A stretch of 56,557 bases of DNA, from assembly GCF_019599295.1 (NCBI RefSeq), contig NZ_JAIEWN010000032.1, forward strand, positions 10,640 through 67,196. Reading direction: 5' to 3'. The notes under the pieces were generated by a model that did not search any database, was not told the origin of the DNA, and saw nothing but the letters and a program-made list of their open reading frames with translations. Shown here piece after piece: positions 1 through 56,557 of this stretch (position 1 is the first letter of the stretch; every line of letters starts with the position of its first letter). A program made the position numbers and the translations under genes. Source of the stretch: Oscillochloris sp. ZM17-4 (GTDB lineage Bacteria > Chloroflexota > Chloroflexia > Chloroflexales > Chloroflexaceae).

Positions 1-1131
1 CGGGGCCACAGTCGTCTCGACCGGCGGGGCCACGGTCGTCCCCTCGGTTGGCGCCGGGGTATTCGTGGGCGTCCGCGTCACCGGTCGTGTTGTCCGGGTG
101 GGCGTACTCGTTGGGGTGTCCGTGGGCGTCGGCGTCGGATCCGGCGTCGTCGAGGGTGCCGCCGTCGAGGTTGCAGCCCCCAGCGTCGGCACACTGGTCG
201 GCGAGGCGGTATCCTGCACCGTGGTCGTTGCCAGGCTCGTAACCGGCGGGCTTGTCGGCGCGGGCGCGGCGAACAGATCAGGCTTAACTATCAGCGCTCC
301 AGCCAGGATCAGCAGCAGCAGCGCCAGGCCAACAATCGATGCGATGAGCGGAACCCCTGGTCGTCGCCTCGCCGCTGCCACAGACACCACCAGGGCTGTG
401 ACATTATCGCGCGAGCCGTTAGCGAGTGCGCTATTCGCGATCGCCCTGGCGGACTCCTCACTCGTCCCCCGGACGATCAGCCGGGTCAGCTCTGCGCGAT
501 TCGGATCAAGGACCTTTGAGACACCGTCCGAGCAGAGCAGCAGCCGGTCGCCGGGGCCAAGCGTTGTCGTAGCAAAAAAACGCTCGCGCGGCTCAAGGCT
601 TAGCCGGTCGCCAAGCGATGAAGTCAGCCGAGCGGCCTCTGGGTGCGCATCCGCCTCTGATTGCGACTTCCCCTCCTCGCGTAGCTGACGGGCGTAAACA
701 TGATCTTCGGTGAGCAGTTCGATCATACCGCCGCGCTCAACCCGATAGATCCGGCTATCGCCGACCCAGGCCAGCCAGACCTGCGCGCTGTCTTCTGTTT
801 CTACCGGGCGGATTATCGCGGCACAGAGGGTTGACCCACTTAGGGAATATTCGGGCTTCGCAAGGCGCTGCTCCAGCAGATCAGCGGCAGTACTCTCGAC
901 AGCGGCAATAAGCGCCTGCTGGAGGTCTGCATCTTTGGGGGTGCCGAGCAAAGAAGACATCATGCGCGACACAGCCCGATTGCTGAAGAAGTCGCCATCA
1001 GCCCCGCCCCCCATCCCGTCAGCGACAATCGCGATATAGTCCCCGCTGCCAGAAGGCTGCCAGGCCGCGCGATCTTCATTTCGTTTGCGCTGCCCACGCT
1101 CCGAGACAAACGCGCCAGTGATCTGTATCAT
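1..1131 (-). CDS. PP2C-family Ser/Thr phosphatase with membrane anchor (3' end outside window)
   Basis: This reading frame is open from an ATG at 1131 to the window edge (377 codons) with no stop, so the C-terminus is missing. Residues 1-250 carry PP2C metal-binding motifs: NEDR near 18, ADGMGGG near 37, WVGDSR near 120, CSDGVSK near 199 and SRDNVTALVV near 243. A single membrane segment (about 260-278) is followed by a Pro/Thr/Ser-rich tail typical of a cell-wall or surface linker. From the family, it should remove phosphate from Ser/Thr on the cytoplasmic side. It starts 37 bp after the kinase gene, so the two probably form an opposing pair that acts on the FHA proteins of the same operon. 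The ATG was chosen because the PP2C fold begins at once (ITGAFVSERGQRKRNEDR). Family assignment is firm; the link to secretion is inferred from position. Confidence 0.93.
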   Translation of the reverse strand, partial: MIQITGAFVSERGQRKRNEDRAAWQPSGSGDYIAIVADGMGGGADGDFFSNRAVSRMMSSLLGTPKDADLQQALIAAVESTAADLLEQRLAKPEYSLSGSTLCAAIIRPVETEDSAQVWLAWVGDSRIYRVERGGMIELLTEDHVYARQLREEGKSQSEADAHPEAARLTSSLGDRLSLEPRERFFATTTLGPGDRLLLCSDGVSKVLDPNRAELTRLIVRGTSEESARAIANSALANGSRDNVTALVVSVAAARRRPGVPLIASIVGLALLLLILAGALIVKPDLFAAPAPTSPPVTSLATTTVQDTASPTSVPTLGAATSTAAPSTTPDPTPTPTDTPTSTPTRTTRPVTRTPTNTPAPTEGTTVAPPVETTVAP

Positions 1132-1168
1132 AGCCAGGGTCCGATCTGCATACTGAAGAACGCGCTGC

Positions 1169-2404
1169 TTAACGAACTGCCGTCGACGTAGCGAGCGGGA
1201 GCGACGTAGGGGTTGTGTGAATGGTGGTCGTCGTCACCGGGAGCGGGGTAACAGTTGGAAAGACATCCGTGCCAGGGTGTGACCATGGCTGGCTGATCGC
1301 CAGCACCATCACCAGCAGCGCCAGGGCAATCGCCGTGGCGACTGCAATCCTATCAATGATTCGCCCTGGACCGAGCGCCCGCCCCGGCAGGCGGACATCG
1401 GGCAGCGCCCGCAGCCGATCACGCATATTGTCGAGGCTCGGCCGGGCCTGCCAATCGATGTCGAGCGCACTCATCACCAGATCGCCTAGCTCGGCTGGAA
1501 CATGTGGCACCTTCTGTCGCAGCGGCGGGAAGTCGGTGCGTGTCCAGCCGGTGCTCTTACTACTGCTGGTCTTATGTGCATCGGGCCTACCCGCCAGCAT
1601 GTGGTAGAGCACCGCACCAAGGCTGAAGACATCGGCCGGCGGGTGAAGCAGGTAAGGATACTCAGCGCGGTCAGGCGCAAGGTAGATCTGTTTGCCATAG
1701 GGGCTGCGGCCAAAGCGTTCATCTGCCTCTAGGGTGTCGGCCACGCCGAGGTCGATCAAGACCGCTTCAGGTCGCCGCGGCCAGACCCGTGAGAGCTGTC
1801 GGCGCAGCACAACATTGCCCGGCGAAAGATCCTGATGGATAATCCCATGGTCGTGCAGGCTCTGAATGCCGTCGGCCACCTGGAGCGCAACCTCGATCGC
1901 CAGCGCCGGCGGCAGCTGCCCACCATAAACCTTCATCAGATTGATCAGCGAGCCGCCCGCCAGATACTCCAAGGCGAGCGCATGAAGCGTTTGGCTCGTG
2001 TTGGTAACTCCTGCTACCCGGATGGGCCATACCCCCTGCTCTACCCCACTCGCAGTCGCTGGCATTGCCGGGTGTTCATACAGGCGGATCAGGTGCAGAT
2101 GATCGACCTTGATCTGCTTGAGGAAGCGCAGTTCGCGGGCCAGGTTATGTTCCTTACCAGGCTTTGCGACCTTTAGCACAAACACCCGCGTATACTTCAA
2201 CAGCCAACGCGGCTCGCCGAGCAGCAGGAGCAGCTGATCAAGCACCTGATAGCTGAGCAACATGCGCGGTTGCACCAGGCGGGCCAGATATAAGACAGAC
2301 TGCCCCGATTTCGCTTTCAGATCGCGAATGATCTCGAATCGCTGTTCGGTACTGACCCGATCACCAGCTTGTAGCGGCGACCATTCATTCTGATCCGTAG
2401 CCAT
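1169..2404 (-). CDS. Membrane-anchored Ser/Thr protein kinase
   Basis: The protein has 411 residues. A kinase domain fills residues 25-320: VAIK-type lysine in VFVLKVAKPG (about 75), catalytic loop HQDLSPGNV (about 189-197), DLG (about 216), an APE-like YLAPD, and DVFSLGAVLYHMLAG in the C-lobe. The usual HRD is HQD, so it is a non-RD kinase, but the catalytic Asp and Asn are kept. The Gly-rich loop is poor. One membrane helix lies at about 350-370, followed by a Thr/Pro-rich tail. The ATG at 2404 is preferred over an upstream ATG at 2443 because it has an AGAGGT ribosome site and leaves only 4 bp after the upstream stop instead of an overlap. It sits between FHA-protein and phosphatase genes, so its likely substrates are in this locus (inference). 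Confidence 0.93.
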   Translation of the reverse strand: MATDQNEWSPLQAGDRVSTEQRFEIIRDLKAKSGQSVLYLARLVQPRMLLSYQVLDQLLLLLGEPRWLLKYTRVFVLKVAKPGKEHNLARELRFLKQIKVDHLHLIRLYEHPAMPATASGVEQGVWPIRVAGVTNTSQTLHALALEYLAGGSLINLMKVYGGQLPPALAIEVALQVADGIQSLHDHGIIHQDLSPGNVVLRRQLSRVWPRRPEAVLIDLGVADTLEADERFGRSPYGKQIYLAPDRAEYPYLLHPPADVFSLGAVLYHMLAGRPDAHKTSSSKSTGWTRTDFPPLRQKVPHVPAELGDLVMSALDIDWQARPSLDNMRDRLRALPDVRLPGRALGPGRIIDRIAVATAIALALLVMVLAISQPWSHPGTDVFPTVTPLPVTTTTIHTTPTSLPLATSTAVR

Positions 2405-2408
2405 CAGC

Positions 2409-4319
2409 TTACCTCTTGCACACCACGCGGATCTTGACTGCATTGCTCAGCCAGAAAATGTCGCCATGACTGAGTGGTTCTTCGTCATTAACAGCCAACT
2501 CGCGCTCTTGGTTTTCTCCCAGATAGACTGGATTCTTCGCGGTGTTGACCTTCAGGAGTAATTTGTTGCCATTCGCCTTCAGGGTCAATATTGCGTGGCC
2601 ACCCCGCGAGACCTGGTTATTTGCCACTGCGATATGGGTCGGCGCCATTTGCTGACCAATAAACACGCGACCGATCTCATAGCGGGTGCCACGCGTAGGC
2701 GTGAGTAGCTCAGACCCGTGCTCAACCCCCTCAAGGAACTCCAGTTCCCAGGCCCCATAGGTCGTGTTGTTCGAATTGGAAGGGTCGGTAGTCTGTTCTT
2801 TATCGCCACGGTTTCCTTGGGGCACCGTTGGTCCATCACCTCGGTCGCCCTGTGGTACCGTTGGTCCATCACCTCGGTCGCCCTGTGGGCGTGTCACATC
2901 AGGTTCGGGCCTTTGCCCGCCGCCCGGATTCTCGGTGTCGGCATGATCTTCCCCTCTACTTTGCCTGTTCCCACTGGGTATTTGGGTCGTCTTGTACCAC
3001 CAGAAAAGCATCCCTGCGAATATGGCTGCGACAACTCCACCCACAATCAGGCCCCGCGGAGGCGGCGAATGTGAGGGGCTGAGCACTGTGATCAGCACCG
3101 GCTTGCTGCGGCTCTCCAGGCCCTGCGCGTCGGTGACCGCCACCACCAGCTCGTGCTGCTGGCCGGGCGGATACTGCTGCTGGAATGTCTCGTCCGCAGT
3201 GTTAATGACAATACTCAGATCATCTTGCGGCTGGCCGATCACGCTCAGGCTGCGCCCGTCGAGCAGGTAGGTAACTGTATTGAGCGCCCCCTGGGCGAAG
3301 ACCGGGGCCACGCCGATCCGCACGCTATCTTGAAAATGATCTGTTACAAACAGCGGGACGACCTGCGGGGCAAGGGCGGGCACGTCAATCTCCTGCTCGG
3401 CGCTGGCGTCGCCATACACAACCTGAAGGGTGGCCATACCGGCGGGCACGCCGTCGGCGACCGCGCTGAGCTGGGTGTAGTGGCCCAGCGCGGTCAGCGT
3501 GGCATATGCCGCATTGAGCGCTTCCTTCTGCTCGGCTGATGCGCTGTCATCCTGGTGAATGTAGGTCGCGCCCATCTGTGCGGCCGCCGCGCGCAGTGGC
3601 GTGGTCGTTGAATCGCCGCCGAATCCGACAATCAGCAGCTCAACCGGGCGCTCGCGGCGCGCGGCCTCAAGCGCGGGCTGAATAGTGAGCAGGTCGGTCG
3701 ACTGCCAGGAATCGCCGGAGGCGAAGAGCACCAGCGCCCGCGGCTGGGTCGGTTCAGCGCTATCGAACTGGGCCAGCCCGCGGGCCAGCCCCTCCTGAAG
3801 CAGACCCCCTGATGGCTCCACGAGTTGATCTCGCACTACCAGCGTGAAGGGGAAGGCCGGGTTGCCATTGGCCACCGTATTATCGACCCCGCCTAGATCG
3901 CTAGTCTGCTGGTGGGCCAGCTCAACCGTATCGCCCACCAGCACCAGGCTCATCACGTTTGGCTCGGCCTGAAGCCGCCAGACCAGCTCACTCAGCCGCT
4001 GCTGCATCACATCGAGCCGGGTCAGCCCGGGCGACATGGCCGGTCGCATACCATCACTCAGGTCGGCGACGACGCTCACCATCATCGGCACCTGCACCGG
4101 CGCGCTTGCGGTCAACGGGAGCTCCTTGTCGGCGAGCGTCAACGTAAAGGCTGGAGCATCGCCGGCCGATGCGAGCGCTGTATGCACCGTGGTTGTGATT
4201 ATCGGGAATGCGTCGGTTGAGACCGCAACGATTGTGACCGGACGTTGCTCCTGTCCAAAAAGGCGCATCGGTAGCAGCAGCACCGCCAGCAGGGCACCAA
4301 TGAAAAGCGTACGAGCCAT
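2409..4319 (-). CDS. Secreted VWA-like / membrane / C-terminal FHA protein
   Basis: The protein has 636 residues. A signal sequence (MARTLFIGALLAVLLLPMRL) leads to an extracytoplasmic domain with an incomplete MIDAS-like DLSDGM (about 84), so a VWA fold is likely but metal binding is uncertain. A membrane helix lies at about 423-440. The cytoplasmic side has a linker with two exact copies of PQGDRGDGPTV plus a partial third, then an FHA domain (about 545-630, with IGR and NQVSRGGHAIL). FHA domains bind phospho-Thr, so it could read the kinase encoded 4 bp downstream. The ATG at 4319 has GAGG eight bases upstream and starts the signal peptide; the longer frame from 4376 lacks support. Its layout matches the next gene upstream, which suggests an ancient duplication. 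Confidence 0.88.
   Translation of the reverse strand: MARTLFIGALLAVLLLPMRLFGQEQRPVTIVAVSTDAFPIITTTVHTALASAGDAPAFTLTLADKELPLTASAPVQVPMMVSVVADLSDGMRPAMSPGLTRLDVMQQRLSELVWRLQAEPNVMSLVLVGDTVELAHQQTSDLGGVDNTVANGNPAFPFTLVVRDQLVEPSGGLLQEGLARGLAQFDSAEPTQPRALVLFASGDSWQSTDLLTIQPALEAARRERPVELLIVGFGGDSTTTPLRAAAAQMGATYIHQDDSASAEQKEALNAAYATLTALGHYTQLSAVADGVPAGMATLQVVYGDASAEQEIDVPALAPQVVPLFVTDHFQDSVRIGVAPVFAQGALNTVTYLLDGRSLSVIGQPQDDLSIVINTADETFQQQYPPGQQHELVVAVTDAQGLESRSKPVLITVLSPSHSPPPRGLIVGGVVAAIFAGMLFWWYKTTQIPSGNRQSRGEDHADTENPGGGQRPEPDVTRPQGDRGDGPTVPQGDRGDGPTVPQGNRGDKEQTTDPSNSNNTTYGAWELEFLEGVEHGSELLTPTRGTRYEIGRVFIGQQMAPTHIAVANNQVSRGGHAILTLKANGNKLLLKVNTAKNPVYLGENQERELAVNDEEPLSHGDIFWLSNAVKIRVVCKR
2824..2889 (-). 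repeat. Tandem 33-bp repeat (2 copies) in the FHA-protein linker
   Basis: Two adjacent 33-bp copies encode the collagen-like 11-residue unit PQGDRGDGPTV on the minus strand, and a diverged third copy follows. Copy-number change would lengthen or shorten the juxtamembrane linker without shifting the frame. Confidence 0.9.
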
Positions 4320-4397
4320 AACGTACCTCGGTAATCGTGGGAATGTCGATATAGCATTGGGCGAGGGAATGATCACGCTACGCCTCTCCTCGACAGA

Positions 4398-6617
4398 TCA
4401 GCCAATCCGTAGCTCAATCTCGGTATCTTCACCAAGCCGCACCCGAATCCCGTTGCTGATCGGATAGGCCTGCTTTGGCGTGAGTTTCTTCCATGTTGCT
4501 TCCGGCACAGTGCCGTTTTCACCCGCGAAGCCGACAAAGGTTCCATTACTACTATTGAGATCAGTGATTGTCCATGCCGCGTGCCCGTCCATGTCGATCT
4601 GAAGATGTGTTTTTGAGACGCCCTGATCGACGATGCTGACTCGATTGGTCGCGAGTCGCCCGACAATGGTTTGACTCTCGCTCACCGTCCACTTGCGCTG
4701 GGTTTGTTGGGCGCGCTCGGGGGGCCTGATCAGCATAATTTGAAGCGGGCGTAAGACGGGCAGCGTATTGTCTGACGGTGATTCCTCAGCCGCTTTTTTC
4801 GCAGAGGGCGGCGACTGAACCCGCCCGATCGGCCCCGAAGGCGGATCGTGCGGATCGTAATCGCGTTTGGTACCCCGGGCCTCACGGCGCAGCTTCTTGC
4901 CCCGCCGGAGAATGAACCAGAACACCAGCGCGATAAGAAGCGCGACCGTCGTGCCGATCAGCCACGGCATGGCCTCGAACGGTGGGCTCGGCGGGGTAAA
5001 CTCACGCTCTGACGACTCTGCCCCCGGTTTATTCTCTGGCGAGACGATCAGGTGCAGGGGCTTATGATCGCTGGCGGCGCGGCGAAATGCCCGCTCGTCG
5101 GCCAGATCGATGATCAACTGATTGTCACGATCTGGGACAAGCGGATCAAAGCGCAGTACCTCGCCGTCGCTTGCACTCACATACCCGCTAAAGATCGGGG
5201 CGCTCGTACCCGGCGCATTCTCGATCGCCAGCTTGATCTGTAGCTCCTTGTGCTTCCAGTCGGTGCTAACGGTCTCAATCGTGAAGCTAAAGGCGGGGCG
5301 GTAGGCAGCCAGCTCGCCGCTCTGCGCCAGCACTTCAGGGTCATTGCGGACAATCGGCGGCAGCGCGCTAAAAGGCTGCCCGCTCATATCGGTTGCACGC
5401 AGCAGAAAATTGTATTTCTGACCGACCGCCAGATCGTTGGTCGGAAAGGTGATCGGCTGATCGAGCTCAGCCGCCGGCACCGCCATCTCGGCGACAATGC
5501 TATTCTCGGCCCATGCCTCGATCTGCACATCCTGAAGCGACTGGGTGTTGCGGGCCTCGATCTTTAGCTCATAGACATCCTGGTCGGCCAGATAGCGCGC
5601 CCGCAGCTGAAAGCTCGGCACCGCATAGAAGTCGCGCGGCGAGTCGAATGCTAGGCTGCCCACTAGCGGTGTCTGCTGGTTGCTGCGCGGAATAGTCAGG
5701 GTGGCGCTATTCTCACCCTGGATCGCGGCCACCCGCGCCTGCGCCAGCCACTGGGCATTGATCTGATCCATCACCGTGCCAAACAGGCCCTCCATCTCAT
5801 CCAACACACCATAGCGCGAGATCGCCCTCGTCTTATCGGCAATCTCGCTCAGCACATCGGCGTTCAGGTTTGCGCAGGCCGGGCTCTTACACAGGCCAAT
5901 GGTGTAGATCGGCGTTGACACATCCAGTGCGCCGCTAATCACATTCTCGACGCTGCGCTGGCTACACGGCCCTCCGTTGCCATTGTCATCCTTGCCGTCG
6001 GTGAAGAGAATGATCGCACGCCGGTCGGTCTGGGCGGCGGCCTGGCTCAGCTGGGTAGTCGCACTGAAGGCGGCGTTGTAGAGACAGGTCGGGTTGCCCT
6101 CTCTGGGGGCAATCGCGTCGAGCGCCTGCGTGGCAAGCTGGTGGTTCTGCGTATAGTCCTGGATCGGGAGCAGCGGCTGTTCAACATCGAGCTTATGAAA
6201 GGCATAGACCGCGATCAGCGCGCTGTCTGGAGCCTGATTGATCGCCTTCTTGGCCGCCTCGCGCACCGCATCGATGCTACTTAGCATGCTCCCGCTCGCG
6301 TCGATCACCAGCGCGATCCGGATCGGCCCGGTGGCCGGACTGATCTGGGCGAGGCTGATGTTCTGCGACCCATTGAGCAGGCGGATCTCACCCAGATCGG
6401 CTAGGTCAGCATCACCAAGCGTGATCGGGGTGCCATCGCCCTGGCGGAGCGAGAAGTAGATGTCGAGGCCGAGTTGCTGATCGTCAGCCTCGGCATGCGG
6501 CACAGTCTGTAGGACGATCATCTGCGGTTGCGCCTGTGCCCGCGCACGGGCGGGCAGCGTAGCCGCGAGGAGAGTCAGAGCAAGCAAGATCAGCAGAAAT
6601 CGGCGGGACCAGCGCAT
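4398..6617 (-). CDS. Secreted VWA domain / membrane / C-terminal FHA protein
   Basis: The protein has 739 residues. A signal peptide (MRWSRRFLLILLALTLLAATLPARARA) is followed by a VWA domain with a full MIDAS, DASGSM at about 105 and FTDGKDD at about 204. An Ig-like or beta-rich region follows, then one membrane helix (about 546-567, PWLIGTTVALLIALVFWFIL), a charged linker and an FHA domain (about 643-739) with VGR, GVSKTHLQ and NSSNGTFVG, all textbook phosphothreonine-binding features. The ATG at 6617 has AGAGGT eight bases upstream; 29 extra residues in the open frame upstream look non-coding. It probably links an extracytoplasmic ligand or the secreted substrate to cytoplasmic phosphorylation state (inference). 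It has a better preserved MIDAS than its downstream homologue. Confidence 0.92.
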   Translation of the reverse strand: MRWSRRFLLILLALTLLAATLPARARAQAQPQMIVLQTVPHAEADDQQLGLDIYFSLRQGDGTPITLGDADLADLGEIRLLNGSQNISLAQISPATGPIRIALVIDASGSMLSSIDAVREAAKKAINQAPDSALIAVYAFHKLDVEQPLLPIQDYTQNHQLATQALDAIAPREGNPTCLYNAAFSATTQLSQAAAQTDRRAIILFTDGKDDNGNGGPCSQRSVENVISGALDVSTPIYTIGLCKSPACANLNADVLSEIADKTRAISRYGVLDEMEGLFGTVMDQINAQWLAQARVAAIQGENSATLTIPRSNQQTPLVGSLAFDSPRDFYAVPSFQLRARYLADQDVYELKIEARNTQSLQDVQIEAWAENSIVAEMAVPAAELDQPITFPTNDLAVGQKYNFLLRATDMSGQPFSALPPIVRNDPEVLAQSGELAAYRPAFSFTIETVSTDWKHKELQIKLAIENAPGTSAPIFSGYVSASDGEVLRFDPLVPDRDNQLIIDLADERAFRRAASDHKPLHLIVSPENKPGAESSEREFTPPSPPFEAMPWLIGTTVALLIALVFWFILRRGKKLRREARGTKRDYDPHDPPSGPIGRVQSPPSAKKAAEESPSDNTLPVLRPLQIMLIRPPERAQQTQRKWTVSESQTIVGRLATNRVSIVDQGVSKTHLQIDMDGHAAWTITDLNSSNGTFVGFAGENGTVPEATWKKLTPKQAYPISNGIRVRLGEDTEIELRIG

Positions 6618-6736
6618 CGCGAGACCTCTAGCTAGTACGATTGCAGATGAGAGATTGCAGATAACAGCGTGATCGCTGTGCATCAGGACGTCATTGGCGT
6701 ACAAACGAATCGCGAGCGGGCCGCCAGCTTCTGCGC

Positions 6737-7414
6737 TCAGGTTGTCGCGCCGCGCGGCGCAATGATCCGGGCGGTCAGCGTGATCGCGCCATTCACTAGC
6801 ACTACGGCATCGCCATCGCTGAGCGGGTAGGCGTTGCTATCTATGGGCATCTCAGGCGAGGCGTGCGGGCCAGCCCCGGCAGAGGTCGGATGCAGTTTGC
6901 GCAGCAACGCCGGCTTGTCACCAGAGTCGCCGTCAATTCGCACCGTAAAGGCACCATCTTCACCTTGATCGATGATCAAGTATGAGCGTGAGGTGGTATC
7001 GTTCAGCTGGGGGTAGCGCGCGTGCCTGGGCAGCGCCACCGCCTGGGGGCGACGCTGGTCCTTGCTCTCACGCCCGATCACGCCAGGTACCCAGCTGACT
7101 GGGTAGCGTGTCCCGTGCATGTCAAGCAGCACCAGCCGACCGCTGGGGCGACGCGTACCGGTCGGCAGCTCACGGCGCTCCCAGAAGTGCAGCGTATTGC
7201 GGATCTGCCCGAATGGCACCGAAGTGGGCTGGGTTTCGCCGCTGCGAAACAGGGCGTACTGCTCGGCCGAATCGAGCAGCAGCTGGTCGCCAAAGCGCTT
7301 CACAATCGCGGCGACAAGTGACTCCTGGCTCAGGGTGGCGCGCACCCAGATCTTCTCGGTGTGTAGCCCGAGGATGTTGAGCTTAAGTTCAACACGATTA
7401 CTTGGGATGCTCAT
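6737..7414 (-). CDS. Ubiquitin-like (EsaB/YukD-type) N-domain fused to FHA-like C-domain
   Basis: The protein has 225 residues and no membrane segment. Residues 5-80 have the length and beta-grasp pattern of YukD/EsaB, the small ubiquitin-like protein of type VII loci (VELKLNILGLHTEKIWV, then a helix with VAAIVKRFG and a Leu-rich strand). Residues 85-225 look like a degenerate FHA fold: VIGRE near 115, a SRSYLIID strand, and a typical last strand set PLSDGDAVVLVNG. The key Ser/His phosphothreonine contacts are not clearly kept. The gene lies 71 bp downstream of the EccC-like gene, where type VII loci often hold the ubiquitin-like gene. Domain calls rest on visual pattern only, so moderate certainty. 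Confidence 0.7.
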   Translation of the reverse strand: MSIPSNRVELKLNILGLHTEKIWVRATLSQESLVAAIVKRFGDQLLLDSAEQYALFRSGETQPTSVPFGQIRNTLHFWERRELPTGTRRPSGRLVLLDMHGTRYPVSWVPGVIGRESKDQRRPQAVALPRHARYPQLNDTTSRSYLIIDQGEDGAFTVRIDGDSGDKPALLRKLHPTSAGAGPHASPEMPIDSNAYPLSDGDAVVLVNGAITLTARIIAPRGATT

Positions 7415-7485
7415 AGGAAGCTCACTATATGATTACTGTGTTGTCTACGGGTTTGCTCGGCAACTCGCATATCGCACAGTGCGTA

Positions 7486-10400
7486 TCAGGGCTGTAGCTG
7501 CTTTTCTAGCAGATCCGTCAGTATTGAGAGCGGGAGAGCAAGCCACTTCGCTCGCACGTCATCGACAAAGATCTGGCGAAGGCCGTCCTCCAGCTTGATC
7601 CATTGCGGATCCGTGAGTACGCCGATCGCGCGTAGCATCTGCTCGCGCTGCGCAGCGTCAGGCTCGGCAGAGAGTGCGTGGTACTCGCTGAGCAGCTGCT
7701 GGATCTCGGCCTGGTCCAGTGGCTGGCTCTGCTGAATGAGCACATCGAGCAGCTGGCGCAGCCCGCGCCGCAGCAGTGTCAGCTGGGCCGCGGCGACCGA
7801 GTCGCGCGGTGCCACCGGCGGCGGCACTGCCGGCGAGGTGTCAAGATCGGCTGCCTCGGGGTAGCGTGCGATGATCTGCTCGACCAGCGCGGCGTAGTCC
7901 TCGGGCTGCCCGACGCCAGTGATCGCAATCTGGAGCGCCGCGCCGCGCACCTTGCGCAGCACCAGGGTGGCCCGACCAGCTGGGAGTAGCCGCTGGTCGC
8001 TGCGAGCAAGGCCACCCAGGAAGCCGATTGCATTCTCGGAACGTAGAGCGACACCCTGAGCGCTATCACGCACAGCCTTGTAGAGATCATTGCTGATCAT
8101 GCGCAACCCACTGCTGCCAATCAGGGTGATACCATAGTCGCCAGCCCGCTTAGCCAGCGTGATCAGGTTGCGCTTCGCATCATCTTTGATCTGGCGATTG
8201 TTGCTGATCTCATCGATCAGCTCATCAAATCCGTCGATCACCACTGCCAGCCGGCGGGCGTCGCCAGCTCGCCAGCGCTGCTCCTGCTCACGCAGCAGCG
8301 GCAGCAGCAGCTCTGGATCATCGAGCACCTGCCGCCGATAGACATGGGGCAGCTCGGCGATCCGGTTTGCCTCAGTCGCGAGCTTACGGCTCGGATCAAA
8401 GAGCACGATCCGCAGCTGACTGGGCGCGTAGCGCATAGCCAGGGTCAGAATCATCGTGCGCAAGGTGGTTGTTCGCCCGCTCGCAGGCTCACCGGCGACG
8501 ACGATGTGTTGCCCATCGGCATCGGTGTCGAGCAGCGCTGGGGTCCGGTCGCGGTCGCGCAAACCGATCGGGATCTGGAGCGTCGCCAGCGGCGTCTCGG
8601 CGGGCAGCGCGTCCCGCAGCGTGTCTCGCAGCGTATCAACCGTATAGCGCGTGCTGAGCGTCTCAATCGGTGCGGCCAGCCCCACCTTCGGGGCAGCGGC
8701 GCGCAGGGCATCAATGATCGGCCTCAGATCCGCAGGCGGGCGCGCAATCTGGAACATACGGGCCTGCAAGTCAAGCACAATATAGCCGCGACCGGGGGTG
8801 GCGCTAAAGGTGCTGGCACTAACCCCGAGCAGATCCTTATAGCTCTCGGCCTTCTCCATCGCCAGCACCAGCTTACGCGATACCTGCTCGCGAAGCACGC
8901 CGGGGATATCGCTCATTGCCGTGGCAGTGAGCGCCAGAACAATGCCATAGCGCGCCGACTGGCGGGCGATCTCGGTAAGCCGCAGCAGCAGCGACTCGTA
9001 GCGCTCTTTGAGCGTTGCCACACCATCGATCATGACCAGCATTGCCGGCAGATCAGCATTCTCTTGGATTCGATACGCCGCGAAGTTGAGCGCTTTAAAG
9101 GCAGTCTGCCGGCGCTGGAGCTCATCCTCTAGCACGTTAACCAGCCGGATGAGCCGATCATCGAAGTCTGGCTCGTTGCGCCCAATAATCGCACCAATAT
9201 GGGGTACGTCGTGGAGATCGGCAAAGTTGCTACCGCCGCTATCCACGATATACAGGTGGAGTTGCTGCGGCGCATAGGTGCCAGCCAGACTCATAATCAG
9301 TGTGCGAAGCAGCGTGGTGCGCCCACTGCGTGGCTGTCCAAACACGGCGACATGATCCCACTCAAAGCTGAGCGGTCGGCGCTCGCGCCGATCAGGTGCG
9401 TCATAAAAGCCGATTAGCGGGGTTGGGGCAGCCGGGCCAGTCGCAGGCCAGCCCGTGCGCGTTCCCTGGAGCCACTCGGCGAGCGCGGGCACAAGGGTGA
9501 TTGGCTGGGGTTGCATACCATCCAGGACTGGCGTATCGAGGTCGATTGCGTCGGGGAGTGGCGCGGGCCAGAGCCGCGGCACAAAGGCGTCGTACACCTT
9601 GTCCAACACGCCGATCACCAGTGCGAAGAATGGAGGCTGCTCAGATTTACTGCCCTTCGGGCTATTCTCAATCAGATCGGCTGGGCCGCTCGGGTAGGCC
9701 ACTTGCACCAGATCGAGGGTACGCCCGCCCTGATGGATGTAGCCGCGACCGGTAGGCGTCTCAGGTGGAAGGAGGGCCGCATCCGGGCGGCGTAGCAGCA
9801 GCTTGCTCGTCTCAAGCTGCTCGACACGCAGGCAGATCCGCAGCTTGATATTGGCATCCATCTCATCGGTGACGGCGGCGGCGCGCTGCGCCGCAAGCAC
9901 GAGCGAAATGCCCAGCGAGCGACCGACCCGGGTCAGGCTCTCCAAGCGATCCCGGCTGCTCGGGTACTTCTCGATCAGCTCGGTATACTCGTCGATAATC
10001 ACAAAGAGGTGCGGGTAGTGCTCCTGTGCATATTCCCAGTCGGCACCATTCGTCACCCGCTTGCGCCGGAAATCGACGATATGGTCACAGCCGCTCTGCT
10101 TATTCAGATCCTGGCGGCGCGCGATCTCGGCCTCAAGCACCAGGAAGAAGCGCTCGACGGCGGCGGCATCCAGATTTGTGACAAATTCGGCACAGTGGGG
10201 AAGATCCTTAAATGGCTCAAAGCTGCCGCCGCCCTTAAAGTCAACCAGCGCAAAGTTCAGCACATCGGGCGGGTAGCGCAGGGCCAGATCAAGCACCAGC
10301 GTGCGCAGCAGCTCCGACTTACCCGAGCCAGTGCCGCCAGCGAGCATCGCGTGGACGCCAGACTGCTGCTGGTCAAACCGTAGGTCGGCCGGGCGGTTGC

Positions 10401-13400
10401 CCGAGCGCAGGCCAACGCATGCAGCAAGCCAATCAACCCGAGCCTGATCGATGGCCACGGTGCCAGCGCGCACCCGTTGCTCCAATTCTTGCATGAATAC
10501 AGTCAGATCGTTACTCTGCAATGACCAGCGCTCACGCAGCATTGTACGCATCATATAACTTTGGCCCAGCGCTGCCTGGCGCAGCGGCTGCGGGCCCACG
10601 TTCACAGCAGATGATTGGGTCAAGCTCGCTCCGATCGCTTCAAGCGCCCGTAGCTCCGCGCCAAGCTGCGACGTGGCATTCGAGACATCAGCCAGCTGCA
10701 TCATCTGGATCGGGAGCGGCTTGCGATCAGGGCCACTGATATAGCCACGACCTGGGCAATCAATCGTATCGCTGACACTCACCTGGATAGCAGGCTGATA
10801 GTCGGCAGTATTACCCAGGCGCAGAGCCATGCGCTGAGGGAAGCGTCGGTAGATCTTGCGCTCACGGCGTAGATCAGGCTCGCTATCGGTGGCAATAAAC
10901 CAGATTCGCATAGACGGGCCAATATCAAACAGACCAAGCATGCGAGTAACAATCCCGTCGCGTTCGAGTGCACCGGGCTGCTCCTCAAGCAACTCGAAGA
11001 GCTGACTCAGACCATCGATCAGCACCACCAGCGCCGGCCCGTCCTGCGCATGCATGGGCTGCGCCTGACCCGCAGGGGCTTCCTGCTGCTGGCGTTCCTT
11101 CTGGATGCGAGTGATGATGTCATAGAGATACTGGGCAAACTGGTTGACCCGATCGAGCACATCAGCATCGTCGATAATGCACGTCCCCGTATGGGGCAGT
11201 TTTTGAAGGCTGGTGTCACGCTGCCCGGTTGCGTCGATCAGGTGGATATGCAATTGCCCTACCCGATGCTCAGCAGCCAGGTTGGCGGCGAGCACGCGCA
11301 AGAACGAGGTCTTGCCTGAACCTGCCGCGCCAAACATGATCAGATTACCCTTATTCAAATCGATCACCAGACGATCCTGGTGTCCACGCTGCGGGTCGTC
11401 GACCAGGCCAACCACCGCACGCAGCGGGGGTTCGGCGAGCGTGAGTGCCTGTCGTCCGTTTCGCAGCTCACTCAGCGCTATGCGCAAAAGCTCAGCTGCA
11501 TCAGGTGCGGCGCCACTCTGGCCGGTGAAGTAGCGCGGGTAGATTATCTGCTCGGCACCCAGCGGGTGGGCCAGCTGCGGCGGCCATGGCGCAAACTCGC
11601 GGGCCGCCGCGCCGTGCTGCTCATAATATAGATCGCGGGCGCGGTCGATAATGTGCTGGGCCAGGCTCGGCAGATCATCCTGTGCTGGTGACTCGGCATA
11701 CTTACGAAACAGATTGATCGCCGCAGTATCATCCTTGTCCACCTTTTCATCGACACGCGCCGCCTGGAAGAGCCTGAGTTGCCCCACCAGGCCCACCTGG
11801 ATGTAGCCACGGCCGGGCTTGCGCGGCAGATGGGCGGCATCGGTGCGCCGCAGCAGCTCGCGACTGGCATCTGGGTCATCGACATGGAGCGCCACCTTGA
11901 GCGACATATTGGCCCGCATCTGGTCGTTGACCTCGGGCCGCTGGGCGGCGATAATCAAATGCACCCCGACAGAGCGACCAAGCAGCGTAATCTTCTCGAT
12001 CTCTGGGATGAAGGCGGGGTTGCTCTTCACCAACTCCATATACTCGTCAATGATGATAAACAGATGCGGCTCGATCTCATCAAGCTTTCCAGCGCCCATC
12101 TGAGCCTGGTTATACTTCACAATGTCGTCGCGATCACCCTTTATCAGATTCGCTCGACGTTTAATCTCTGCATCAATCGCAATGAAGACCCGGTGCACAT
12201 CGGCGGGGCGGGCGTTGGTCACAAAATCGACACAGTGCGGAAGATGCCGGAAGGGGTCAAAGGTAGCCCCACCCTTGAAGTCAATCAGTGCCAGATGGAG
12301 AATTCGCGGGTCATAATGAATGGCAAAACTGGTGACCAGGGTCGCGAGCAGGCCCGACTTGCCCGATCCAGTGCCGCCGCCAATGATCGCGTGGACACCG
12401 TCTTGCTTCTGATGAAACCATAGAGTTCTAGGAGCGCCGCCGGGCAGCACGCCCACCCGCACCTTCGGCCAGTCGATCTGCTCCAGACTTTGCCGCCAGT
12501 TCCAGGCGATATGCGCGCCACTCCAGTCGGCGGGCAGCCCGCGGGCGTCGGCGGGCACCGGCGCAAGCAGGCTGTCGAGGCTGATCTTGTCGGCGATCGC
12601 GTCGATGCGGAAGGGGCTGGGCTTCATCTCAGGCGCAGACGCGAGTCGCTGCACAAACTGCGCGATCCATGCGCTATCGCTCGGCTCGGTCAGGTCGGTG
12701 CGCGGCGCGGCGGCGAGGGCGACCTGGAACTGGAGCACCCGCCCGCTACGCGCGAGCACACCACGGCCTGGTGCCTCAAGCAGCTGACGCACCTGCACCC
12801 CGATCAGGTCGCGGTAGTCAGCCGGATCATTGAGCCGCAGAGCCAGCTTCTGGTTCAGGTGCTGCATTAGCCCGGCGGGGACATCCTGGGTCTGGGTGGC
12901 AGCAATCACAAAGCGGATGCGCGCATCACGCGCATTCTGCAAGATCTCCATGAATCGGCTCATCAGCCCATCTGCCGCGTCGACGTTGCGCTGCATCTCG
13001 CGGTTGAGCGCGGCCATGCCATCAATCACCACCACAATCCAGGGGCGCTCGGCGGGGGCAGATTCAGCAGCTTTCGCCCGAGCGTTTTCGGCGCGTTTGG
13101 TCGCCTCGGCACGCTGCTGCTCGATCACCGTGAACAGTTCACTCAGCAGGTGGTCAACCCGCTGCAGGAAAGTCGAATCGGTGCTATCGATCCGGCCACC
13201 GACGTGCGGCAGCTGCTCAAGCGACTGGAGTCCGGCGGTGCCACTCAGATCGAGCAGATAGATATGCACATGGGCCGAGCTATGGGCGGCGGCAAGGCTC
13301 ACCACCGCTGTGCGCAGCAGTGTGCTCTTACCACTACGGGGCGCGCCGATGATCAAGGTGTGGCCCTGCTGGAGATCGAGGGTAAGTGCTTCCTGACGCG

Positions 13401-16176
13401 CATTCTCAGCATCATCGATCACGCCAATCATTGGGCGCGGGACAGCGGCAGAACGCTGATCATCCCATAGCGCTGTGTCCGTCGTCTGCATCAGCAGCGC
13501 GGCCGCAGGGCTGAGCGCCGACTGGTTCGCGCCATAGTTAAGCCACTGATCATGCGTGAAATGCGAGCGCAGCGAGCGCCAGTGCTCGGCCTGCTCGGGC
13601 GGCGTGCTCGTGGCGGCCTGTTTGTCACGCACCGCCGGCGCGAAAATCTCCTGGGTCAACAAGATCGGGTAGTCGGGGAAGAAGGGTGGCCACGGCGGCT
13701 CTTGAGCGGCAATCCGATCAGCTTTGGCCGTGTTGCTGAGCGTCTCGATCAGCACCCTGGCGAACTGCTTGGGCTCGCCCCAGGCTCGAATATCTTCCTC
13801 CCAGAGAACATCGGCATCAAGCGCCACGTCATCGCTGACCTCCTCGCCAACATAGGCGACCTGGATAAGCTCGATCTCATCGTTACCAACCTGGAGGTAA
13901 CCGCGTCCCGAGACCCCAGGCGGAAGAAAGGCCGCCGCATCGCGGCGCAAAATCTCATTACTCTCTTCGCGCTGCTCTACGCGCAGGCAGATACGATAGG
14001 TAATATTCGAGCGCATCTGGTCGGTTACGCCGCGCGGGCTCTGCGAGGCAAGCAGCAGAAAGACGCCGAGCGAGCGACCGACACGGGTAATCTGCTCAAG
14101 CTGCGATTTGAACTCATCATTGGCCGCCAGCATTTCGGCGAACTCATCAATGATGATCATTAAAAAAGGCAGCGGATTCTTCTCCTGGAAGGCAGAGCTG
14201 TGGTATTTGAGAATATTTTCGATCTTGTCATCGATCGCCTTCGCCGCGCCGATCACCCGCTGGCGCCGGCTGATCTCAGCCCGGATCGCAGTGAACATGC
14301 GCGCCGTGCGCTCGGGCGCGAGGTTAGTGGCCGTCTCGACACAGTGCGGCAGCTGCTCAAAGTCGTTGAAGGTGCCACCGCCCTTGTAGTCGATCAGTAC
14401 AAAGTTCAGCATCGTCGGGCTCGCGTTCAGGGCTAGCCCGGCCACAATCGAGGCCAGCAGTACCGACTTGCCAGAGCCAGTGCTGCCCGCAATCATGCCG
14501 TGAACGCCATCCTGCGAGCGATCCAGGGTCAGCACGCGGGTCTTGCCGCCGACCAGCAGACCGATCGGCACCTGGAGCGGGCCTGGGTGCTTAGTCGAGT
14601 CCTCCCATCGCTCGCGTGCGATCTGCGCCACCTGCTCAGCGACACTTGAGCCGCCGCGCATGCGGAACCCTGTATCGAGTTCACGCAGAAGTACGGTGCG
14701 CGGCAGAGCGGTGCTGGCGCTACGCTGGAGCACCATTGTCCGCATCATGGTGCTAATCGCCGACGCAGCATCACGGTTGAGGGTGTCGGCGGCACCGACA
14801 TAGCGCACACTATTGATCCCAGTCTCAGCATAGCGGAAGACAGCCCCTCCTGGCGCAGGCGCGATCTCGATCACGGCGCTACAGCCATCGGGCACCTGGC
14901 TACGTGTGGGCACGAGAAAGAGAACCGCCGCCCCCAGGTTCGCACCCTCAGACATGGCCATCGCGACGGCCGCATTATTCAGCACCGCATTAATCAGTTT
15001 ATGCGGATTCAACAGATCGATCACGAGGAGGAGCAATGGCAAGCGCGGCGAGTCCTGGTCGCTACTCGATGAATGCTCATCGGCGATACGAATACGACGC
15101 TGTGAGAGGGTACGCCGCAGCGGGTCAAGAAACTGGTCAATCGGCGGCTCATCAACCCCGACCTTTTTCTGGCGACCGTTGGCGTTCTCATCTTCCTCAA
15201 GCGCGGCAATAAACAGATGCTGGGTGCCACCTTCGCCCTGGGCGTGGGGCAGATTGCGCAGCCACTCCCACTCTTGCTCTTGCGCGGCGACGACATGGAC
15301 CTGTGCCTCGACTGGGGCGTGGAAGGCGGCAAAATGCACGAGCAGCGCGCGGGCCGAAGCGTAGACCGAGGCCGAGTCGTCGCCAGGTTCGCCGACGAGG
15401 GCGATGGCGTGGCCGGCGGGGATCTGCATCTGGGGCGCATCGGGAACAGCCGAGTCGCTCTCGCCCTCAAGCGGCGGGCGCAGCCCGATGATCACCGGGA
15501 TCTGGCTGACAAAGCGCGAGTCATCGGCCAGCTTGCGGGCCGCACGCACCTGTGGCGTCTCTTCTTTGTCGTGGCCCGAAAAGACAAACTGCCGGGTTGC
15601 GGGCAGCGTCCCAACACCTAGCCGGATGGCCGCAAAGTCGAGATCGCTACTGCGCCGCTCCCAGAGGCGGATCGGGCTGCGGAGATCGCGCTGGGGCATG
15701 CTGGCGGTCTGACGGCTCGCATATACTAGGCCATTGAGGTCAGCCAGATCCGGGTAGTTATAGGCATAAAAGCGGCGCTGCTGCTCGTGCCCATCGTGCA
15801 TCTCCCGTGTGAGCGCAACCAGCCGATCGTTATACTCGCGCTCAGACTCGGCGTGCCGGCGCGATTCGCGCCGGTAGGTGTAGAGCGCAAATGCGCTCGA
15901 CGCCAGCACCGAAAGCGCCATTGGGATCATCATGAGCGGGCTGCGCGACATGCCGCCGAACGATGAGACCATCACATAGCCGACGATCGTCAGCAGGGGC
16001 AACCCGATCTGGATCAGGCGCGCCTGACCTTCGGGGAAGGGATCGGGAGGCGGTGGGATCTCCACCTCGCCGAGAGGCAGCTGCGGTTGGATGCGCGGCG
16101 GGCGATCAACGGCGATTGGCTGCTCAGGCGTACTGCTGGCAGCAGCTTGAGCAGAAGGTGCATGAGTATCTATCAT
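7486..16176 (-). CDS. eccC-like: Giant EccC/EssC-type FtsK-SpoIIIE translocase with seven P-loop modules
   Basis: The 2,896-residue protein has two N-terminal membrane helices (about 48-95) and an EccC-like N-terminal domain without a working P-loop (GEPGDDSAS). Seven ATPase modules follow, with Walker A near residues 565 (GSTGSGKS), 945 (GAPRSGKS), 1269 (GGTGSGKS), 1620 (GAAGSGKT), 1949 (GGTGSGKS), 2284 (GQPRSGRT) and 2567 (GEPASGRT). Walker B is IIDE only in modules 1, 3 and 5; modules 2, 4, 6 and 7 have IDG. Usual EccC has three modules and about 1,300 residues. By family it is the membrane ATPase that recruits and drives WXG100 substrates. The start is 3 bp after the pseudokinase stop. 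No frameshift is visible. Confidence 0.96.
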   Translation of the reverse strand: MIDTHAPSAQAAASSTPEQPIAVDRPPRIQPQLPLGEVEIPPPPDPFPEGQARLIQIGLPLLTIVGYVMVSSFGGMSRSPLMMIPMALSVLASSAFALYTYRRESRRHAESEREYNDRLVALTREMHDGHEQQRRFYAYNYPDLADLNGLVYASRQTASMPQRDLRSPIRLWERRSSDLDFAAIRLGVGTLPATRQFVFSGHDKEETPQVRAARKLADDSRFVSQIPVIIGLRPPLEGESDSAVPDAPQMQIPAGHAIALVGEPGDDSASVYASARALLVHFAAFHAPVEAQVHVVAAQEQEWEWLRNLPHAQGEGGTQHLFIAALEEDENANGRQKKVGVDEPPIDQFLDPLRRTLSQRRIRIADEHSSSSDQDSPRLPLLLLVIDLLNPHKLINAVLNNAAVAMAMSEGANLGAAVLFLVPTRSQVPDGCSAVIEIAPAPGGAVFRYAETGINSVRYVGAADTLNRDAASAISTMMRTMVLQRSASTALPRTVLLRELDTGFRMRGGSSVAEQVAQIARERWEDSTKHPGPLQVPIGLLVGGKTRVLTLDRSQDGVHGMIAGSTGSGKSVLLASIVAGLALNASPTMLNFVLIDYKGGGTFNDFEQLPHCVETATNLAPERTARMFTAIRAEISRRQRVIGAAKAIDDKIENILKYHSSAFQEKNPLPFLMIIIDEFAEMLAANDEFKSQLEQITRVGRSLGVFLLLASQSPRGVTDQMRSNITYRICLRVEQREESNEILRRDAAAFLPPGVSGRGYLQVGNDEIELIQVAYVGEEVSDDVALDADVLWEEDIRAWGEPKQFARVLIETLSNTAKADRIAAQEPPWPPFFPDYPILLTQEIFAPAVRDKQAATSTPPEQAEHWRSLRSHFTHDQWLNYGANQSALSPAAALLMQTTDTALWDDQRSAAVPRPMIGVIDDAENARQEALTLDLQQGHTLIIGAPRSGKSTLLRTAVVSLAAAHSSAHVHIYLLDLSGTAGLQSLEQLPHVGGRIDSTDSTFLQRVDHLLSELFTVIEQQRAEATKRAENARAKAAESAPAERPWIVVVIDGMAALNREMQRNVDAADGLMSRFMEILQNARDARIRFVIAATQTQDVPAGLMQHLNQKLALRLNDPADYRDLIGVQVRQLLEAPGRGVLARSGRVLQFQVALAAAPRTDLTEPSDSAWIAQFVQRLASAPEMKPSPFRIDAIADKISLDSLLAPVPADARGLPADWSGAHIAWNWRQSLEQIDWPKVRVGVLPGGAPRTLWFHQKQDGVHAIIGGGTGSGKSGLLATLVTSFAIHYDPRILHLALIDFKGGATFDPFRHLPHCVDFVTNARPADVHRVFIAIDAEIKRRANLIKGDRDDIVKYNQAQMGAGKLDEIEPHLFIIIDEYMELVKSNPAFIPEIEKITLLGRSVGVHLIIAAQRPEVNDQMRANMSLKVALHVDDPDASRELLRRTDAAHLPRKPGRGYIQVGLVGQLRLFQAARVDEKVDKDDTAAINLFRKYAESPAQDDLPSLAQHIIDRARDLYYEQHGAAAREFAPWPPQLAHPLGAEQIIYPRYFTGQSGAAPDAAELLRIALSELRNGRQALTLAEPPLRAVVGLVDDPQRGHQDRLVIDLNKGNLIMFGAAGSGKTSFLRVLAANLAAEHRVGQLHIHLIDATGQRDTSLQKLPHTGTCIIDDADVLDRVNQFAQYLYDIITRIQKERQQQEAPAGQAQPMHAQDGPALVVLIDGLSQLFELLEEQPGALERDGIVTRMLGLFDIGPSMRIWFIATDSEPDLRRERKIYRRFPQRMALRLGNTADYQPAIQVSVSDTIDCPGRGYISGPDRKPLPIQMMQLADVSNATSQLGAELRALEAIGASLTQSSAVNVGPQPLRQAALGQSYMMRTMLRERWSLQSNDLTVFMQELEQRVRAGTVAIDQARVDWLAACVGLRSGNRPADLRFDQQQSGVHAMLAGGTGSGKSELLRTLVLDLALRYPPDVLNFALVDFKGGGSFEPFKDLPHCAEFVTNLDAAAVERFFLVLEAEIARRQDLNKQSGCDHIVDFRRKRVTNGADWEYAQEHYPHLFVIIDEYTELIEKYPSSRDRLESLTRVGRSLGISLVLAAQRAAAVTDEMDANIKLRICLRVEQLETSKLLLRRPDAALLPPETPTGRGYIHQGGRTLDLVQVAYPSGPADLIENSPKGSKSEQPPFFALVIGVLDKVYDAFVPRLWPAPLPDAIDLDTPVLDGMQPQPITLVPALAEWLQGTRTGWPATGPAAPTPLIGFYDAPDRRERRPLSFEWDHVAVFGQPRSGRTTLLRTLIMSLAGTYAPQQLHLYIVDSGGSNFADLHDVPHIGAIIGRNEPDFDDRLIRLVNVLEDELQRRQTAFKALNFAAYRIQENADLPAMLVMIDGVATLKERYESLLLRLTEIARQSARYGIVLALTATAMSDIPGVLREQVSRKLVLAMEKAESYKDLLGVSASTFSATPGRGYIVLDLQARMFQIARPPADLRPIIDALRAAAPKVGLAAPIETLSTRYTVDTLRDTLRDALPAETPLATLQIPIGLRDRDRTPALLDTDADGQHIVVAGEPASGRTTTLRTMILTLAMRYAPSQLRIVLFDPSRKLATEANRIAELPHVYRRQVLDDPELLLPLLREQEQRWRAGDARRLAVVIDGFDELIDEISNNRQIKDDAKRNLITLAKRAGDYGITLIGSSGLRMISNDLYKAVRDSAQGVALRSENAIGFLGGLARSDQRLLPAGRATLVLRKVRGAALQIAITGVGQPEDYAALVEQIIARYPEAADLDTSPAVPPPVAPRDSVAAAQLTLLRRGLRQLLDVLIQQSQPLDQAEIQQLLSEYHALSAEPDAAQREQMLRAIGVLTDPQWIKLEDGLRQIFVDDVRAKWLALPLSILTDLLEKQLQP

Positions 16177-16179
16177 GGC

Positions 16180-17214
16180 TCAGAGCATAAAGGCGTTATA
16201 CAGCGTCAGGGCAACCAGCGCGAGAAAGGTCATCCCGAGCAGCGCGATCGTGACATGCAGAGTTGTCGCGCCAGTGAGCCAGCGGTTGGTCCGTGGCTCA
16301 GGAACGACGCCAAACACTTGCTTTAGCTCAGCGGTGAAATCAGCGGCGCTCGAGATCTGCGCCGTCAGCACACGGTTGATGATTGCCGAGAGCTTCGACA
16401 TTGACGGAATGTTGACCGGCGTAGACGCGGGCAGACTGCCGAGCAGCATCTGGGCGAACAAGATCGCCAGGCTATAGAGGTCGGCGTGAGGTGATGACGT
16501 GCTGCCGGGGCGCAGATCTGTGGCACTGTAGGCTGACTGGGCCAGCTGATAGCTCTTATCTGAGATCTGGTCGCCCTTGTGCAGCACCGTGCCAAAGTCG
16601 ATCATCACCACCCGTGGCACATCATCGCCGTCGAAGGTAACGAGCGCACTCTCGTCGGAAATCGCCAGATGGAGCAGCTGCGACTCGTGCAACTCCTGGA
16701 TCGCAATCGCCATACTCTGAGTGATCCAACCGGCGTGGTAGGACCAGAGCTGCGGGCGTTTGCTGAGCAGGTCGCGCAGCGGTTCGCCCTCAATATGCTC
16801 AAACACCAGAAAGTAGAGCAGCGTGTCGTGAATGGCCGCACGCCCATACGACCAGTCATCTTCAGACAGAACCAGCCTTTTCTGCGCATCCTTCGTATAC
16901 GGATCGAGTAGCAGCGGCAGGTAGACCAGCCGATCTTTGCGCTGCGACTTTAAAAACTGCGCCTCATCTTCCAGGTGCTGCTTAAAGCGCTGGCCCGGGT
17001 GGGCCACCTTCAAGGTAACCAACTGGCTGTTGCGCCGAGCCTGATAGATTGTCGCGGCGCGCCCGATCAGCACGACGCGCACAATCTCAAGATTCTCGAT
17101 CCACTCGCCGGGTTCAAGCACCCAAGGCGATTGCTCGGCGGGGCATGTGGCACGCTGACAGAAGGTATTCTGATTGGGATTCGTCTTCCGGCACTCAAGA
17201 CAATGCTGCTGCAT
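16180..17214 (-). CDS. Zinc-ribbon pseudokinase with C-terminal membrane helix (EssB/YukC-like role)
   Basis: The protein has 344 residues. Cysteines at 5, 8, 19 and 24 form a small zinc-ribbon pattern. A protein-kinase fold follows with a VAIK-like TLKVAHPG and a DFG (VVMIDFG), but the catalytic loop reads LLHLAISDESAL, so the HRD aspartate and the asparagine are missing: a likely pseudokinase. The last 25 residues are a membrane helix (VTIALLGMTFLALVALTL). In Firmicute type VII systems EssB/YukC is a membrane pseudokinase that docks on the ATPase; the position next to the EccC-like gene suggests the same job, although the membrane helix is C-terminal. A GTG at 17319 would add a hydrophobic N-terminus; the ATG at 17214 is preferred for its GGGA site and the zinc ribbon right after it. 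Confidence 0.82.
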   Translation of the reverse strand: MQQHCLECRKTNPNQNTFCQRATCPAEQSPWVLEPGEWIENLEIVRVVLIGRAATIYQARRNSQLVTLKVAHPGQRFKQHLEDEAQFLKSQRKDRLVYLPLLLDPYTKDAQKRLVLSEDDWSYGRAAIHDTLLYFLVFEHIEGEPLRDLLSKRPQLWSYHAGWITQSMAIAIQELHESQLLHLAISDESALVTFDGDDVPRVVMIDFGTVLHKGDQISDKSYQLAQSAYSATDLRPGSTSSPHADLYSLAILFAQMLLGSLPASTPVNIPSMSKLSAIINRVLTAQISSAADFTAELKQVFGVVPEPRTNRWLTGATTLHVTIALLGMTFLALVALTLYNAFML

Positions 17215-17324
17215 AAAATATCCCGGCCCGCTCACATGGTGCGGCGCGAGCTGCGAGGCAATCACGCTCACGCTACACCAGAAGGCTAGAACGCAGTAGA
17301 GCAGAAGTAACGCTGTCACTCTAC

Positions 17325-17470
17325 TCTGCGCGTGCCCGGCCCGTGAACGGGCGGGCTACGGTTCTACGAAGGCCGCCTGCGCGGCCTGCCTGAGGCCGCG
17401 CGGACGGCATCCGTTACACAAGAGCCCGCGGCTTCAGCCGCCGGGCGACGCCGCACCGCGTTACTTCTGC
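17325..17470. repeat. GC-rich intergenic inverted repeats
   Basis: The space between the WXG-like genes and the pseudokinase holds nested inverted repeats and no gene. AGGCCGC and GCGGCCT pair across CTGC at 17370-17387. GCCCGCGGCT at 17424-17433 pairs with AGCCGCCGGGC at 17436-17446. Such CGGCTTCAGCCG-type elements are common dispersed intergenic repeats in Chloroflexota. It may weaken transcription between the abundant small substrates and the machine genes. Confidence 0.6.
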
Positions 17471-17489
17471 GGTATTGCGCTAGAACCAA

Positions 17490-17801
17490 TCAGCTCGACG
17501 GCGTGAAGAAGCGCGACCCCTCGACATCCTTACCCTCGTGCATGTCGACGGCTCGGCTGACATCGCTGCTCAGCTCATTGATCTTTTCGACGAGATGTTC
17601 CTCGATAAAGGGCTTGATCAGCTCGATAAACGCGATCCAGACCGCGCCGCCGACCCGACCGATAAAGGCCGTGCCCTTGAGGATGGCGAGCATGCCGTCG
17701 AGGGTCTTCACCACGACGGTAAAAAAGTCGGCCACCCCATCGAGAATCTTGGCGATATTGCGTACCCCGTCGGGGTCCATAAAGAACTCATCATCGTCCA
17801 T
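17490..17801 (-). CDS. WXG100-like small secreted protein (FxG variant)
   Basis: The 103-residue protein is helical and has no signal peptide. A turn motif AFIG at residues 45-48 sits where WXG100 proteins carry WxG, followed by GGAVWIAFIEL as the start of the second helix, so Trp is displaced. The ATG at 17801 follows a strong AAGGAG; the open frame extends 16 codons further but without a site. It is the last of four small genes of this type and the most diverged. It is a likely ESX substrate or partner. Assignment rests on size, helix-turn-helix pattern and context. Confidence 0.72.
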   Translation of the reverse strand: MDDDEFFMDPDGVRNIAKILDGVADFFTVVVKTLDGMLAILKGTAFIGRVGGAVWIAFIELIKPFIEEHLVEKINELSSDVSRAVDMHEGKDVEGSRFFTPSS

Positions 17802-17823
17802 TGCAGCATCTCCTTCGTGTCTG

Positions 17824-18165
17824 CTAGAAGAACCGAGCCTTCTCCTCAAGCCGCCCGCGGATCATCTGATCGGCCTCACGGTCGGCCTGCTCAATGCGGT
17901 CACGAGCCGACTGAATATCGCCGTGCAACTTGGTCAGATTATCGGAGACACGGCCGACACCGGGGATAAAGATCGACGAGAGTTCATCGATAAAGGCCTG
18001 CGCCCCTTTACCGCGCCAGACCTTCTCGACCTCGCCCTGCACCAGGCGCTGGAGCGGAGCAAGCCCCTGCTCAGCGATATCGGCGATCACTTTGTTTAGC
18101 TGCGAGAGCACCTTCTCAAGGACAGCCTTGGCAAGACTGATCAGCACATCCATAAAGACTGACAT
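17824..18165 (-). CDS. esxA-like: WXG100 family protein (true WxG motif)
   Basis: The 113-residue protein forms two predicted helices joined by VWRGKGAQAF, with W50-R-G52 at the expected middle position. This is the only member of the cluster with the canonical Trp. The start at 18165 has GGAGGAG six bases upstream; the frame open to 18246 overlaps the upstream gene and is not used. The C-terminus is rich in charged residues (DREADQMIRGRLEEKARFF) and has no obvious YxxxD/E signal. Expected to be exported by the EccC-like ATPase, perhaps as a dimer with a neighbour. Confidence 0.86.
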   Translation of the reverse strand: MSVFMDVLISLAKAVLEKVLSQLNKVIADIAEQGLAPLQRLVQGEVEKVWRGKGAQAFIDELSSIFIPGVGRVSDNLTKLHGDIQSARDRIEQADREADQMIRGRLEEKARFF

Positions 18166-18181
18166 AACTCCTCCGATTACG

Positions 18182-18478
18182 CTAGCCCATCGAACCCGCG
18201 ACGCTCTCATCCGCAGCGCGCTGAAGATCGATAGCCTTCTGAACATCGCCGGCCAGCTCAGTAAACTTCTCGGTCAGGCGGGTGAGCGAGGGGCTCATCT
18301 GATTACGGATCAGCTCGACGTAGGTGGTGCCCGCCTGTCCCAGTAGGGCGCCATCGCTCATGGTGTTGGCGATACTCTGGAGCTCGGTCATCACATCCTG
18401 GAGATGCTCGGTGCCTTCCTTGAAGGCCGCGACCATCGCCTCACAGTCGGCATAGACGACCTTGATATCCCCATTCAT
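18182..18478 (-). CDS. WXG100-like protein (LxG variant)
   Basis: The 98-residue protein has the WXG100 length and helix-turn-helix layout. The turn reads ALLGQAGTTYVEL, with L45-L-G47 where W-x-G is expected. The start at 18478 has GGGAGAG upstream, and the gene ends 16 bp before the next WXG100 gene, so they are co-transcribed and probably made in similar amounts. It could pair with the 18493-18798 product, which has the same motif spacing. Function as ESX substrate or partner is inferred. Confidence 0.82.
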   Translation of the reverse strand: MNGDIKVVYADCEAMVAAFKEGTEHLQDVMTELQSIANTMSDGALLGQAGTTYVELIRNQMSPSLTRLTEKFTELAGDVQKAIDLQRAADESVAGSMG

Positions 18479-18492
18479 CAGGCTCTCCCTTA

Positions 18493-18798
18493 CTAGTTGT
18501 AGCCCTTACACTGCGACTCGGCCTCAGAGTCGGCCTTCTGAAAGATCTGGCTGACTTCCTTCGTCACCACATTCGCCTCGCTCAGCAGCTCCTGAAGCTT
18601 GCGGACTGAGGGCAGCAAAACATCATCCATCTCGGCGTAGAATGCATCAGCCGCCTGACCCATAAAGCTCCCGCCCTTGAGCGGATCAAGCTTGCCAAGC
18701 AGCATCTGCAACAAGCTTTGGACTGTGTCGGACTGCTTCGCGAAGCGGCTAGACACATCATTCATCTGCTCGTAATTGACCTGAACCTGGTCTGTCAT
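18493..18798 (-). CDS. WXG100-like protein (FxG variant)
   Basis: The 101-residue protein has the turn GGSFMGQAADAFYAEM, with F45-M-G47 replacing W-x-G, and two amphipathic helices. Near the C-terminus IFQKADSEAE gives an FxxxD pattern that may stand in for the YxxxD/E export signal bound by EccC ATPases. GGAGGG precedes the ATG at 18798. It is the first gene of the small-protein cluster, 14 bp before the next one. Confidence 0.84.
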   Translation of the reverse strand: MTDQVQVNYEQMNDVSSRFAKQSDTVQSLLQMLLGKLDPLKGGSFMGQAADAFYAEMDDVLLPSVRKLQELLSEANVVTKEVSQIFQKADSEAESQCKGYN

Positions 18799-18952
18799 CG
18801 CCTGAACCCTCCTTACATCACATCTGCGGACTCGGGAATGCCCATTACATACATCGCGCAGGAGTCATCACTCGTGTCAGGTCGCTATGGCTTGACCTCC
18901 TTACTAGGCGATGAAGCGCGCTACTGCGGTAGTCAGCGGTGCGCTCGTGTCC

Positions 18953-19183
18953 CTATGGCTCACTGCCGGACAGCAGGCGAGTTGCATGAGAGGTGCCCAG
19001 TGGCGGCGTACCCGCGATCATCTGGTCAAGCGTATCCCGCCGCACCCGCCAGCTGCGGCCGATGCGAAACGCCGGCAGCTTGCCGCTCGTACACCAGCGC
19101 CAGACAGTCGTCTCGCTCACGCGGAGGTAGCGAGCCACCTCCGCGACGGTGAGGATAGCCGGATGAGCCAGCTCTTCAGACAT
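18953..19183 (-). CDS. Excisionase/MerR-type helix-turn-helix protein
   Basis: The 76-residue protein has an HTH_17-type domain: LTVAEVARYLRVSETTVWRWCTSGKLPAFRIGRSWRVRRDTLDQMI. Proteins of this size act as phage excisionases or small DNA-binding regulators. The ATG at 19183 has GGAG eight bases upstream; one at 19207 is possible. It lies 154 bp upstream of the WXG100 cluster on the same strand, so it may regulate it, and it faces the divergent sigma-factor module across a region of inverted repeats. Target unknown. Confidence 0.82.
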   Translation of the reverse strand: MSEELAHPAILTVAEVARYLRVSETTVWRWCTSGKLPAFRIGRSWRVRRDTLDQMIAGTPPLGTSHATRLLSGSEP

Positions 19184-19233
19184 CGCGCGCTCCGCAGTTG
19201 CATACATCGTGCGAGGATCAGCTAGTCACTGTC

Positions 19234-19520
19234 CTATCTGTACCAACCTTCGCCCGATGACTCTTGTCTCATACGCTACCGGCTCTTGCATGAGCCGCCA
19301 CCCCCTCCATCTATCACGCTATCTGTACCAAACGGTCAGTAAAGACTCTCGCTACACTAGACGCAGGCGCTTACATAGTGAAGTCGGCGATGAAAATACA
19401 TAGCTTCCTGTTGTGTCAGGACCGCACCTGAACGGGTTGCAACTCTTATGAGAGACGGCTGTATGCTCCGCAGACTGATGGGGCAATTCCCATTTCATAT
19501 GTCGCCAGCTCTTGCAAGAG
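19234..19520. promoter_or_regulatory. Divergent regulatory region with repeated CTCTTGCAAGAG-like palindromes
   Basis: This gene-free stretch (19184-19674) is lower in GC than its surroundings. It contains a 13-bp direct repeat CTATCTGTACCAA at 19234-19246 and 19319-19331, and three related inverted repeats: GGCTCTTGCATGAGCC (19281-19296), CTCTTATGAGAG (19443-19454) and the perfect CTCTTGCAAGAG (19509-19520). They probably bind a regulator that serves the divergent HTH and sigma genes. A TGTGGATAA (19636-19644) matches one DnaA box but stands alone. Confidence 0.5.
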
Positions 19521-19674
19521 TTTTCAAAAGACAACATAGATCGAGGTTTATTAACTTCAGCTACACAAGCGCACATAGTCATTCATTGTTAATGCCTACA
19601 GCGTATACTCACAACGGATCTTCCAACACCACCCTTGTGGATAACACATTCATATCAGACAGATAGGGGCTGTG

Positions 19675-20445
19675 ATGGATCAGGAAGCGATCACATTCCG
19701 ACGCTGCGCCGACACAGTCGCGTTCTTGAATAGCACTGAGCACTGGGGATTGAGTGAGGAAGAGTCATCGGCGCTGGCCGACGCCGCTGCGGCCTATGTG
19801 TACCCGCAGGGGAGCAACGCACAACTCCGCATGGTGATCACCAATATCCGCCGCGATCTCCCAAGCGTGGAGGCGCTGCGCCGAAGCGGCCACATGGGGC
19901 ACCTCGCGGAGTGGGAGAGCTGGCTGGGGCAGGCCCGGGCCATCCTGCGGCAGGCGAACCTCGACTGGGCATATGACGGCGCGGTAGATAGCGACGACCT
20001 GATGCAGGTCGCCCTGCTACAGCTGGCCCGCTCGCTGCCTGGGTTCCGCTACCAGAGCCGCTTCTCCACATGGGCCTATCAGGTGATCACACAGAGTGTC
20101 CAGCGCCACCTGCGCGATCTGTCCGCCCAGAAGCGCGCCGGCGAGATCGATGGGTCGGTTGATCCGCACACGGTGGCACGCGCGATCGGCGAGGGCGATC
20201 ACCCTGAGGCGCAGGTCGCGGCGCGGCTGCTGACGACCACCGTGGAAGCTGAGCTACTGGCGGCGATGGGCTCGCGCAACGCGGAGGTGTTTCGGCTGTG
20301 GGCCTGCGATGACCTCTCGGCGGAGATGATCGGGCAGCGCGTGGGGCTAAGCGTGGCGCGGGTGTACGCGGTGATCGCCCAGGCCCGCAAACATCTCTCC
20401 GGGCAGGCGGCGATCATTGATTGGGGAGCGGCTACGCGAGGCTAA
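19675..20445 (+). CDS. Sigma-70 family RNA polymerase sigma factor
   Basis: The protein has 256 residues. Region 2 is clear at about 105-150 (DSDDLMQVALLQLARSLPGFRYQSRFSTWAYQVITQSVQRHLR, with the RFSTWAY segment that melts promoters). A region 4-like HTH lies at about 213-243 (EMIGQRVGLSVARVYAVIAQARKHL). The roughly 95-residue N-terminal extension, rich in Ala and Trp, is unusual for a group 4 (ECF) factor. AGGGG lies six bases before the ATG at 19675; a GTG three bases earlier is possible. The next genes encode a zf-HC2-like protein and a TPR-CHAT protein, so it is likely held inactive by the former. Confidence 0.88.
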   Translation: MDQEAITFRRCADTVAFLNSTEHWGLSEEESSALADAAAAYVYPQGSNAQLRMVITNIRRDLPSVEALRRSGHMGHLAEWESWLGQARAILRQANLDWAYDGAVDSDDLMQVALLQLARSLPGFRYQSRFSTWAYQVITQSVQRHLRDLSAQKRAGEIDGSVDPHTVARAIGEGDHPEAQVAARLLTTTVEAELLAAMGSRNAEVFRLWACDDLSAEMIGQRVGLSVARVYAVIAQARKHLSGQAAIIDWGAATRG

Positions 20446-20460
20446 CCCTCGCGGGGTAGG

Positions 20461-20507
20461 AACAAGGCCAGCCAGAAGTTGCAGAGCAACTTCTGGCTGG
20501 CCTTGTT
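20461..20507 (+). terminator. Perfect 22-bp stem hairpin behind the sigma gene
   Basis: Positions 20461-20482 and 20486-20507 are exact reverse complements around the loop AGA, 16 bp after the sigma stop codon. The stem is far longer than a usual intrinsic terminator and has no T-tract (CGTCTG follows), so it may terminate, attenuate or stabilise the sigma mRNA. Confidence 0.65.
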
Positions 20508-20612
20508 CGTCTGATCTGCAATACGCTTTTACGCCAACCCGGTACAGATATTGTAGAATGCAAGACTTAACATAGCGCAGCACCAACACGGATATGGTCA
20601 TGCGCAAGGTGA

Positions 20613-21362
20613 ATGACGATGGATCATCCACAATGTGATCATGTGCGCGCAGCATTGTTGCAGGCGCTCACAAATAGCCACCAGCCGGCACAGACCCCGG
20701 CCCTGGCGCAGCATATCGCGCACTGCTCAGCGTGCCAGGATCTGCGCGCATCGGTGTTCCAACAGCTGCTGCCGAGCAAAGCTCTTCCCGCTGATCCGTG
20801 TGCGCTCTGCCAGCTCGACCTGGCTGCCTATGTGGATATGAACCTTGACGCGGGCACCCACACGGCCGCGCTGGCCTACCCACAGGTCTGGTGGCACCTC
20901 TGGACCTGCCGCGACTGCGCCAAGATCTTCGCGCAGACCGCAGCCCTCGCTGGCGCTGAGCGTGCCGGTGTGCTCACATCGATCCCAGTGGCAAGGGTCA
21001 CGCCGACGAATCCGCGCCACGTGATCGGTCGACTCAGCGTAGCACCACAGGTGGTGGCCCGCTTCATCCAGAGCCGGGCGCTGCTGGGGGTGGCCTACGG
21101 TGATGAGACGCCGATGGTGCTTGATGATGGCGAAGACAACATACACAGCTTCCAGCTGAGCGTGCAGCGGGGGGGGGGCGGCACATGGCAGGTACTGGTC
21201 AGCGTGGTGCCGCCGGTCGCCGGCGTGGCGGTGATCACTGTAGGCCAGACGACCTACCATGTGCCGTTCGACGCGCAGGGGTTCGCCCGCGTCGCTGACA
21301 TGCCCTCCGCACTGCTCCTCGCTGGCGAATCCGCCATCGCCGTCGCGATCGAAGCGGTGTAA
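20613..21362 (+). CDS. zf-HC2-like zinc-binding protein, putative anti-sigma factor
   Basis: The 249-residue protein has two zf-HC2-like clusters, one with HIAHCSAC (about 34-41) and one with HLWTCRDC (about 96-103), plus CALC between them. The C-terminal 120 residues are beta-rich (FQLSVQRGGGGTWQVLVSVVPPVAGVAVITVGQTTYHVPF), with no membrane helix, so it is likely soluble, unlike many anti-sigma factors. AAGGTGA precedes the ATG at 20613. It follows the sigma gene and leads the CHAT gene. Probable job: bind and hold the sigma factor, and serve as target or sensor for the protease (inference). A run of ten G at 21169-21178 lies inside the gene. Confidence 0.75.
   Translation: MTMDHPQCDHVRAALLQALTNSHQPAQTPALAQHIAHCSACQDLRASVFQQLLPSKALPADPCALCQLDLAAYVDMNLDAGTHTAALAYPQVWWHLWTCRDCAKIFAQTAALAGAERAGVLTSIPVARVTPTNPRHVIGRLSVAPQVVARFIQSRALLGVAYGDETPMVLDDGEDNIHSFQLSVQRGGGGTWQVLVSVVPPVAGVAVITVGQTTYHVPFDAQGFARVADMPSALLLAGESAIAVAIEAV
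21169..21178 (+). repeat. G10 homopolymer inside the putative anti-sigma gene
   Basis: Ten consecutive G encode Arg-Gly-Gly-Gly-Gly. A one-base slip would truncate or change the last 60 residues, so the tract could switch the gene on and off, or be a sequencing risk point. Confidence 0.9.
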
Positions 21363-21527
21363 CTCATCCGCAGACAAACCGCACGTTTCCTCGCTCACGC
21401 ACCCCTTATCTCCTCGATCAATCCGCCTCCACCCCGACTGCTGTGTTAGGATAGCTGCACACGCCGGGCCGGCGCTTGCCCTGATGCAGGGTGACACGCC
21501 GGCGCCCCTGCCGACGTACCGCACCGC
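21363..21527 (+). promoter_or_regulatory. Short intergenic space with possible promoter before the CHAT gene
   Basis: The 165-bp space holds TGTGTTAGGAT at 21441-21451, which could be an extended -10 element. No clear -35 box and no strong ribosome site before the ATG at 21528 are visible, so the CHAT start is uncertain. Confidence 0.3.
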
Positions 21528-24443
21528 ATGGATAGAGATCCCACCAACTCGCCCCCGCCACGCTGCACCCGCATCCTCACGATCAGCGACCGCCACCCGC
21601 GCTGCGCCGTCGGCCTCGCTGGCCGACTGCTTGCCGCAACCACACCCGATCACCCGAACTACGCCTGGGCCCAGCTGACGTTGGGCTGGTGCCTGGTGCG
21701 CTGGGAGGATCTGCCCGCGCCGGTGCGGCTGCTCCAGCAGGCGGAGGCGACCCTCGCCGCGCGCGGCGCACGCTGGGGCGCGCTCACGGCGCGCACCGCG
21801 CTCCTGCTCGCCGCGCTGCTCCAGCGCGGCGGGGCGGATCTGCTGGGTGCGTGGGATCAGCTTGCCTCCGACTGGGAGTCCGCTGGATGGCCAATCGAGG
21901 CCGCCCGCGTGCGGATCAGCCAAATGCGTACCCTGAATACCCTTGGCCGTCCGTACGAGGCCCTGGCGCTGGCGACAAGCATCACGCCACTGATCACAGG
22001 GTTGGGTACGCCTGCGGATCATGCGACCCTGACATACGTTGCGGGGACCGCACGGCTTCAGGCAAGCGACTTCCCGGCAGCTACTGCGCTCCTCGGCGAG
22101 GCGGCAGCGGGCTTCCGGCAGCTCCGCCAGCCCGCCGAGCTGGCGAAAGTCTGGTTCGAGCAAGCCCGCGTGGCCTTTTTTCAAGACGATTTCTATGGCG
22201 CACTCGCGCTGCATACGCACGCGCAGGAAACCTTCACCCGTCTGGCCATGCCGCTACGGGCGGCCGTCTGTACCAAGAACATGGGTGCCATCTGGGTGAA
22301 GCTAGGACAGGCAGATCGGGCGATCAGCACACTGCTCGCGGCACGAACACGTATGGCCGCCATCGGGCAGCCCTATCAGGTGGCCGACTGCGATCTCAAT
22401 CTCGGCAATGCCGCCTACCACAGCGGGCTGTATGATCTGGCCTTGGGTGCCTGGCGACGGACGGAAGTCATCTATACGCAGCTCGGTGCCCCAGGTATGG
22501 CCCTGATCAGCCGGCGGAACCAGGCCGAGGCATACATCCGGCTCGGGCAGCTCGACAGCGCCGAGTCCCTGCTCACCGCGCTCGTCGGCGAGGCCACCCA
22601 GATTGGTGCCCACCGCGATCTGCCCGAGATTCTCCAGGGGCTTGGTGAGGTACTCCATGCGCGGGGCGAACCCTCGCGCGCCCTGGGCTACCTTCAGGAA
22701 GCGGAGGCGTTGTTCGCCGCGCTGCCCAACCACCCCGCCGCAGCACGCGCGCGGCTGGCGCAGGGCTGGCTGCACCTAGACGGCGATGATCTGCCTGCGG
22801 CGCGAGGATGCTTCCAGCAGGCGGCGCAGGATCTAGTCAGCAGCCCGCTCTACCACTGGCGCGCAATCTACGGCCTGGGCCGCTGCGCGGACGCGGTGGG
22901 TGAACCGGCGCAAGCGCTGGGACACTACCAGCGCGCCAGCGTGGGTGTCGCAACGCTGCGCCACGCCCTGGCCAATTCGCACGCGTCGAGCGCGCTGTTC
23001 CGCGAGGCAGCGCAGCTCTTCGCCGACGCCATCCGCCTGGCCGCCGCAGGGGGCAACCCCCGCATCGTGCTCCAGCTCTCCGAGCAACAGCGCGCCCTAG
23101 CCCTCCAGCAGCAGATCCGCCGCGAGCCGATCATCCTGCCCCCAGCGCTGCGGGCAGACTACGAGGCACGGAGGGCACGCATGCGCACGCTGGTGGACGA
23201 GGGGGCTGACGGCACCAATCTCGACGCGGCGGTCACGGACTATATCGAGATTCTGCTCCACGGGCGGCACTACAACCCGGCGCTCAGCGAGCTGCCGGCC
23301 CAGGAGCTTGACCTCGCCACGCTGCGGGCCACGCTGTCTGCGCGCTATGGGAATGCGTGGACGGCGCTGATCTACGTGAGCTGCGGCGATGATCTGCTAG
23401 CGCTGAGCCTCGATGCCGAAGGCCTTGATCTGACCCGTACCCCGCTCGACCGCAGCCTACGCCGAATGCTTGACCGGGCCAGTCTGCCGCAATACCGAGC
23501 CTATACCTACCAGGATCTGGCCTTCCAGTCGGGCAAACAGGCCGCGCCATGGGCGGACCTCGCCACGCTCGGCGAGCGGCTCATCCCGCCTGCGGTGCGC
23601 GCCCGGCTCAACTCAACCCACCGCCTGCTGATCGTCCCCGGCGGCCCGCTGCACAGCCTGCCCTGGGCCGCGCTGCGCGTGGATGATCACTGGCTAGTGG
23701 AGCGAGCAGTTATCCAGCTTCTACCTAGCCTCCAGAGCTGGCCAGAGCTGGCGCGGCGCACGCCGGCGGGGGGCGATGCGCTGCTGATCGGGGTCAGCCA
23801 GTTCGCGGGGCGGGCGGCAGCGCTGCCGAGCGCCATCCCCTCGCTCGACCTTGTGCAGCGCCACTGGCCGAAGGCAGTGCGCCGTATGGAGGACGGGACG
23901 ATAACCCGCGCGCAGCTCCGCACGGCGGCGGAGACAGGCGATCTCCAGCGGTATGGACTCATTCACATGGCCACCCACGGGCAGCAGGTGGCGGGGCGCG
24001 GGCTGCTGGCACACCTGAAGCTGGCCAACGATGACCTGCTGGTAGATGAGGTGGCCGACCTGCGACTTGGAGGGGCGCTAGTGGTGCTGGTCGCCTGCGA
24101 GGGGGCTGTGGGCGAGACTCTGCCGGGCGAAGAGCTGCTCAGCCTGAGCCGGGCGCTGCTGGCGGCGGGGGCAAGCGACGTGATCGCGAGCCTCTGGCAT
24201 CTCTACGACCTAATGGTGCTGCCGCTGCTGGAGCCGCTGTACGCGGCGCTGGCGGCGGGCATGGACGCGCCGACGGCGCTGGCCGAGGCCCAGCGCGCCT
24301 GCATCGCGGCAGGGCGAGAAGGTGAGGGGAATCTTCTGGCGTGGCCGATCGTGTGGGCAAGCCTGTGCGCCCTCGGCGCGGGGGCCTGGGCGCTTGCGCC
24401 AGCGGGTGGCGCCACGCCCACTGACGTGGTCCGTCACCAGTGA
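21528..24443 (+). CDS. TPR-CHAT caspase-like protease
   Basis: The protein has 971 residues. Residues 45-500 are tandem TPR helices (repeats such as AWQLTLGWCLV, LNLGNAAYHSGLYDLALGAW and QGLGEVLHARGEPSRALGYL-type units). The C-terminal 330 residues form a CHAT domain with LLIVPGGPLHSLPWAAL, the catalytic His in HMATHG (H817) and the catalytic Cys in VLVACEGAVGE (C857), then GASDVIASLW. CHAT peptidases are caspase relatives that cut specific partners when the TPR part is triggered. The dyad is intact. Gene order sigma, zf-HC2, TPR-CHAT suggests that the protease cuts the anti-sigma factor to free sigma (inference). The start is weakly supported: no ribosome site. Confidence 0.92.
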   Translation: MDRDPTNSPPPRCTRILTISDRHPRCAVGLAGRLLAATTPDHPNYAWAQLTLGWCLVRWEDLPAPVRLLQQAEATLAARGARWGALTARTALLLAALLQRGGADLLGAWDQLASDWESAGWPIEAARVRISQMRTLNTLGRPYEALALATSITPLITGLGTPADHATLTYVAGTARLQASDFPAATALLGEAAAGFRQLRQPAELAKVWFEQARVAFFQDDFYGALALHTHAQETFTRLAMPLRAAVCTKNMGAIWVKLGQADRAISTLLAARTRMAAIGQPYQVADCDLNLGNAAYHSGLYDLALGAWRRTEVIYTQLGAPGMALISRRNQAEAYIRLGQLDSAESLLTALVGEATQIGAHRDLPEILQGLGEVLHARGEPSRALGYLQEAEALFAALPNHPAAARARLAQGWLHLDGDDLPAARGCFQQAAQDLVSSPLYHWRAIYGLGRCADAVGEPAQALGHYQRASVGVATLRHALANSHASSALFREAAQLFADAIRLAAAGGNPRIVLQLSEQQRALALQQQIRREPIILPPALRADYEARRARMRTLVDEGADGTNLDAAVTDYIEILLHGRHYNPALSELPAQELDLATLRATLSARYGNAWTALIYVSCGDDLLALSLDAEGLDLTRTPLDRSLRRMLDRASLPQYRAYTYQDLAFQSGKQAAPWADLATLGERLIPPAVRARLNSTHRLLIVPGGPLHSLPWAALRVDDHWLVERAVIQLLPSLQSWPELARRTPAGGDALLIGVSQFAGRAAALPSAIPSLDLVQRHWPKAVRRMEDGTITRAQLRTAAETGDLQRYGLIHMATHGQQVAGRGLLAHLKLANDDLLVDEVADLRLGGALVVLVACEGAVGETLPGEELLSLSRALLAAGASDVIASLWHLYDLMVLPLLEPLYAALAAGMDAPTALAEAQRACIAAGREGEGNLLAWPIVWASLCALGAGAWALAPAGGATPTDVVRHQ

Positions 24444-24454
24444 CCGGCTACTAA

Positions 24455-24590
24455 AACACTTGGTGTGAGATCCCGTACACGGTTTTGCATGAGGACGCGG
24501 TCGACGCTAACGCCGTGCAGCCAGATCGGGCGAATCGCGGTTCTGCCCATGGCGTCCCAATGCGGTGGAAACGATCTCACACCAAGCGTT
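24455..24590. repeat. 136-bp element bounded by 18-bp inverted repeats
   Basis: Positions 24455-24472 and 24573-24590 are inverted copies with one mismatch (core CTTGGTGTGAGATC). The 100 bp between have no gene. It could be a small non-autonomous mobile element, but no clear target duplication is visible, or part of the CHAT terminator. Confidence 0.55.
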
Positions 24591-24621
24591 AAAGAAACAC
24601 CCAATGCCACCAACGCAACGA

Positions 24622-24691
24622 TTATGTCGAGCCTCCCGTTATGTGGAACATCTATGGCCCTATGTTGCACATAGCCATAGGCTCGACATAA
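24622..24691. terminator. Long imperfect hairpin between convergent genes
   Basis: TTATGTCGAGCCT at 24622-24634 pairs with its exact complement at 24679-24691, and an inner stem CTATGGC/GCCATAG adds length. It lies between the convergent CHAT and ParB genes, so it may end transcription from both sides. Confidence 0.5.
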
Positions 24692-24735
24692 CTGATGCGG
24701 TGATGCTGTGGTACGACTCCCCACCCTACAATGAT

Positions 24736-25830
24736 TTAAGAAATATCAAAGCTGCCAGTTGCTGCTTCAAGCGCCTCTATCAGCGCAACGATATCGCGGT
24801 GCAGCGCGGCGCGCTCCTCGTCACTTAGCTCAGCCATGCGTGGGTGAAGGCGCTTGAGATCTTTGGCCGTGCGGGCGAGCTTGTCGCGCAGCGGCGGTAG
24901 CCACTGTGGCGCGCGGGCCGAGGGTGTGGCCTCGGCCCGACGCACTCCTGCCAGCAGGCGTCCAATGGTCGTGAGATCAACACTCGCAGCCACACGATCA
25001 CCGCTGGAGGCAAGGGCAATGGATCGCTCGCGGATCTGTCCTAGCACCGTGTCAACCTGATCGGGGCGCAGCTCCCCAGCCCGCACCGCCCGGTGTAGCG
25101 GCTCGATTTGGTTTTCACGCAGGCGTAACTGCGCGATAGCCTGCTGCTGCGCATTCGTGAAGGCGAGCAGCCGGGTAAGCTCATGTCGCCGCGTGCTGCT
25201 GAGGCGGAAGCGACGCTCTACCTCCTCCCAGGGCGCGTCGCCGAGGGCATCTTTCATCTGGAGTAGCGCCCAGGCCCGCTCCATGTCGGTGAAGTCAGCC
25301 CGATCTTCGTTCTCGGCGTACTGTACCTGGACGCGCTCGGCTGGCGAGGGTGGGTCAACAACGATGGCGTCAAGCGCTGCGATACCAGCTGTAGTCGCGG
25401 CGAGCCAGCGCCTGTGGCCGATGAGAATCAGGTAGCTCGCCGCAGTGTAGTGCTCGCTCGCCCCCGGGTACACGATGATCGGCTGGATCTGCCGCTCTTG
25501 GAGCGAGGCCCCCAAGTCACGCAGTTCGCCCATCAGCGCTGTGTGCGCGGGAGGAACTTCGCCCTCGCGGAGCAACTCTTCGGGGAGTGGGAGCAGGCGC
25601 GGCTGCCGGAACGCAGGGCGCAGATCTGGGGCGATGAGCTTGACGCTAATCTGCTGCACGGCCCGCCCGGCGGTCACCGTATCCAGCGCCATGATCCCAA
25701 AGTGGCTCGTGATCGCGCCCTGGCTGGCGGCTGTCTCTTCCGCCTCAGGGGTGGCAGCGAGATCGGGGCGGCGCAGGGCCGCCGCGTTCTCACGGATCGT
25801 CTTCAGGCGGTCGTCATTCTTGGATGCCAT
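24736..25830 (-). CDS. parB: ParB-family partition protein
   Basis: The protein has 364 residues. The ParB N-terminal CTPase/nuclease-like domain spans about 55-190, with the conserved box LILIGHRRWLAATTAG (about 132) and NEDRADFTDMERAWAL. A central HTH region follows (FRLSSTRRHELTRLLAF) and a helical C-terminus for dimerisation. The start codon overlaps the parA stop (TGATG), so the pair is translationally coupled. It should bind a centromere site (parS) and load the partition complex for ParA. The long divergent N-terminus fits accessory-replicon rather than chromosomal ParB. Candidate parS palindromes lie upstream of parA. Confidence 0.92.
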   Translation of the reverse strand: MASKNDDRLKTIRENAAALRRPDLAATPEAEETAASQGAITSHFGIMALDTVTAGRAVQQISVKLIAPDLRPAFRQPRLLPLPEELLREGEVPPAHTALMGELRDLGASLQERQIQPIIVYPGASEHYTAASYLILIGHRRWLAATTAGIAALDAIVVDPPSPAERVQVQYAENEDRADFTDMERAWALLQMKDALGDAPWEEVERRFRLSSTRRHELTRLLAFTNAQQQAIAQLRLRENQIEPLHRAVRAGELRPDQVDTVLGQIRERSIALASSGDRVAASVDLTTIGRLLAGVRRAEATPSARAPQWLPPLRDKLARTAKDLKRLHPRMAELSDEERAALHRDIVALIEALEAATGSFDIS

Positions 25831-26636
25831 CAGCGCTGACCATCGAGCTTGATCAGCTCGCCTACGAGTTGGAGGAAGAGGGCGCGGGACTCGGCGACAT
25901 CGGGGCCGCTGTAGTGAAAGATGTCCTGGCGCACTGCAACCGAGTCTCGCAGGGCTGCCCGGACTGGGATAACGGTGTCGAGGAGCAGATCACGATATTC
26001 ATCGCGCAGGAGCTCATCGTACACGCGATCCGCGCCGCTGCGCGGCATGTACTTATTGCGGAGTACGCTGACCTGAAGCTGTGGGTTGACCTTGCGCACG
26101 CGCACCTGCGTTACGGAGTCCATTAGGGCCACGAGCGCACGGATAACCAGATCCTCAGACTGCACTGGGGCTAGGCAGCGCGTGGCGGCGGCTAGAGCCA
26201 TGCCCAAAATAGGGCTGCGCGCGGGCGGGAGGTCGAGAACGGCCACATCGTAGGGGATCGGGTGATCTGGGGAGTCGAGTGCCTCCGACAAAAGAAAGAT
26301 CCCGCCGAGGGTCGCGGCATTGAGCAGGGAAGGGAGGCTCGCCATCTGCGGGTGAGCGGCGAGCACATGAACGCCACCGGTCGTAGGGATCGCACGGTCG
26401 GTAATACTTTCTGTGCGCAGCTGGCCGGCGATGGCCTCGTTAAACACCCCAAGGGCGCTGCGATCAGCAGGCATGGTTGTGACATCGATGCCGAGCCAGT
26501 GGGTCGCGCTGGCCTGGGCATCGAGATCGACCAAAAGAACATCGAGCCCCGCCTGCTGAAAGGCGGCGGCCAGATTCACAGAAAGGGCGGTCTTCCCGAC
26601 CCCGCCTTTCTCAAGCGCCACAGCATAGGTGATCAT
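25830..26636 (-). CDS. parA: ParA-family partition ATPase
   Basis: The 268-residue protein has a deviant Walker A motif EKGGVGKTALSVNLAAAF at its N-terminus, VLLVDLDAQASATHWLG as the A' motif and VAVLDLPPARSP as Walker B, which define ParA/Soj-type ATPases. It lacks an N-terminal HTH, so it resembles the short type Ib group, where the partner protein often represses the operon. A GTG two codons upstream is possible; the ATG at 26636 is kept. With ParB it should segregate this replicon. Two palindromes with GGGTGCGC arms lie 107-207 bp upstream of the start. Confidence 0.94.
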   Translation of the reverse strand: MITYAVALEKGGVGKTALSVNLAAAFQQAGLDVLLVDLDAQASATHWLGIDVTTMPADRSALGVFNEAIAGQLRTESITDRAIPTTGGVHVLAAHPQMASLPSLLNAATLGGIFLLSEALDSPDHPIPYDVAVLDLPPARSPILGMALAAATRCLAPVQSEDLVIRALVALMDSVTQVRVRKVNPQLQVSVLRNKYMPRSGADRVYDELLRDEYRDLLLDTVIPVRAALRDSVAVRQDIFHYSGPDVAESRALFLQLVGELIKLDGQR

Positions 26637-26742
26637 CAGCACATGCTCCGTTCCGGTGTGGGTAGCGTTCGTTGTCTGAGCATATCGCGTGCGAAGGGCA
26701 GGTCAGATCGCGGTTTAGCGCATCTGAATGCTGGAAAAGGGG

Positions 26743-26763
26743 GGGGTGCGCTGAGCGCACCCC
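26743..26763. promoter_or_regulatory. Palindrome upstream of parA (copy 1), candidate parS or operator
   Basis: GGGGTGCGC-TGA-GCGCACCCC is an exact inverted repeat with 9-bp arms, preceded by more G. The same core returns 81 bp further on, about eight helical turns away, and no gene lies between. Position upstream of parAB fits a centromere or operator. Confidence 0.55.
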
Positions 26764-26824
26764 GGGCGTATGACGAATAGAGGTCGAGTCGCATTGTACG
26801 GCATCCTGATGCGCTATCGGGGGG

Positions 26825-26843
26825 GGGTGCGCTGAGCGCACCC
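26825..26843. promoter_or_regulatory. Palindrome upstream of parA (copy 2), candidate parS or operator
   Basis: GGGTGCGC-TGA-GCGCACCC repeats the first palindrome exactly and is also preceded by a G run (26819-26827). It lies 7 bp past the stop of the Xre gene, so one copy could also act as its terminator stem. Confidence 0.55.
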
Positions 26844-26849
26844 TGATGG

Positions 26850-27206
26850 TCACGATGAGCGGGGCGAAGGCTGATCGAGCAGTCGCTCTAGCGCTGCCAG
26901 CATCGGCGGGAGCAGGTCGGGGTGCTGCTCCAGGGTTTGTGTGAGTAGTTGCACTGCCTGGTGCTGCGCGCTTCGCCGCTGCTCCTCAAGCAGGGCTGCG
27001 GGCGGGATGCCCAGCACATCGGCCGCGCGGGTCAGGGCCACCGCCGTCATGGCCCGCTCGCCAGACTCCCATTTGGCAACCGTCGAGCGATCCACCCCCA
27101 GCGCCTGTGCGAGATCTCCCTGGGTGAGCACGACGCGCAGTCGAGCTGCGCGGAGGCGCTCACCAACTTGCGCATCGATGCTCGCCTCGCCAGTGCGCCC
27201 AGTCAT
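26850..27206 (-). CDS. Xre-family helix-turn-helix regulator
   Basis: The 118-residue protein has a Cro/CI-type HTH at residues 12-70 (VGERLRAARLRVVLTQGDLAQALGVDRSTVAKWESGERAMTAVALTRAADVLGI). The remaining 45 residues are helical and may dimerise. Its ATG overlaps the stop of the antirepressor gene (ATGA), so the two are coupled. It probably represses a promoter of this replicon, perhaps through the palindromes at 28.08-28.19 kb. Confidence 0.92.
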   Translation of the reverse strand: MTGRTGEASIDAQVGERLRAARLRVVLTQGDLAQALGVDRSTVAKWESGERAMTAVALTRAADVLGIPPAALLEEQRRSAQHQAVQLLTQTLEQHPDLLPPMLAALERLLDQPSPRSS

Positions 27207-28063
27207 ATCAGCTGCTCCTGGTGCGGAGGCAGAGCGTCCGGGTCATCAGGGAGCAACGTTGCGGCCTGCTGATGCAGCCAGGCAAGTGCGCGGTCGTATT
27301 TGCTCGCTGGGAGCGCATCATACCGTGGGATACCCATGTCGATCTTAAACTGAGCGAATAGCCGCTCGTAGGTGTTGATCGTCGTATTGGTGCGCTGCTG
27401 GTAGCGGATGGCAATCCGCTTGATGGCCCGCTGGATATACTCCGCTTGGACCGCGCTAATTTTCACGATCTGTCGCAGATCCTCGACCACATCCTCAACT
27501 GTCTGTAGCCGGTCGTCGATCGAGCCAACCTGCTCGCGCGTCGCATGCTGCTCGGCGAGGCTGGCAAGGAGCACATCCCGAAGGGTGCGGAGCTCACGTA
27601 CAGTGGCGGCCAGCTGCTGATGGATCTCGGTGGGAATGAGGGCGGTGTCTGTGGTGGCCGGCGGGTTTAGCGGCAGCGTAGGGATAGCGGGGCCATAGAG
27701 CGCGTTCAAAACAACGACGAGCTCTTTTTGGTAGCGTACGAGCTTCGGGCGCACATCATCGCGCACCTGGCTTGGGGTGATTGTCGCGAGCCAGAAGGCG
27801 ATGTGGGTGTGCAGGATGGCCAGCACCGAGCGGATACGACCGCCGATAGGGACTTTGACCACGCGGAGGCCCTGGGAGAGCACATCATGCTCGCGGAGAC
27901 GATCGCTCTGCGGTTGGGTGGCAAGCCCGAGGGCATCGCATACAAGGCGGATGGGGACTGCGACCCCCTCGCCTTCGAGCACCGCAGCAATGATCTCATC
28001 GCCATCAAGATCGACGCTCTCAATACGGACGGGGCGCTGCGGAAGCTCCGGCAGATCGGTCAT
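27203..28063 (-). CDS. Phage-type antirepressor (P22-AR N-domain, ORF6C-like C-domain)
   Basis: The 286-residue protein has an N-terminal P22_AR_N-like domain (VAVPIRLVCDALGLATQPQSDRLREHDVL, then VLAILHTHIAFWLATITPSQV and VRPKLVRYQKEL). A coiled-coil middle follows, then a C-terminal ORF6C-like helix pair (IQRAIKRIAIRYQQRTNTTINTYERLFAQFKIDMGIPRYDALPASKYDRAL). Such proteins bind phage repressors or DNA to change developmental state. The ATG at 28063 follows GGAG at a good distance; the frame open to 28102 has no site. Being coupled to an Xre gene, it is probably its partner. It suggests phage ancestry for this replicon. Confidence 0.85.
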   Translation of the reverse strand: MTDLPELPQRPVRIESVDLDGDEIIAAVLEGEGVAVPIRLVCDALGLATQPQSDRLREHDVLSQGLRVVKVPIGGRIRSVLAILHTHIAFWLATITPSQVRDDVRPKLVRYQKELVVVLNALYGPAIPTLPLNPPATTDTALIPTEIHQQLAATVRELRTLRDVLLASLAEQHATREQVGSIDDRLQTVEDVVEDLRQIVKISAVQAEYIQRAIKRIAIRYQQRTNTTINTYERLFAQFKIDMGIPRYDALPASKYDRALAWLHQQAATLLPDDPDALPPHQEQLI

Positions 28064-28078
28064 ACAATCTCCATAACA

Positions 28079-28190
28079 TGTGGCGTAATGCCACAATAGC
28101 ACAGGTGATCAGGTGCGTCAAGGGTGAAGGTGGCGTTCCGCCACCTTGGATACAGCAAGTGATCTATCGAACGTGACGTTCCGCCACATT
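28079..28190. promoter_or_regulatory. Three operator-like palindromes before the antirepressor gene
   Basis: TGTGGC-GTAAT-GCCACA (28079-28095), AAGGTGGCG-TTC-CGCCACCTT (28127-28147) and a half-degenerate third with GTGACGTTCCGCCAC (28173-28187) share a GTGGCG half-site. Their centres are about 50 and 43 bp apart. They lie between dnaB and the antirepressor/Xre genes, so they may be the Xre operators. A TATTGT -10-like box overlaps site 1. Confidence 0.6.
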
Positions 28191-28228
28191 GATCGCACTG
28201 CGACATAGCATATGTTCTGGCATGAATC

Positions 28229-29536
28229 TCACCCGCGCCGCGTCTCCAGGTTGGCAAAGCGCGTCGTCGGCGCGTCAAAGCGCACCCCCACCACGCCCAG
28301 CGGCCCGTTCCGCTGCTTGGCCACGTGCAGATCTGCCACACCATCCGGTGTCGCCTCGTTGGCGATATCCTCACGGGAGATGAAGATCACGATGTCCGCA
28401 TCCTGCTCCAGGCTCCCGCTGTCGCGCAGGTCGCTCAGCTGCGGCACTTTGCTCGCCCGCTGCTCCACCGCCCGCGATAACTGTGAGAGCGCCAGCACCG
28501 GGCACCCCAGCTCGCGGGCCAGCAGCTTCAGCTGCCGCGAGATCCGGGACACCTCGTCGACCCGGCTATTCGTTGGCGTATCGCCGATCAGCAGCTGGAG
28601 GTAGTCCACAATCAGCAGATCGAGCGGGCGCACCGTCGCTAGTCGCCGCGCCTTTGATCGCACATCCATCACCGTCAGCATCGCGCTGTCCTCGATGGCG
28701 ATCGGAGCTGCGGCGAGCACCCCGAGCGCATCAACCAGCACCGGATCGCCCCGCCGCAACCGCGCTTCCACCTGACGCGTGTCCACCCCCGTATGCATGG
28801 CCATCAGGCGCTGTAACAGCTCGCTCCGGCCCATCTCCAGCGACACCACGCCCACGCTGCGCCGCTCGTGGACCCCCAGGTGGTAGGCGATGCTCATGGC
28901 TAGCCCCGACTTACCGAGACCCGGTCGCGCCGCCAGCAGGGCGAGTTGCCCTGGCCGCAGGCCGCCATTGAGCCGCCGGTCAAGGTCGAGCAGGCCTGTT
29001 GGCACCACTCGCTCGTCGACATTGGCCTGAGCCATGTCAAAGAACTGCTGGACCACTGTGCTCAGTGACACAAAGTCGGCCCCGCGCTGGCGCTGGCTGA
29101 CTGCGAATAAGGTCTGCTCGGCCCGATCAAGAGTCGCCTCCAGATCGCCCCGCTCATCGTAGCCCAGAGCAGTGATCGTCCCACCCGCCTCGATCAGCCG
29201 GCGCAGGGTCGCGGCGCGGATGACAGCCTGTGCGTAATATTCCACATGGACTGCAGTCGGCACCTCGGTGGCCAGTTCACCCAGGAAGCTCAGCCCGCCC
29301 ACGAGCTCCAGTCGCTCCTGGCGACGTAGCTCGCTGGCGACCGTGGCGAGGTCGGGGGGCACTCTGCAAGCCAGGCAAGCGAGCATGGCCGCGTAGAGCT
29401 GACCGTGCCGCTCCAGGTAAAAATCTTCCGAACGCAGCTGATCGCTGACGGCCAGGATGGCGTCACGCTCCAGCAGGATGGCACCGAGAACCGAACGCTC
29501 GGCGGAGAGGTCGTAGGGCACATGGCGCTCGTTCAT
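28229..29536 (-). CDS. dnaB: Replicative DNA helicase DnaB
   Basis: The 435-residue protein has the DnaB N-domain (about 1-110, SAERSVLGAILLERDAI, LATVASELRRQ) and the RecA-like C-domain: LNGGLRPGQLALLAARPGLGKS with Walker A at about 201, VSLEMGRSELLQRL, LDLLIVDYLQLL (Walker B) and the arginine-finger region SQLSRAVEQRASKVPQLSDLRDSGSLEQDAD. No intein is present. It overlaps the upstream gene stop by 4 bp (ATGA). As a ring helicase it would unwind this replicon's origin. Slightly short compared with chromosomal DnaB (about 450), as is common for plasmid or phage copies. Confidence 0.97.
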   Translation of the reverse strand: MNERHVPYDLSAERSVLGAILLERDAILAVSDQLRSEDFYLERHGQLYAAMLACLACRVPPDLATVASELRRQERLELVGGLSFLGELATEVPTAVHVEYYAQAVIRAATLRRLIEAGGTITALGYDERGDLEATLDRAEQTLFAVSQRQRGADFVSLSTVVQQFFDMAQANVDERVVPTGLLDLDRRLNGGLRPGQLALLAARPGLGKSGLAMSIAYHLGVHERRSVGVVSLEMGRSELLQRLMAMHTGVDTRQVEARLRRGDPVLVDALGVLAAAPIAIEDSAMLTVMDVRSKARRLATVRPLDLLIVDYLQLLIGDTPTNSRVDEVSRISRQLKLLARELGCPVLALSQLSRAVEQRASKVPQLSDLRDSGSLEQDADIVIFISREDIANEATPDGVADLHVAKQRNGPLGVVGVRFDAPTTRFANLETRRG

Positions 29537-31125
29537 GCGGGGTGCTCCTGCTCCAGCCGCGCCAGGATCGCCCGCTGCTCGGCGGGGGTCGCCACGGCGC
29601 GGAAGCGGTAGATCCAGCGGTTGCGCTGCTCGTCGGTAAGACCGGGGTGCTGGTAGATCGGCAGGGCGCTGAGGGGTCGCTCATGGACGACGGGCACCGG
29701 GATCGCATCCGGGAGCGGGAGGTCGCCCAGGTGATCGGCAGGATGCTCCTGGGCCAGCCGTGCGAGGATGGCGCGCTGTTCGGCAGCGGTATGCACGGCG
29801 CGGAAGCGATAGATCCAGCGGTCGCGTTGCTCATCGGTGAGGCCAGAGTGCTGGTAGATTGGCAGGGCGCTCAGTAACTGCTCCGGCTCCATCGGCACAT
29901 CAGTGGCGGGCAGGTCACGCAGGGCGGAGACGACCCATGCGGGGAGGTCACGCACATCGGTGCGGGCGCGGGACTGAGCGATCACCCGTGTGACCTGTGC
30001 GACCGGGCGATCGGCAAGGCGCTGCGCGACGCTGCGCCGCACGCCGACAGCAAGCAAGAGCTGGGCGCTCTCGCTGGGCACCGGAGAATCGGTCGGTGGC
30101 GGGACACGCCGTCCGGCTGTTCGATGGCGAAGAGGAATATCCCCACCACCACCATGGTGCGCATTGTTCGCTTGGGGGCTGGTGGTGGAATCTTTCTCCT
30201 TTTCTTCCATGACTCCATGTGATCTCGACGTGTCGATCACGACAGACGTTTTCAGGCTTTCTGCTGCGGTAATCGCCCCTGCACCATGCGCACCATGCCC
30301 GATCTGGTTCCCGAGTCCCTCCCCGAGTCCCTCCCCGAGTCTCCCCCCGGTCATGGGGCCGATCTGTCTCGGCGGCACAAAGAAGAGGACGTGGCCGGGT
30401 TCGGCTGGGGGCGGGGGCGGGGGCGGGAAGGCGGTGCGCCGCCAGCCCGCATCGGTGAGGGCGTCGGGCGCACGCTGGGATGCGCTGGCGAGGATGGTGG
30501 CTTCATCGGGGAGCGGTCGGGGCTGGCCGTGTACCAGGAGGTGGAGATCGTCGAGGATGGGGTTGGCGACGGGTAGGCCAGCGAGGGCCAGGGTGTAGGC
30601 CCCGACCTCGCGCAGGCCGAGGAGCGGTGTGGTGAGGTAGCGGCGGGCGATGGCCGGGGGGGCGGGGTGGGGGTCGAGCCGTCCCATGCAGACATCGAGG
30701 ATGTTCTGGTCGAGGCGCAGGGTTGGGATGTGGCGTGGGCGACCGAGGCAGGGGGCATGGAGATCCCAGGGGCAGGGGGTGTCACCGATGATGCCCCAGG
30801 TGGGGGTATAGGTGGACTTGCCGCCAAGCCGGGGGGTGACGCTGACCCAGGGGGTTTTGGCGAGGTGTATGAGGGCGCGGGCGGCGGCACCGTCGCGGAG
30901 GGAGGGGTCGAAGACCTGGAGGTCGCCGGCGGAGAGGGGGACGGGCTGGCCGGTGGCGCGGAAGATGCGGGCGATCAGGGCGAAGGCGGCGATGGCGATG
31001 GGGGCCGTGCGCAGATCCTCGGCGAGGCGGCGGGGGATGAGGACGTAGTAGGTGGGCGTGGTATCGCCGGTTGCCATCGGTGCAGGCGGCACCGGGGCGG
31101 GGCGGGGAGCTGTCCAGGGCTGCAT
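29533..31125 (-). CDS. Putative replication accessory protein with duplicated C-terminal module
   Basis: The 530-residue protein has no family I can name with certainty. Its first 170 residues look like a winged-helix replication domain (TYYVLIPRRLAEDLRTAPIAIAAFALIARIF, then LRDGAAARALIHLAKTPW). The middle is Pro/Gly-rich and low in complexity (PPPPPPP; LGEGLGEGLG from three 12-bp repeats near 30310-30350). The C-terminus holds two near-identical 45-residue copies with LPIYQHSGLTDEQRDRWIYRF and TAAEQRAILARL. It overlaps dnaB, so it may load DnaB at the iterons lying 376 bp upstream of its start. The ATG at 31125 has AAGGA upstream. Confidence 0.7.
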   Translation of the reverse strand: MQPWTAPRPAPVPPAPMATGDTTPTYYVLIPRRLAEDLRTAPIAIAAFALIARIFRATGQPVPLSAGDLQVFDPSLRDGAAARALIHLAKTPWVSVTPRLGGKSTYTPTWGIIGDTPCPWDLHAPCLGRPRHIPTLRLDQNILDVCMGRLDPHPAPPAIARRYLTTPLLGLREVGAYTLALAGLPVANPILDDLHLLVHGQPRPLPDEATILASASQRAPDALTDAGWRRTAFPPPPPPPAEPGHVLFFVPPRQIGPMTGGRLGEGLGEGLGNQIGHGAHGAGAITAAESLKTSVVIDTSRSHGVMEEKEKDSTTSPQANNAHHGGGGDIPLRHRTAGRRVPPPTDSPVPSESAQLLLAVGVRRSVAQRLADRPVAQVTRVIAQSRARTDVRDLPAWVVSALRDLPATDVPMEPEQLLSALPIYQHSGLTDEQRDRWIYRFRAVHTAAEQRAILARLAQEHPADHLGDLPLPDAIPVPVVHERPLSALPIYQHPGLTDEQRNRWIYRFRAVATPAEQRAILARLEQEHPA

Positions 31126-31392
31126 AGACCAATCCTTCTCTGCCGAATAGCGGCAACACAAAGCCGAGCCCTGTCGGCTTCCGCGTTGACAAGGCGATCA
31201 GCGGTCGATATACTAGAAGCGCATAGGCCACCCGCTTGACGTCACCACCCTTCGGTGTGCTGGACGTTCCGGCAGTGGGCGGATTTTGAAGGGCTCTCGA
31301 CGGCTTGGCGGCTTGGCGAGGGCCTTTCGCATGCCCACCGTTTGGTGCCTGGTGGTGTTACTTTCCTATACCAGTTATGCGGATACAGTTCG

Positions 31393-31458
31393 TGATCGCC
31401 GGGTCATTGCAGTGGCGATCAGATGTACTATCATAGCATGCCGTTTTTGGAAAAACGG
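31393..31458 (-). promoter_or_regulatory. Promoter/operator region upstream of the replication operon
   Basis: On the minus strand TGC-TATGAT (31430-31438) forms an extended -10 box. It is flanked by a perfect palindrome CCGTTTTT-GG-AAAAACGG (31441-31458), which would cover the -35 position, and by TGATCGCC/GGCGATCA (31393-31400 and 31414-31421) just downstream. This layout suggests a repressed promoter for the accessory-protein/dnaB operon. Confidence 0.5.
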
Positions 31459-31500
31459 AGTGCGATTCGGCTTCCTAATGCTGTAAATCTGTGATCAGTA

Positions 31501-31790
31501 GTTTAAATACTCGCAAGTACCGGAGGTGTGCGAGGCCGCCGCAGTTAAACTGCTCGCAGGTACCGGAGGTGTGCGAGGCGCTGCAGTTAAACTGCTCGCA
31601 GGTACCGGAGGTGTGTGATTCCGCCGCAGTTAAATAGCTCGCAGGTATCGGAGGAGTGCGCGGCCACCGCAGTTAAACTGCTCGCAGGTATCGGAGGTAT
31701 GCAAGGCGTGGTAGCACAGGCGTCCCTTGTTCCACGACAGAAGTTAAACTGCTCGCACGCATCGGAGGTGCGTGCATGCGCGGGTTAAAC
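31501..31790. repeat. Iteron array, candidate replication origin
   Basis: Units start at 31501, 31544, 31586, 31629, 31672 and 31743, and a seventh GTTAAAC box closes the array at 31784-31790. Each unit reads GTTAAACTGCTCGCAGGTA followed by CGGAGGTGTGCGAG, with CTCGCA/TGCGAG as inverted half-sites. Spacing is 43, 42, 43 and 43 bp (about four helical turns), then 71 and 41. No gene fits here. Phased repeats beside dnaB, parAB and a Rep candidate are the hallmark of an iteron-controlled origin. Confidence 0.85.
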
Positions 31791-31856
31791 TTGCCCCGTC
31801 GAAATCAAGGGTATGTCATGCTGGGCCGCATTCGCATTTCCCGAAGGCATTCGCGC

Positions 31857-33605
31857 TTACGGCGAACCAGTGGTGTCGGCCATCGGCTCGGCCAGCCACG
31901 CACGGAGCCGGGCGGCGAGCTGCGGCGATGGCTGGCGCCGGTCGCCCTCAATCTGGGAGAGGTAGGGCACGGAGATACTCAGGTGGCGGGCGAGTTGATC
32001 TTGCTTCCAGTGCCGTGCCGCGCGCGCCCGGCGGATCGACGCGCCGCTGATCAGTGTCTCCTCGGTGGGTGGCGGATCGAGGATCACCTCTGATGCCTGC
32101 AGGAGAATCTGGGCCGAGGCATGGCTCATGATCTGCTCCTGGGACGTGGGCGTGGTCAGCGCTAGATCGATTCGGGCGGCCAGCCAGCGATCAACCCAGC
32201 CGCGCTGCCGATCCTCGTCGGTTGGGCCGTAGCCGTCGGGCCAGGTGACATCAACAAAGATATCTGCCTCGCGAAGGCTGAGGAGCGCGCTGTCCAGGCG
32301 GTCGCGCGTGCGCCCTGCCCAATCCTTGGTGCGCGCCGCTACTTTAGGGAGCTCGCCGATATCGGTGAGGAGCGCGGCCACGCCGATGGTGATCTGGCTC
32401 CGCTGGTTGCTGCCTGCCCGCATCAGGATGTGCTGGCCGATCTTCTTCGCCAAGACTGCCACGCCGCGATTCTCGCGGTGGTCGAGCTCCAGCAATGCGC
32501 GGGCCATGCGGCCCACAAAGATGCGCCCTGAAGCGTTGAGCCACCAATACGCCCACTGGCCGGCGCGCACACTCCAGGAGATATTGGCGGCTTGGCTCTC
32601 ACCGCTCCGCTCGACGATCACAATGTCGAATAGCGTGTCGCCGCGCCATGAGGCGTGATCGAGCGGCTGATCTCCATCGCCGACTGGCCAGGCCTCAACG
32701 TCAAACGAGAGGTGGCGGAGGTGATCGATCTCTTCCGCGATCCGTTGGCGCATGTCGGCGCGATCACTCCCCCAGCGCTGGATGCCCTTGTAGCTCAGGA
32801 TGGTGTCGGCGGTGATACGGATCGGTTCTAGTAATGGGTACTGTGGCCCAGACCCACTCTCAGGCGCGCAGAGCTGCGCGAGTACGGCCAGGGCTACGTC
32901 GGCGGTGAATGGACTCAGTCGCTCAACAAGCGCCCACAGGGTGTCCCCAGTGGCAAGGCTGCCGCGCCCCGGCTGGACGTAGACGCTGATGATCCCGCCG
33001 TGAACCGAGGTGTGCTGGTAGAATGGCATGCCATCAGAGCGGATTCCCCAGCCATCGATCAGCTCGCGCGCACGCTGGCCGCCCTTCCAGATGGCGCTGA
33101 TAGTGGTAAAGACAGCAGGGTTGGTGGGAATGTTTCCCTGTCCGTCAGGGAAGGCGTTGAGCTCTGCAGTATTACGATCCTGAGCGCGGAGGAGCGGGTC
33201 AGGCTGTGCGACAAGAGCCTGGATCTGGGCCAGAAATGCCGCCCGTGTATCCGGGTCGTCGATCTCGTGGATCACGCCTGCCGGCATGTGTAGCCGGAGG
33301 TGCGCGATCTGTTCGTGGTGGATCGGACCATCCTGATCATAGAGCTCACTGAGCGCCGCACGCCCTGGCAGCTCGCCGGGCCTGAGCCGCAGAAAAAACT
33401 CTAGCCACCAGCGCCCACCGTTGATGATGAGCCTACGGAATTCGCTATCCTCGGGCCGCTCAGGCTCCTGCTCAGGCGAGGGCGTATCTCCGGCGGGTAG
33501 TGGCGTCATCCGTGCTTTCTCATTGTCTGGGGCGGGCAGATGGCTGGTGGCGGGATTATAGCACGCTGGGTGTGCGGCGACCGCATAGGTAGTGGGGTCG
33601 TGCAT
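31857..33605 (-). CDS. Putative replication initiator with C-terminal Xre HTH
   Basis: The protein has 582 residues. The last 60 form an Xre-type HTH (GASIRRARAARHWKQDQLARHLSISVPYLSQIEGDRRQPSPQLAARLRAWL). The large N-terminal part (about 60-480) has no family I recognise; blocks such as ADTILSYKGIQRWG and WAYWWLNASGRIFVGRMARALLELD give a mixed alpha/beta pattern that could be tandem winged helices. AAGGAG lies seven bases before the ATG at 33605. It ends 66 bp from the iteron array, so an iteron-binding initiator is the leading guess. A large transcriptional regulator is the alternative. Confidence 0.65.
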   Translation of the reverse strand: MHDPTTYAVAAHPACYNPATSHLPAPDNEKARMTPLPAGDTPSPEQEPERPEDSEFRRLIINGGRWWLEFFLRLRPGELPGRAALSELYDQDGPIHHEQIAHLRLHMPAGVIHEIDDPDTRAAFLAQIQALVAQPDPLLRAQDRNTAELNAFPDGQGNIPTNPAVFTTISAIWKGGQRARELIDGWGIRSDGMPFYQHTSVHGGIISVYVQPGRGSLATGDTLWALVERLSPFTADVALAVLAQLCAPESGSGPQYPLLEPIRITADTILSYKGIQRWGSDRADMRQRIAEEIDHLRHLSFDVEAWPVGDGDQPLDHASWRGDTLFDIVIVERSGESQAANISWSVRAGQWAYWWLNASGRIFVGRMARALLELDHRENRGVAVLAKKIGQHILMRAGSNQRSQITIGVAALLTDIGELPKVAARTKDWAGRTRDRLDSALLSLREADIFVDVTWPDGYGPTDEDRQRGWVDRWLAARIDLALTTPTSQEQIMSHASAQILLQASEVILDPPPTEETLISGASIRRARAARHWKQDQLARHLSISVPYLSQIEGDRRQPSPQLAARLRAWLAEPMADTTGSP

Positions 33606-33625
33606 GCAGAGCTCCTTCTCTGATA

Positions 33626-34567
33626 TCAGATCTGAGTCCGGCGATAAGCACCGCGCGCGGCGCGCTCAATCTGGCCGGCCTCCATGGCAGCCTGGATGAC
33701 CCGCTGGGCGCTCCCTTCGGAGCAGCGCAGGCGCACACGCACGTCGCGCGGGGTGAAGAGGATTCCCTCTCCATCGGGGAATGCGGCCAGCAGGTCGGCC
33801 ATCCCGTAGGTCATTGGTCGCCCGCCCATGGGCGCTGGCTCGGTCGTGGCGACGTTTAGCGTAGCTAGTTCGGGCGGTGTGGAAGGACTCATAACCTGTT
33901 CTGATGCGGATTCGTGCGGCATGTTGTCGCTGGGCAATTCGGCGACGACCCCCCGTAGCGTCTCGACCTCCACGAGGAGGGCGAGACGCACGGCCTCCAG
34001 GGTGCGGTTGGAGGTCTCTACGGCGACGATCCCTGCGGGGATGCTCAGCGGTAGCAGGAGGACGAAGCTGCCGGCCAGCAGCGGCAGAAGCTGCGCCTGC
34101 ACGGTCACGTCGATGGCGGGGGCGTGGCGCGCCACGAAGCTGGCGTTCAGCAGGGCCGTGACGAGATAGAAGTAGATCGTCCAGCGGTTGGATGGCGCGC
34201 CGACGAACGCCGCCGCCGCGTTGGCCTTGGCGATGTAGAGCGCGCAGGCGTCGATCATCAAGGTGAAGGCCAATGCCGCACCGTGGTAGACGGCGGCGGG
34301 GAGCTGGAGCGCGCCGACATGCGCCGGGGCGATGGCGGCGACTGATTCCCAGATGTGGATGGCGCTGACGAAGATGATCGCCCAGGTGAGCAGGTGCCCC
34401 CAGGCCAGCAGCCCCTCGGCGGAGCGGAGCGCCTCGGCTTTGGCGCGCAGCAGGCCGCGCTGGCGGGCGGCCTGGGCCTCGGGGCGCTCCAGCAGGGCTG
34501 GGTCGATGCTGAGCTGCTGGGCGAGCGGGGCGGGCGCGGCGGGGCGCTCGCGGATGGTGATGGCCAT
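33626..34567 (-). CDS. Four-helix membrane protein with C-terminal winged helix (own start inside the fused frame)
   Basis: From the ATG at 34567, which has AGGGAG nine bases upstream, this part can be made alone as a 313-residue protein. Residues 1-45 are conserved (MAITIRERPAAP, LSIDPALLERPEAQAARQRGLLRAKAEAL). Four membrane helices follow (about 50-195), then a helix and a low-complexity linker, and a winged helix that ends GQIERAARGAYR. The paralogue at 54359-55303 has the same layout and almost the same first 48 residues. The role is unknown; a membrane-tethered DNA-binding protein of the element, perhaps for transfer or anchoring, is one idea. Confidence 0.8.
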   Translation of the reverse strand: MAITIRERPAAPAPLAQQLSIDPALLERPEAQAARQRGLLRAKAEALRSAEGLLAWGHLLTWAIIFVSAIHIWESVAAIAPAHVGALQLPAAVYHGAALAFTLMIDACALYIAKANAAAAFVGAPSNRWTIYFYLVTALLNASFVARHAPAIDVTVQAQLLPLLAGSFVLLLPLSIPAGIVAVETSNRTLEAVRLALLVEVETLRGVVAELPSDNMPHESASEQVMSPSTPPELATLNVATTEPAPMGGRPMTYGMADLLAAFPDGEGILFTPRDVRVRLRCSEGSAQRVIQAAMEAGQIERAARGAYRRTQI

Positions 34568-36130
34568 GATTAGGATCTCCCTTGGTGGAGGCTGTTCAGC
34601 CTCAGCCTGCTCCATGTCGAGGTCGGGGCCGCTGGCGATGTAGGCGCGCGGATAGATGTGATGATCCTCTAGGCGCATCGAGGTGTCAATCTTCTGCGTG
34701 CTATTCCAGTCTTTGAGCCCCTGAGCCGCATAGCCGAGCAGATTGAGGATGCCACGATAGGTGGCGCTCGCCCGCTTGGTGTAGCTGTAGAGGTCTTCTG
34801 GCTCGGTGATCAGTGAGCGTAGGCGCATGAAGTAGCTTCGGGCGGTGATCTGCTCGTGGCGTGCGACATGGGTGAGCACGCCGCAATCCGTGATAATCAC
34901 CTCGTTGGTGGCCGAGCTGTAGCGGTTCGAGAAGATGGAGGCCCAGTACCAGAACTCAATAAAGCGCCGCTGCTCCTCGTTCATCACGTCGAAGCTGCCG
35001 ATCTCGCGTAGGAAGATCATAAGCGGGATGACCATGTTCTCGGAGGGCATCCAGTCATGGGAGAGGATGTAGTGCTGGCTGGCCAGATAGTGCAGGCTGC
35101 GGGCGTAGAGATCGCAGACAGTGTCCCAGTGGCGGGTGAAGTCGGTGGCCTCCAGGTGCTTGAGGATGTAGCTCTTGTCGATCTCGACGGTGCCGCCGCG
35201 CTCGATACCGGTGATGTAGGCGATGGCGCGGACGACGATCTCGCGGTTGAGCGTAATCTTGTGATGGCTCTCGAACTCCTCGATCCGCTTGCGCAGATTG
35301 AAGCCGCTGTAGAGCTTGGCGGCCAGGATGTCGGTGAAGTTGAGTTGGATACCGCGACTGTTGCTGCGCTCGAAGAAGAGACAGAACTTGTCGAGTTGCA
35401 TGTCGAGCATATAGAAGGCCAGCATCTTCTGCTGCTTGTATAAGTCGATGAGCAACGTCATCGCTCGTCGGTAGAGTTTCTGCGCCAGCTTGCGCTGGTC
35501 GGTATCGTCAGATTGGTGCAGATATTGCCCGTAAAGCGATTGGGTAAAGCATGCATCCTTCTCTTCTTGCTCCCAATCCTTGATATGAGAAGTGTAGGCA
35601 TCGGAGAGCTTGACCGAGATCGCAGTTGGATGTTCCTCACCGGCGATATACTCTAGTACCTCCTCCAGCCTCACCGCTCCGATCTCTTTGGCGCTCATAA
35701 GGTCGCGAAGGATATCAAGATCGCGCAGAATGATATAGACATTATCCTTGCCTGTAATGGCGCGGTAGAGGGCTGTGATGCGCTGCTGACCGTCTAGAAC
35801 GATGCGCAGATTCTGCGTCATTGCGCGCCTGACAATCTCGGCAGTGGAGAGGTCGTGGGTGCGGAGCTGGGTATTGCCGCCTTTGGCCTTGGGTCGGCCC
35901 TTGCTCTTGCGCGGGCGGGTGTCGATCTCGCGCAGGGTCATGCCGAAGGAGGGCTTGCCGTAGATGATGGTGCCGATGAAAATCTCGCGGATCAGCGAGT
36001 CGAAGAGGTCATAGGTCTGCTCCAGCTCCCAGCGGAAGTCGCGCTGAAACTCGGGGAGCATGATCGTGCGGCCATCGATGCCGCGCACAATGTCGAGCAG
36101 TGATTCGGTTTCGCTCTGGGTGTCGGGCAT
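33626..36130 (-). CDS. DUF262 (GmrSD-like) protein, HNH domain truncated and fused in frame to a membrane/wHTH protein
   Basis: The open frame has 834 codons. Residues 1-521 are a GmrSD-type protein: DUF262 with LPEFQRDFRWELEQTYDLFDSL and VLDGQQRITALYRAI (the DGQQR nucleotide-binding signature), a helical middle, and the opening of the DUF1524 HNH nuclease, LEDHHIYPRAYI. The rest of DUF1524, including the usual Asn and the closing half of the metal-binding fold, is absent. The frame then runs straight into MAITIRERP, the start of a protein that has a full paralogue at 54359-55303. GmrSD enzymes cut modified phage DNA; this copy probably cannot. Either a true fusion or, more likely, a junction left by recombination. 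It follows the PD-(D/E)XK gene by 21 bp. Confidence 0.85.
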   Translation of the reverse strand: MPDTQSETESLLDIVRGIDGRTIMLPEFQRDFRWELEQTYDLFDSLIREIFIGTIIYGKPSFGMTLREIDTRPRKSKGRPKAKGGNTQLRTHDLSTAEIVRRAMTQNLRIVLDGQQRITALYRAITGKDNVYIILRDLDILRDLMSAKEIGAVRLEEVLEYIAGEEHPTAISVKLSDAYTSHIKDWEQEEKDACFTQSLYGQYLHQSDDTDQRKLAQKLYRRAMTLLIDLYKQQKMLAFYMLDMQLDKFCLFFERSNSRGIQLNFTDILAAKLYSGFNLRKRIEEFESHHKITLNREIVVRAIAYITGIERGGTVEIDKSYILKHLEATDFTRHWDTVCDLYARSLHYLASQHYILSHDWMPSENMVIPLMIFLREIGSFDVMNEEQRRFIEFWYWASIFSNRYSSATNEVIITDCGVLTHVARHEQITARSYFMRLRSLITEPEDLYSYTKRASATYRGILNLLGYAAQGLKDWNSTQKIDTSMRLEDHHIYPRAYIASGPDLDMEQAEAEQPPPREILIMAITIRERPAAPAPLAQQLSIDPALLERPEAQAARQRGLLRAKAEALRSAEGLLAWGHLLTWAIIFVSAIHIWESVAAIAPAHVGALQLPAAVYHGAALAFTLMIDACALYIAKANAAAAFVGAPSNRWTIYFYLVTALLNASFVARHAPAIDVTVQAQLLPLLAGSFVLLLPLSIPAGIVAVETSNRTLEAVRLALLVEVETLRGVVAELPSDNMPHESASEQVMSPSTPPELATLNVATTEPAPMGGRPMTYGMADLLAAFPDGEGILFTPRDVRVRLRCSEGSAQRVIQAAMEAGQIERAARGAYRRTQI

Positions 36131-36151
36131 CGATAACCGCCTCCTGAAATG

Positions 36152-37237
36152 CTATATGGCAGGCTCTGTGCTCTCGGAAGTAGCGACAATGGCCGGGGCG
36201 AGATTGGCCGTCAGGCTGCGCAGGGCATCGACCTGGGCCACAAGCTGGCCTTGTAGATTGACCGCGTTGGTGACGATGGAGTAGCCTTGTTTGACCACTG
36301 CCTCACCAGATTTTTTAACCTGCTCGATAGTGACGCTCAGACCAAGGATCTGATCGAAGGCTCCGTCTACCTGTCGGCGGCGGGTTTGGAGCACGCCGTC
36401 ATCGTGGCCCCGTGGGACAACCAAGCTACGGGCCAGCCAGTAAGCAGCATGAACATAGACATCGCTGCTGGGGTCTTCCTCGTCCCAGAGTACGATGATG
36501 TCGCTGCCATAGCGAGCCAGCGGCGGCTGATTGCGCGCTGATGCGCGATCCCAGACAAAGATTGCGGCCTGGGCGTTACGATTCTCACGGGCGGCTTTGC
36601 ACTCGACAAGGGCTTTCTCGCGGTTGTATGCCTGTGAACGCTTGGCCTCAACCACGACCCGCTCTCCGACTGCGGCGCAGTCTGAACCCAGCGTGATCAC
36701 CGCGTCGCCAACTTTTGCGTTGAGCACGCTCCCAACGAGTTCACCCGTGCCGTCGCAGTGGTCGCCTGCACCATGAGCCAGGCCAGATACCAACGTCACC
36801 ACGGCATCCTCGAAGGGCGCTCCGCCCTGGGTGCTGCGCCGCTCAATCTGGCGGCGGGTGCTCAGCGCCTCCAGACGACCCACCAGATCGCTGTGGTGGG
36901 TGCCGGTCGTCTCGCTGAGTCGCGTGTAGAGCGTCTCGCTGGTCTGCACCACTCGCTGGAGCAATGAGTCTGGTGTGTCGAGTGAGAACTGCCGGCCAAG
37001 CAAGTCGGCGTGGTCGTGAAGGTGCTGGCTGAAACGGGTATCGACTTGCTGGAATACGCGCTCTGCGGTTTGCTGGAGGGCTAAGGCATCTACCTCGCCG
37101 CGTGCATGGCGCAGGGCCTGGAGGCCGAGGCGTAGGGCGACGAGGGCGATGCGCTGCTGCTCATCCTCCTCGCCGTAGCGCGCGAGGTCGGCTAGGATAT
37201 CGTGATCGGTCAGGGTGAGGTCGATGCTCGTTGTCAT
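36152..37237 (-). CDS. Coiled-coil protein with PD-(D/E)XK nuclease-like domain
   Basis: The protein has 361 residues. A helical N-terminal half (about 1-140, SLVALRLGLQALRHARG, LEALSTRRQIERRSTQ) leads to an alpha/beta domain with GDAVITLG, then RVVVEAKRSQAYNREKALVECKAARENRNAQAAIFV. The E-x-K preceded by a strand with Asp is the pattern of PD-(D/E)XK enzymes. The last 100 residues are helical. Its ATG overlaps the stop of the OLD-type gene (ATGA), so the two are translated together and probably act as one complex. Family name not known to me; nuclease activity is inferred. Confidence 0.7.
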   Translation of the reverse strand: MTTSIDLTLTDHDILADLARYGEEDEQQRIALVALRLGLQALRHARGEVDALALQQTAERVFQQVDTRFSQHLHDHADLLGRQFSLDTPDSLLQRVVQTSETLYTRLSETTGTHHSDLVGRLEALSTRRQIERRSTQGGAPFEDAVVTLVSGLAHGAGDHCDGTGELVGSVLNAKVGDAVITLGSDCAAVGERVVVEAKRSQAYNREKALVECKAARENRNAQAAIFVWDRASARNQPPLARYGSDIIVLWDEEDPSSDVYVHAAYWLARSLVVPRGHDDGVLQTRRRQVDGAFDQILGLSVTIEQVKKSGEAVVKQGYSIVTNAVNLQGQLVAQVDALRSLTANLAPAIVATSESTEPAI

Positions 37238-39285
37238 GGATGCACCTCTGTGGATAGAGCGTTGTTTGGGAGTGGAATTCCAGCACGCTCACAGATCTTC
37301 ACCAGCATGGTCTGCACTGTAGGAAACGCACATCCCTTGGTAGCCGCTTGCCTTACCAAGTGCGAGACAACTGCGTGACGTTTAAGGCTCTTTGGCCCTT
37401 TCTCCCCAGTTATTGTGTATACCTCAAGCTCCAAATCATCCCAACTGATACCTGCTGTACAAACATCCTGGTGTATTACTTCTTCAAGCTTGGGATTGAA
37501 GACTGCACACGTCTCGTGGACACCAGTTGGCCAGTCTTCAGGATAACAATTACAGAGGCTCAGTAACTCGCGATTCAGCTTACTGGATGTGGCACGATCA
37601 GACTCCTTCGTCTGATTACTATCGTTGTCCCAAACCACAAATGTCGGAATCTGAAGATGGGAAAAGATAATCAAAGGTTTCGCAAGACTACCTTTACCAT
37701 CTACAGCAACAACTGCAATCCCGTATGCCTCAAGGGAAATATCCATAAGTTGCGCAACTCCCTGTAAGAGGGCACGATCACCTTCGCCCTCCACAAGCAC
37801 CACAAAATCGGCGAAGAAGCCTTCGTTCACCGATGCGGTCAGCATTGCTGCGAGCTTTGCATGGTTGATTCCGGCCCCGGTAACAATTGCACGGCTTGTT
37901 GCGCGCACTGCGGTCTGGCGCGGCGTGCTGGGCCGAGGCGGAGTCTGTTTTGCCACCACGCGAATTTGCTCAAAGCGATCAATATCTACGAAGATCGGGC
38001 TATGGGTGCAGTAGATTACTTGGATGCTATTTGCAACACCACTGACCTGTCCGGTCGCTAGGTTGTGCAGGATACGGGCGAAGTGTCGCTGTCGGGTGGG
38101 GTGCTGGAATAACTCGGGTTCCTCGATTGCCAGAATGAGTGCAGGTTGCTCCTCAGTCATAACACCCCCGATGGTACCAGTGTCTACTGCTGGCTCTGCA
38201 AGGGTAATCGCATCCTCAGAGGTGGCGGTATCAGAACGTGTGGCAAGCTCCTCTATGGGGACAGAGATTTCACCCTGATTGCCTTGGCGCATGGCCAAAT
38301 CTTGTAATAGTGAGATGATAAAGGCTCGCTGAACTCCATGTCCAGTTCGCTCAGTTGTCGTTGGGTAGCCATCCTCACTAAGCTGCACACGCACCTTCGG
38401 CAGCGGCAAGGTAATGCTTGGCGGCTGCCAACTCACTCCAACATCAGTGTTCGGCGCAAAGTAGTGCAGGGTCTGATTCAAGCGTTTGTTAATCTCATCG
38501 AGATCGCTATTCGTAAGATCTTGTATTTCTTTCAGCTTGGATGATGCCTCTGCCTGTAGCCGCTGAACCTCGGCACGATCCGCGAGCGACTTGCGGATGA
38601 CCATATCTACCAATTCGTTGATCAGGCTGCCGCGCTCATCGGTGGCGTCGGCATTGGCGTCACGCATTGCCGGCACCAGCAGGAAACGTGTAAATCGCTC
38701 CAATCGCTCGGCTCCGGCCTGGTTAAAGCCGAAGAACTGGGTCTCGCTGGAAAGCAGTTCACAGGCATCGGGGTGGCTCAGCTCCCATGCAATCAGCGCA
38801 TCACGAATGCGCTGATCATTTGAGAGGCTCGTGGCGCTCGGAAGCTCCGTATATGGTGCCTGCTTCCGCAGATCGCTATAGGACGTTCGGCGATCACCTG
38901 CGGTTGTCTTATTCAGGATCTGCTCTAGAAATGGTCGGTGGCGTCGCATCTGGCCATAGTAGGCTTGCTTCGCCTTCTCACCAACCCATTCAATGCGCTT
39001 CTCAACGACGAGTTGCTGGCTGTGATAGTACTTGTCCAGTGCTGCCTGCTCAACTGGGCTCAGATCTACATAAGTGACAGTGATACGGATCGGCTCGGAG
39101 GGATCGTCGGCGTAATAGTCGTTACGTTCAACACGGGCATTTGGCTTGTAGAAGATGTCCAGCGCGCGCAGGAAGGTTGATTTGCCAGCGCCATTGGCTC
39201 CCACTAGGGCAGTGAGGTTATCGCATTCCAGTGTCGCGTTGTAGATTGAGCGAAATCGTTGGACTTGGACGGTTTTGATACGCAC
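37234..39285 (-). CDS. OLD-family ATPase with C-terminal TOPRIM nuclease
   Basis: The protein has 683 residues. The ABC-type ATPase part has ALVGANGAGKST (about 23-33), a long insert, and Walker B LILAIEEPELFQHP (about 383) with the H-loop YCTHSPIFVDID. The TOPRIM domain has VVLVEGEGDRALL (about 492), VVAVDGKGS and VVWDND (about 548), the acidic residues for metal-dependent cleavage. This is the OLD nuclease architecture also used by GajA of Gabija. No GajB-type UvrD helicase is beside it. The GTG at 39285 is chosen because GGAGGAG lies seven bases upstream and the ATPase starts there (RIKTVQVQRFRSI); the frame open to 39378 is unlikely. Confidence 0.9.
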   Translation of the reverse strand: MRIKTVQVQRFRSIYNATLECDNLTALVGANGAGKSTFLRALDIFYKPNARVERNDYYADDPSEPIRITVTYVDLSPVEQAALDKYYHSQQLVVEKRIEWVGEKAKQAYYGQMRRHRPFLEQILNKTTAGDRRTSYSDLRKQAPYTELPSATSLSNDQRIRDALIAWELSHPDACELLSSETQFFGFNQAGAERLERFTRFLLVPAMRDANADATDERGSLINELVDMVIRKSLADRAEVQRLQAEASSKLKEIQDLTNSDLDEINKRLNQTLHYFAPNTDVGVSWQPPSITLPLPKVRVQLSEDGYPTTTERTGHGVQRAFIISLLQDLAMRQGNQGEISVPIEELATRSDTATSEDAITLAEPAVDTGTIGGVMTEEQPALILAIEEPELFQHPTRQRHFARILHNLATGQVSGVANSIQVIYCTHSPIFVDIDRFEQIRVVAKQTPPRPSTPRQTAVRATSRAIVTGAGINHAKLAAMLTASVNEGFFADFVVLVEGEGDRALLQGVAQLMDISLEAYGIAVVAVDGKGSLAKPLIIFSHLQIPTFVVWDNDSNQTKESDRATSSKLNRELLSLCNCYPEDWPTGVHETCAVFNPKLEEVIHQDVCTAGISWDDLELEVYTITGEKGPKSLKRHAVVSHLVRQAATKGCAFPTVQTMLVKICERAGIPLPNNALSTEVHP

Positions 39286-39374
39286 GATGCTCCTCCATGT
39301 AGATGTGAACTCAGTTGTGCTTGTCACGAAAGCACTAAGACGCAGAGGCTTTGCGAGTCTCTGCGCCCTTGGCG

Positions 39375-42300
39375 TCACTCCTCATCGTCCCCCGCGCTGC
39401 GCCCCATGCGGTACTTGATGTCGTAGTTGATGATGAAGTCCAGCTCCTCGTCCGTGAACCCGTAGTGCGCCGCCAGCGCCCGGTCGATGTCATCGAGCGT
39501 TGGCTTAGCTTTCCCTACGTCAAAATTCACTTCATCCGTGCTGATAATCTCTCCCCGACGGGAACGTGTCGTCTGATTACTATAGTAGACAGCTAATAGT
39601 TGCTGCTCAAGCTCCGCAAACTTTTTGAGATCAGCCTTCGCAACATCAAAAATCGGAAGTTCAAGTACTTCACGTGAGACAACATCCATACAATTTGAGT
39701 TCGTAATCCAGTACCAATAAAAGAGTTGGCTGTTAAGCAGGGTGAGCACGACTGGACGTAACCGCTCAGGGATAGTGACCGGCTTGTAATGCGACGAGAG
39801 CTTTTCACGTAACGCTTTGCGCCAATAACGGCCACCTGAGTGATAATAAATCTGGGAACCCTGGCTCGAAACAAGGTGTTTGATTTTTTGGCTATGACCA
39901 TGCATCTTCTTGAGAATAGCCATCTCAATAGTTGAGCCAATCTTTGGCAGCGGATTCGCGTGGTTTGCAACCTTCACGTATTGCGTGTACGTGAGTTTAT
40001 CAAACAGGAATGCGCGATCACTCTGTTCGCCACTGAACCATCGATAGTATGTCGTAGAGAAAACCTGGGGTCGATCAGCGGCTTGGTGAAGCAGCGTGAT
40101 GGTGAGGTTCATATCGACGCCGACAAAGAGCTTACCGGGCCTGACGGCGTAGTGACTGTGATATTGTGTGTATCGTCCATACAAGTTTTGCAGTGTTTCC
40201 ATTCCTTCAGTGGAGACTGAAGCAATGGGAACAATGACTCCAAATCGCCCATGCCGTGCAAGTACGTTCAGTGAGCGCTCGATGGCAAATGAATACAGGT
40301 TGCCGCTCGCTTCGGTTCGATAGCCGAAGACCCGGTATTCTTTTCTCACCTTGCTGTACCCCACATATGGCGGGTTCCCCACAATCACATCAAAGCCACC
40401 CTCACTGAGGATCTCGTAGAAGGCGGTGAACCAGTGGAAGGGCTGGGTGTTGAAGGAGCCGTCGGCCTCCCTGCGGATCTGGCCAATCTTGACTAGGTCA
40501 GTGTCGAGGCCGGCATTTACCGTGTCGAGCCGCTGGCGGATCGCCTGGCGGGAGGCACGGCCCTCGGTGGCCGAGGGGTTGAACTGGAGCTGCGCGTTGC
40601 GGTAGCCGGTCAGCTCGCGCTGCACCGCCCTGATCTCCTCCAGCAGCTTCTGCTGGCGCGGGCTCATCCCCACCACGCTGCCGCTGTAGACCAGCCCAAT
40701 CTCCTCGGGACGGGCGTAGCCCACCAGGGCGTTGCCGGCGCGAATGTTGAAGTCGATGTCGGGCAGCGGCTCGATATACTTCGCCTCGTCCAGATCCGCA
40801 ACCATGCGCAGGAAGAGGCGCAGCTTGCAGATCTCGGTCGCCTCGGCCATCAGGTCAACGCCGTAGAGGTTGCGCACCACGATGCTCTTGGTGATGAAGT
40901 AGTCGCGGTTCGAGTGCGCCTCGGCAGCGACCAGTACCTCAACCATCGGCCTGCTCACCGCCTGCTTCTGCTCAACCAACTCCTCCATCCGGTCAAGCAC
41001 CGCCTCGTAGATCGGCTTGAGGATGCGCAGGGCGGCGAACAAGAAGGCACCTGAGCCGGCGGTCGGGTCGAGCACGCTCAAGGGCAGCTTGCCCGCATGG
41101 GGGTCGCCCGCAAGCGCCGTGTAGAGCCGGTAGACGTTCGGCGCGTCAAGCTGCGGGATGAGATCACCAATCAGCGCCTCCAGATCGAGGTTCGCCGTCA
41201 CCGCATCATTGATCGTGGCAATCTTCCCGGCCTGGGCATCGGCCCGCAGCGCGGCGACACGGGCGCGGCGGGCCGTCTGCTCGCGCTCGGTCTCGGTGGG
41301 CAGCGGCTCCTCCTGGCGCATCGCCGGGTAGAGATAGTCAGCGATGGTGCGCGGCAGGTCGAGCGAGGCCAGGGAGAGCCCGGCCTTATCGAAGAGCGCC
41401 GGGATGATCGTGTTGCGGCAGATGTAGCCGGTGATGTCGTCGCGGGTGTAGTAGGCGCCCATCTGCTTCTGGTTGATGTACTTCTCGAAGATATAGCCCA
41501 GCACATCGGGGTCGATCTCGCGGTCGCTGGTGCCGGGCCGCTCGCTGAGGTGCCAGCGCCAGAGGCCGAAGAACGCGAGCAGCGTGTCGAAGGCGCTGTC
41601 GGGGATGTCAATCGCCTCACCATATCTATCCTCAATGGGGTGAGGCAGGAACAGGCCGCCGTTGAGGTAGGGGATCGTGCCGAGCGTCTGGTTCACCTCC
41701 GCGCCGCGCTGCGCTGGCTCCAGCGCAAAGCCCTGGAAGAACAGGACGCGCAAGAAGCCCCGGTAGTAGCGATCCGGGCCGAGGGTCGCCTTGCTCCACG
41801 CCAGCCGCTCGCGCAGGTAGTCGGGGTTATGGTTGAGGAAGCCCTTGGCCTGGATGAATGAGATGAACATCAGCCGGTTGAGCATCACCGAGACATACCA
41901 GCGCTGGTCGCTGTCCAGCGGGATGCCGCGCAAGAAGGTCTGGAACTCCTCGCGCTGGCGCTTGAACTCATCGTAGAACTTCTTGGTGACGCTCTCGACA
42001 TCGAGATTCTTGGACACGCGGGCCGTGACCTTCGAGATCTCGATGCGGCCCTGCGCATCAAAGTCGTCAATCGCAAAGGCGATGCCCTGGAGCTTCTGGA
42101 TCAGCGCCTCGCCGCTGTCGCCGCGCCGGTAGGAGAACTCGCGCACGCGCCGCCCCTGCTGGCCGCGCTTGACCCACTGGATCACCGCGACCTGCTGATT
42201 GGCATCCTCGAAGACCAGTAGGTGCTCGACCTGGGTGCGCCGCAGCCGGGTCTCGATCTTGTTTCGCGTCGGTCGTGGCGGCAGCGTCCCATCAGCACTC

Positions 42301-42482
42301 CGCACGAGATAGACCTGCATACCACCCGTGTCCGCGATGGGGGTCAGCGTGTAGCGCTGGGTGTCAACCACCTCGACCCGCACCGTGTCCGTCGGCTTCG
42401 TCCACTTCAGTGAGGAGCGGAAGACCTTGTCCCATGCGAAGTCCTGGACGGCGGCGCGGAGGTTCTTGAGATTGACCGGCAT
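39375..42482 (-). CDS. Large N6-adenine DNA methyltransferase (Eco57I/PglX-like)
   Basis: The protein has 1,035 residues. The helical N-terminal 300 may recognise or cut DNA but show no clear nuclease triad. The methylase core has GAYYTRDDITGYICRNTIIP, motif I VLDPTAGSGAFLF (about 469) and motif IV VIVGNPPYV (about 698). The C-terminal target-recognition part follows (LLNSQLFYWYWITNSN). N6-methylases of this size occur in type IIL, BREX (PglX) and DISARM (DrmMI) systems. It sits between a PLD-SNF2 helicase and an OLD ATPase on one transcript, so it probably marks self DNA. A GTG at 42491 is an alternative start. Confidence 0.92.
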   Translation of the reverse strand: MPVNLKNLRAAVQDFAWDKVFRSSLKWTKPTDTVRVEVVDTQRYTLTPIADTGGMQVYLVRSADGTLPPRPTRNKIETRLRRTQVEHLLVFEDANQQVAVIQWVKRGQQGRRVREFSYRRGDSGEALIQKLQGIAFAIDDFDAQGRIEISKVTARVSKNLDVESVTKKFYDEFKRQREEFQTFLRGIPLDSDQRWYVSVMLNRLMFISFIQAKGFLNHNPDYLRERLAWSKATLGPDRYYRGFLRVLFFQGFALEPAQRGAEVNQTLGTIPYLNGGLFLPHPIEDRYGEAIDIPDSAFDTLLAFFGLWRWHLSERPGTSDREIDPDVLGYIFEKYINQKQMGAYYTRDDITGYICRNTIIPALFDKAGLSLASLDLPRTIADYLYPAMRQEEPLPTETEREQTARRARVAALRADAQAGKIATINDAVTANLDLEALIGDLIPQLDAPNVYRLYTALAGDPHAGKLPLSVLDPTAGSGAFLFAALRILKPIYEAVLDRMEELVEQKQAVSRPMVEVLVAAEAHSNRDYFITKSIVVRNLYGVDLMAEATEICKLRLFLRMVADLDEAKYIEPLPDIDFNIRAGNALVGYARPEEIGLVYSGSVVGMSPRQQKLLEEIRAVQRELTGYRNAQLQFNPSATEGRASRQAIRQRLDTVNAGLDTDLVKIGQIRREADGSFNTQPFHWFTAFYEILSEGGFDVIVGNPPYVGYSKVRKEYRVFGYRTEASGNLYSFAIERSLNVLARHGRFGVIVPIASVSTEGMETLQNLYGRYTQYHSHYAVRPGKLFVGVDMNLTITLLHQAADRPQVFSTTYYRWFSGEQSDRAFLFDKLTYTQYVKVANHANPLPKIGSTIEMAILKKMHGHSQKIKHLVSSQGSQIYYHSGGRYWRKALREKLSSHYKPVTIPERLRPVVLTLLNSQLFYWYWITNSNCMDVVSREVLELPIFDVAKADLKKFAELEQQLLAVYYSNQTTRSRRGEIISTDEVNFDVGKAKPTLDDIDRALAAHYGFTDEELDFIINYDIKYRMGRSAGDDEE

Positions 42483-42541
42483 GCGACTCACTTTCAGGTC
42501 TGCCCCTGCTTCGTCAGGGTCGGCGGTGACAGGTGGGAACG

Positions 42542-45500
42542 CTACACAAGGCCGAGCGAGCAGACGATCTGCGGCTCATCGGGCAGATCGTCGGCGCTAT
42601 CTTGGATAAAGCAGAGCTTGTTCTCGTCGCGCAGCGCCTTGGCGAGATCCGCAAGCTGCTCGGGACTGGCTGCGCTCCGCATCTGCCGGTTCATCGCATC
42701 GGCGGCAGCCTGGCGCAGCGGGTAGCGGTAGATGTCGTTAATCGTGCGCTCTAGCTCGTCGCTGAGGAAGAGCGGCTCCCTGGCGGCCTGATAATCGCGA
42801 TGGGCGGTCAGCTTTTCGTACAGGCGGTAGCGGGCGCCGCGCGGGCTGCCCAGGCCGCCGCCGAGGGCTTCACGCTCCTCGACCAAGTCGAACGCTCTGC
42901 GCACTAGGTCGTGATGGTTGTCGGCGCGCAGGGCTGGCTCCGTCGCCAGCGTACACTCGGCTGCCCGCAGGATGGCGTACTGCGACTGCGTGACGCTGGT
43001 GCCGTGCGCATCGATCCAGGTGAGCGAGTCGGTGCCGCCTGGCGACTTCAGGTAGACCAGCACGCCGTTGGGAGCCTGGAAGGGCAGGCTCTTAATCACC
43101 GCAGTCGGGTCGTCGAGACGGCGGGCGCTGTAGACCACGCTTGGCATATCCTCAATGATCTTTTTCAGCCCAGGGTTAGCCGCCGTCGCGTTGCGCCAGA
43201 TCTGATAGGCGTAGGATGCGAGGTCAACCTCACGATCCTCCTCATCGTCGAGCGCGCCAGCGGTCTCGGTGTAGAGGTTCTGGAGCAGCCGCTGCTCCTG
43301 GCTCTGGTCGCCCGCTTCAAAGAACTGTTCATCGGTGCCAACGACCTCGCCGTTCTCCTGAAGCCGCTGGCGCACGCGGGCGCGCAGCCGGATGATCGCC
43401 TCGATGCCATCGGCGGGTAGGAAGGTGTAGCAGGTGACGGTATCGGACTGCTGGCCGATGCGATCCACACGCCCGGCGCGCTGGATCAGACGGATGATCG
43501 CCCAGGGCAGATCAAAGTTCACCACCTGGTCGCAGTCCTGAAGGTTCTGTCCCTCGCTGAGCACGTCGGTGGCGACCAATACGCTGATCGGGGTATCGAG
43601 GAGCGCTGCGTTCGTCACCGCGTTGGACACGGGGCTGAAGCGCTGCACCAGCTCGGTCGGGTTCTCCGACTGGCCAGTGACGCCCGCCACCTGCGCGATA
43701 CCTGCGGCCTGGAGCTGCGCCACCAGATACTCCACCGTATCGGCGAACTGGGTGAAGATGAGCACCTTCTTGCCCGCGAGGCCCTGCACCAGATCAATCA
43801 GCTTCGTGAGCTTGATGTCGTTGGCCGGATTCCATCTGCCGTGTGCCTGGAGGATGGCGAGCAGCGCATCATTATCGGCCCGCAGATCGGCCTTGAGCTT
43901 GGGTTTGAAGAGGCCAGGTGCGATCCAGCGGAAGCGGCTCTTCAGTGAGCCAGCGTATTGCGCGTAGAGCTGCGCGGCCCGCCGCTGATACGCCTCGGCA
44001 CTGTAGGGGTCTATGCCCGCTACGGACGCCACCGCAGCGGTCGTCCGTAGCGCGCCGCTCGCCTCCTCCTCGGCAAAGCCCTCCTGAACCGCCGCGCCCT
44101 CCGCATCCTCGTCGCTCTCCTGAGCAAGCAGATCCGCCGTCTGTGCGCCGATAGGAATCGGCAGGCCGGTGGTGATCGCGTGGAGCACAATCGCGTTGCG
44201 CAGGATGTGCCGGTCGAGCGACTGGAGAAAGACCGCGCCGCCCGACTCCAGGCGCTTGAAGAGGTTGGTGCGACAGAAGCCCGTCAGCCGCTTGCCCGCG
44301 CGGGAGAGGTTTTCGAGCAGCGGTGCCTCCGCCGGGGCCGCGATCTGGCGGGCGTTGGCCTTGAGGTAGTTCGCCAAGCCATAGCGCGGCAGGGTTAGAT
44401 TACCGATGGCGTCCACCACCGGCGCATCGTAGAGCTGGCGGTAGGGGTCGTTCGCGTTGGTCGTGGCCACCGGAACCGTGCGCGGCACGCGGTCGGGGAA
44501 GTAGAACGGCGTGTTGCCCGCCAACTCCAGGTAATAGCGGTTGCGTGCCGGGTCGAACGTCGCGTAGTGCTGCTTGATAAACGAGCGGGTGCGGCGCACC
44601 ATAAACCGGCGCATCAGCTCGCGCCAGTCATCGGCGTGGGGGCTGAACGCAAAGGCGCGCAGGGTGCGCGGCTGCACCTGCGCCCGCAGCAGCTCATCCT
44701 CACCACCTGCCCGAAGATACACGTCGGGGCGCACCCCCAGGTCGCGGTCATCGGCCAGAAACAGCCGCAGCTGGGCGCTCAGATCAAGATAGGACTTGTT
44801 ATAGGGCGTGGCCGAGAGCAAGATGACCTTGCACTCCTTCTCACCAAAGGCATGGACGTAATCGGCGATGGCCTTGTAGCGCTGGCCCTCAGGGTTGCGG
44901 AGCGTGTGCGACTCATCAATGACGATCAGCTTGTAGCGGGCGGGCAGCTGCGGGAACTCCTTGTGGGCCATGCTGAAGGGGATGATCCGCGCGCCCAGAT
45001 CCCACGTCTCGTTGTACTGCGCCCACATCGGCACGAGGTTTTTGGGGCAGACGATCACGGGCCGCAGATTGAAGTCATCGCGGAAGATACGGATGAGCGC
45101 GCTGGCCATCATCGTCTTGCCGAGGCCGACCACATCGCCGAGCAGCACGCCGCCGCGCTCATTCAGGTGACGGGCAGCGATCTTCACCGCCGCCTCCTGG
45201 AAAGGGAAGAGCTTGCCCCGGAAGTCGCGCGGGAGCGAGAACTCGTTCAGGCCAGCGCGGGCCTCCTCCGCCAGGTGGTAGGCCATCTTGAGGTAGATGT
45301 GGTAGGGGCGGCGCTCCGCACCAGCCCAGCTCTCCTCCAGCGCCGCGACAATCTCGTCGGAGATGGGGTAGGAATGCTCATCGTTCCAGCGATCATCGAA
45401 CCAGGCGGCCAGCTTCTCGGTATCCAGGTCGTCGGTAATCTTCGTATTCAGCTCGCCCTGGACGCGCAGGCCAGACATGGTCAGGTTGCTGGAGCCAAGA

Positions 45501-45991
45501 TACGCTGTCACCGGGTTATCGGGGTCATCGCGGAAGGCCAGGTAGAGCTTGGCGTGCAGCTCATAGCTCAGGTGGAGCCGCACCTGCACCTTGCCCGCCT
45601 GGATCTGTCGGCAGAGCGTGCGCAGAGCCACCTCGTCGCTGTTATTTGGTGCCATCCCTACGAGCTGCTTGCGAAACTCGCCCGCAATGCGCGCCTTGAG
45701 CTGCGCGGCGCGGGAGAGTTCCAGCTCCTCCGTCCCCTTCCGCAGCTGCCGGCGCCAGCGCCGCAGCTCCTGATCGAGGCTCTCGCTCATGCCGATGAGG
45801 ACGCGGCAGCACTGATCATCGCCGCCGGCGAAATGATCGACCGAGTCGGCCACCTGGCCCCAGCCGCTGAGGCGAAAGAAGCCGATGCAGAAATCGGCCC
45901 GCCGGGCATGTTCAATGGTTTTGAGGAGGGCATCGACCAACTTCTGATCGATGTTGTCAAAGATCTTGCTGGCCTTCTTGGGGGTCGTCAT
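42542..45991 (-). CDS. PLD-domain SNF2-type helicase
   Basis: The protein has 1,149 residues. The N-terminal part is a phospholipase D-like nuclease half (HAKLYLAF at about 144, GSSNLTMSGL at about 166). The SNF2 motor follows: VLLGDVVGLGKTMM (about 282), VIDESHTLRN (about 356), LLSATPYNK, then VLIFTQFADTVEYL, ATDVLSEGQNLQDC and QRAGRVDRIGQ (about 835). A 200-residue helical tail closes it. Such fused helicase-nucleases could translocate on unmodified DNA and cut it. It lies 59 bp upstream of the methylase gene. DISARM class 1 also couples a SNF2 helicase and PLD protein with a methylase, but drmA and drmB are absent. Confidence 0.93.
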   Translation of the reverse strand: MTTPKKASKIFDNIDQKLVDALLKTIEHARRADFCIGFFRLSGWGQVADSVDHFAGGDDQCCRVLIGMSESLDQELRRWRRQLRKGTEELELSRAAQLKARIAGEFRKQLVGMAPNNSDEVALRTLCRQIQAGKVQVRLHLSYELHAKLYLAFRDDPDNPVTAYLGSSNLTMSGLRVQGELNTKITDDLDTEKLAAWFDDRWNDEHSYPISDEIVAALEESWAGAERRPYHIYLKMAYHLAEEARAGLNEFSLPRDFRGKLFPFQEAAVKIAARHLNERGGVLLGDVVGLGKTMMASALIRIFRDDFNLRPVIVCPKNLVPMWAQYNETWDLGARIIPFSMAHKEFPQLPARYKLIVIDESHTLRNPEGQRYKAIADYVHAFGEKECKVILLSATPYNKSYLDLSAQLRLFLADDRDLGVRPDVYLRAGGEDELLRAQVQPRTLRAFAFSPHADDWRELMRRFMVRRTRSFIKQHYATFDPARNRYYLELAGNTPFYFPDRVPRTVPVATTNANDPYRQLYDAPVVDAIGNLTLPRYGLANYLKANARQIAAPAEAPLLENLSRAGKRLTGFCRTNLFKRLESGGAVFLQSLDRHILRNAIVLHAITTGLPIPIGAQTADLLAQESDEDAEGAAVQEGFAEEEASGALRTTAAVASVAGIDPYSAEAYQRRAAQLYAQYAGSLKSRFRWIAPGLFKPKLKADLRADNDALLAILQAHGRWNPANDIKLTKLIDLVQGLAGKKVLIFTQFADTVEYLVAQLQAAGIAQVAGVTGQSENPTELVQRFSPVSNAVTNAALLDTPISVLVATDVLSEGQNLQDCDQVVNFDLPWAIIRLIQRAGRVDRIGQQSDTVTCYTFLPADGIEAIIRLRARVRQRLQENGEVVGTDEQFFEAGDQSQEQRLLQNLYTETAGALDDEEDREVDLASYAYQIWRNATAANPGLKKIIEDMPSVVYSARRLDDPTAVIKSLPFQAPNGVLVYLKSPGGTDSLTWIDAHGTSVTQSQYAILRAAECTLATEPALRADNHHDLVRRAFDLVEEREALGGGLGSPRGARYRLYEKLTAHRDYQAAREPLFLSDELERTINDIYRYPLRQAAADAMNRQMRSAASPEQLADLAKALRDENKLCFIQDSADDLPDEPQIVCSLGLV

Positions 45992-46546
45992 GCCGAATCT
46001 TTCCAGCAGGGTTTCTACCGCAGCGCGAGAGCCGGGTCATTCACCCCGGCCCAGAACGATGGATGCAGCGCGCCAATACACCGATGGCCCCGAGTTCCTA
46101 TCCGAGCGTCTGGGAGGCGAAGTGATGAGACACATCGCATTCATCTCATGCTCGCAATAGCCGGTGTGCATGTACTGGGCAGCATAGGCGGTGCTACAGC
46201 TCACTGCACCCGCGCAGCGACGCATCACCTTGCCAGGGAAGGGGAGGAGGTGATAGACTACCGGCATCGCGTACAATCAAGATCATCGCACAAGGTCCAC
46301 GCTTCTGCTTGCCGGCATCGCGTGGGCTTTGTGCATGTATTGGGGCAAGTATAGCACGCCAAACGCACCTATACTCCTCTGCTGCCCGCATGCAAGAATC
46401 TTACAGGTACGATTCAGCGCCAGGGCAACCGATCCACCAGATCGTACTACATTGCCTGCGCCGCAGCAGCGCCCCTACATGAAATACGTAGCTCCCCTGC
46501 GCCAGTACTCAGCAACTCCCCACCAGCCCCAGCCCTATTTCTACCT
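45992..46546. promoter_or_regulatory. Leader region of the helicase operon
   Basis: No gene is convincing here. On the minus strand TGC-TATACT (46348-46356) is an extended -10 box that would give a leader of about 350 nt before the helicase ATG. A stem CCACGC/GCGTGG lies at about 46297-46326. The surrounding sequence GGGGCAAGTATAGCACGC resembles 51015-51032, so both loci carry copies of one promoter-type element. Confidence 0.45.
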
Positions 46547-46732
46547 CTAATTGCCCACTGGCGGAATCCGCCAGTGGGCAAAGGCAACACACAAGAACCC
46601 GACTTTATTTCCCGGTGGAGCTTTGTAGGTCAGGATGTTGCGCCGCATCAGGTGCCCCATGACCAGGTATTCGGCCCCAGCGGCCACAACCGGCAGACGG
46701 AGCCATTCATGCTCCCGTTGCGCCTCTGCCAT
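46547..46732 (-). pseudogene. Truncated start of a nuclease-like gene
   Basis: The 61-residue product begins MAEAQREHEWLRLPVVAAGAEYLVMGHLMRRNILTYKAPPGNKVGF and then runs into the hairpin at 46552-46580. The block GAEYLVMGHLMRRNI resembles the first helix of PD-(D/E)XK proteins of the DUF4365/intron-endonuclease type, whose catalytic strands would follow. GGAGGAG before the ATG and an only 4-bp gap to the Mrr stop show it was once a working operon gene. A genuine short protein cannot be excluded. Confidence 0.55.
46552..46580. terminator. Perfect 14-bp-stem hairpin with TGGCGGA core
   Basis: TGCCCACTGGCGGA and its complement flank one central A. The core CACTGGCGGAATCCGCCAGTG recurs at 51075-51095. 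It lies at the end of the broken gene behind the Mrr gene and may both terminate and mark a recombination joint. Confidence 0.65.
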
Positions 46733-46736
46733 CACT

Positions 46737-47648
46737 TCACTCCTCCTCGAAGTAGTCCAGGTCGATCTTCTTGACCACGTAGCGGCTCACCTCGGTGACG
46801 CCAATGTCATAGTCGATCAGGTACTGCCCAAGCTGCTCGCCGTCGATGAGCACGATCTTCTTCTCGATCCGGCCCACGTACTCGCGAGCCTGCTGCGAGA
46901 AAGTCGAGGTGGTGATCATCACACCCTTGCGGGCGCGGAAGCCCTCCAGGCTGCCGGCGAATGCCTGCACCTCGGGCCGGCTGACGGTGCTCCCCCAGCG
47001 CTTGGCCTGGATGTAGACCACGTCGAGGCCGAGGCGATCCTCGTTGATGATGCCGTCGATGCCGCCATCATTGCTGCGGCCAATCGCTTTGCCCGCATCA
47101 CGCCGCGAGCCGCCGTAGCCCATCGCCACCAGCAGATCGACCACCAGGCGCTCGAAGAAGCGCGGCGAGACCTGCTTGACCTGATCGAGCAGATCCTCGG
47201 CGAGAGTTGCCCGGATGCTCTGATAGCTGGCCTCCAGGCTTTCTGCGGGTGAGGCACCTTCCTCTTCCCCGACGGGTGCCGCTGCACCGCCGTCTGCTGG
47301 TTGGCTCTTGGTACGGAAGGCGACATACTCGGGGTACTGCATCAGGTAGGCGACGGTGATGCGGTCGGGTGCATGGGTGAGCACGCTACGCCCGCGCTCG
47401 GTGATACGGAACCAGCCTCGGCGCAGGCTTTCCACCAGCTTGGCCTTGCCCAGATGGGTGCGCGCCCAGCCGACCTTGTTGTCGAAGCGGGCTTGGATGC
47501 CGCTGGGCAGCAGCTCCGCCCGCTCTGCCTCGCTGAGCTTCAGCTGCTGGGCCAGCGCATCAATAGTGTCACTCAGGCGGTGCTCTGTCCCGTCGGCGGC
47601 GAACTGGAGCATGGGCAGCATCAGGTTCTGGAAGTCGGGGATGGGCAT
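46737..47648 (-). CDS. mrr: Mrr-type restriction endonuclease
   Basis: The 303-residue protein has the Mrr N-terminal winged helix (about 1-95, DTIDALAQQLKLSEAERAELLPSG, VGWARTHLGKAKLVESLRRGWFRIT) and the catalytic domain with FFERLVVDLLVAMGYGG, GRSNDGGIDGII (about 184) and VVYIQAKRW (about 210), the intact D...Q-x-K set of Mrr enzymes. Mrr cuts DNA with foreign methylation. It starts 2 bp after the stop of the NB-ARC receptor gene, so it is probably the effector or partner in that operon. Confidence 0.95.
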   Translation of the reverse strand: MPIPDFQNLMLPMLQFAADGTEHRLSDTIDALAQQLKLSEAERAELLPSGIQARFDNKVGWARTHLGKAKLVESLRRGWFRITERGRSVLTHAPDRITVAYLMQYPEYVAFRTKSQPADGGAAAPVGEEEGASPAESLEASYQSIRATLAEDLLDQVKQVSPRFFERLVVDLLVAMGYGGSRRDAGKAIGRSNDGGIDGIINEDRLGLDVVYIQAKRWGSTVSRPEVQAFAGSLEGFRARKGVMITTSTFSQQAREYVGRIEKKIVLIDGEQLGQYLIDYDIGVTEVSRYVVKKIDLDYFEEE

Positions 47649-47650
47649 GA

Positions 47651-50317
47651 CTACTGCTCCTTATCGGGCGCATCGATCAGCTCCAGGATGTGCGCGACCA
47701 GGGCTGTATCTTGCTCGTCCAGCCCCGCAGTGAGCGCGACCAGGTCGCGCTCGCCGGCCCAGATCCGCGCGACTGGCCCGCGCAGCATCCAGCCTTGCCC
47801 CTCAAGCTGCGTGAGAGCCTGCTCGACGGCCGCGCGCGGCCCATCGTCGCCCTGGACAACGCGGGCGATGGCGGCGAGCAATGGAGCAAGGCGCTCGCGT
47901 GGATCGTGAGTAGGTGTCGCTCCCGGCGTGCTGGCTATCTGCTGCTGGATAACCTCCAGGCTTTGATGAGAGCTGCGCGTATCCGGGTGATCCGAGCCAA
48001 GCCTGGCTTCTCTGATATGCAGCGCCCGAGACATCATCTGTGCAGCGGCAGGCAAATCTCCCTGGTAGTACGCATTGACTGCGAGGTTGTTCAGGCTGGT
48101 GGCGGTCTGCGGATGCTCGGCCCCCAGCACGCGCTCGCGCAGGGCCAGGGCGCGCTCGTAGAGCGGGCGGGCCGCCTCGTAGTTCCCCTGGGCACGGTAG
48201 AGCCCGGCCAGGTTGTTCAGGCTGGTGGCGGTATCGGGATGCTCGGCCCCCAGCACGCGCTCGCTAATGGCCAGGGCGCGCTCAAGGTACGGTTGCGCCT
48301 CCGCATAGGCGCCAAGGCGATCCAGGTGTCTTCCAAGCCAGATGCAGAGGGTCGCTGCATCGGCATCCTCGCGTGGTAATGCGGCGTCAGTCACGCCACG
48401 CAAGGTGGGCAAGAAGGCGCCCAGCGGTGTCAGGGTCGGCGCATCCGTAAGCCGTTTGGCCGCCGCGACCACAACTCGCTCGACGGCTGCCTGCGCGCCT
48501 CCATCGTCACTGACCTGACGCACATAGGCCCCGATCAGGCGGTGCATCCGCAGGCCGCCATCGCCCGCACGCTCTAGCAGGCCCAGGCCAGTCAGCCGCT
48601 CCCGGCCAGCCTCAGCAGCGAGCTGTGCATCTAGGTCGTCGCTATCGGCCTCCAGCGTGGCCCGCAGCAGGGCGGCGGGGATCACCTCGCCCGGCACGAG
48701 GTGGGCGGCCCGCGCCAGGAGCTTCAGCGCGACGACGTCCTCTGTGTCCTGCCGGTCGAGCCGCTCATAGCTCAGGGCGAAGCTGCGGGCCACATCGCGG
48801 CTGTGCCCGGTGGGCAGCTTGCCATCCTTCTGCTCGCGCAGCGGCAGCCGCTCGAAGATGCGCGGGCTGCGCAGCTCATCGAGATAGCGCGCCACGGTCA
48901 GGCGCTTGCCGATGCCGGCCAGGAAGCGCCCGGCCAGGTGTAGGGCCAGCGGCAGGTTGCCCAGTTCATTGGCCAGCACGTCGGCATCGGCGTCGCTCAG
49001 GTCGGGGCGCTGCTGACGCAGCAGGGCGATGCTCTCCTCTCGGCTCAATACGCCCAGCGGGTGGCGTGCTACGCCGAGATCGCCCGGCCAGTCGGGGTTG
49101 CGGCTTGTGATCAGCACCCGCGCCGCACCGCCAGGGTGGTGATCGCGCACCAGGTCGGGGTCCTCGCAGTTGTCGAAGATCAGCAGGTAGGGTAGCCCGC
49201 AGGCCAGCCGTGATCGTACTAGGCCCGCCTGCTCGTCGAGCTTGAGCCCGGCGGTCTCAGTGAAGAGCTGGAGGTGGGCCGCGCCACCGAGACGGGCGAA
49301 CTCGTTGGGAATGGTGTCAGCCTGAGCGAGGCTGAGCCAGAAGACCCCGGCGAAATAACGCCCGTAGCGATAGGCGAACTCGACGGCGAGCTGGGTCTTG
49401 CCGATGCCTCCCAGGCCGCTGGCCACCGCCGACTGGGCCTGGCTCACGGCGACGGCCTGGCCGCCCTTGAGCAGCGCGGCCAGCGCCTTCAGGTCTTCCT
49501 CGCGGCCGACGAACTGGCGGTTGCGACCAAGCTGGCCCATCCACGATCCAGGCGGCAGGGTATCCTCAGGTTCGGGGATTGTGTCCGTAGGGAGCTTGGA
49601 CAGCCGGGCCGTAGCGGCGGCGCTCTCCTCGGGCGTGGCGGCCACCGAGCGCGGGGTGAGCTGCTGGATGATCTGATCGCCGTAGATTACATCGCCCAGG
49701 TTCTTGTTAATGTCGCGCCCGGCGACATCGCCAAAGGTGATATCACCGGCCTGCGCGCTGCCAAAATCGATCAGCGCGCCACCGGCACGCACCTGCCGCC
49801 CGGCGAGCGCACGGATGAGTTCGCCGAGGCGCTGATCATCGGCGAGCACCTGGCTCAGATCCTCGCGGGTGATCTGGCCCTTGCTGATGTCGCTCAGCAG
49901 CCCGGTGAGCAGCGAGAGCTGATCGGTCAGCGCGCCGCCAACTGCGCTGGGGAGCGCCTCGGCCAGAGCCTCCGTCAGTGCGGCGCGCAGCCCCGCTGGT
50001 GTGATCGCTGGCTCCAGCGGCGGCGGGGTGGCCACAACCGGCACTGCGACGCCGTGCCCCCCCAGGAAGAGCAGGGTGTTCGCCTCGTCCTCGCCCAGCC
50101 CGAGGAGCTGGCTGAGCGCCCGCAGCGTGTCGAGCGGCAGGCGGTTGGTGCCGTCAAGGTACTTGTAGAGCGTCGTGCGGTCGCAGCCGAGCTGTTTGGC
50201 GACCCAGGTCTTAGTGCCCTGGGGCCGCCGGCCCTGCAATCGCTCGATATAGGCGTCTACGGCGGCGTTGAGCCGGGCGAGGAACTGCTCTGTGTCGGGT
50301 GGTATGTGCTGGCTCAT
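47651..50317 (-). CDS. STAND receptor: HTH, NB-ARC NTPase, TPR
   Basis: The protein has 888 residues. An Xre-like HTH (about 28-75, WVAKQLGCDRTTLYKYLDGTNRLPLDTLRALSQLLGL) is followed by a region with the turn-rich motif SAQAGDITFGDVAGRDINKNLGD (about 180-203). The NTPase has SGLGGIGKTQLAVEFAY (about 297), LLIFDNCED Walker B (about 375) and ITSRN sensor. Two kinesin-light-chain-type TPR units follow (RVLGAEHPDTATSLNNLAGLY, RVLGAEHPQTATSLNNLAVNA, about 680-750). This is the layout of prokaryotic NLR-like proteins that sense phage parts and trigger an effector. The HTH could give self-regulation. Mrr lies directly downstream. Confidence 0.92.
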   Translation of the reverse strand: MSQHIPPDTEQFLARLNAAVDAYIERLQGRRPQGTKTWVAKQLGCDRTTLYKYLDGTNRLPLDTLRALSQLLGLGEDEANTLLFLGGHGVAVPVVATPPPLEPAITPAGLRAALTEALAEALPSAVGGALTDQLSLLTGLLSDISKGQITREDLSQVLADDQRLGELIRALAGRQVRAGGALIDFGSAQAGDITFGDVAGRDINKNLGDVIYGDQIIQQLTPRSVAATPEESAAATARLSKLPTDTIPEPEDTLPPGSWMGQLGRNRQFVGREEDLKALAALLKGGQAVAVSQAQSAVASGLGGIGKTQLAVEFAYRYGRYFAGVFWLSLAQADTIPNEFARLGGAAHLQLFTETAGLKLDEQAGLVRSRLACGLPYLLIFDNCEDPDLVRDHHPGGAARVLITSRNPDWPGDLGVARHPLGVLSREESIALLRQQRPDLSDADADVLANELGNLPLALHLAGRFLAGIGKRLTVARYLDELRSPRIFERLPLREQKDGKLPTGHSRDVARSFALSYERLDRQDTEDVVALKLLARAAHLVPGEVIPAALLRATLEADSDDLDAQLAAEAGRERLTGLGLLERAGDGGLRMHRLIGAYVRQVSDDGGAQAAVERVVVAAAKRLTDAPTLTPLGAFLPTLRGVTDAALPREDADAATLCIWLGRHLDRLGAYAEAQPYLERALAISERVLGAEHPDTATSLNNLAGLYRAQGNYEAARPLYERALALRERVLGAEHPQTATSLNNLAVNAYYQGDLPAAAQMMSRALHIREARLGSDHPDTRSSHQSLEVIQQQIASTPGATPTHDPRERLAPLLAAIARVVQGDDGPRAAVEQALTQLEGQGWMLRGPVARIWAGERDLVALTAGLDEQDTALVAHILELIDAPDKEQ

Positions 50318-50490
50318 AGTCTCTCAGTTGTGTTGATGAAGCCGCGACACCTGCGACACTACTTGTTGTCGATTGGTCAACACCGCGCGCAGTACGCTGC
50401 GATGGTCATAGCGCTGTGGCCCGGTGGCCACCCCGGCGCCGGGCTGATCACCCGGCTGGTGGTCATTCTTCCGCTCTAAGGAGAATGACC

Positions 50491-50760
50491 ATGCTCATCA
50501 CACTGCTGCTCATCGCCCTGCTCGCGCTCATCCTGCATTACCCTTATCGCTTCATCCGCCGCTGGGACTTCCTGGGGCGTGAGTCGGGCCGGGTCGTGGC
50601 GCTGGCCTACCGCTACACCTACGGCCCGGACGCTGAGCATCTTGACTATGTCCTGATGCGCCAGCTCCAGCAGCTCATCCTGTCCCTGCTGCGCGAGGTC
50701 TGGGCGGCGCTGCGCGATGACCTGCTGCGCTACTTGATCGATTGGTGGTTTAGACGGTAA
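50491..50760 (+). CDS. Small membrane protein, unknown function
   Basis: The 89-residue product starts with one membrane helix (MLITLLLIALLALILHYPYRF) and continues as a charged amphipathic helix (DYVLMRQLQQLILSLLREVWAALRDDLLRYLIDWWFRR). AAGGAG lies seven bases before the ATG at 50491. It is the only plus-strand gene here, divergent from the STAND receptor (173 bp apart). It could be an effector or toxin-like membrane peptide, but nothing proves this. Confidence 0.65.
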   Translation: MLITLLLIALLALILHYPYRFIRRWDFLGRESGRVVALAYRYTYGPDAEHLDYVLMRQLQQLILSLLREVWAALRDDLLRYLIDWWFRR

Positions 50761-50966
50761 GGCTCTCCGCCTCACCGGCATGATCTTGATCGAGGAAGCT
50801 GTCGGAGAATCGCGGTTGGGTATCGTGGAGCTGCGCGACGGCGAGGGAGAGCAGCATGGCATGCATGGACCAACCCCCTTGCCGCCCCAGCCAATGGAGT
50901 CCTTGCGAGGAGATCGCCCGGATGCTACAATGGCGAGGCACAGCATAAACGAATATCGCATCACAG

Positions 50967-51004
50967 AACCCACTCAGCGCTTGGCAGCATGTAGGTGGGT
51001 TTTG
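50967..51004 (+). terminator. Terminator-like hairpin AACCCAC/GTGGGTTTT
   Basis: AACCCAC (50967-50973) pairs with GTGGGTT (50995-51001), followed by TTTG. It would stop transcription from the small membrane-protein gene about 200 bp upstream. Confidence 0.5.
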
Positions 51005-51020
51005 TGATTCACTGGGGCCA

Positions 51021-51051
51021 AGTATAGCATGCGCTCCTATCGTATGGGCAA
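51021..51051 (-). promoter_or_regulatory. Extended -10 promoter-like site
   Basis: On the minus strand TTGCCC (51046-51051) and TGC-TATACT (51021-51029) lie 19 bp apart. The same TGCTATAMT box occurs at 46348-46356, 33553-33561 and in a variant at 31430-31438. Its target is unclear; only antisense to the small membrane gene lies directly ahead. Confidence 0.4.
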
Positions 51052-51074
51052 AAATGTGACGATGTATACAAGCT

Positions 51075-51100
51075 CACTGGCGGAATCCGCCAGTGGGTTT
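51075..51100 (+). terminator. Hairpin CACTGGCGGAATCCGCCAGTG with T-run
   Basis: Ten-bp arms around a single A (51075-51095) are followed by GGTTTTGTG, a reasonable intrinsic terminator on the plus strand. The same core occurs at 46556-46576, and a diverged part copy at 51114-51124. Confidence 0.6.
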
Positions 51101-51732
51101 TGTGTGTCACGCGCACTGGCGGATTCATCTGCGCCAAGTCGGTGACACGTTTCCTCAACTGGGTACGCCGACTTCCCGTAGGGAGAACGACATACCACCC
51201 TCAGCCCTACCCCACTCGCTTCGGCGCTCCGCTCACTCCGGTCGCCCGGCCATCCGGGCTCCGCACTACGCAGGCTTCGTGCTCCGCCCTCCTGTCCGTT
51301 CTCCCGCCGCTCCGCTTCGGCCTCGCTCGACGTGGGTGTCGCTCGTGCTGATGATCGCTGACCGCGCAGATGATCAGCGCAGCCGCACTGCGCGGGTGAT
51401 GCGCAGCCGAGCTGACGAGGCCGATCCCGCGAGACTTCGAGGAAGCGATTACCTGCGAGGGAGGGTAAAACCCTAGAAGAATCTCTGCGGGAACGCCGCG
51501 CCAGGACGCGGGAAATCGCCCATGCCTGGGAAGTGCAACCGGCATCAAAATGGCGTGAATCGTGGACGAATCCGGCGGGTTATCCTGCGGGCGATCCGAC
51601 GACCAGTGCTCACGCACGGTGCGACCCTGCGGGCAATCATTCCGCTGCCTTGTCTGCATTGACCCCGCCGTCTCACCGTGCAACCTGCCTGCGACCACTC
51701 TGCCACGCAGTCTGAGCGCATCAGGCATGAGC
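51101..51732. other. Gene-free region rich in inverted repeats
   Basis: No frame here looks coding. The stretch 51215-51330 is built of repeated GCTCCG/CGGC motifs, including GCCCGGCCATCCGGGC at 51243-51258. The stretch 51345-51530 has several short stems such as GATGATC/GATCATC-type and GCGCGG/CCGCGC pairs. It could be a transfer origin, a structured RNA or a single-strand initiation site. None can be shown from the sequence alone. Confidence 0.4.
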
Positions 51733-51782
51733 CAACATCGAGCGAGGGGGGGGCGCATGCGCCCCCCCCTCGCTCGATGTTG
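51733..51782. repeat. Perfect 50-bp palindrome
   Basis: Two 25-bp arms meet at GCATGC (centre between 51757 and 51758) with no mismatch and no spacer. They run outward through an eight-base G/C run to CGAGCGATGTTG. It begins 30 bp past the stop of the wHTH gene, so it may be a bidirectional terminator, but spacerless palindromes of this size are rare. Confidence 0.9.
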
Positions 51783-51812
51783 ATGCAAATGTTCGCATGA
51801 AACTGCGGGTTT

Positions 51813-52970
51813 CTATCCGACGTTGAGGGGGACGGCAGCGTTGCTCTGGATCTTCATCTGCAAGGTATCGATGTCGCTGGCCACAGGCGGCACCCATGCG
51901 GCGGTCGCCACCGCCCACTGGTCGAGGGGGCCAAACAGGGAGGCCAGCAGCGGGGTGCGCCCTATCGTCTTCCCCGTCTGGGGCCGCTGGTTGACCGCGA
52001 GGTAGTCGCCCCACATCACCCCATGCTCCGGGTGGACGGTCTTAACGAAGTGCGAGAAGAGCGCCCAGCCGTCATGCCAGGTATCCCATGCCCCAAGCCA
52101 GCAGGTGATCAGCTCGTTAAGGCGCGCATTCCGCTCATCGTAGGCCGCAATGATCACGGGGATGATCGCCGGGGTGACGCTCGAATCGACGCCGGCATGC
52201 GCCGCGAGCTGCGTGACCAGCGGGCGGGCGACCGGCGAGCCGAAGAGGGTGTGGTACCCATTGGCCGCTGCGATCCGCCGATACATCACCGCATGGTCAA
52301 AGAACCAGCGGTCGCTCCGTCCGGCGTGGTCAATGTCGAGGCCGTACCGCACGATCACCTGGCGCGGGGCGTGGCTGCGGATCGGCGACCAGGCGATCAT
52401 CGGCCCCGTCGTCGGGCTGGCGGCGCTGCTGCGGTCAAACACCAGCTCAATCAGCGCCCCGATGGTCTGCAAGATGGAGCCATCGGTGCTGCGGATCACA
52501 TACTCGCGCTGGATATTGGCCCCCACGAAGGACGGGTGGCGACGGGCCTGCTCAAGCAGCGAGCCGATCCAGTCGGCGTAGTACAGGTCGATGCTGACCG
52601 CCGATGCCTCCACCGCCTTCGCGGCGTTCGCGGCCCGGTAGGCCATCATCTCATAGGGGAACGGGCCACCGGAGATCTCCATAGGCTTGATGCGCTTGTA
52701 GCCACGCTCTGTCAGGCCGTAGACGGTGGGTGCCTTGCCGACCGGACGCCCTTTCGGGTCGCGGTGTGGACTGGGGATGGTTGTCTCCCAAATCAGACCC
52801 GCCTTGACCATGCGGCGCAACATGCGAGTTCGGGTGCTGGGGTTGACCGTTGGACAAATAAGCTCCTGGATCGTATGTCCATGGCAGAGGCGCACCCGAG
52901 CGAGAAGACGCAGGAGATCAACCTCGCGTTGCTCCAGCGTTGTATCTAATGAGATCGGGATGATCGGCAT
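51813..52970 (-). CDS. Replication-relaxation (Replic_Relax)-like winged-helix protein
   Basis: The 385-residue protein opens with a winged helix (LDTTLEQREVDLLRLLARVRLCHGHTIQEL, RTRMLRRMVKAGLIWET, APTVYGLTERGYKRI), the pattern of the Replic_Relax family found on actinobacterial and other plasmids. An alpha/beta part follows (about 115-260), ending in a helical tail. The ATG at 52970 has AAGGAG eleven bases upstream; the frame stays open to 53342, but that part overlaps the recombinase remnant and is not coding. Likely works with the DNA-transfer ATPase nearby. Family call is by pattern. Confidence 0.75.
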   Translation of the reverse strand: MPIIPISLDTTLEQREVDLLRLLARVRLCHGHTIQELICPTVNPSTRTRMLRRMVKAGLIWETTIPSPHRDPKGRPVGKAPTVYGLTERGYKRIKPMEISGGPFPYEMMAYRAANAAKAVEASAVSIDLYYADWIGSLLEQARRHPSFVGANIQREYVIRSTDGSILQTIGALIELVFDRSSAASPTTGPMIAWSPIRSHAPRQVIVRYGLDIDHAGRSDRWFFDHAVMYRRIAAANGYHTLFGSPVARPLVTQLAAHAGVDSSVTPAIIPVIIAAYDERNARLNELITCWLGAWDTWHDGWALFSHFVKTVHPEHGVMWGDYLAVNQRPQTGKTIGRTPLLASLFGPLDQWAVATAAWVPPVASDIDTLQMKIQSNAAVPLNVG

Positions 52971-53049
52971 GGTGCGATGCTCCTTCTGTTTGGCGTGAGT
53001 CTGCATCCAGCATACCCACACGATGCAACGGAATCGGCTCGCAAACGAC

Positions 53050-53602
53050 GGGTCGTTCCAGACCGGCAGCGCACCGGCAGCGTGGTGGTGCCCAATACGT
53101 GCATCGGTCGCCGCGACTGGGCGCTGCTCCTGCTGGGCTTCGCCGGAGCGCTGCGGCGAAGTGAACTGGTTGGCCTGGAGGTGCGCGATGCGCAGTTTAT
53201 TCCGGATGGGCTGGTGCTCACACTGCGCCGTTCCAAAACCGACCAGGAGGGGCAGGGAATGATCAAGGCATCGCCTACGGCTCGAACCCGACGACCTGCC
53301 CTGTCCGGGTGCTTCGATCCTGGCTGGAGACTGTGCAGCCACGGACGGGTGCAGCTGCGCGGGCTTGATGGGCGCGATGTCGCGCGTATCGTGAAACAGA
53401 CCGCACAGGCGGCGGGTTTTGACCCGGCAGGATTAGCGGCCACAGCCTACGGGCTGTGGCCGCAACTGCCGCAGCCGCAGCCGGGGTCAGCGAGCGGGCG
53501 ATCATGGAGCAGACCGGACACAAGAGTTTGGTCGTGTTGCGGCGCTACATCCGCAAGGGGTCGCTCTTCCGCGACAACGCCTCGGCCCAGGTTGGCCTCT
53601 AG
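53050..53602 (+). pseudogene. Decayed tyrosine recombinase (integrase) fragment
   Basis: The catalytic half can be read across at least three frameshifts. Frame one gives RDWALLLLGFAGALRRSELVGLEV with the first catalytic Arg and LRRSKTDQEGQG. Frame two gives GIAYGSNPTTCPVRVLRSWL from about 53263. Frame one returns with DGRDVARIVKQTAQAAGFDP. Frame two then gives GHSLRAV (HxxR box), MEQTGHKSLVVLRRYIRKG with the Tyr, ending at 53600-53602. The DNA-binding N-terminal domain is missing. It shows that the element or a neighbour once integrated by site-specific recombination. Confidence 0.85.
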
Positions 53603-53640
53603 CGCGGCGTTGTCGCTCCCGGCGGATCGCTTCAGTGAGC

Positions 53641-53678
53641 TGAGTTGTGAGCAAATGACAATTTTCGCTCACAACTCA
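53641..53678. repeat. 12-bp inverted repeat with GTTGTGAGC half-sites (copy 1)
   Basis: TGAGTTGTGAGC and its exact complement flank 14 bp. The right arm contains the stop codon of the small gene at 53669-54181. A related palindrome lies before that gene's start. Confidence 0.8.
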
Positions 53679-54181
53679 GGCGCATCATTGATGATAATCG
53701 ATGGAAATGCAAGCGCCGTATCCATTTCGGCAGGGCGGCTCTTCCCAAGGTACTGCGTTTGGATACGTCTATCAGGATCACGCCAGCGAAAGTAATAGTA
53801 TGGCCCGTACGTCTTCGGCGTGATCTCCGCATCGTCGGCCTGACTCGCCTCCGTTCGCGGGAGCTGGCGAGGCTGGCGGGCAATCGTTCGTTCCTCAAAC
53901 CAGCCCCGTCCGGTCTTGCGCCATGCGCGAATCTGATCGCCAAGCTTGCCCACGATATGCTGCAACTCTCCCCTGATCGGGGGATCATCGTTGCGCAGCA
54001 GGGCGGCAGCGAATTGAATCGCGGCTTCCGCCGCGCGCAGCCGTGCGAGCGCAGCGGCCTCTGCCCGTGCGGTCATCCCAGCTTCGGTATCAGTCCAGTC
54101 GGTGGGGGGCATCGTTTGAGCGAGTCGGTGAAGGGCGGCCTGAAGGGTGGTCAGCGTGGGACGGATGGTGTCTGTTGGCAT
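53669..54181 (-). CDS. Small protein with GPYYYFRW...YLGK motif
   Basis: The 170-residue protein is helical for 120 residues (LQAALHRLAQTM, ARAEAAALARLRAAEAAIQFAAALL) and then has KTYGPYYYFRWRDPDRRIQTQYLGK. This last motif is known from short proteins of the DUF6788 type, often encoded next to recombinases and on mobile elements; their role is not known to me. The ATG at 54181 follows AAAGGTG; the frame open to 54322 crosses the operator and is not used. It is likely repressed through the palindrome at 54201-54236. Confidence 0.7.
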   Translation of the reverse strand: MPTDTIRPTLTTLQAALHRLAQTMPPTDWTDTEAGMTARAEAAALARLRAAEAAIQFAAALLRNDDPPIRGELQHIVGKLGDQIRAWRKTGRGWFEERTIARQPRQLPRTEASQADDAEITPKTYGPYYYFRWRDPDRRIQTQYLGKSRPAEMDTALAFPSIIINDAPEL

Positions 54182-54200
54182 CGGTACACCTTTCTGGAAT

Positions 54201-54236
54201 GTGTTGTGAGCAATTAACATAGTTTGCTCACAACAC
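54201..54236. promoter_or_regulatory. 12-bp inverted repeat with GTTGTGAGC half-sites (copy 2), operator
   Basis: GTGTTGTGAGCA and its exact complement flank 12 bp. It lies between the start codon at 54181 and the -10 box at 54245-54250, where a bound repressor would block transcription. Confidence 0.7.
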
Positions 54237-54244
54237 ACGTAACG

Positions 54245-54253
54245 AGTATACCA
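54245..54253 (-). promoter_or_regulatory. Extended -10 promoter TGGTATACT
   Basis: On the minus strand TATACT (54245-54250) is preceded by TGG, giving a likely start point near 54238, inside or next to the palindrome. No clear -35 box is visible, which is acceptable for an extended -10 promoter. Confidence 0.5.
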
Positions 54254-54358
54254 CATCCGATTTTTCTCTGCATTGCCGTATCGAGAAGGCGCGGCTTCGC
54301 CGGGGTGATCCGACGAAGCCATCAGGTGGGAGAGAGCGATACGTTGCCTGTGCCCGTG

Positions 54359-55303
54359 CTACCGATCCACGAGGCGATAGGCACCACGTCCGGCCCGCTC
54401 AATCGCACCAGCCTCACATGCTTCTTGAAGTAGCCGATGTGCGGTGGTTTCGCCGCAGCCGAGCCGCTGGCGTACGGTGCTGGGGCTAATGATCTCGTCT
54501 GCGGTAAGCGTGCTGATCAGGGCCACAACGGTGTGGGTCACGGTGCGGCCTCTGGTGATTGCGGGCATCGATAGCGGCTCAGTGGTAAGGGTGGGGGAAG
54601 CTTCAGAAATTGGTGCTGCTGCGGAATAGCTGGCATCGGCGGGTGTGTGCGGAGTGCTAGTCGCTGCCTGCTGTATGACGACCCCCCGCAGCATCTCGAC
54701 CTCGACTAAGAGGCTGAGCCTCGCTACGTCGGCCACCTGTCGCGCACGTTCCAATGCCGCGATACTCACGGGTACCAGCAAGCCAAGCAGGATGGCCCCC
54801 AGCAGCGACAGCGCCGGGGTGATCGCCTGCACCTGCGTCGGCAGCCCCGGCGTGTAGCTCAGCACGAACAGGCTGTTCAGCGCGGCGGTGAGTAGATAGA
54901 AGAACCAGACGCTCACGGCGCCCTGGCCGCCCAGGCGGGCGTACTGGGCGGCTGAGCGTGTCGCCACGAGGTAGAGCGCGGTGGCGTCCACGCTGATGGT
55001 TAGCAGGGCCGCCGAGAGCCAGTGTGTCCAGGCCGGCAGGAGCAGCGCGGGTACACCTTCGGGCGCGATGCGCGCAATCTGGTGCCAGAGATGTAGGAAT
55101 GAGACCACGAGGACGCTGATCAGCAACGGGCGTGCCCAGCCAACCAAACGCTCGGTGGCGTGGAGGGCATCGGCCTTGGCGCGGAGCAGACCGCGCTGCC
55201 GAGCGGCCTGCGCCTCGGGGCGTTCCAGCAGGGCGGGGTCAATACTGAGCTGCGCAGTGAGCGGGATGGGCGTGGTCGCTCGCTCGCGGATGGTGATCGC
55301 CAT
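54359..55303 (-). CDS. Four-helix membrane protein with C-terminal winged helix (paralogue of 33626-34567)
   Basis: The 314-residue protein shares its first 48 residues almost exactly with the protein encoded at 33626-34567 (MAITIRERATTP, LSIDPALLERPEAQAARQRGLLRAKADAL). Four membrane helices follow (about 55-190), then LSLLVEVEMLRGVV, a linker and a winged helix (ISPSTVRQRLGCGETTAHRLLQEACEAGAIERAGRGAYRLV). GAGGAG precedes the ATG. It lies 6 bp after the ATPase gene, so it may anchor that ATPase or DNA at the membrane during transfer or partition. No known family recognised. Confidence 0.82.
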   Translation of the reverse strand: MAITIRERATTPIPLTAQLSIDPALLERPEAQAARQRGLLRAKADALHATERLVGWARPLLISVLVVSFLHLWHQIARIAPEGVPALLLPAWTHWLSAALLTISVDATALYLVATRSAAQYARLGGQGAVSVWFFYLLTAALNSLFVLSYTPGLPTQVQAITPALSLLGAILLGLLVPVSIAALERARQVADVARLSLLVEVEMLRGVVIQQAATSTPHTPADASYSAAAPISEASPTLTTEPLSMPAITRGRTVTHTVVALISTLTADEIISPSTVRQRLGCGETTAHRLLQEACEAGAIERAGRGAYRLVDR

Positions 55304-55309
55304 AGGTCG

Positions 55310-56557
55310 TTAGCTCCTCCCGTTCAAGATATCATCCTCGATTTGGCGCACCAGCTGTCCCAGAACGTTATTATCGCCCTTGACCACATCGCGGATCTGC
55401 GAGACCGTCCAGCCCTGCCGCACGAGGGCGCGTACGAGATCCTCGCGGCTGCGGCTCTGGGCTGGGGTGACGAGCCGGTCTGTCTGTTCGTCTGCCTGCA
55501 CGGTCTGACGTTGCTCCGGTGGCGCATCAAGCGGTTTGTCTGCCTGTCTGGCTGTCTGGGCAGTGGGTATCCGTACGGTGGTGGATTCCGGTTGGTCGAT
55601 CCCGCGCAGGTCGAGCAGCCGACGCGCGCCGGTCACCGGGGAGACGGCGACGACGACCAGCGGGAAGGTGCCGCCCTCGGGGGTGCGGCCCAGCGGCAGG
55701 CTGCGCGCCAGCTCGGGGAGATCCCGCAGCTCGCGGCCTACGAATGCGCCGCAGTAGATAATCCAGTCAAACGAGGACCGAAACGCCACCGTGTCGCCCT
55801 TGGAGCCCAGGCTCTCGGCGGTGTCGCCGTGGGCGCAGCCGATGAAGCTGATGCCAAACTTGCGGCCCTCTTTGAGCAGGCGGATCATCAGCCGCCCTGG
55901 CGAGTCCTGGTCTTTGCCGACGACGATCTCTGAGGTCACCGAGCCCCACTCGTCGGAGGCCAGAGTGAAGGGGGCGAAGCGTGCCCCGGCGTCAGCGTTG
56001 AGCGCCTGCGCTCGCTTGGTCAGCTCGTCCTCGCCGCGCAGCAGGGCGGCGTAGATCGTGGCGAAGTCGCGCCCGCCGCCTAATACCTTCGCATTGCTTG
56101 GCCACTTGCCGGGGTGGCTATGCGGGTCGAGCACGTAGCAGCGGCGCTGACGCTGGGCCAGGAGAGCCTGGAGCAGCGTGGTCTTGCCGCTGCCCCGGTT
56201 ACCGACGATGAGCAGGTTGTCGCCAACGGCCAGCTCAGCAACCGTGATTGCCGGTAGGGCGAGTGCATCGCCGCCCGTCTCGGCGAGCGGGTCGCCCCAA
56301 TCGGGCAGGGCGCGGCTCGCGCCAGTGGCGTCACTCTCGCGCCAGGGCGCGGTGAGTTGGTGCCACTGCTGGCGGGCCGTTGCGGCGCTGTTGGCGATGG
56401 CACGGCGCTGGGCGACGGGGAGCAGCCGTGTGCCGGTGGCCAGCCAGCCGGGCTGGGCCTGGACGATCAGGTAGGCGAACCAGATAGTCGGGATGATGCC
56501 CCACGGCCCGGCGAAAAACCAGGTGGCGGCCATCAGCAGGGCCACGCCGAACTCGCG
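55310..56557 (-). CDS. FtsK/TraB-like membrane DNA-translocase ATPase (5' end outside window)
   Basis: The frame is open to the window edge, so the true start is probably beyond 56557 (a GTG at 56545 exists). An N-terminal membrane stretch (LLMAATWFFAGPWGIIPTIWFAYLIV) is followed by a RecA-like ATPase with LLIVGNRGSGKTTLLQALL, YVLDPHSHPGKWP and FTLASDEWGSV as Walker B. The C-terminus has a short HTH-like part (LVRALVRQGWTVSQIRDVVKGDNNVLGQLVRQIE). It resembles conjugative single-protein DNA pumps and plasmid translocases. It forms an operon with the membrane/wHTH gene. Confidence 0.82.
   Translation of the reverse strand, partial: REFGVALLMAATWFFAGPWGIIPTIWFAYLIVQAQPGWLATGTRLLPVAQRRAIANSAATARQQWHQLTAPWRESDATGASRALPDWGDPLAETGGDALALPAITVAELAVGDNLLIVGNRGSGKTTLLQALLAQRQRRCYVLDPHSHPGKWPSNAKVLGGGRDFATIYAALLRGEDELTKRAQALNADAGARFAPFTLASDEWGSVTSEIVVGKDQDSPGRLMIRLLKEGRKFGISFIGCAHGDTAESLGSKGDTVAFRSSFDWIIYCGAFVGRELRDLPELARSLPLGRTPEGGTFPLVVVAVSPVTGARRLLDLRGIDQPESTTVRIPTAQTARQADKPLDAPPEQRQTVQADEQTDRLVTPAQSRSREDLVRALVRQGWTVSQIRDVVKGDNNVLGQLVRQIEDDILNGRS

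Follow-up and report, generated by a model that had tools for sequence, protein, structure and literature searches.

A gene for an ECF-type sigma factor, one for a putative zinc-finger anti-sigma factor (hereafter the inhibitor) and one for a TPR-CHAT putative protease are linked in a way that is not accidental, and a bipartite promoter-like element, our new observation, is shared by the inhibitor gene and a divergent type VII-like secretion operon. Both were found in a 56,557-nucleotide stretch of DNA (the window) from Oscillochloris sp. ZM17-4, a filamentous phototrophic bacterium of the multicellular Chloroflexales. We propose, at a probability of roughly one half, that the sigma factor is held by the inhibitor, that it reads the element for both transcription units, and that the CHAT protease relieves it by cleavage. 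The proposal builds on the computed linkage and co-occurrence of the genes, an intact catalytic dyad, a Csx29-like fold and the finding that several genera have the element at both targets.

Three consecutive genes on one strand

The trio consists of successive plus-strand open reading frames, as the first-pass annotation described it: 19672-20445 (257 aa), 20613-21362 (249 aa) and 21528-24443 (971 aa). The first encodes a protein of the ECF/sigma-70 group with regions 2 and 4: it matches TIGR02937 (3.6e-19, 69 bits against a cut-off of 42.9) and Sigma70_r2 (1.7e-9, 37.7 against 24), Sigma70_r4_2 scores 20.3, under its cut-off of 25.7, and the sigma profile matches E. coli sigma-E (PDB code 1or7) at 1e-13. 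Around 90 residues precede region 2. This N-terminal extension had been called unusual; it is indeed present, but comparison with relatives shows that the whole subfamily has it.

The product of 20613-21362 is an apparently soluble protein with two ZAS-type H-x3-C-x2-C zinc motifs (residues 34-41 and 95-102), the second nearly invariant among its relatives, followed by a linker (about 118-135) and a C-terminal β-sandwich (136-249). It had been annotated as a soluble zf-HC2 protein: the zinc motifs bear this out, whereas Pfam zf-HC2 gives no match over its cut-off. The RsrA/anti-sigma NCBIfam models match weakly (0.003). Foldseek returned no significant match to the inhibitor, and a second structure comparison (VIA) found that MATH/TRAF-C domains (SPOP, USP7) resemble the β-sandwich with Z of 8-9 at 6-10% identity, which is only a suggestion of a MATH/TRAF-like fold. 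On the ground of gene order, we take the protein to be a putative anti-sigma factor that would bind and inhibit the adjacent sigma factor.

The third protein contains a CHAT domain (PF12770, 7.8e-41) and a TPR array that makes up about half of its length. The His817/Cys857 dyad is intact at the positions first reported and invariant in 26 relatives, and together with PF12770 it places the protein among the CHAT/caspase-like proteases. Its top PDB fold match is Csx29 (8eey, 1e-15), with which the catalytic His and Cys align; the Csx29 equivalog model scores it at 26.4 bits, under the cut-off of 300.

A promoter-like element shared with the secretion locus

Divergent from the sigma gene, on the minus strand, lies a type VII-like secretion locus, recognized as such by its WXG100 proteins and FtsK/SpoIIIE ATPase. 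Profile matches identify an excisionase-type HTH_17 protein (18953-19207), which leads the locus, a WXG100 protein (18493-18798) and two WXG100-like proteins (18182-18478 and 17824-18246). The cluster also encodes a protein kinase-like protein (16180-17319), a giant 2896-aa FtsK/SpoIIIE (EccC-like) ATPase of the predicted target operon (7486-16176), a VWA-FHA protein (4398-6704) and a protein kinase (1169-2443).

The element CAAGAGTC-N14-GGTACAGAT occurs once 5′ of the inhibitor gene and twice 5′ of the divergent WXG100/FtsK operon. The copy with no mismatches (19236-19266, minus strand) lies 28 nt before the HTH gene, and a second one in the same orientation, CGAGAGTC-N14-GGTACAGAT (19321-19351), has one mismatch. 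The plus-strand copy, CAATACGC-N14-GGTACAGAT (20519-20549), has three mismatches in the upstream box and lies 63 nt before the inhibitor gene. Three of the five occurrences of GGTACAGATA in 6.69 Mb fall at the sigma-inhibitor-CHAT locus, and no standard sigma-70 promoter was found within 18700-21700.

A perfect 23-bp inverted repeat with an AGA loop lies at 20460-20508 (fold z -7.2); it is terminator- or insulator-like, yet without a T tract. The first-pass statement that nothing else lies between the genes thus fails: sigma is split from inhibitor and CHAT by a strong hairpin and a promoter-like element, so the three genes do not form a single simple operon. Strong hairpins of other sequence occupy the equivalent position in three Chloroploca loci (L035-L037). 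The idea that the hairpin is a repeated element was rejected, since no further close match to its arm turned up in the genome.

The same arrangement recurs in relatives. GGTACAGATA precedes the anti-sigma gene in loci L034-L037, and the secretion-side copies of L035-L037 score 27-31 bits with a matrix that was not trained on them, where the best score in shuffled window sequence is 6-10. Chloroploca has the element on both the inhibitor side and the secretion side, and also 5′ of several genes for secreted or cell-wall proteins. Its genomes hold 16-18 matches with up to three mismatches, against 0-1 in a reversed-pattern control, and most of the better ones have a same-strand open reading frame starting within 240 nt. 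Other genomes of the family contain 0-2 matches with up to two mismatches and show no enrichment. In Viridilinea, the element lies 72 nt 5′ of WXG100 in a WXG100-kinase-FtsK cluster orthologous to that of the window, and no sigma factor was identified as its reader there; the other sigma clades yielded no convincing shared element of equal geometry. Most likely, the element is the promoter that the neighboring sigma factor itself reads; its predicted targets would be secretion and cell-surface genes, and a role in defense, which the first-pass annotation had raised, gained no support. The suggestion that sigma turns on the nearby ESX locus thereby gains independent support.

Linkage and co-occurrence in relatives

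Of 100 relatives, 23 have both the inhibitor family and the TPR-CHAT subfamily, 4 and 4 have only the one or only the other, and 69 have neither (P 1e-14); the corresponding counts for genera of the order are 13/3/1/17 (P 1e-5). Wherever enough contig is available, the sigma gene nearly always lies directly 5′ of the anti-sigma gene; TPR-CHAT adjoins the pair, either downstream or divergent, at about one locus in two. In seven genomes, CHAT genes were found near sigma genes 14 times versus 4 expected. Conservation of the triad in relatives is therefore beyond chance, with CHAT not an obligate neighbor: there are sigma-inhibitor pairs with no CHAT beside them and some solitary CHATs. In Chloroploca the pair and the element persist, with one CHAT elsewhere in the genome; an Oscillochloris genome has a CHAT of 76% identity and no pair; and in L039 a decayed CHAT lies beside an intact anti-sigma gene. 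Mirror-tree correlations, which in part reflect shared ancestry, are 0.71 for anti-sigma and CHAT (0.45 within Herpetosiphonaceae, P 0.007) and 0.56 for sigma and CHAT (0.10, P 0.29). The pattern scan of genome contigs used a narrower CHAT alignment, those of the inhibitor and of full CHAT varying too much for it.

Proposed proteolytic control and its alternatives

In the mechanism we favor, the dedicated soluble zinc-finger protein would hold the ECF-type sigma factor, which when free would recognize the element. The rightward unit would comprise the anti-sigma gene and, presumably on the same transcript, the CHAT gene behind it, giving feedback; the leftward unit would be the HTH-WXG100-kinase-FtsK operon. 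The TPR part may sense a cytoplasmic signal or partner, upon which the CHAT domain would cut the anti-sigma factor as Csx29 cuts Csx30. Such cleavage is plausible on indirect evidence: the Csx29-like fold, the co-occurrence and the mirror-tree signal.

CHAT could instead be an output of the pair, a target effector protease co-expressed with the secretion system while another signal, for instance zinc or a redox change acting on the ZAS motifs, controls sigma. Its gene lies behind that of the inhibitor, 3′ of the sigma-type element and of the hairpin parting it from sigma; Chloroploca has the pair and regulon with no CHAT in cis; and soluble ZAS anti-sigma factors normally answer oxidative signals, according to PMC8999054. 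We nevertheless consider this unlikely, as CHAT and inhibitor co-occur genome-wide even when unlinked, CHAT tracks the anti-sigma factor more closely than sigma in the mirror-tree analysis, it is divergent from the pair in several loci, and Csx29 and CalpL offer precedents for a protease acting upstream.

The two further readings are more doubtful still. That the element is an operator of another regulator, with sigma merely nearby, is improbable: HTH_17 does adjoin sigma in the window and in four other loci (L042, L045, L048 and L089), and sites beside a regulator gene could serve as operators for that regulator, but L035-L037 have the element with no adjacent HTH_17, and the element itself, asymmetric and in two parts whose spacing is fixed, stands as far from start codons as promoters do. 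It is slightly harder still to credit that TPR-CHAT acts non-proteolytically, binding the inhibitor as a scaffold or partner. The extent of the TPR array would suit such a role, as would the PDB titles that call the CHAT-domain protein DdvA of Myxococcus itself an anti-sigma factor; the invariance of the His/Cys dyad in 26 of 26 relatives is hard to explain without catalysis.

A more general statement of the proteolytic mechanism is tentative and somewhat less likely than not: in multicellular Chloroflexales, a TPR-CHAT protease that stands alone would respond to a cue inside the cell by cutting a two-zinc-finger anti-sigma factor, and so switch on a type VII-like secretion and cell-surface regulon. 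If true, the Csx29-Csx30-sigma module would be one CRISPR-captured case among wider proteolytic sigma switches, and type VII-like secretion in Chloroflexota, for which the literature searched named no regulator, would gain a regulatory handle. A protease-relieved switch like the rare CRISPR one becomes testable in a CRISPR-free setting: because the stand-alone versions come with a predicted promoter and targets, the whole circuit could be reconstituted in E. coli together with a reporter.

The trio is a putative CRISPR-free form of the known theme of protease-controlled anti-sigma factors, with a concrete predicted regulon. In type III-E CASP/Craspase, Csx29 (TPR-CHAT), Csx30 (inhibitor) and CASP-sigma (ECF) are likewise encoded together, and the locus is reported to activate its own expression (PMC10028731). 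The first-pass annotation had the parts occurring here without CRISPR, and a scan of the window for CRISPR arrays was indeed negative; PADLOC matched no defense model apart from a weak TPR match. The inhibitor differs from Csx30 in being a zinc-finger protein, and no sequence similarity between the two was detected (a search of PDB sequences with the inhibitor profile found no Csx30 chain); what the trio is predicted to control is a secretion system together with envelope proteins. In the type III CRISPR system CalpL/CalpT/CalpS, a protease cuts an anti-sigma factor and frees sigma, as we propose, but CalpL is a Lon-family protease with a SAVED sensor (PMC11229360).

Among ECF groups, compared by their descriptions in PMC8999054, ECF54 neighborhoods conserve CHAT, subtilase or carboxypeptidase proteins (Casas-Pastor 2021, cited there) and proteolytic regulation has already been proposed; that group is described without an anti-sigma factor, whereas the sigma gene of the trio is followed by that of a dedicated ZAS protein. 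ECF270 and ECF271 resemble the trio in their soluble ZAS-type anti-sigma factors, the ECF271 type sequence also coming from Chloroflexi, and differ in that those descriptions mention no CHAT link. In DdvS/DdvA of Myxococcus xanthus (PDB 8rot, 8rw5; PMC4374960), the ECF anti-sigma factor DdvA itself bears a CHAT domain; our literature search found no paper for the structures. DdvA, which aligned with the CHAT profile of the TPR-CHAT protein at 8e-7, is one transmembrane protein, whereas the trio divides inhibitor and CHAT between two proteins, both apparently soluble.

Components of the trio and related systems

The trio consists of consecutive genes. The first (19672-20445, + strand) encodes an ECF-like sigma factor, which scores 69 bits against TIGR02937 (cut-off 42.9) and matches Sigma70_r2 (1.7e-9); a profile built from its relatives matches E. 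coli sigma-E. The N-terminal extension that the first-pass annotation called unusual is present, but is common to the whole subfamily. The second gene (20613-21362, +) encodes a cysteine-rich, 249-aa putative anti-sigma factor, here called the inhibitor. It had been described as a soluble zf-HC2 protein: Pfam misses it, yet it has two H-x3-C-x2-C motifs and a membrane span is not evident. In its AlphaFold model (pLDDT 89) the half with the zinc motifs is all helical, and a linker near 118-135 leads to a beta-sandwich, whose nearest folds by a second-look aligner are MATH/TRAF domains, a likeness that is only suggestive (Z 9, 6-10% identity). The third gene (21528-24443, +) encodes a 971-aa TPR-CHAT putative protease. 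Its Cys857/His817 dyad is intact, as first noted, and invariant in 26 relatives. The best structural match of the model (pLDDT 89.5) is Csx29 (8eey, 1e-15), followed by separase and DdvA, and the His and Cys line up with those of both Csx29 and DdvA.

The Csx29-Csx30-CASP-sigma system operates on the principle proposed for the trio (PMC10028731), yet the trio locus lies outside CASP, because the CHAT scores far under the Csx29 equivalog cut-off, a search of the window found no CRISPR array near the trio, in agreement with the first-pass annotation, and the inhibitor is by sequence a different protein from Csx30. CHAT-controlled sigma factors are an idea already known, since ECF54 sigmas have CHAT neighbours, with proteolytic control proposed (PMC8999054), and Myxococcus DdvA unites anti-sigma and CHAT in a single protein. 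ECF271, from Chloroflexi, has soluble ZAS anti-sigmas (PMC8999054); ECF54 resembles the trio by its CHAT neighbours and ECF271 by its anti-sigmas. With respect to the open literature searched, two things are new: the separate ZAS/beta-sandwich inhibitor tied to TPR-CHAT in Chloroflexales, and the promoter and secretion/surface regulon that are predicted below.

Conservation of the gene linkage

The inhibitor family is present in 27 of 100 relatives, and across the phylum (301 genomes) full-length proteins are confined to the order of the window's genome. Related records carry the names Oscillochloris, Candidatus Chloroploca, Candidatus Viridilinea and Herpetosiphon. The triad recurs: where the contig extends far enough, a sigma gene almost always lies immediately upstream of the inhibitor gene, and in about half of the loci a TPR-CHAT gene adjoins the pair, either downstream (some overlapping the inhibitor gene) or divergent. 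The inhibitor family and CHAT subfamily occur together in 23 of 100 genomes, each alone in 4, and neither in 69 (P 1e-14); the corresponding counts by genus within the order are 13/3/1/17 (P 1e-5), both P values being inflated by shared descent. Of 99 CHATs in seven genomes, 14 have a sigma gene no more than 6 kb away, versus 4 expected, and 13 of these 14 belong to the 28 strongest CHAT matches. Apparently solitary CHATs at loci L076 and L077 have more divergent sigma/inhibitor-like genes close by, and that at L085 only a sigma-like gene.

CHAT and the pair can also occur apart. In Chloroploca no CHAT adjoins the pair, in one Oscillochloris genome a CHAT of 76% identity occurs where the pair is absent, and locus L039 has a decayed CHAT next to an intact inhibitor. 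Two sigma/inhibitor or CHAT sets can adjoin in Herpetosiphon-type and Kouleothrix-type loci (L058, L066, L067, L069), which suggests repeated module duplication. Another Oscillochloris genome (L061, 548-7327) has a Csx14/Csm6-like gene ~1.4 kb away from a short inhibitor-like ORF and a weak Cas10-like gene nearby, a hint of type III CRISPR in the neighbourhood. At L078 (1313-8856) a full-length TPR-CHAT gene adjoins genes that by eye look Wadjet-type (JetABC), and a sigma/inhibitor pair was not detected there.

A bipartite element and the proposed circuit

Three copies of GGTACAGATA occur at the window locus, versus 0.02 expected in shuffles, and only five in the 6.69-Mb genome. One precedes the inhibitor gene, and two face the opposite way, toward the divergent HTH-WXG100-kinase-FtsK secretion cluster. 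The same site also precedes the inhibitor gene in L034 and the Chloroploca loci L035-L037, and aligning the sites revealed a second box at constant distance: CAAGAGTC-N14-GGTACAGAT. A matrix built from six sites, with the Chloroploca secretion-side copies outside the training set, matches before the divergent YukD-like-WXG100-FtsK operon in L035 and L037 and before a PP2C-VWA/FHA-kinase operon in L036; these copies score 27-31 bits, versus 6-10 for the best matches in shuffled window sequence. The spacers differ between copies, which rules out recent duplication as their origin.

Whole Chloroploca genomes, so closely related that they count as about one lineage, hold 16-18 matches (≤3 mismatches) versus 0-1 for a reversed control. 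The window's genome holds six versus two, three of the six at the trio locus, and the family's other genomes 0-2 at ≤2 mismatches, near control level. Most Chloroploca matches at ≤2 mismatches sit 3-240 nt before an ORF start; predicted products include a LuxR-type regulator, RCC1-repeat surface proteins, an M23 peptidase and a CHAP-domain protein, and further ones bear signal-like N-termini. Viridilinea halotolerans has a cluster orthologous to that of the window, with the element 72 nt before WXG100; on the same contig, a second copy precedes another gene next to this cluster. The element is best read as the promoter that the trio's sigma would recognise, because it is asymmetric, has fixed spacing, lies at promoter distance and occurs mainly where the sigma-inhibitor clade does. 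Chloroploca L171 (1-12814) and L174 (1112-13395) hold tandem genes for RCC1-repeat and carboxypeptidase-regulatory-like surface proteins of very large size (1469-2277 aa), each with the predicted promoter element ahead.

A perfect 23-bp hairpin (20460-20508) lies 3' of the sigma gene, and strong hairpins of differing sequence occupy the same place in L035 (5803-5906), L036 (6854-6960) and L037 (6854-6949); sigma is therefore probably transcribed separately from inhibitor-CHAT, which would be under sigma's own control. Free sigma would then switch on the secretion operon and raise both the inhibitor, as negative feedback, and CHAT, which would bring relief should it cut the inhibitor. The main rival is that CHAT is merely an output of sigma, for which the same promoter logic would stand. 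Across 13 full triads the distances of inhibitor and CHAT show a correlation of 0.71, and within Herpetosiphonaceae one of 0.45 (P 0.007), versus 0.10 (P 0.29) for sigma and CHAT. These statistics, like those on co-occurrence, are weakened by draft-genome completeness, by breaks in the assemblies and by shared ancestry. CHAT thus follows the inhibitor more closely than it follows sigma, as would be expected, short of proof, for a protease and its substrate.

Surroundings of the trio

At 2896 aa, the FtsK/SpoIIIE protein of the window (7486-16176) is of unusual size for an EccC-like secretion ATPase; seven FtsK-type stretches are reported in it. ParA/ParB, a P22-type antirepressor and a DnaB helicase (24736-31775), together with six ~40-nt iteron-like direct repeats (31494-31775), suggest a plasmid or another mobile replicon as the carrier of the locus. 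Next comes a GmrSD-type restriction gene.
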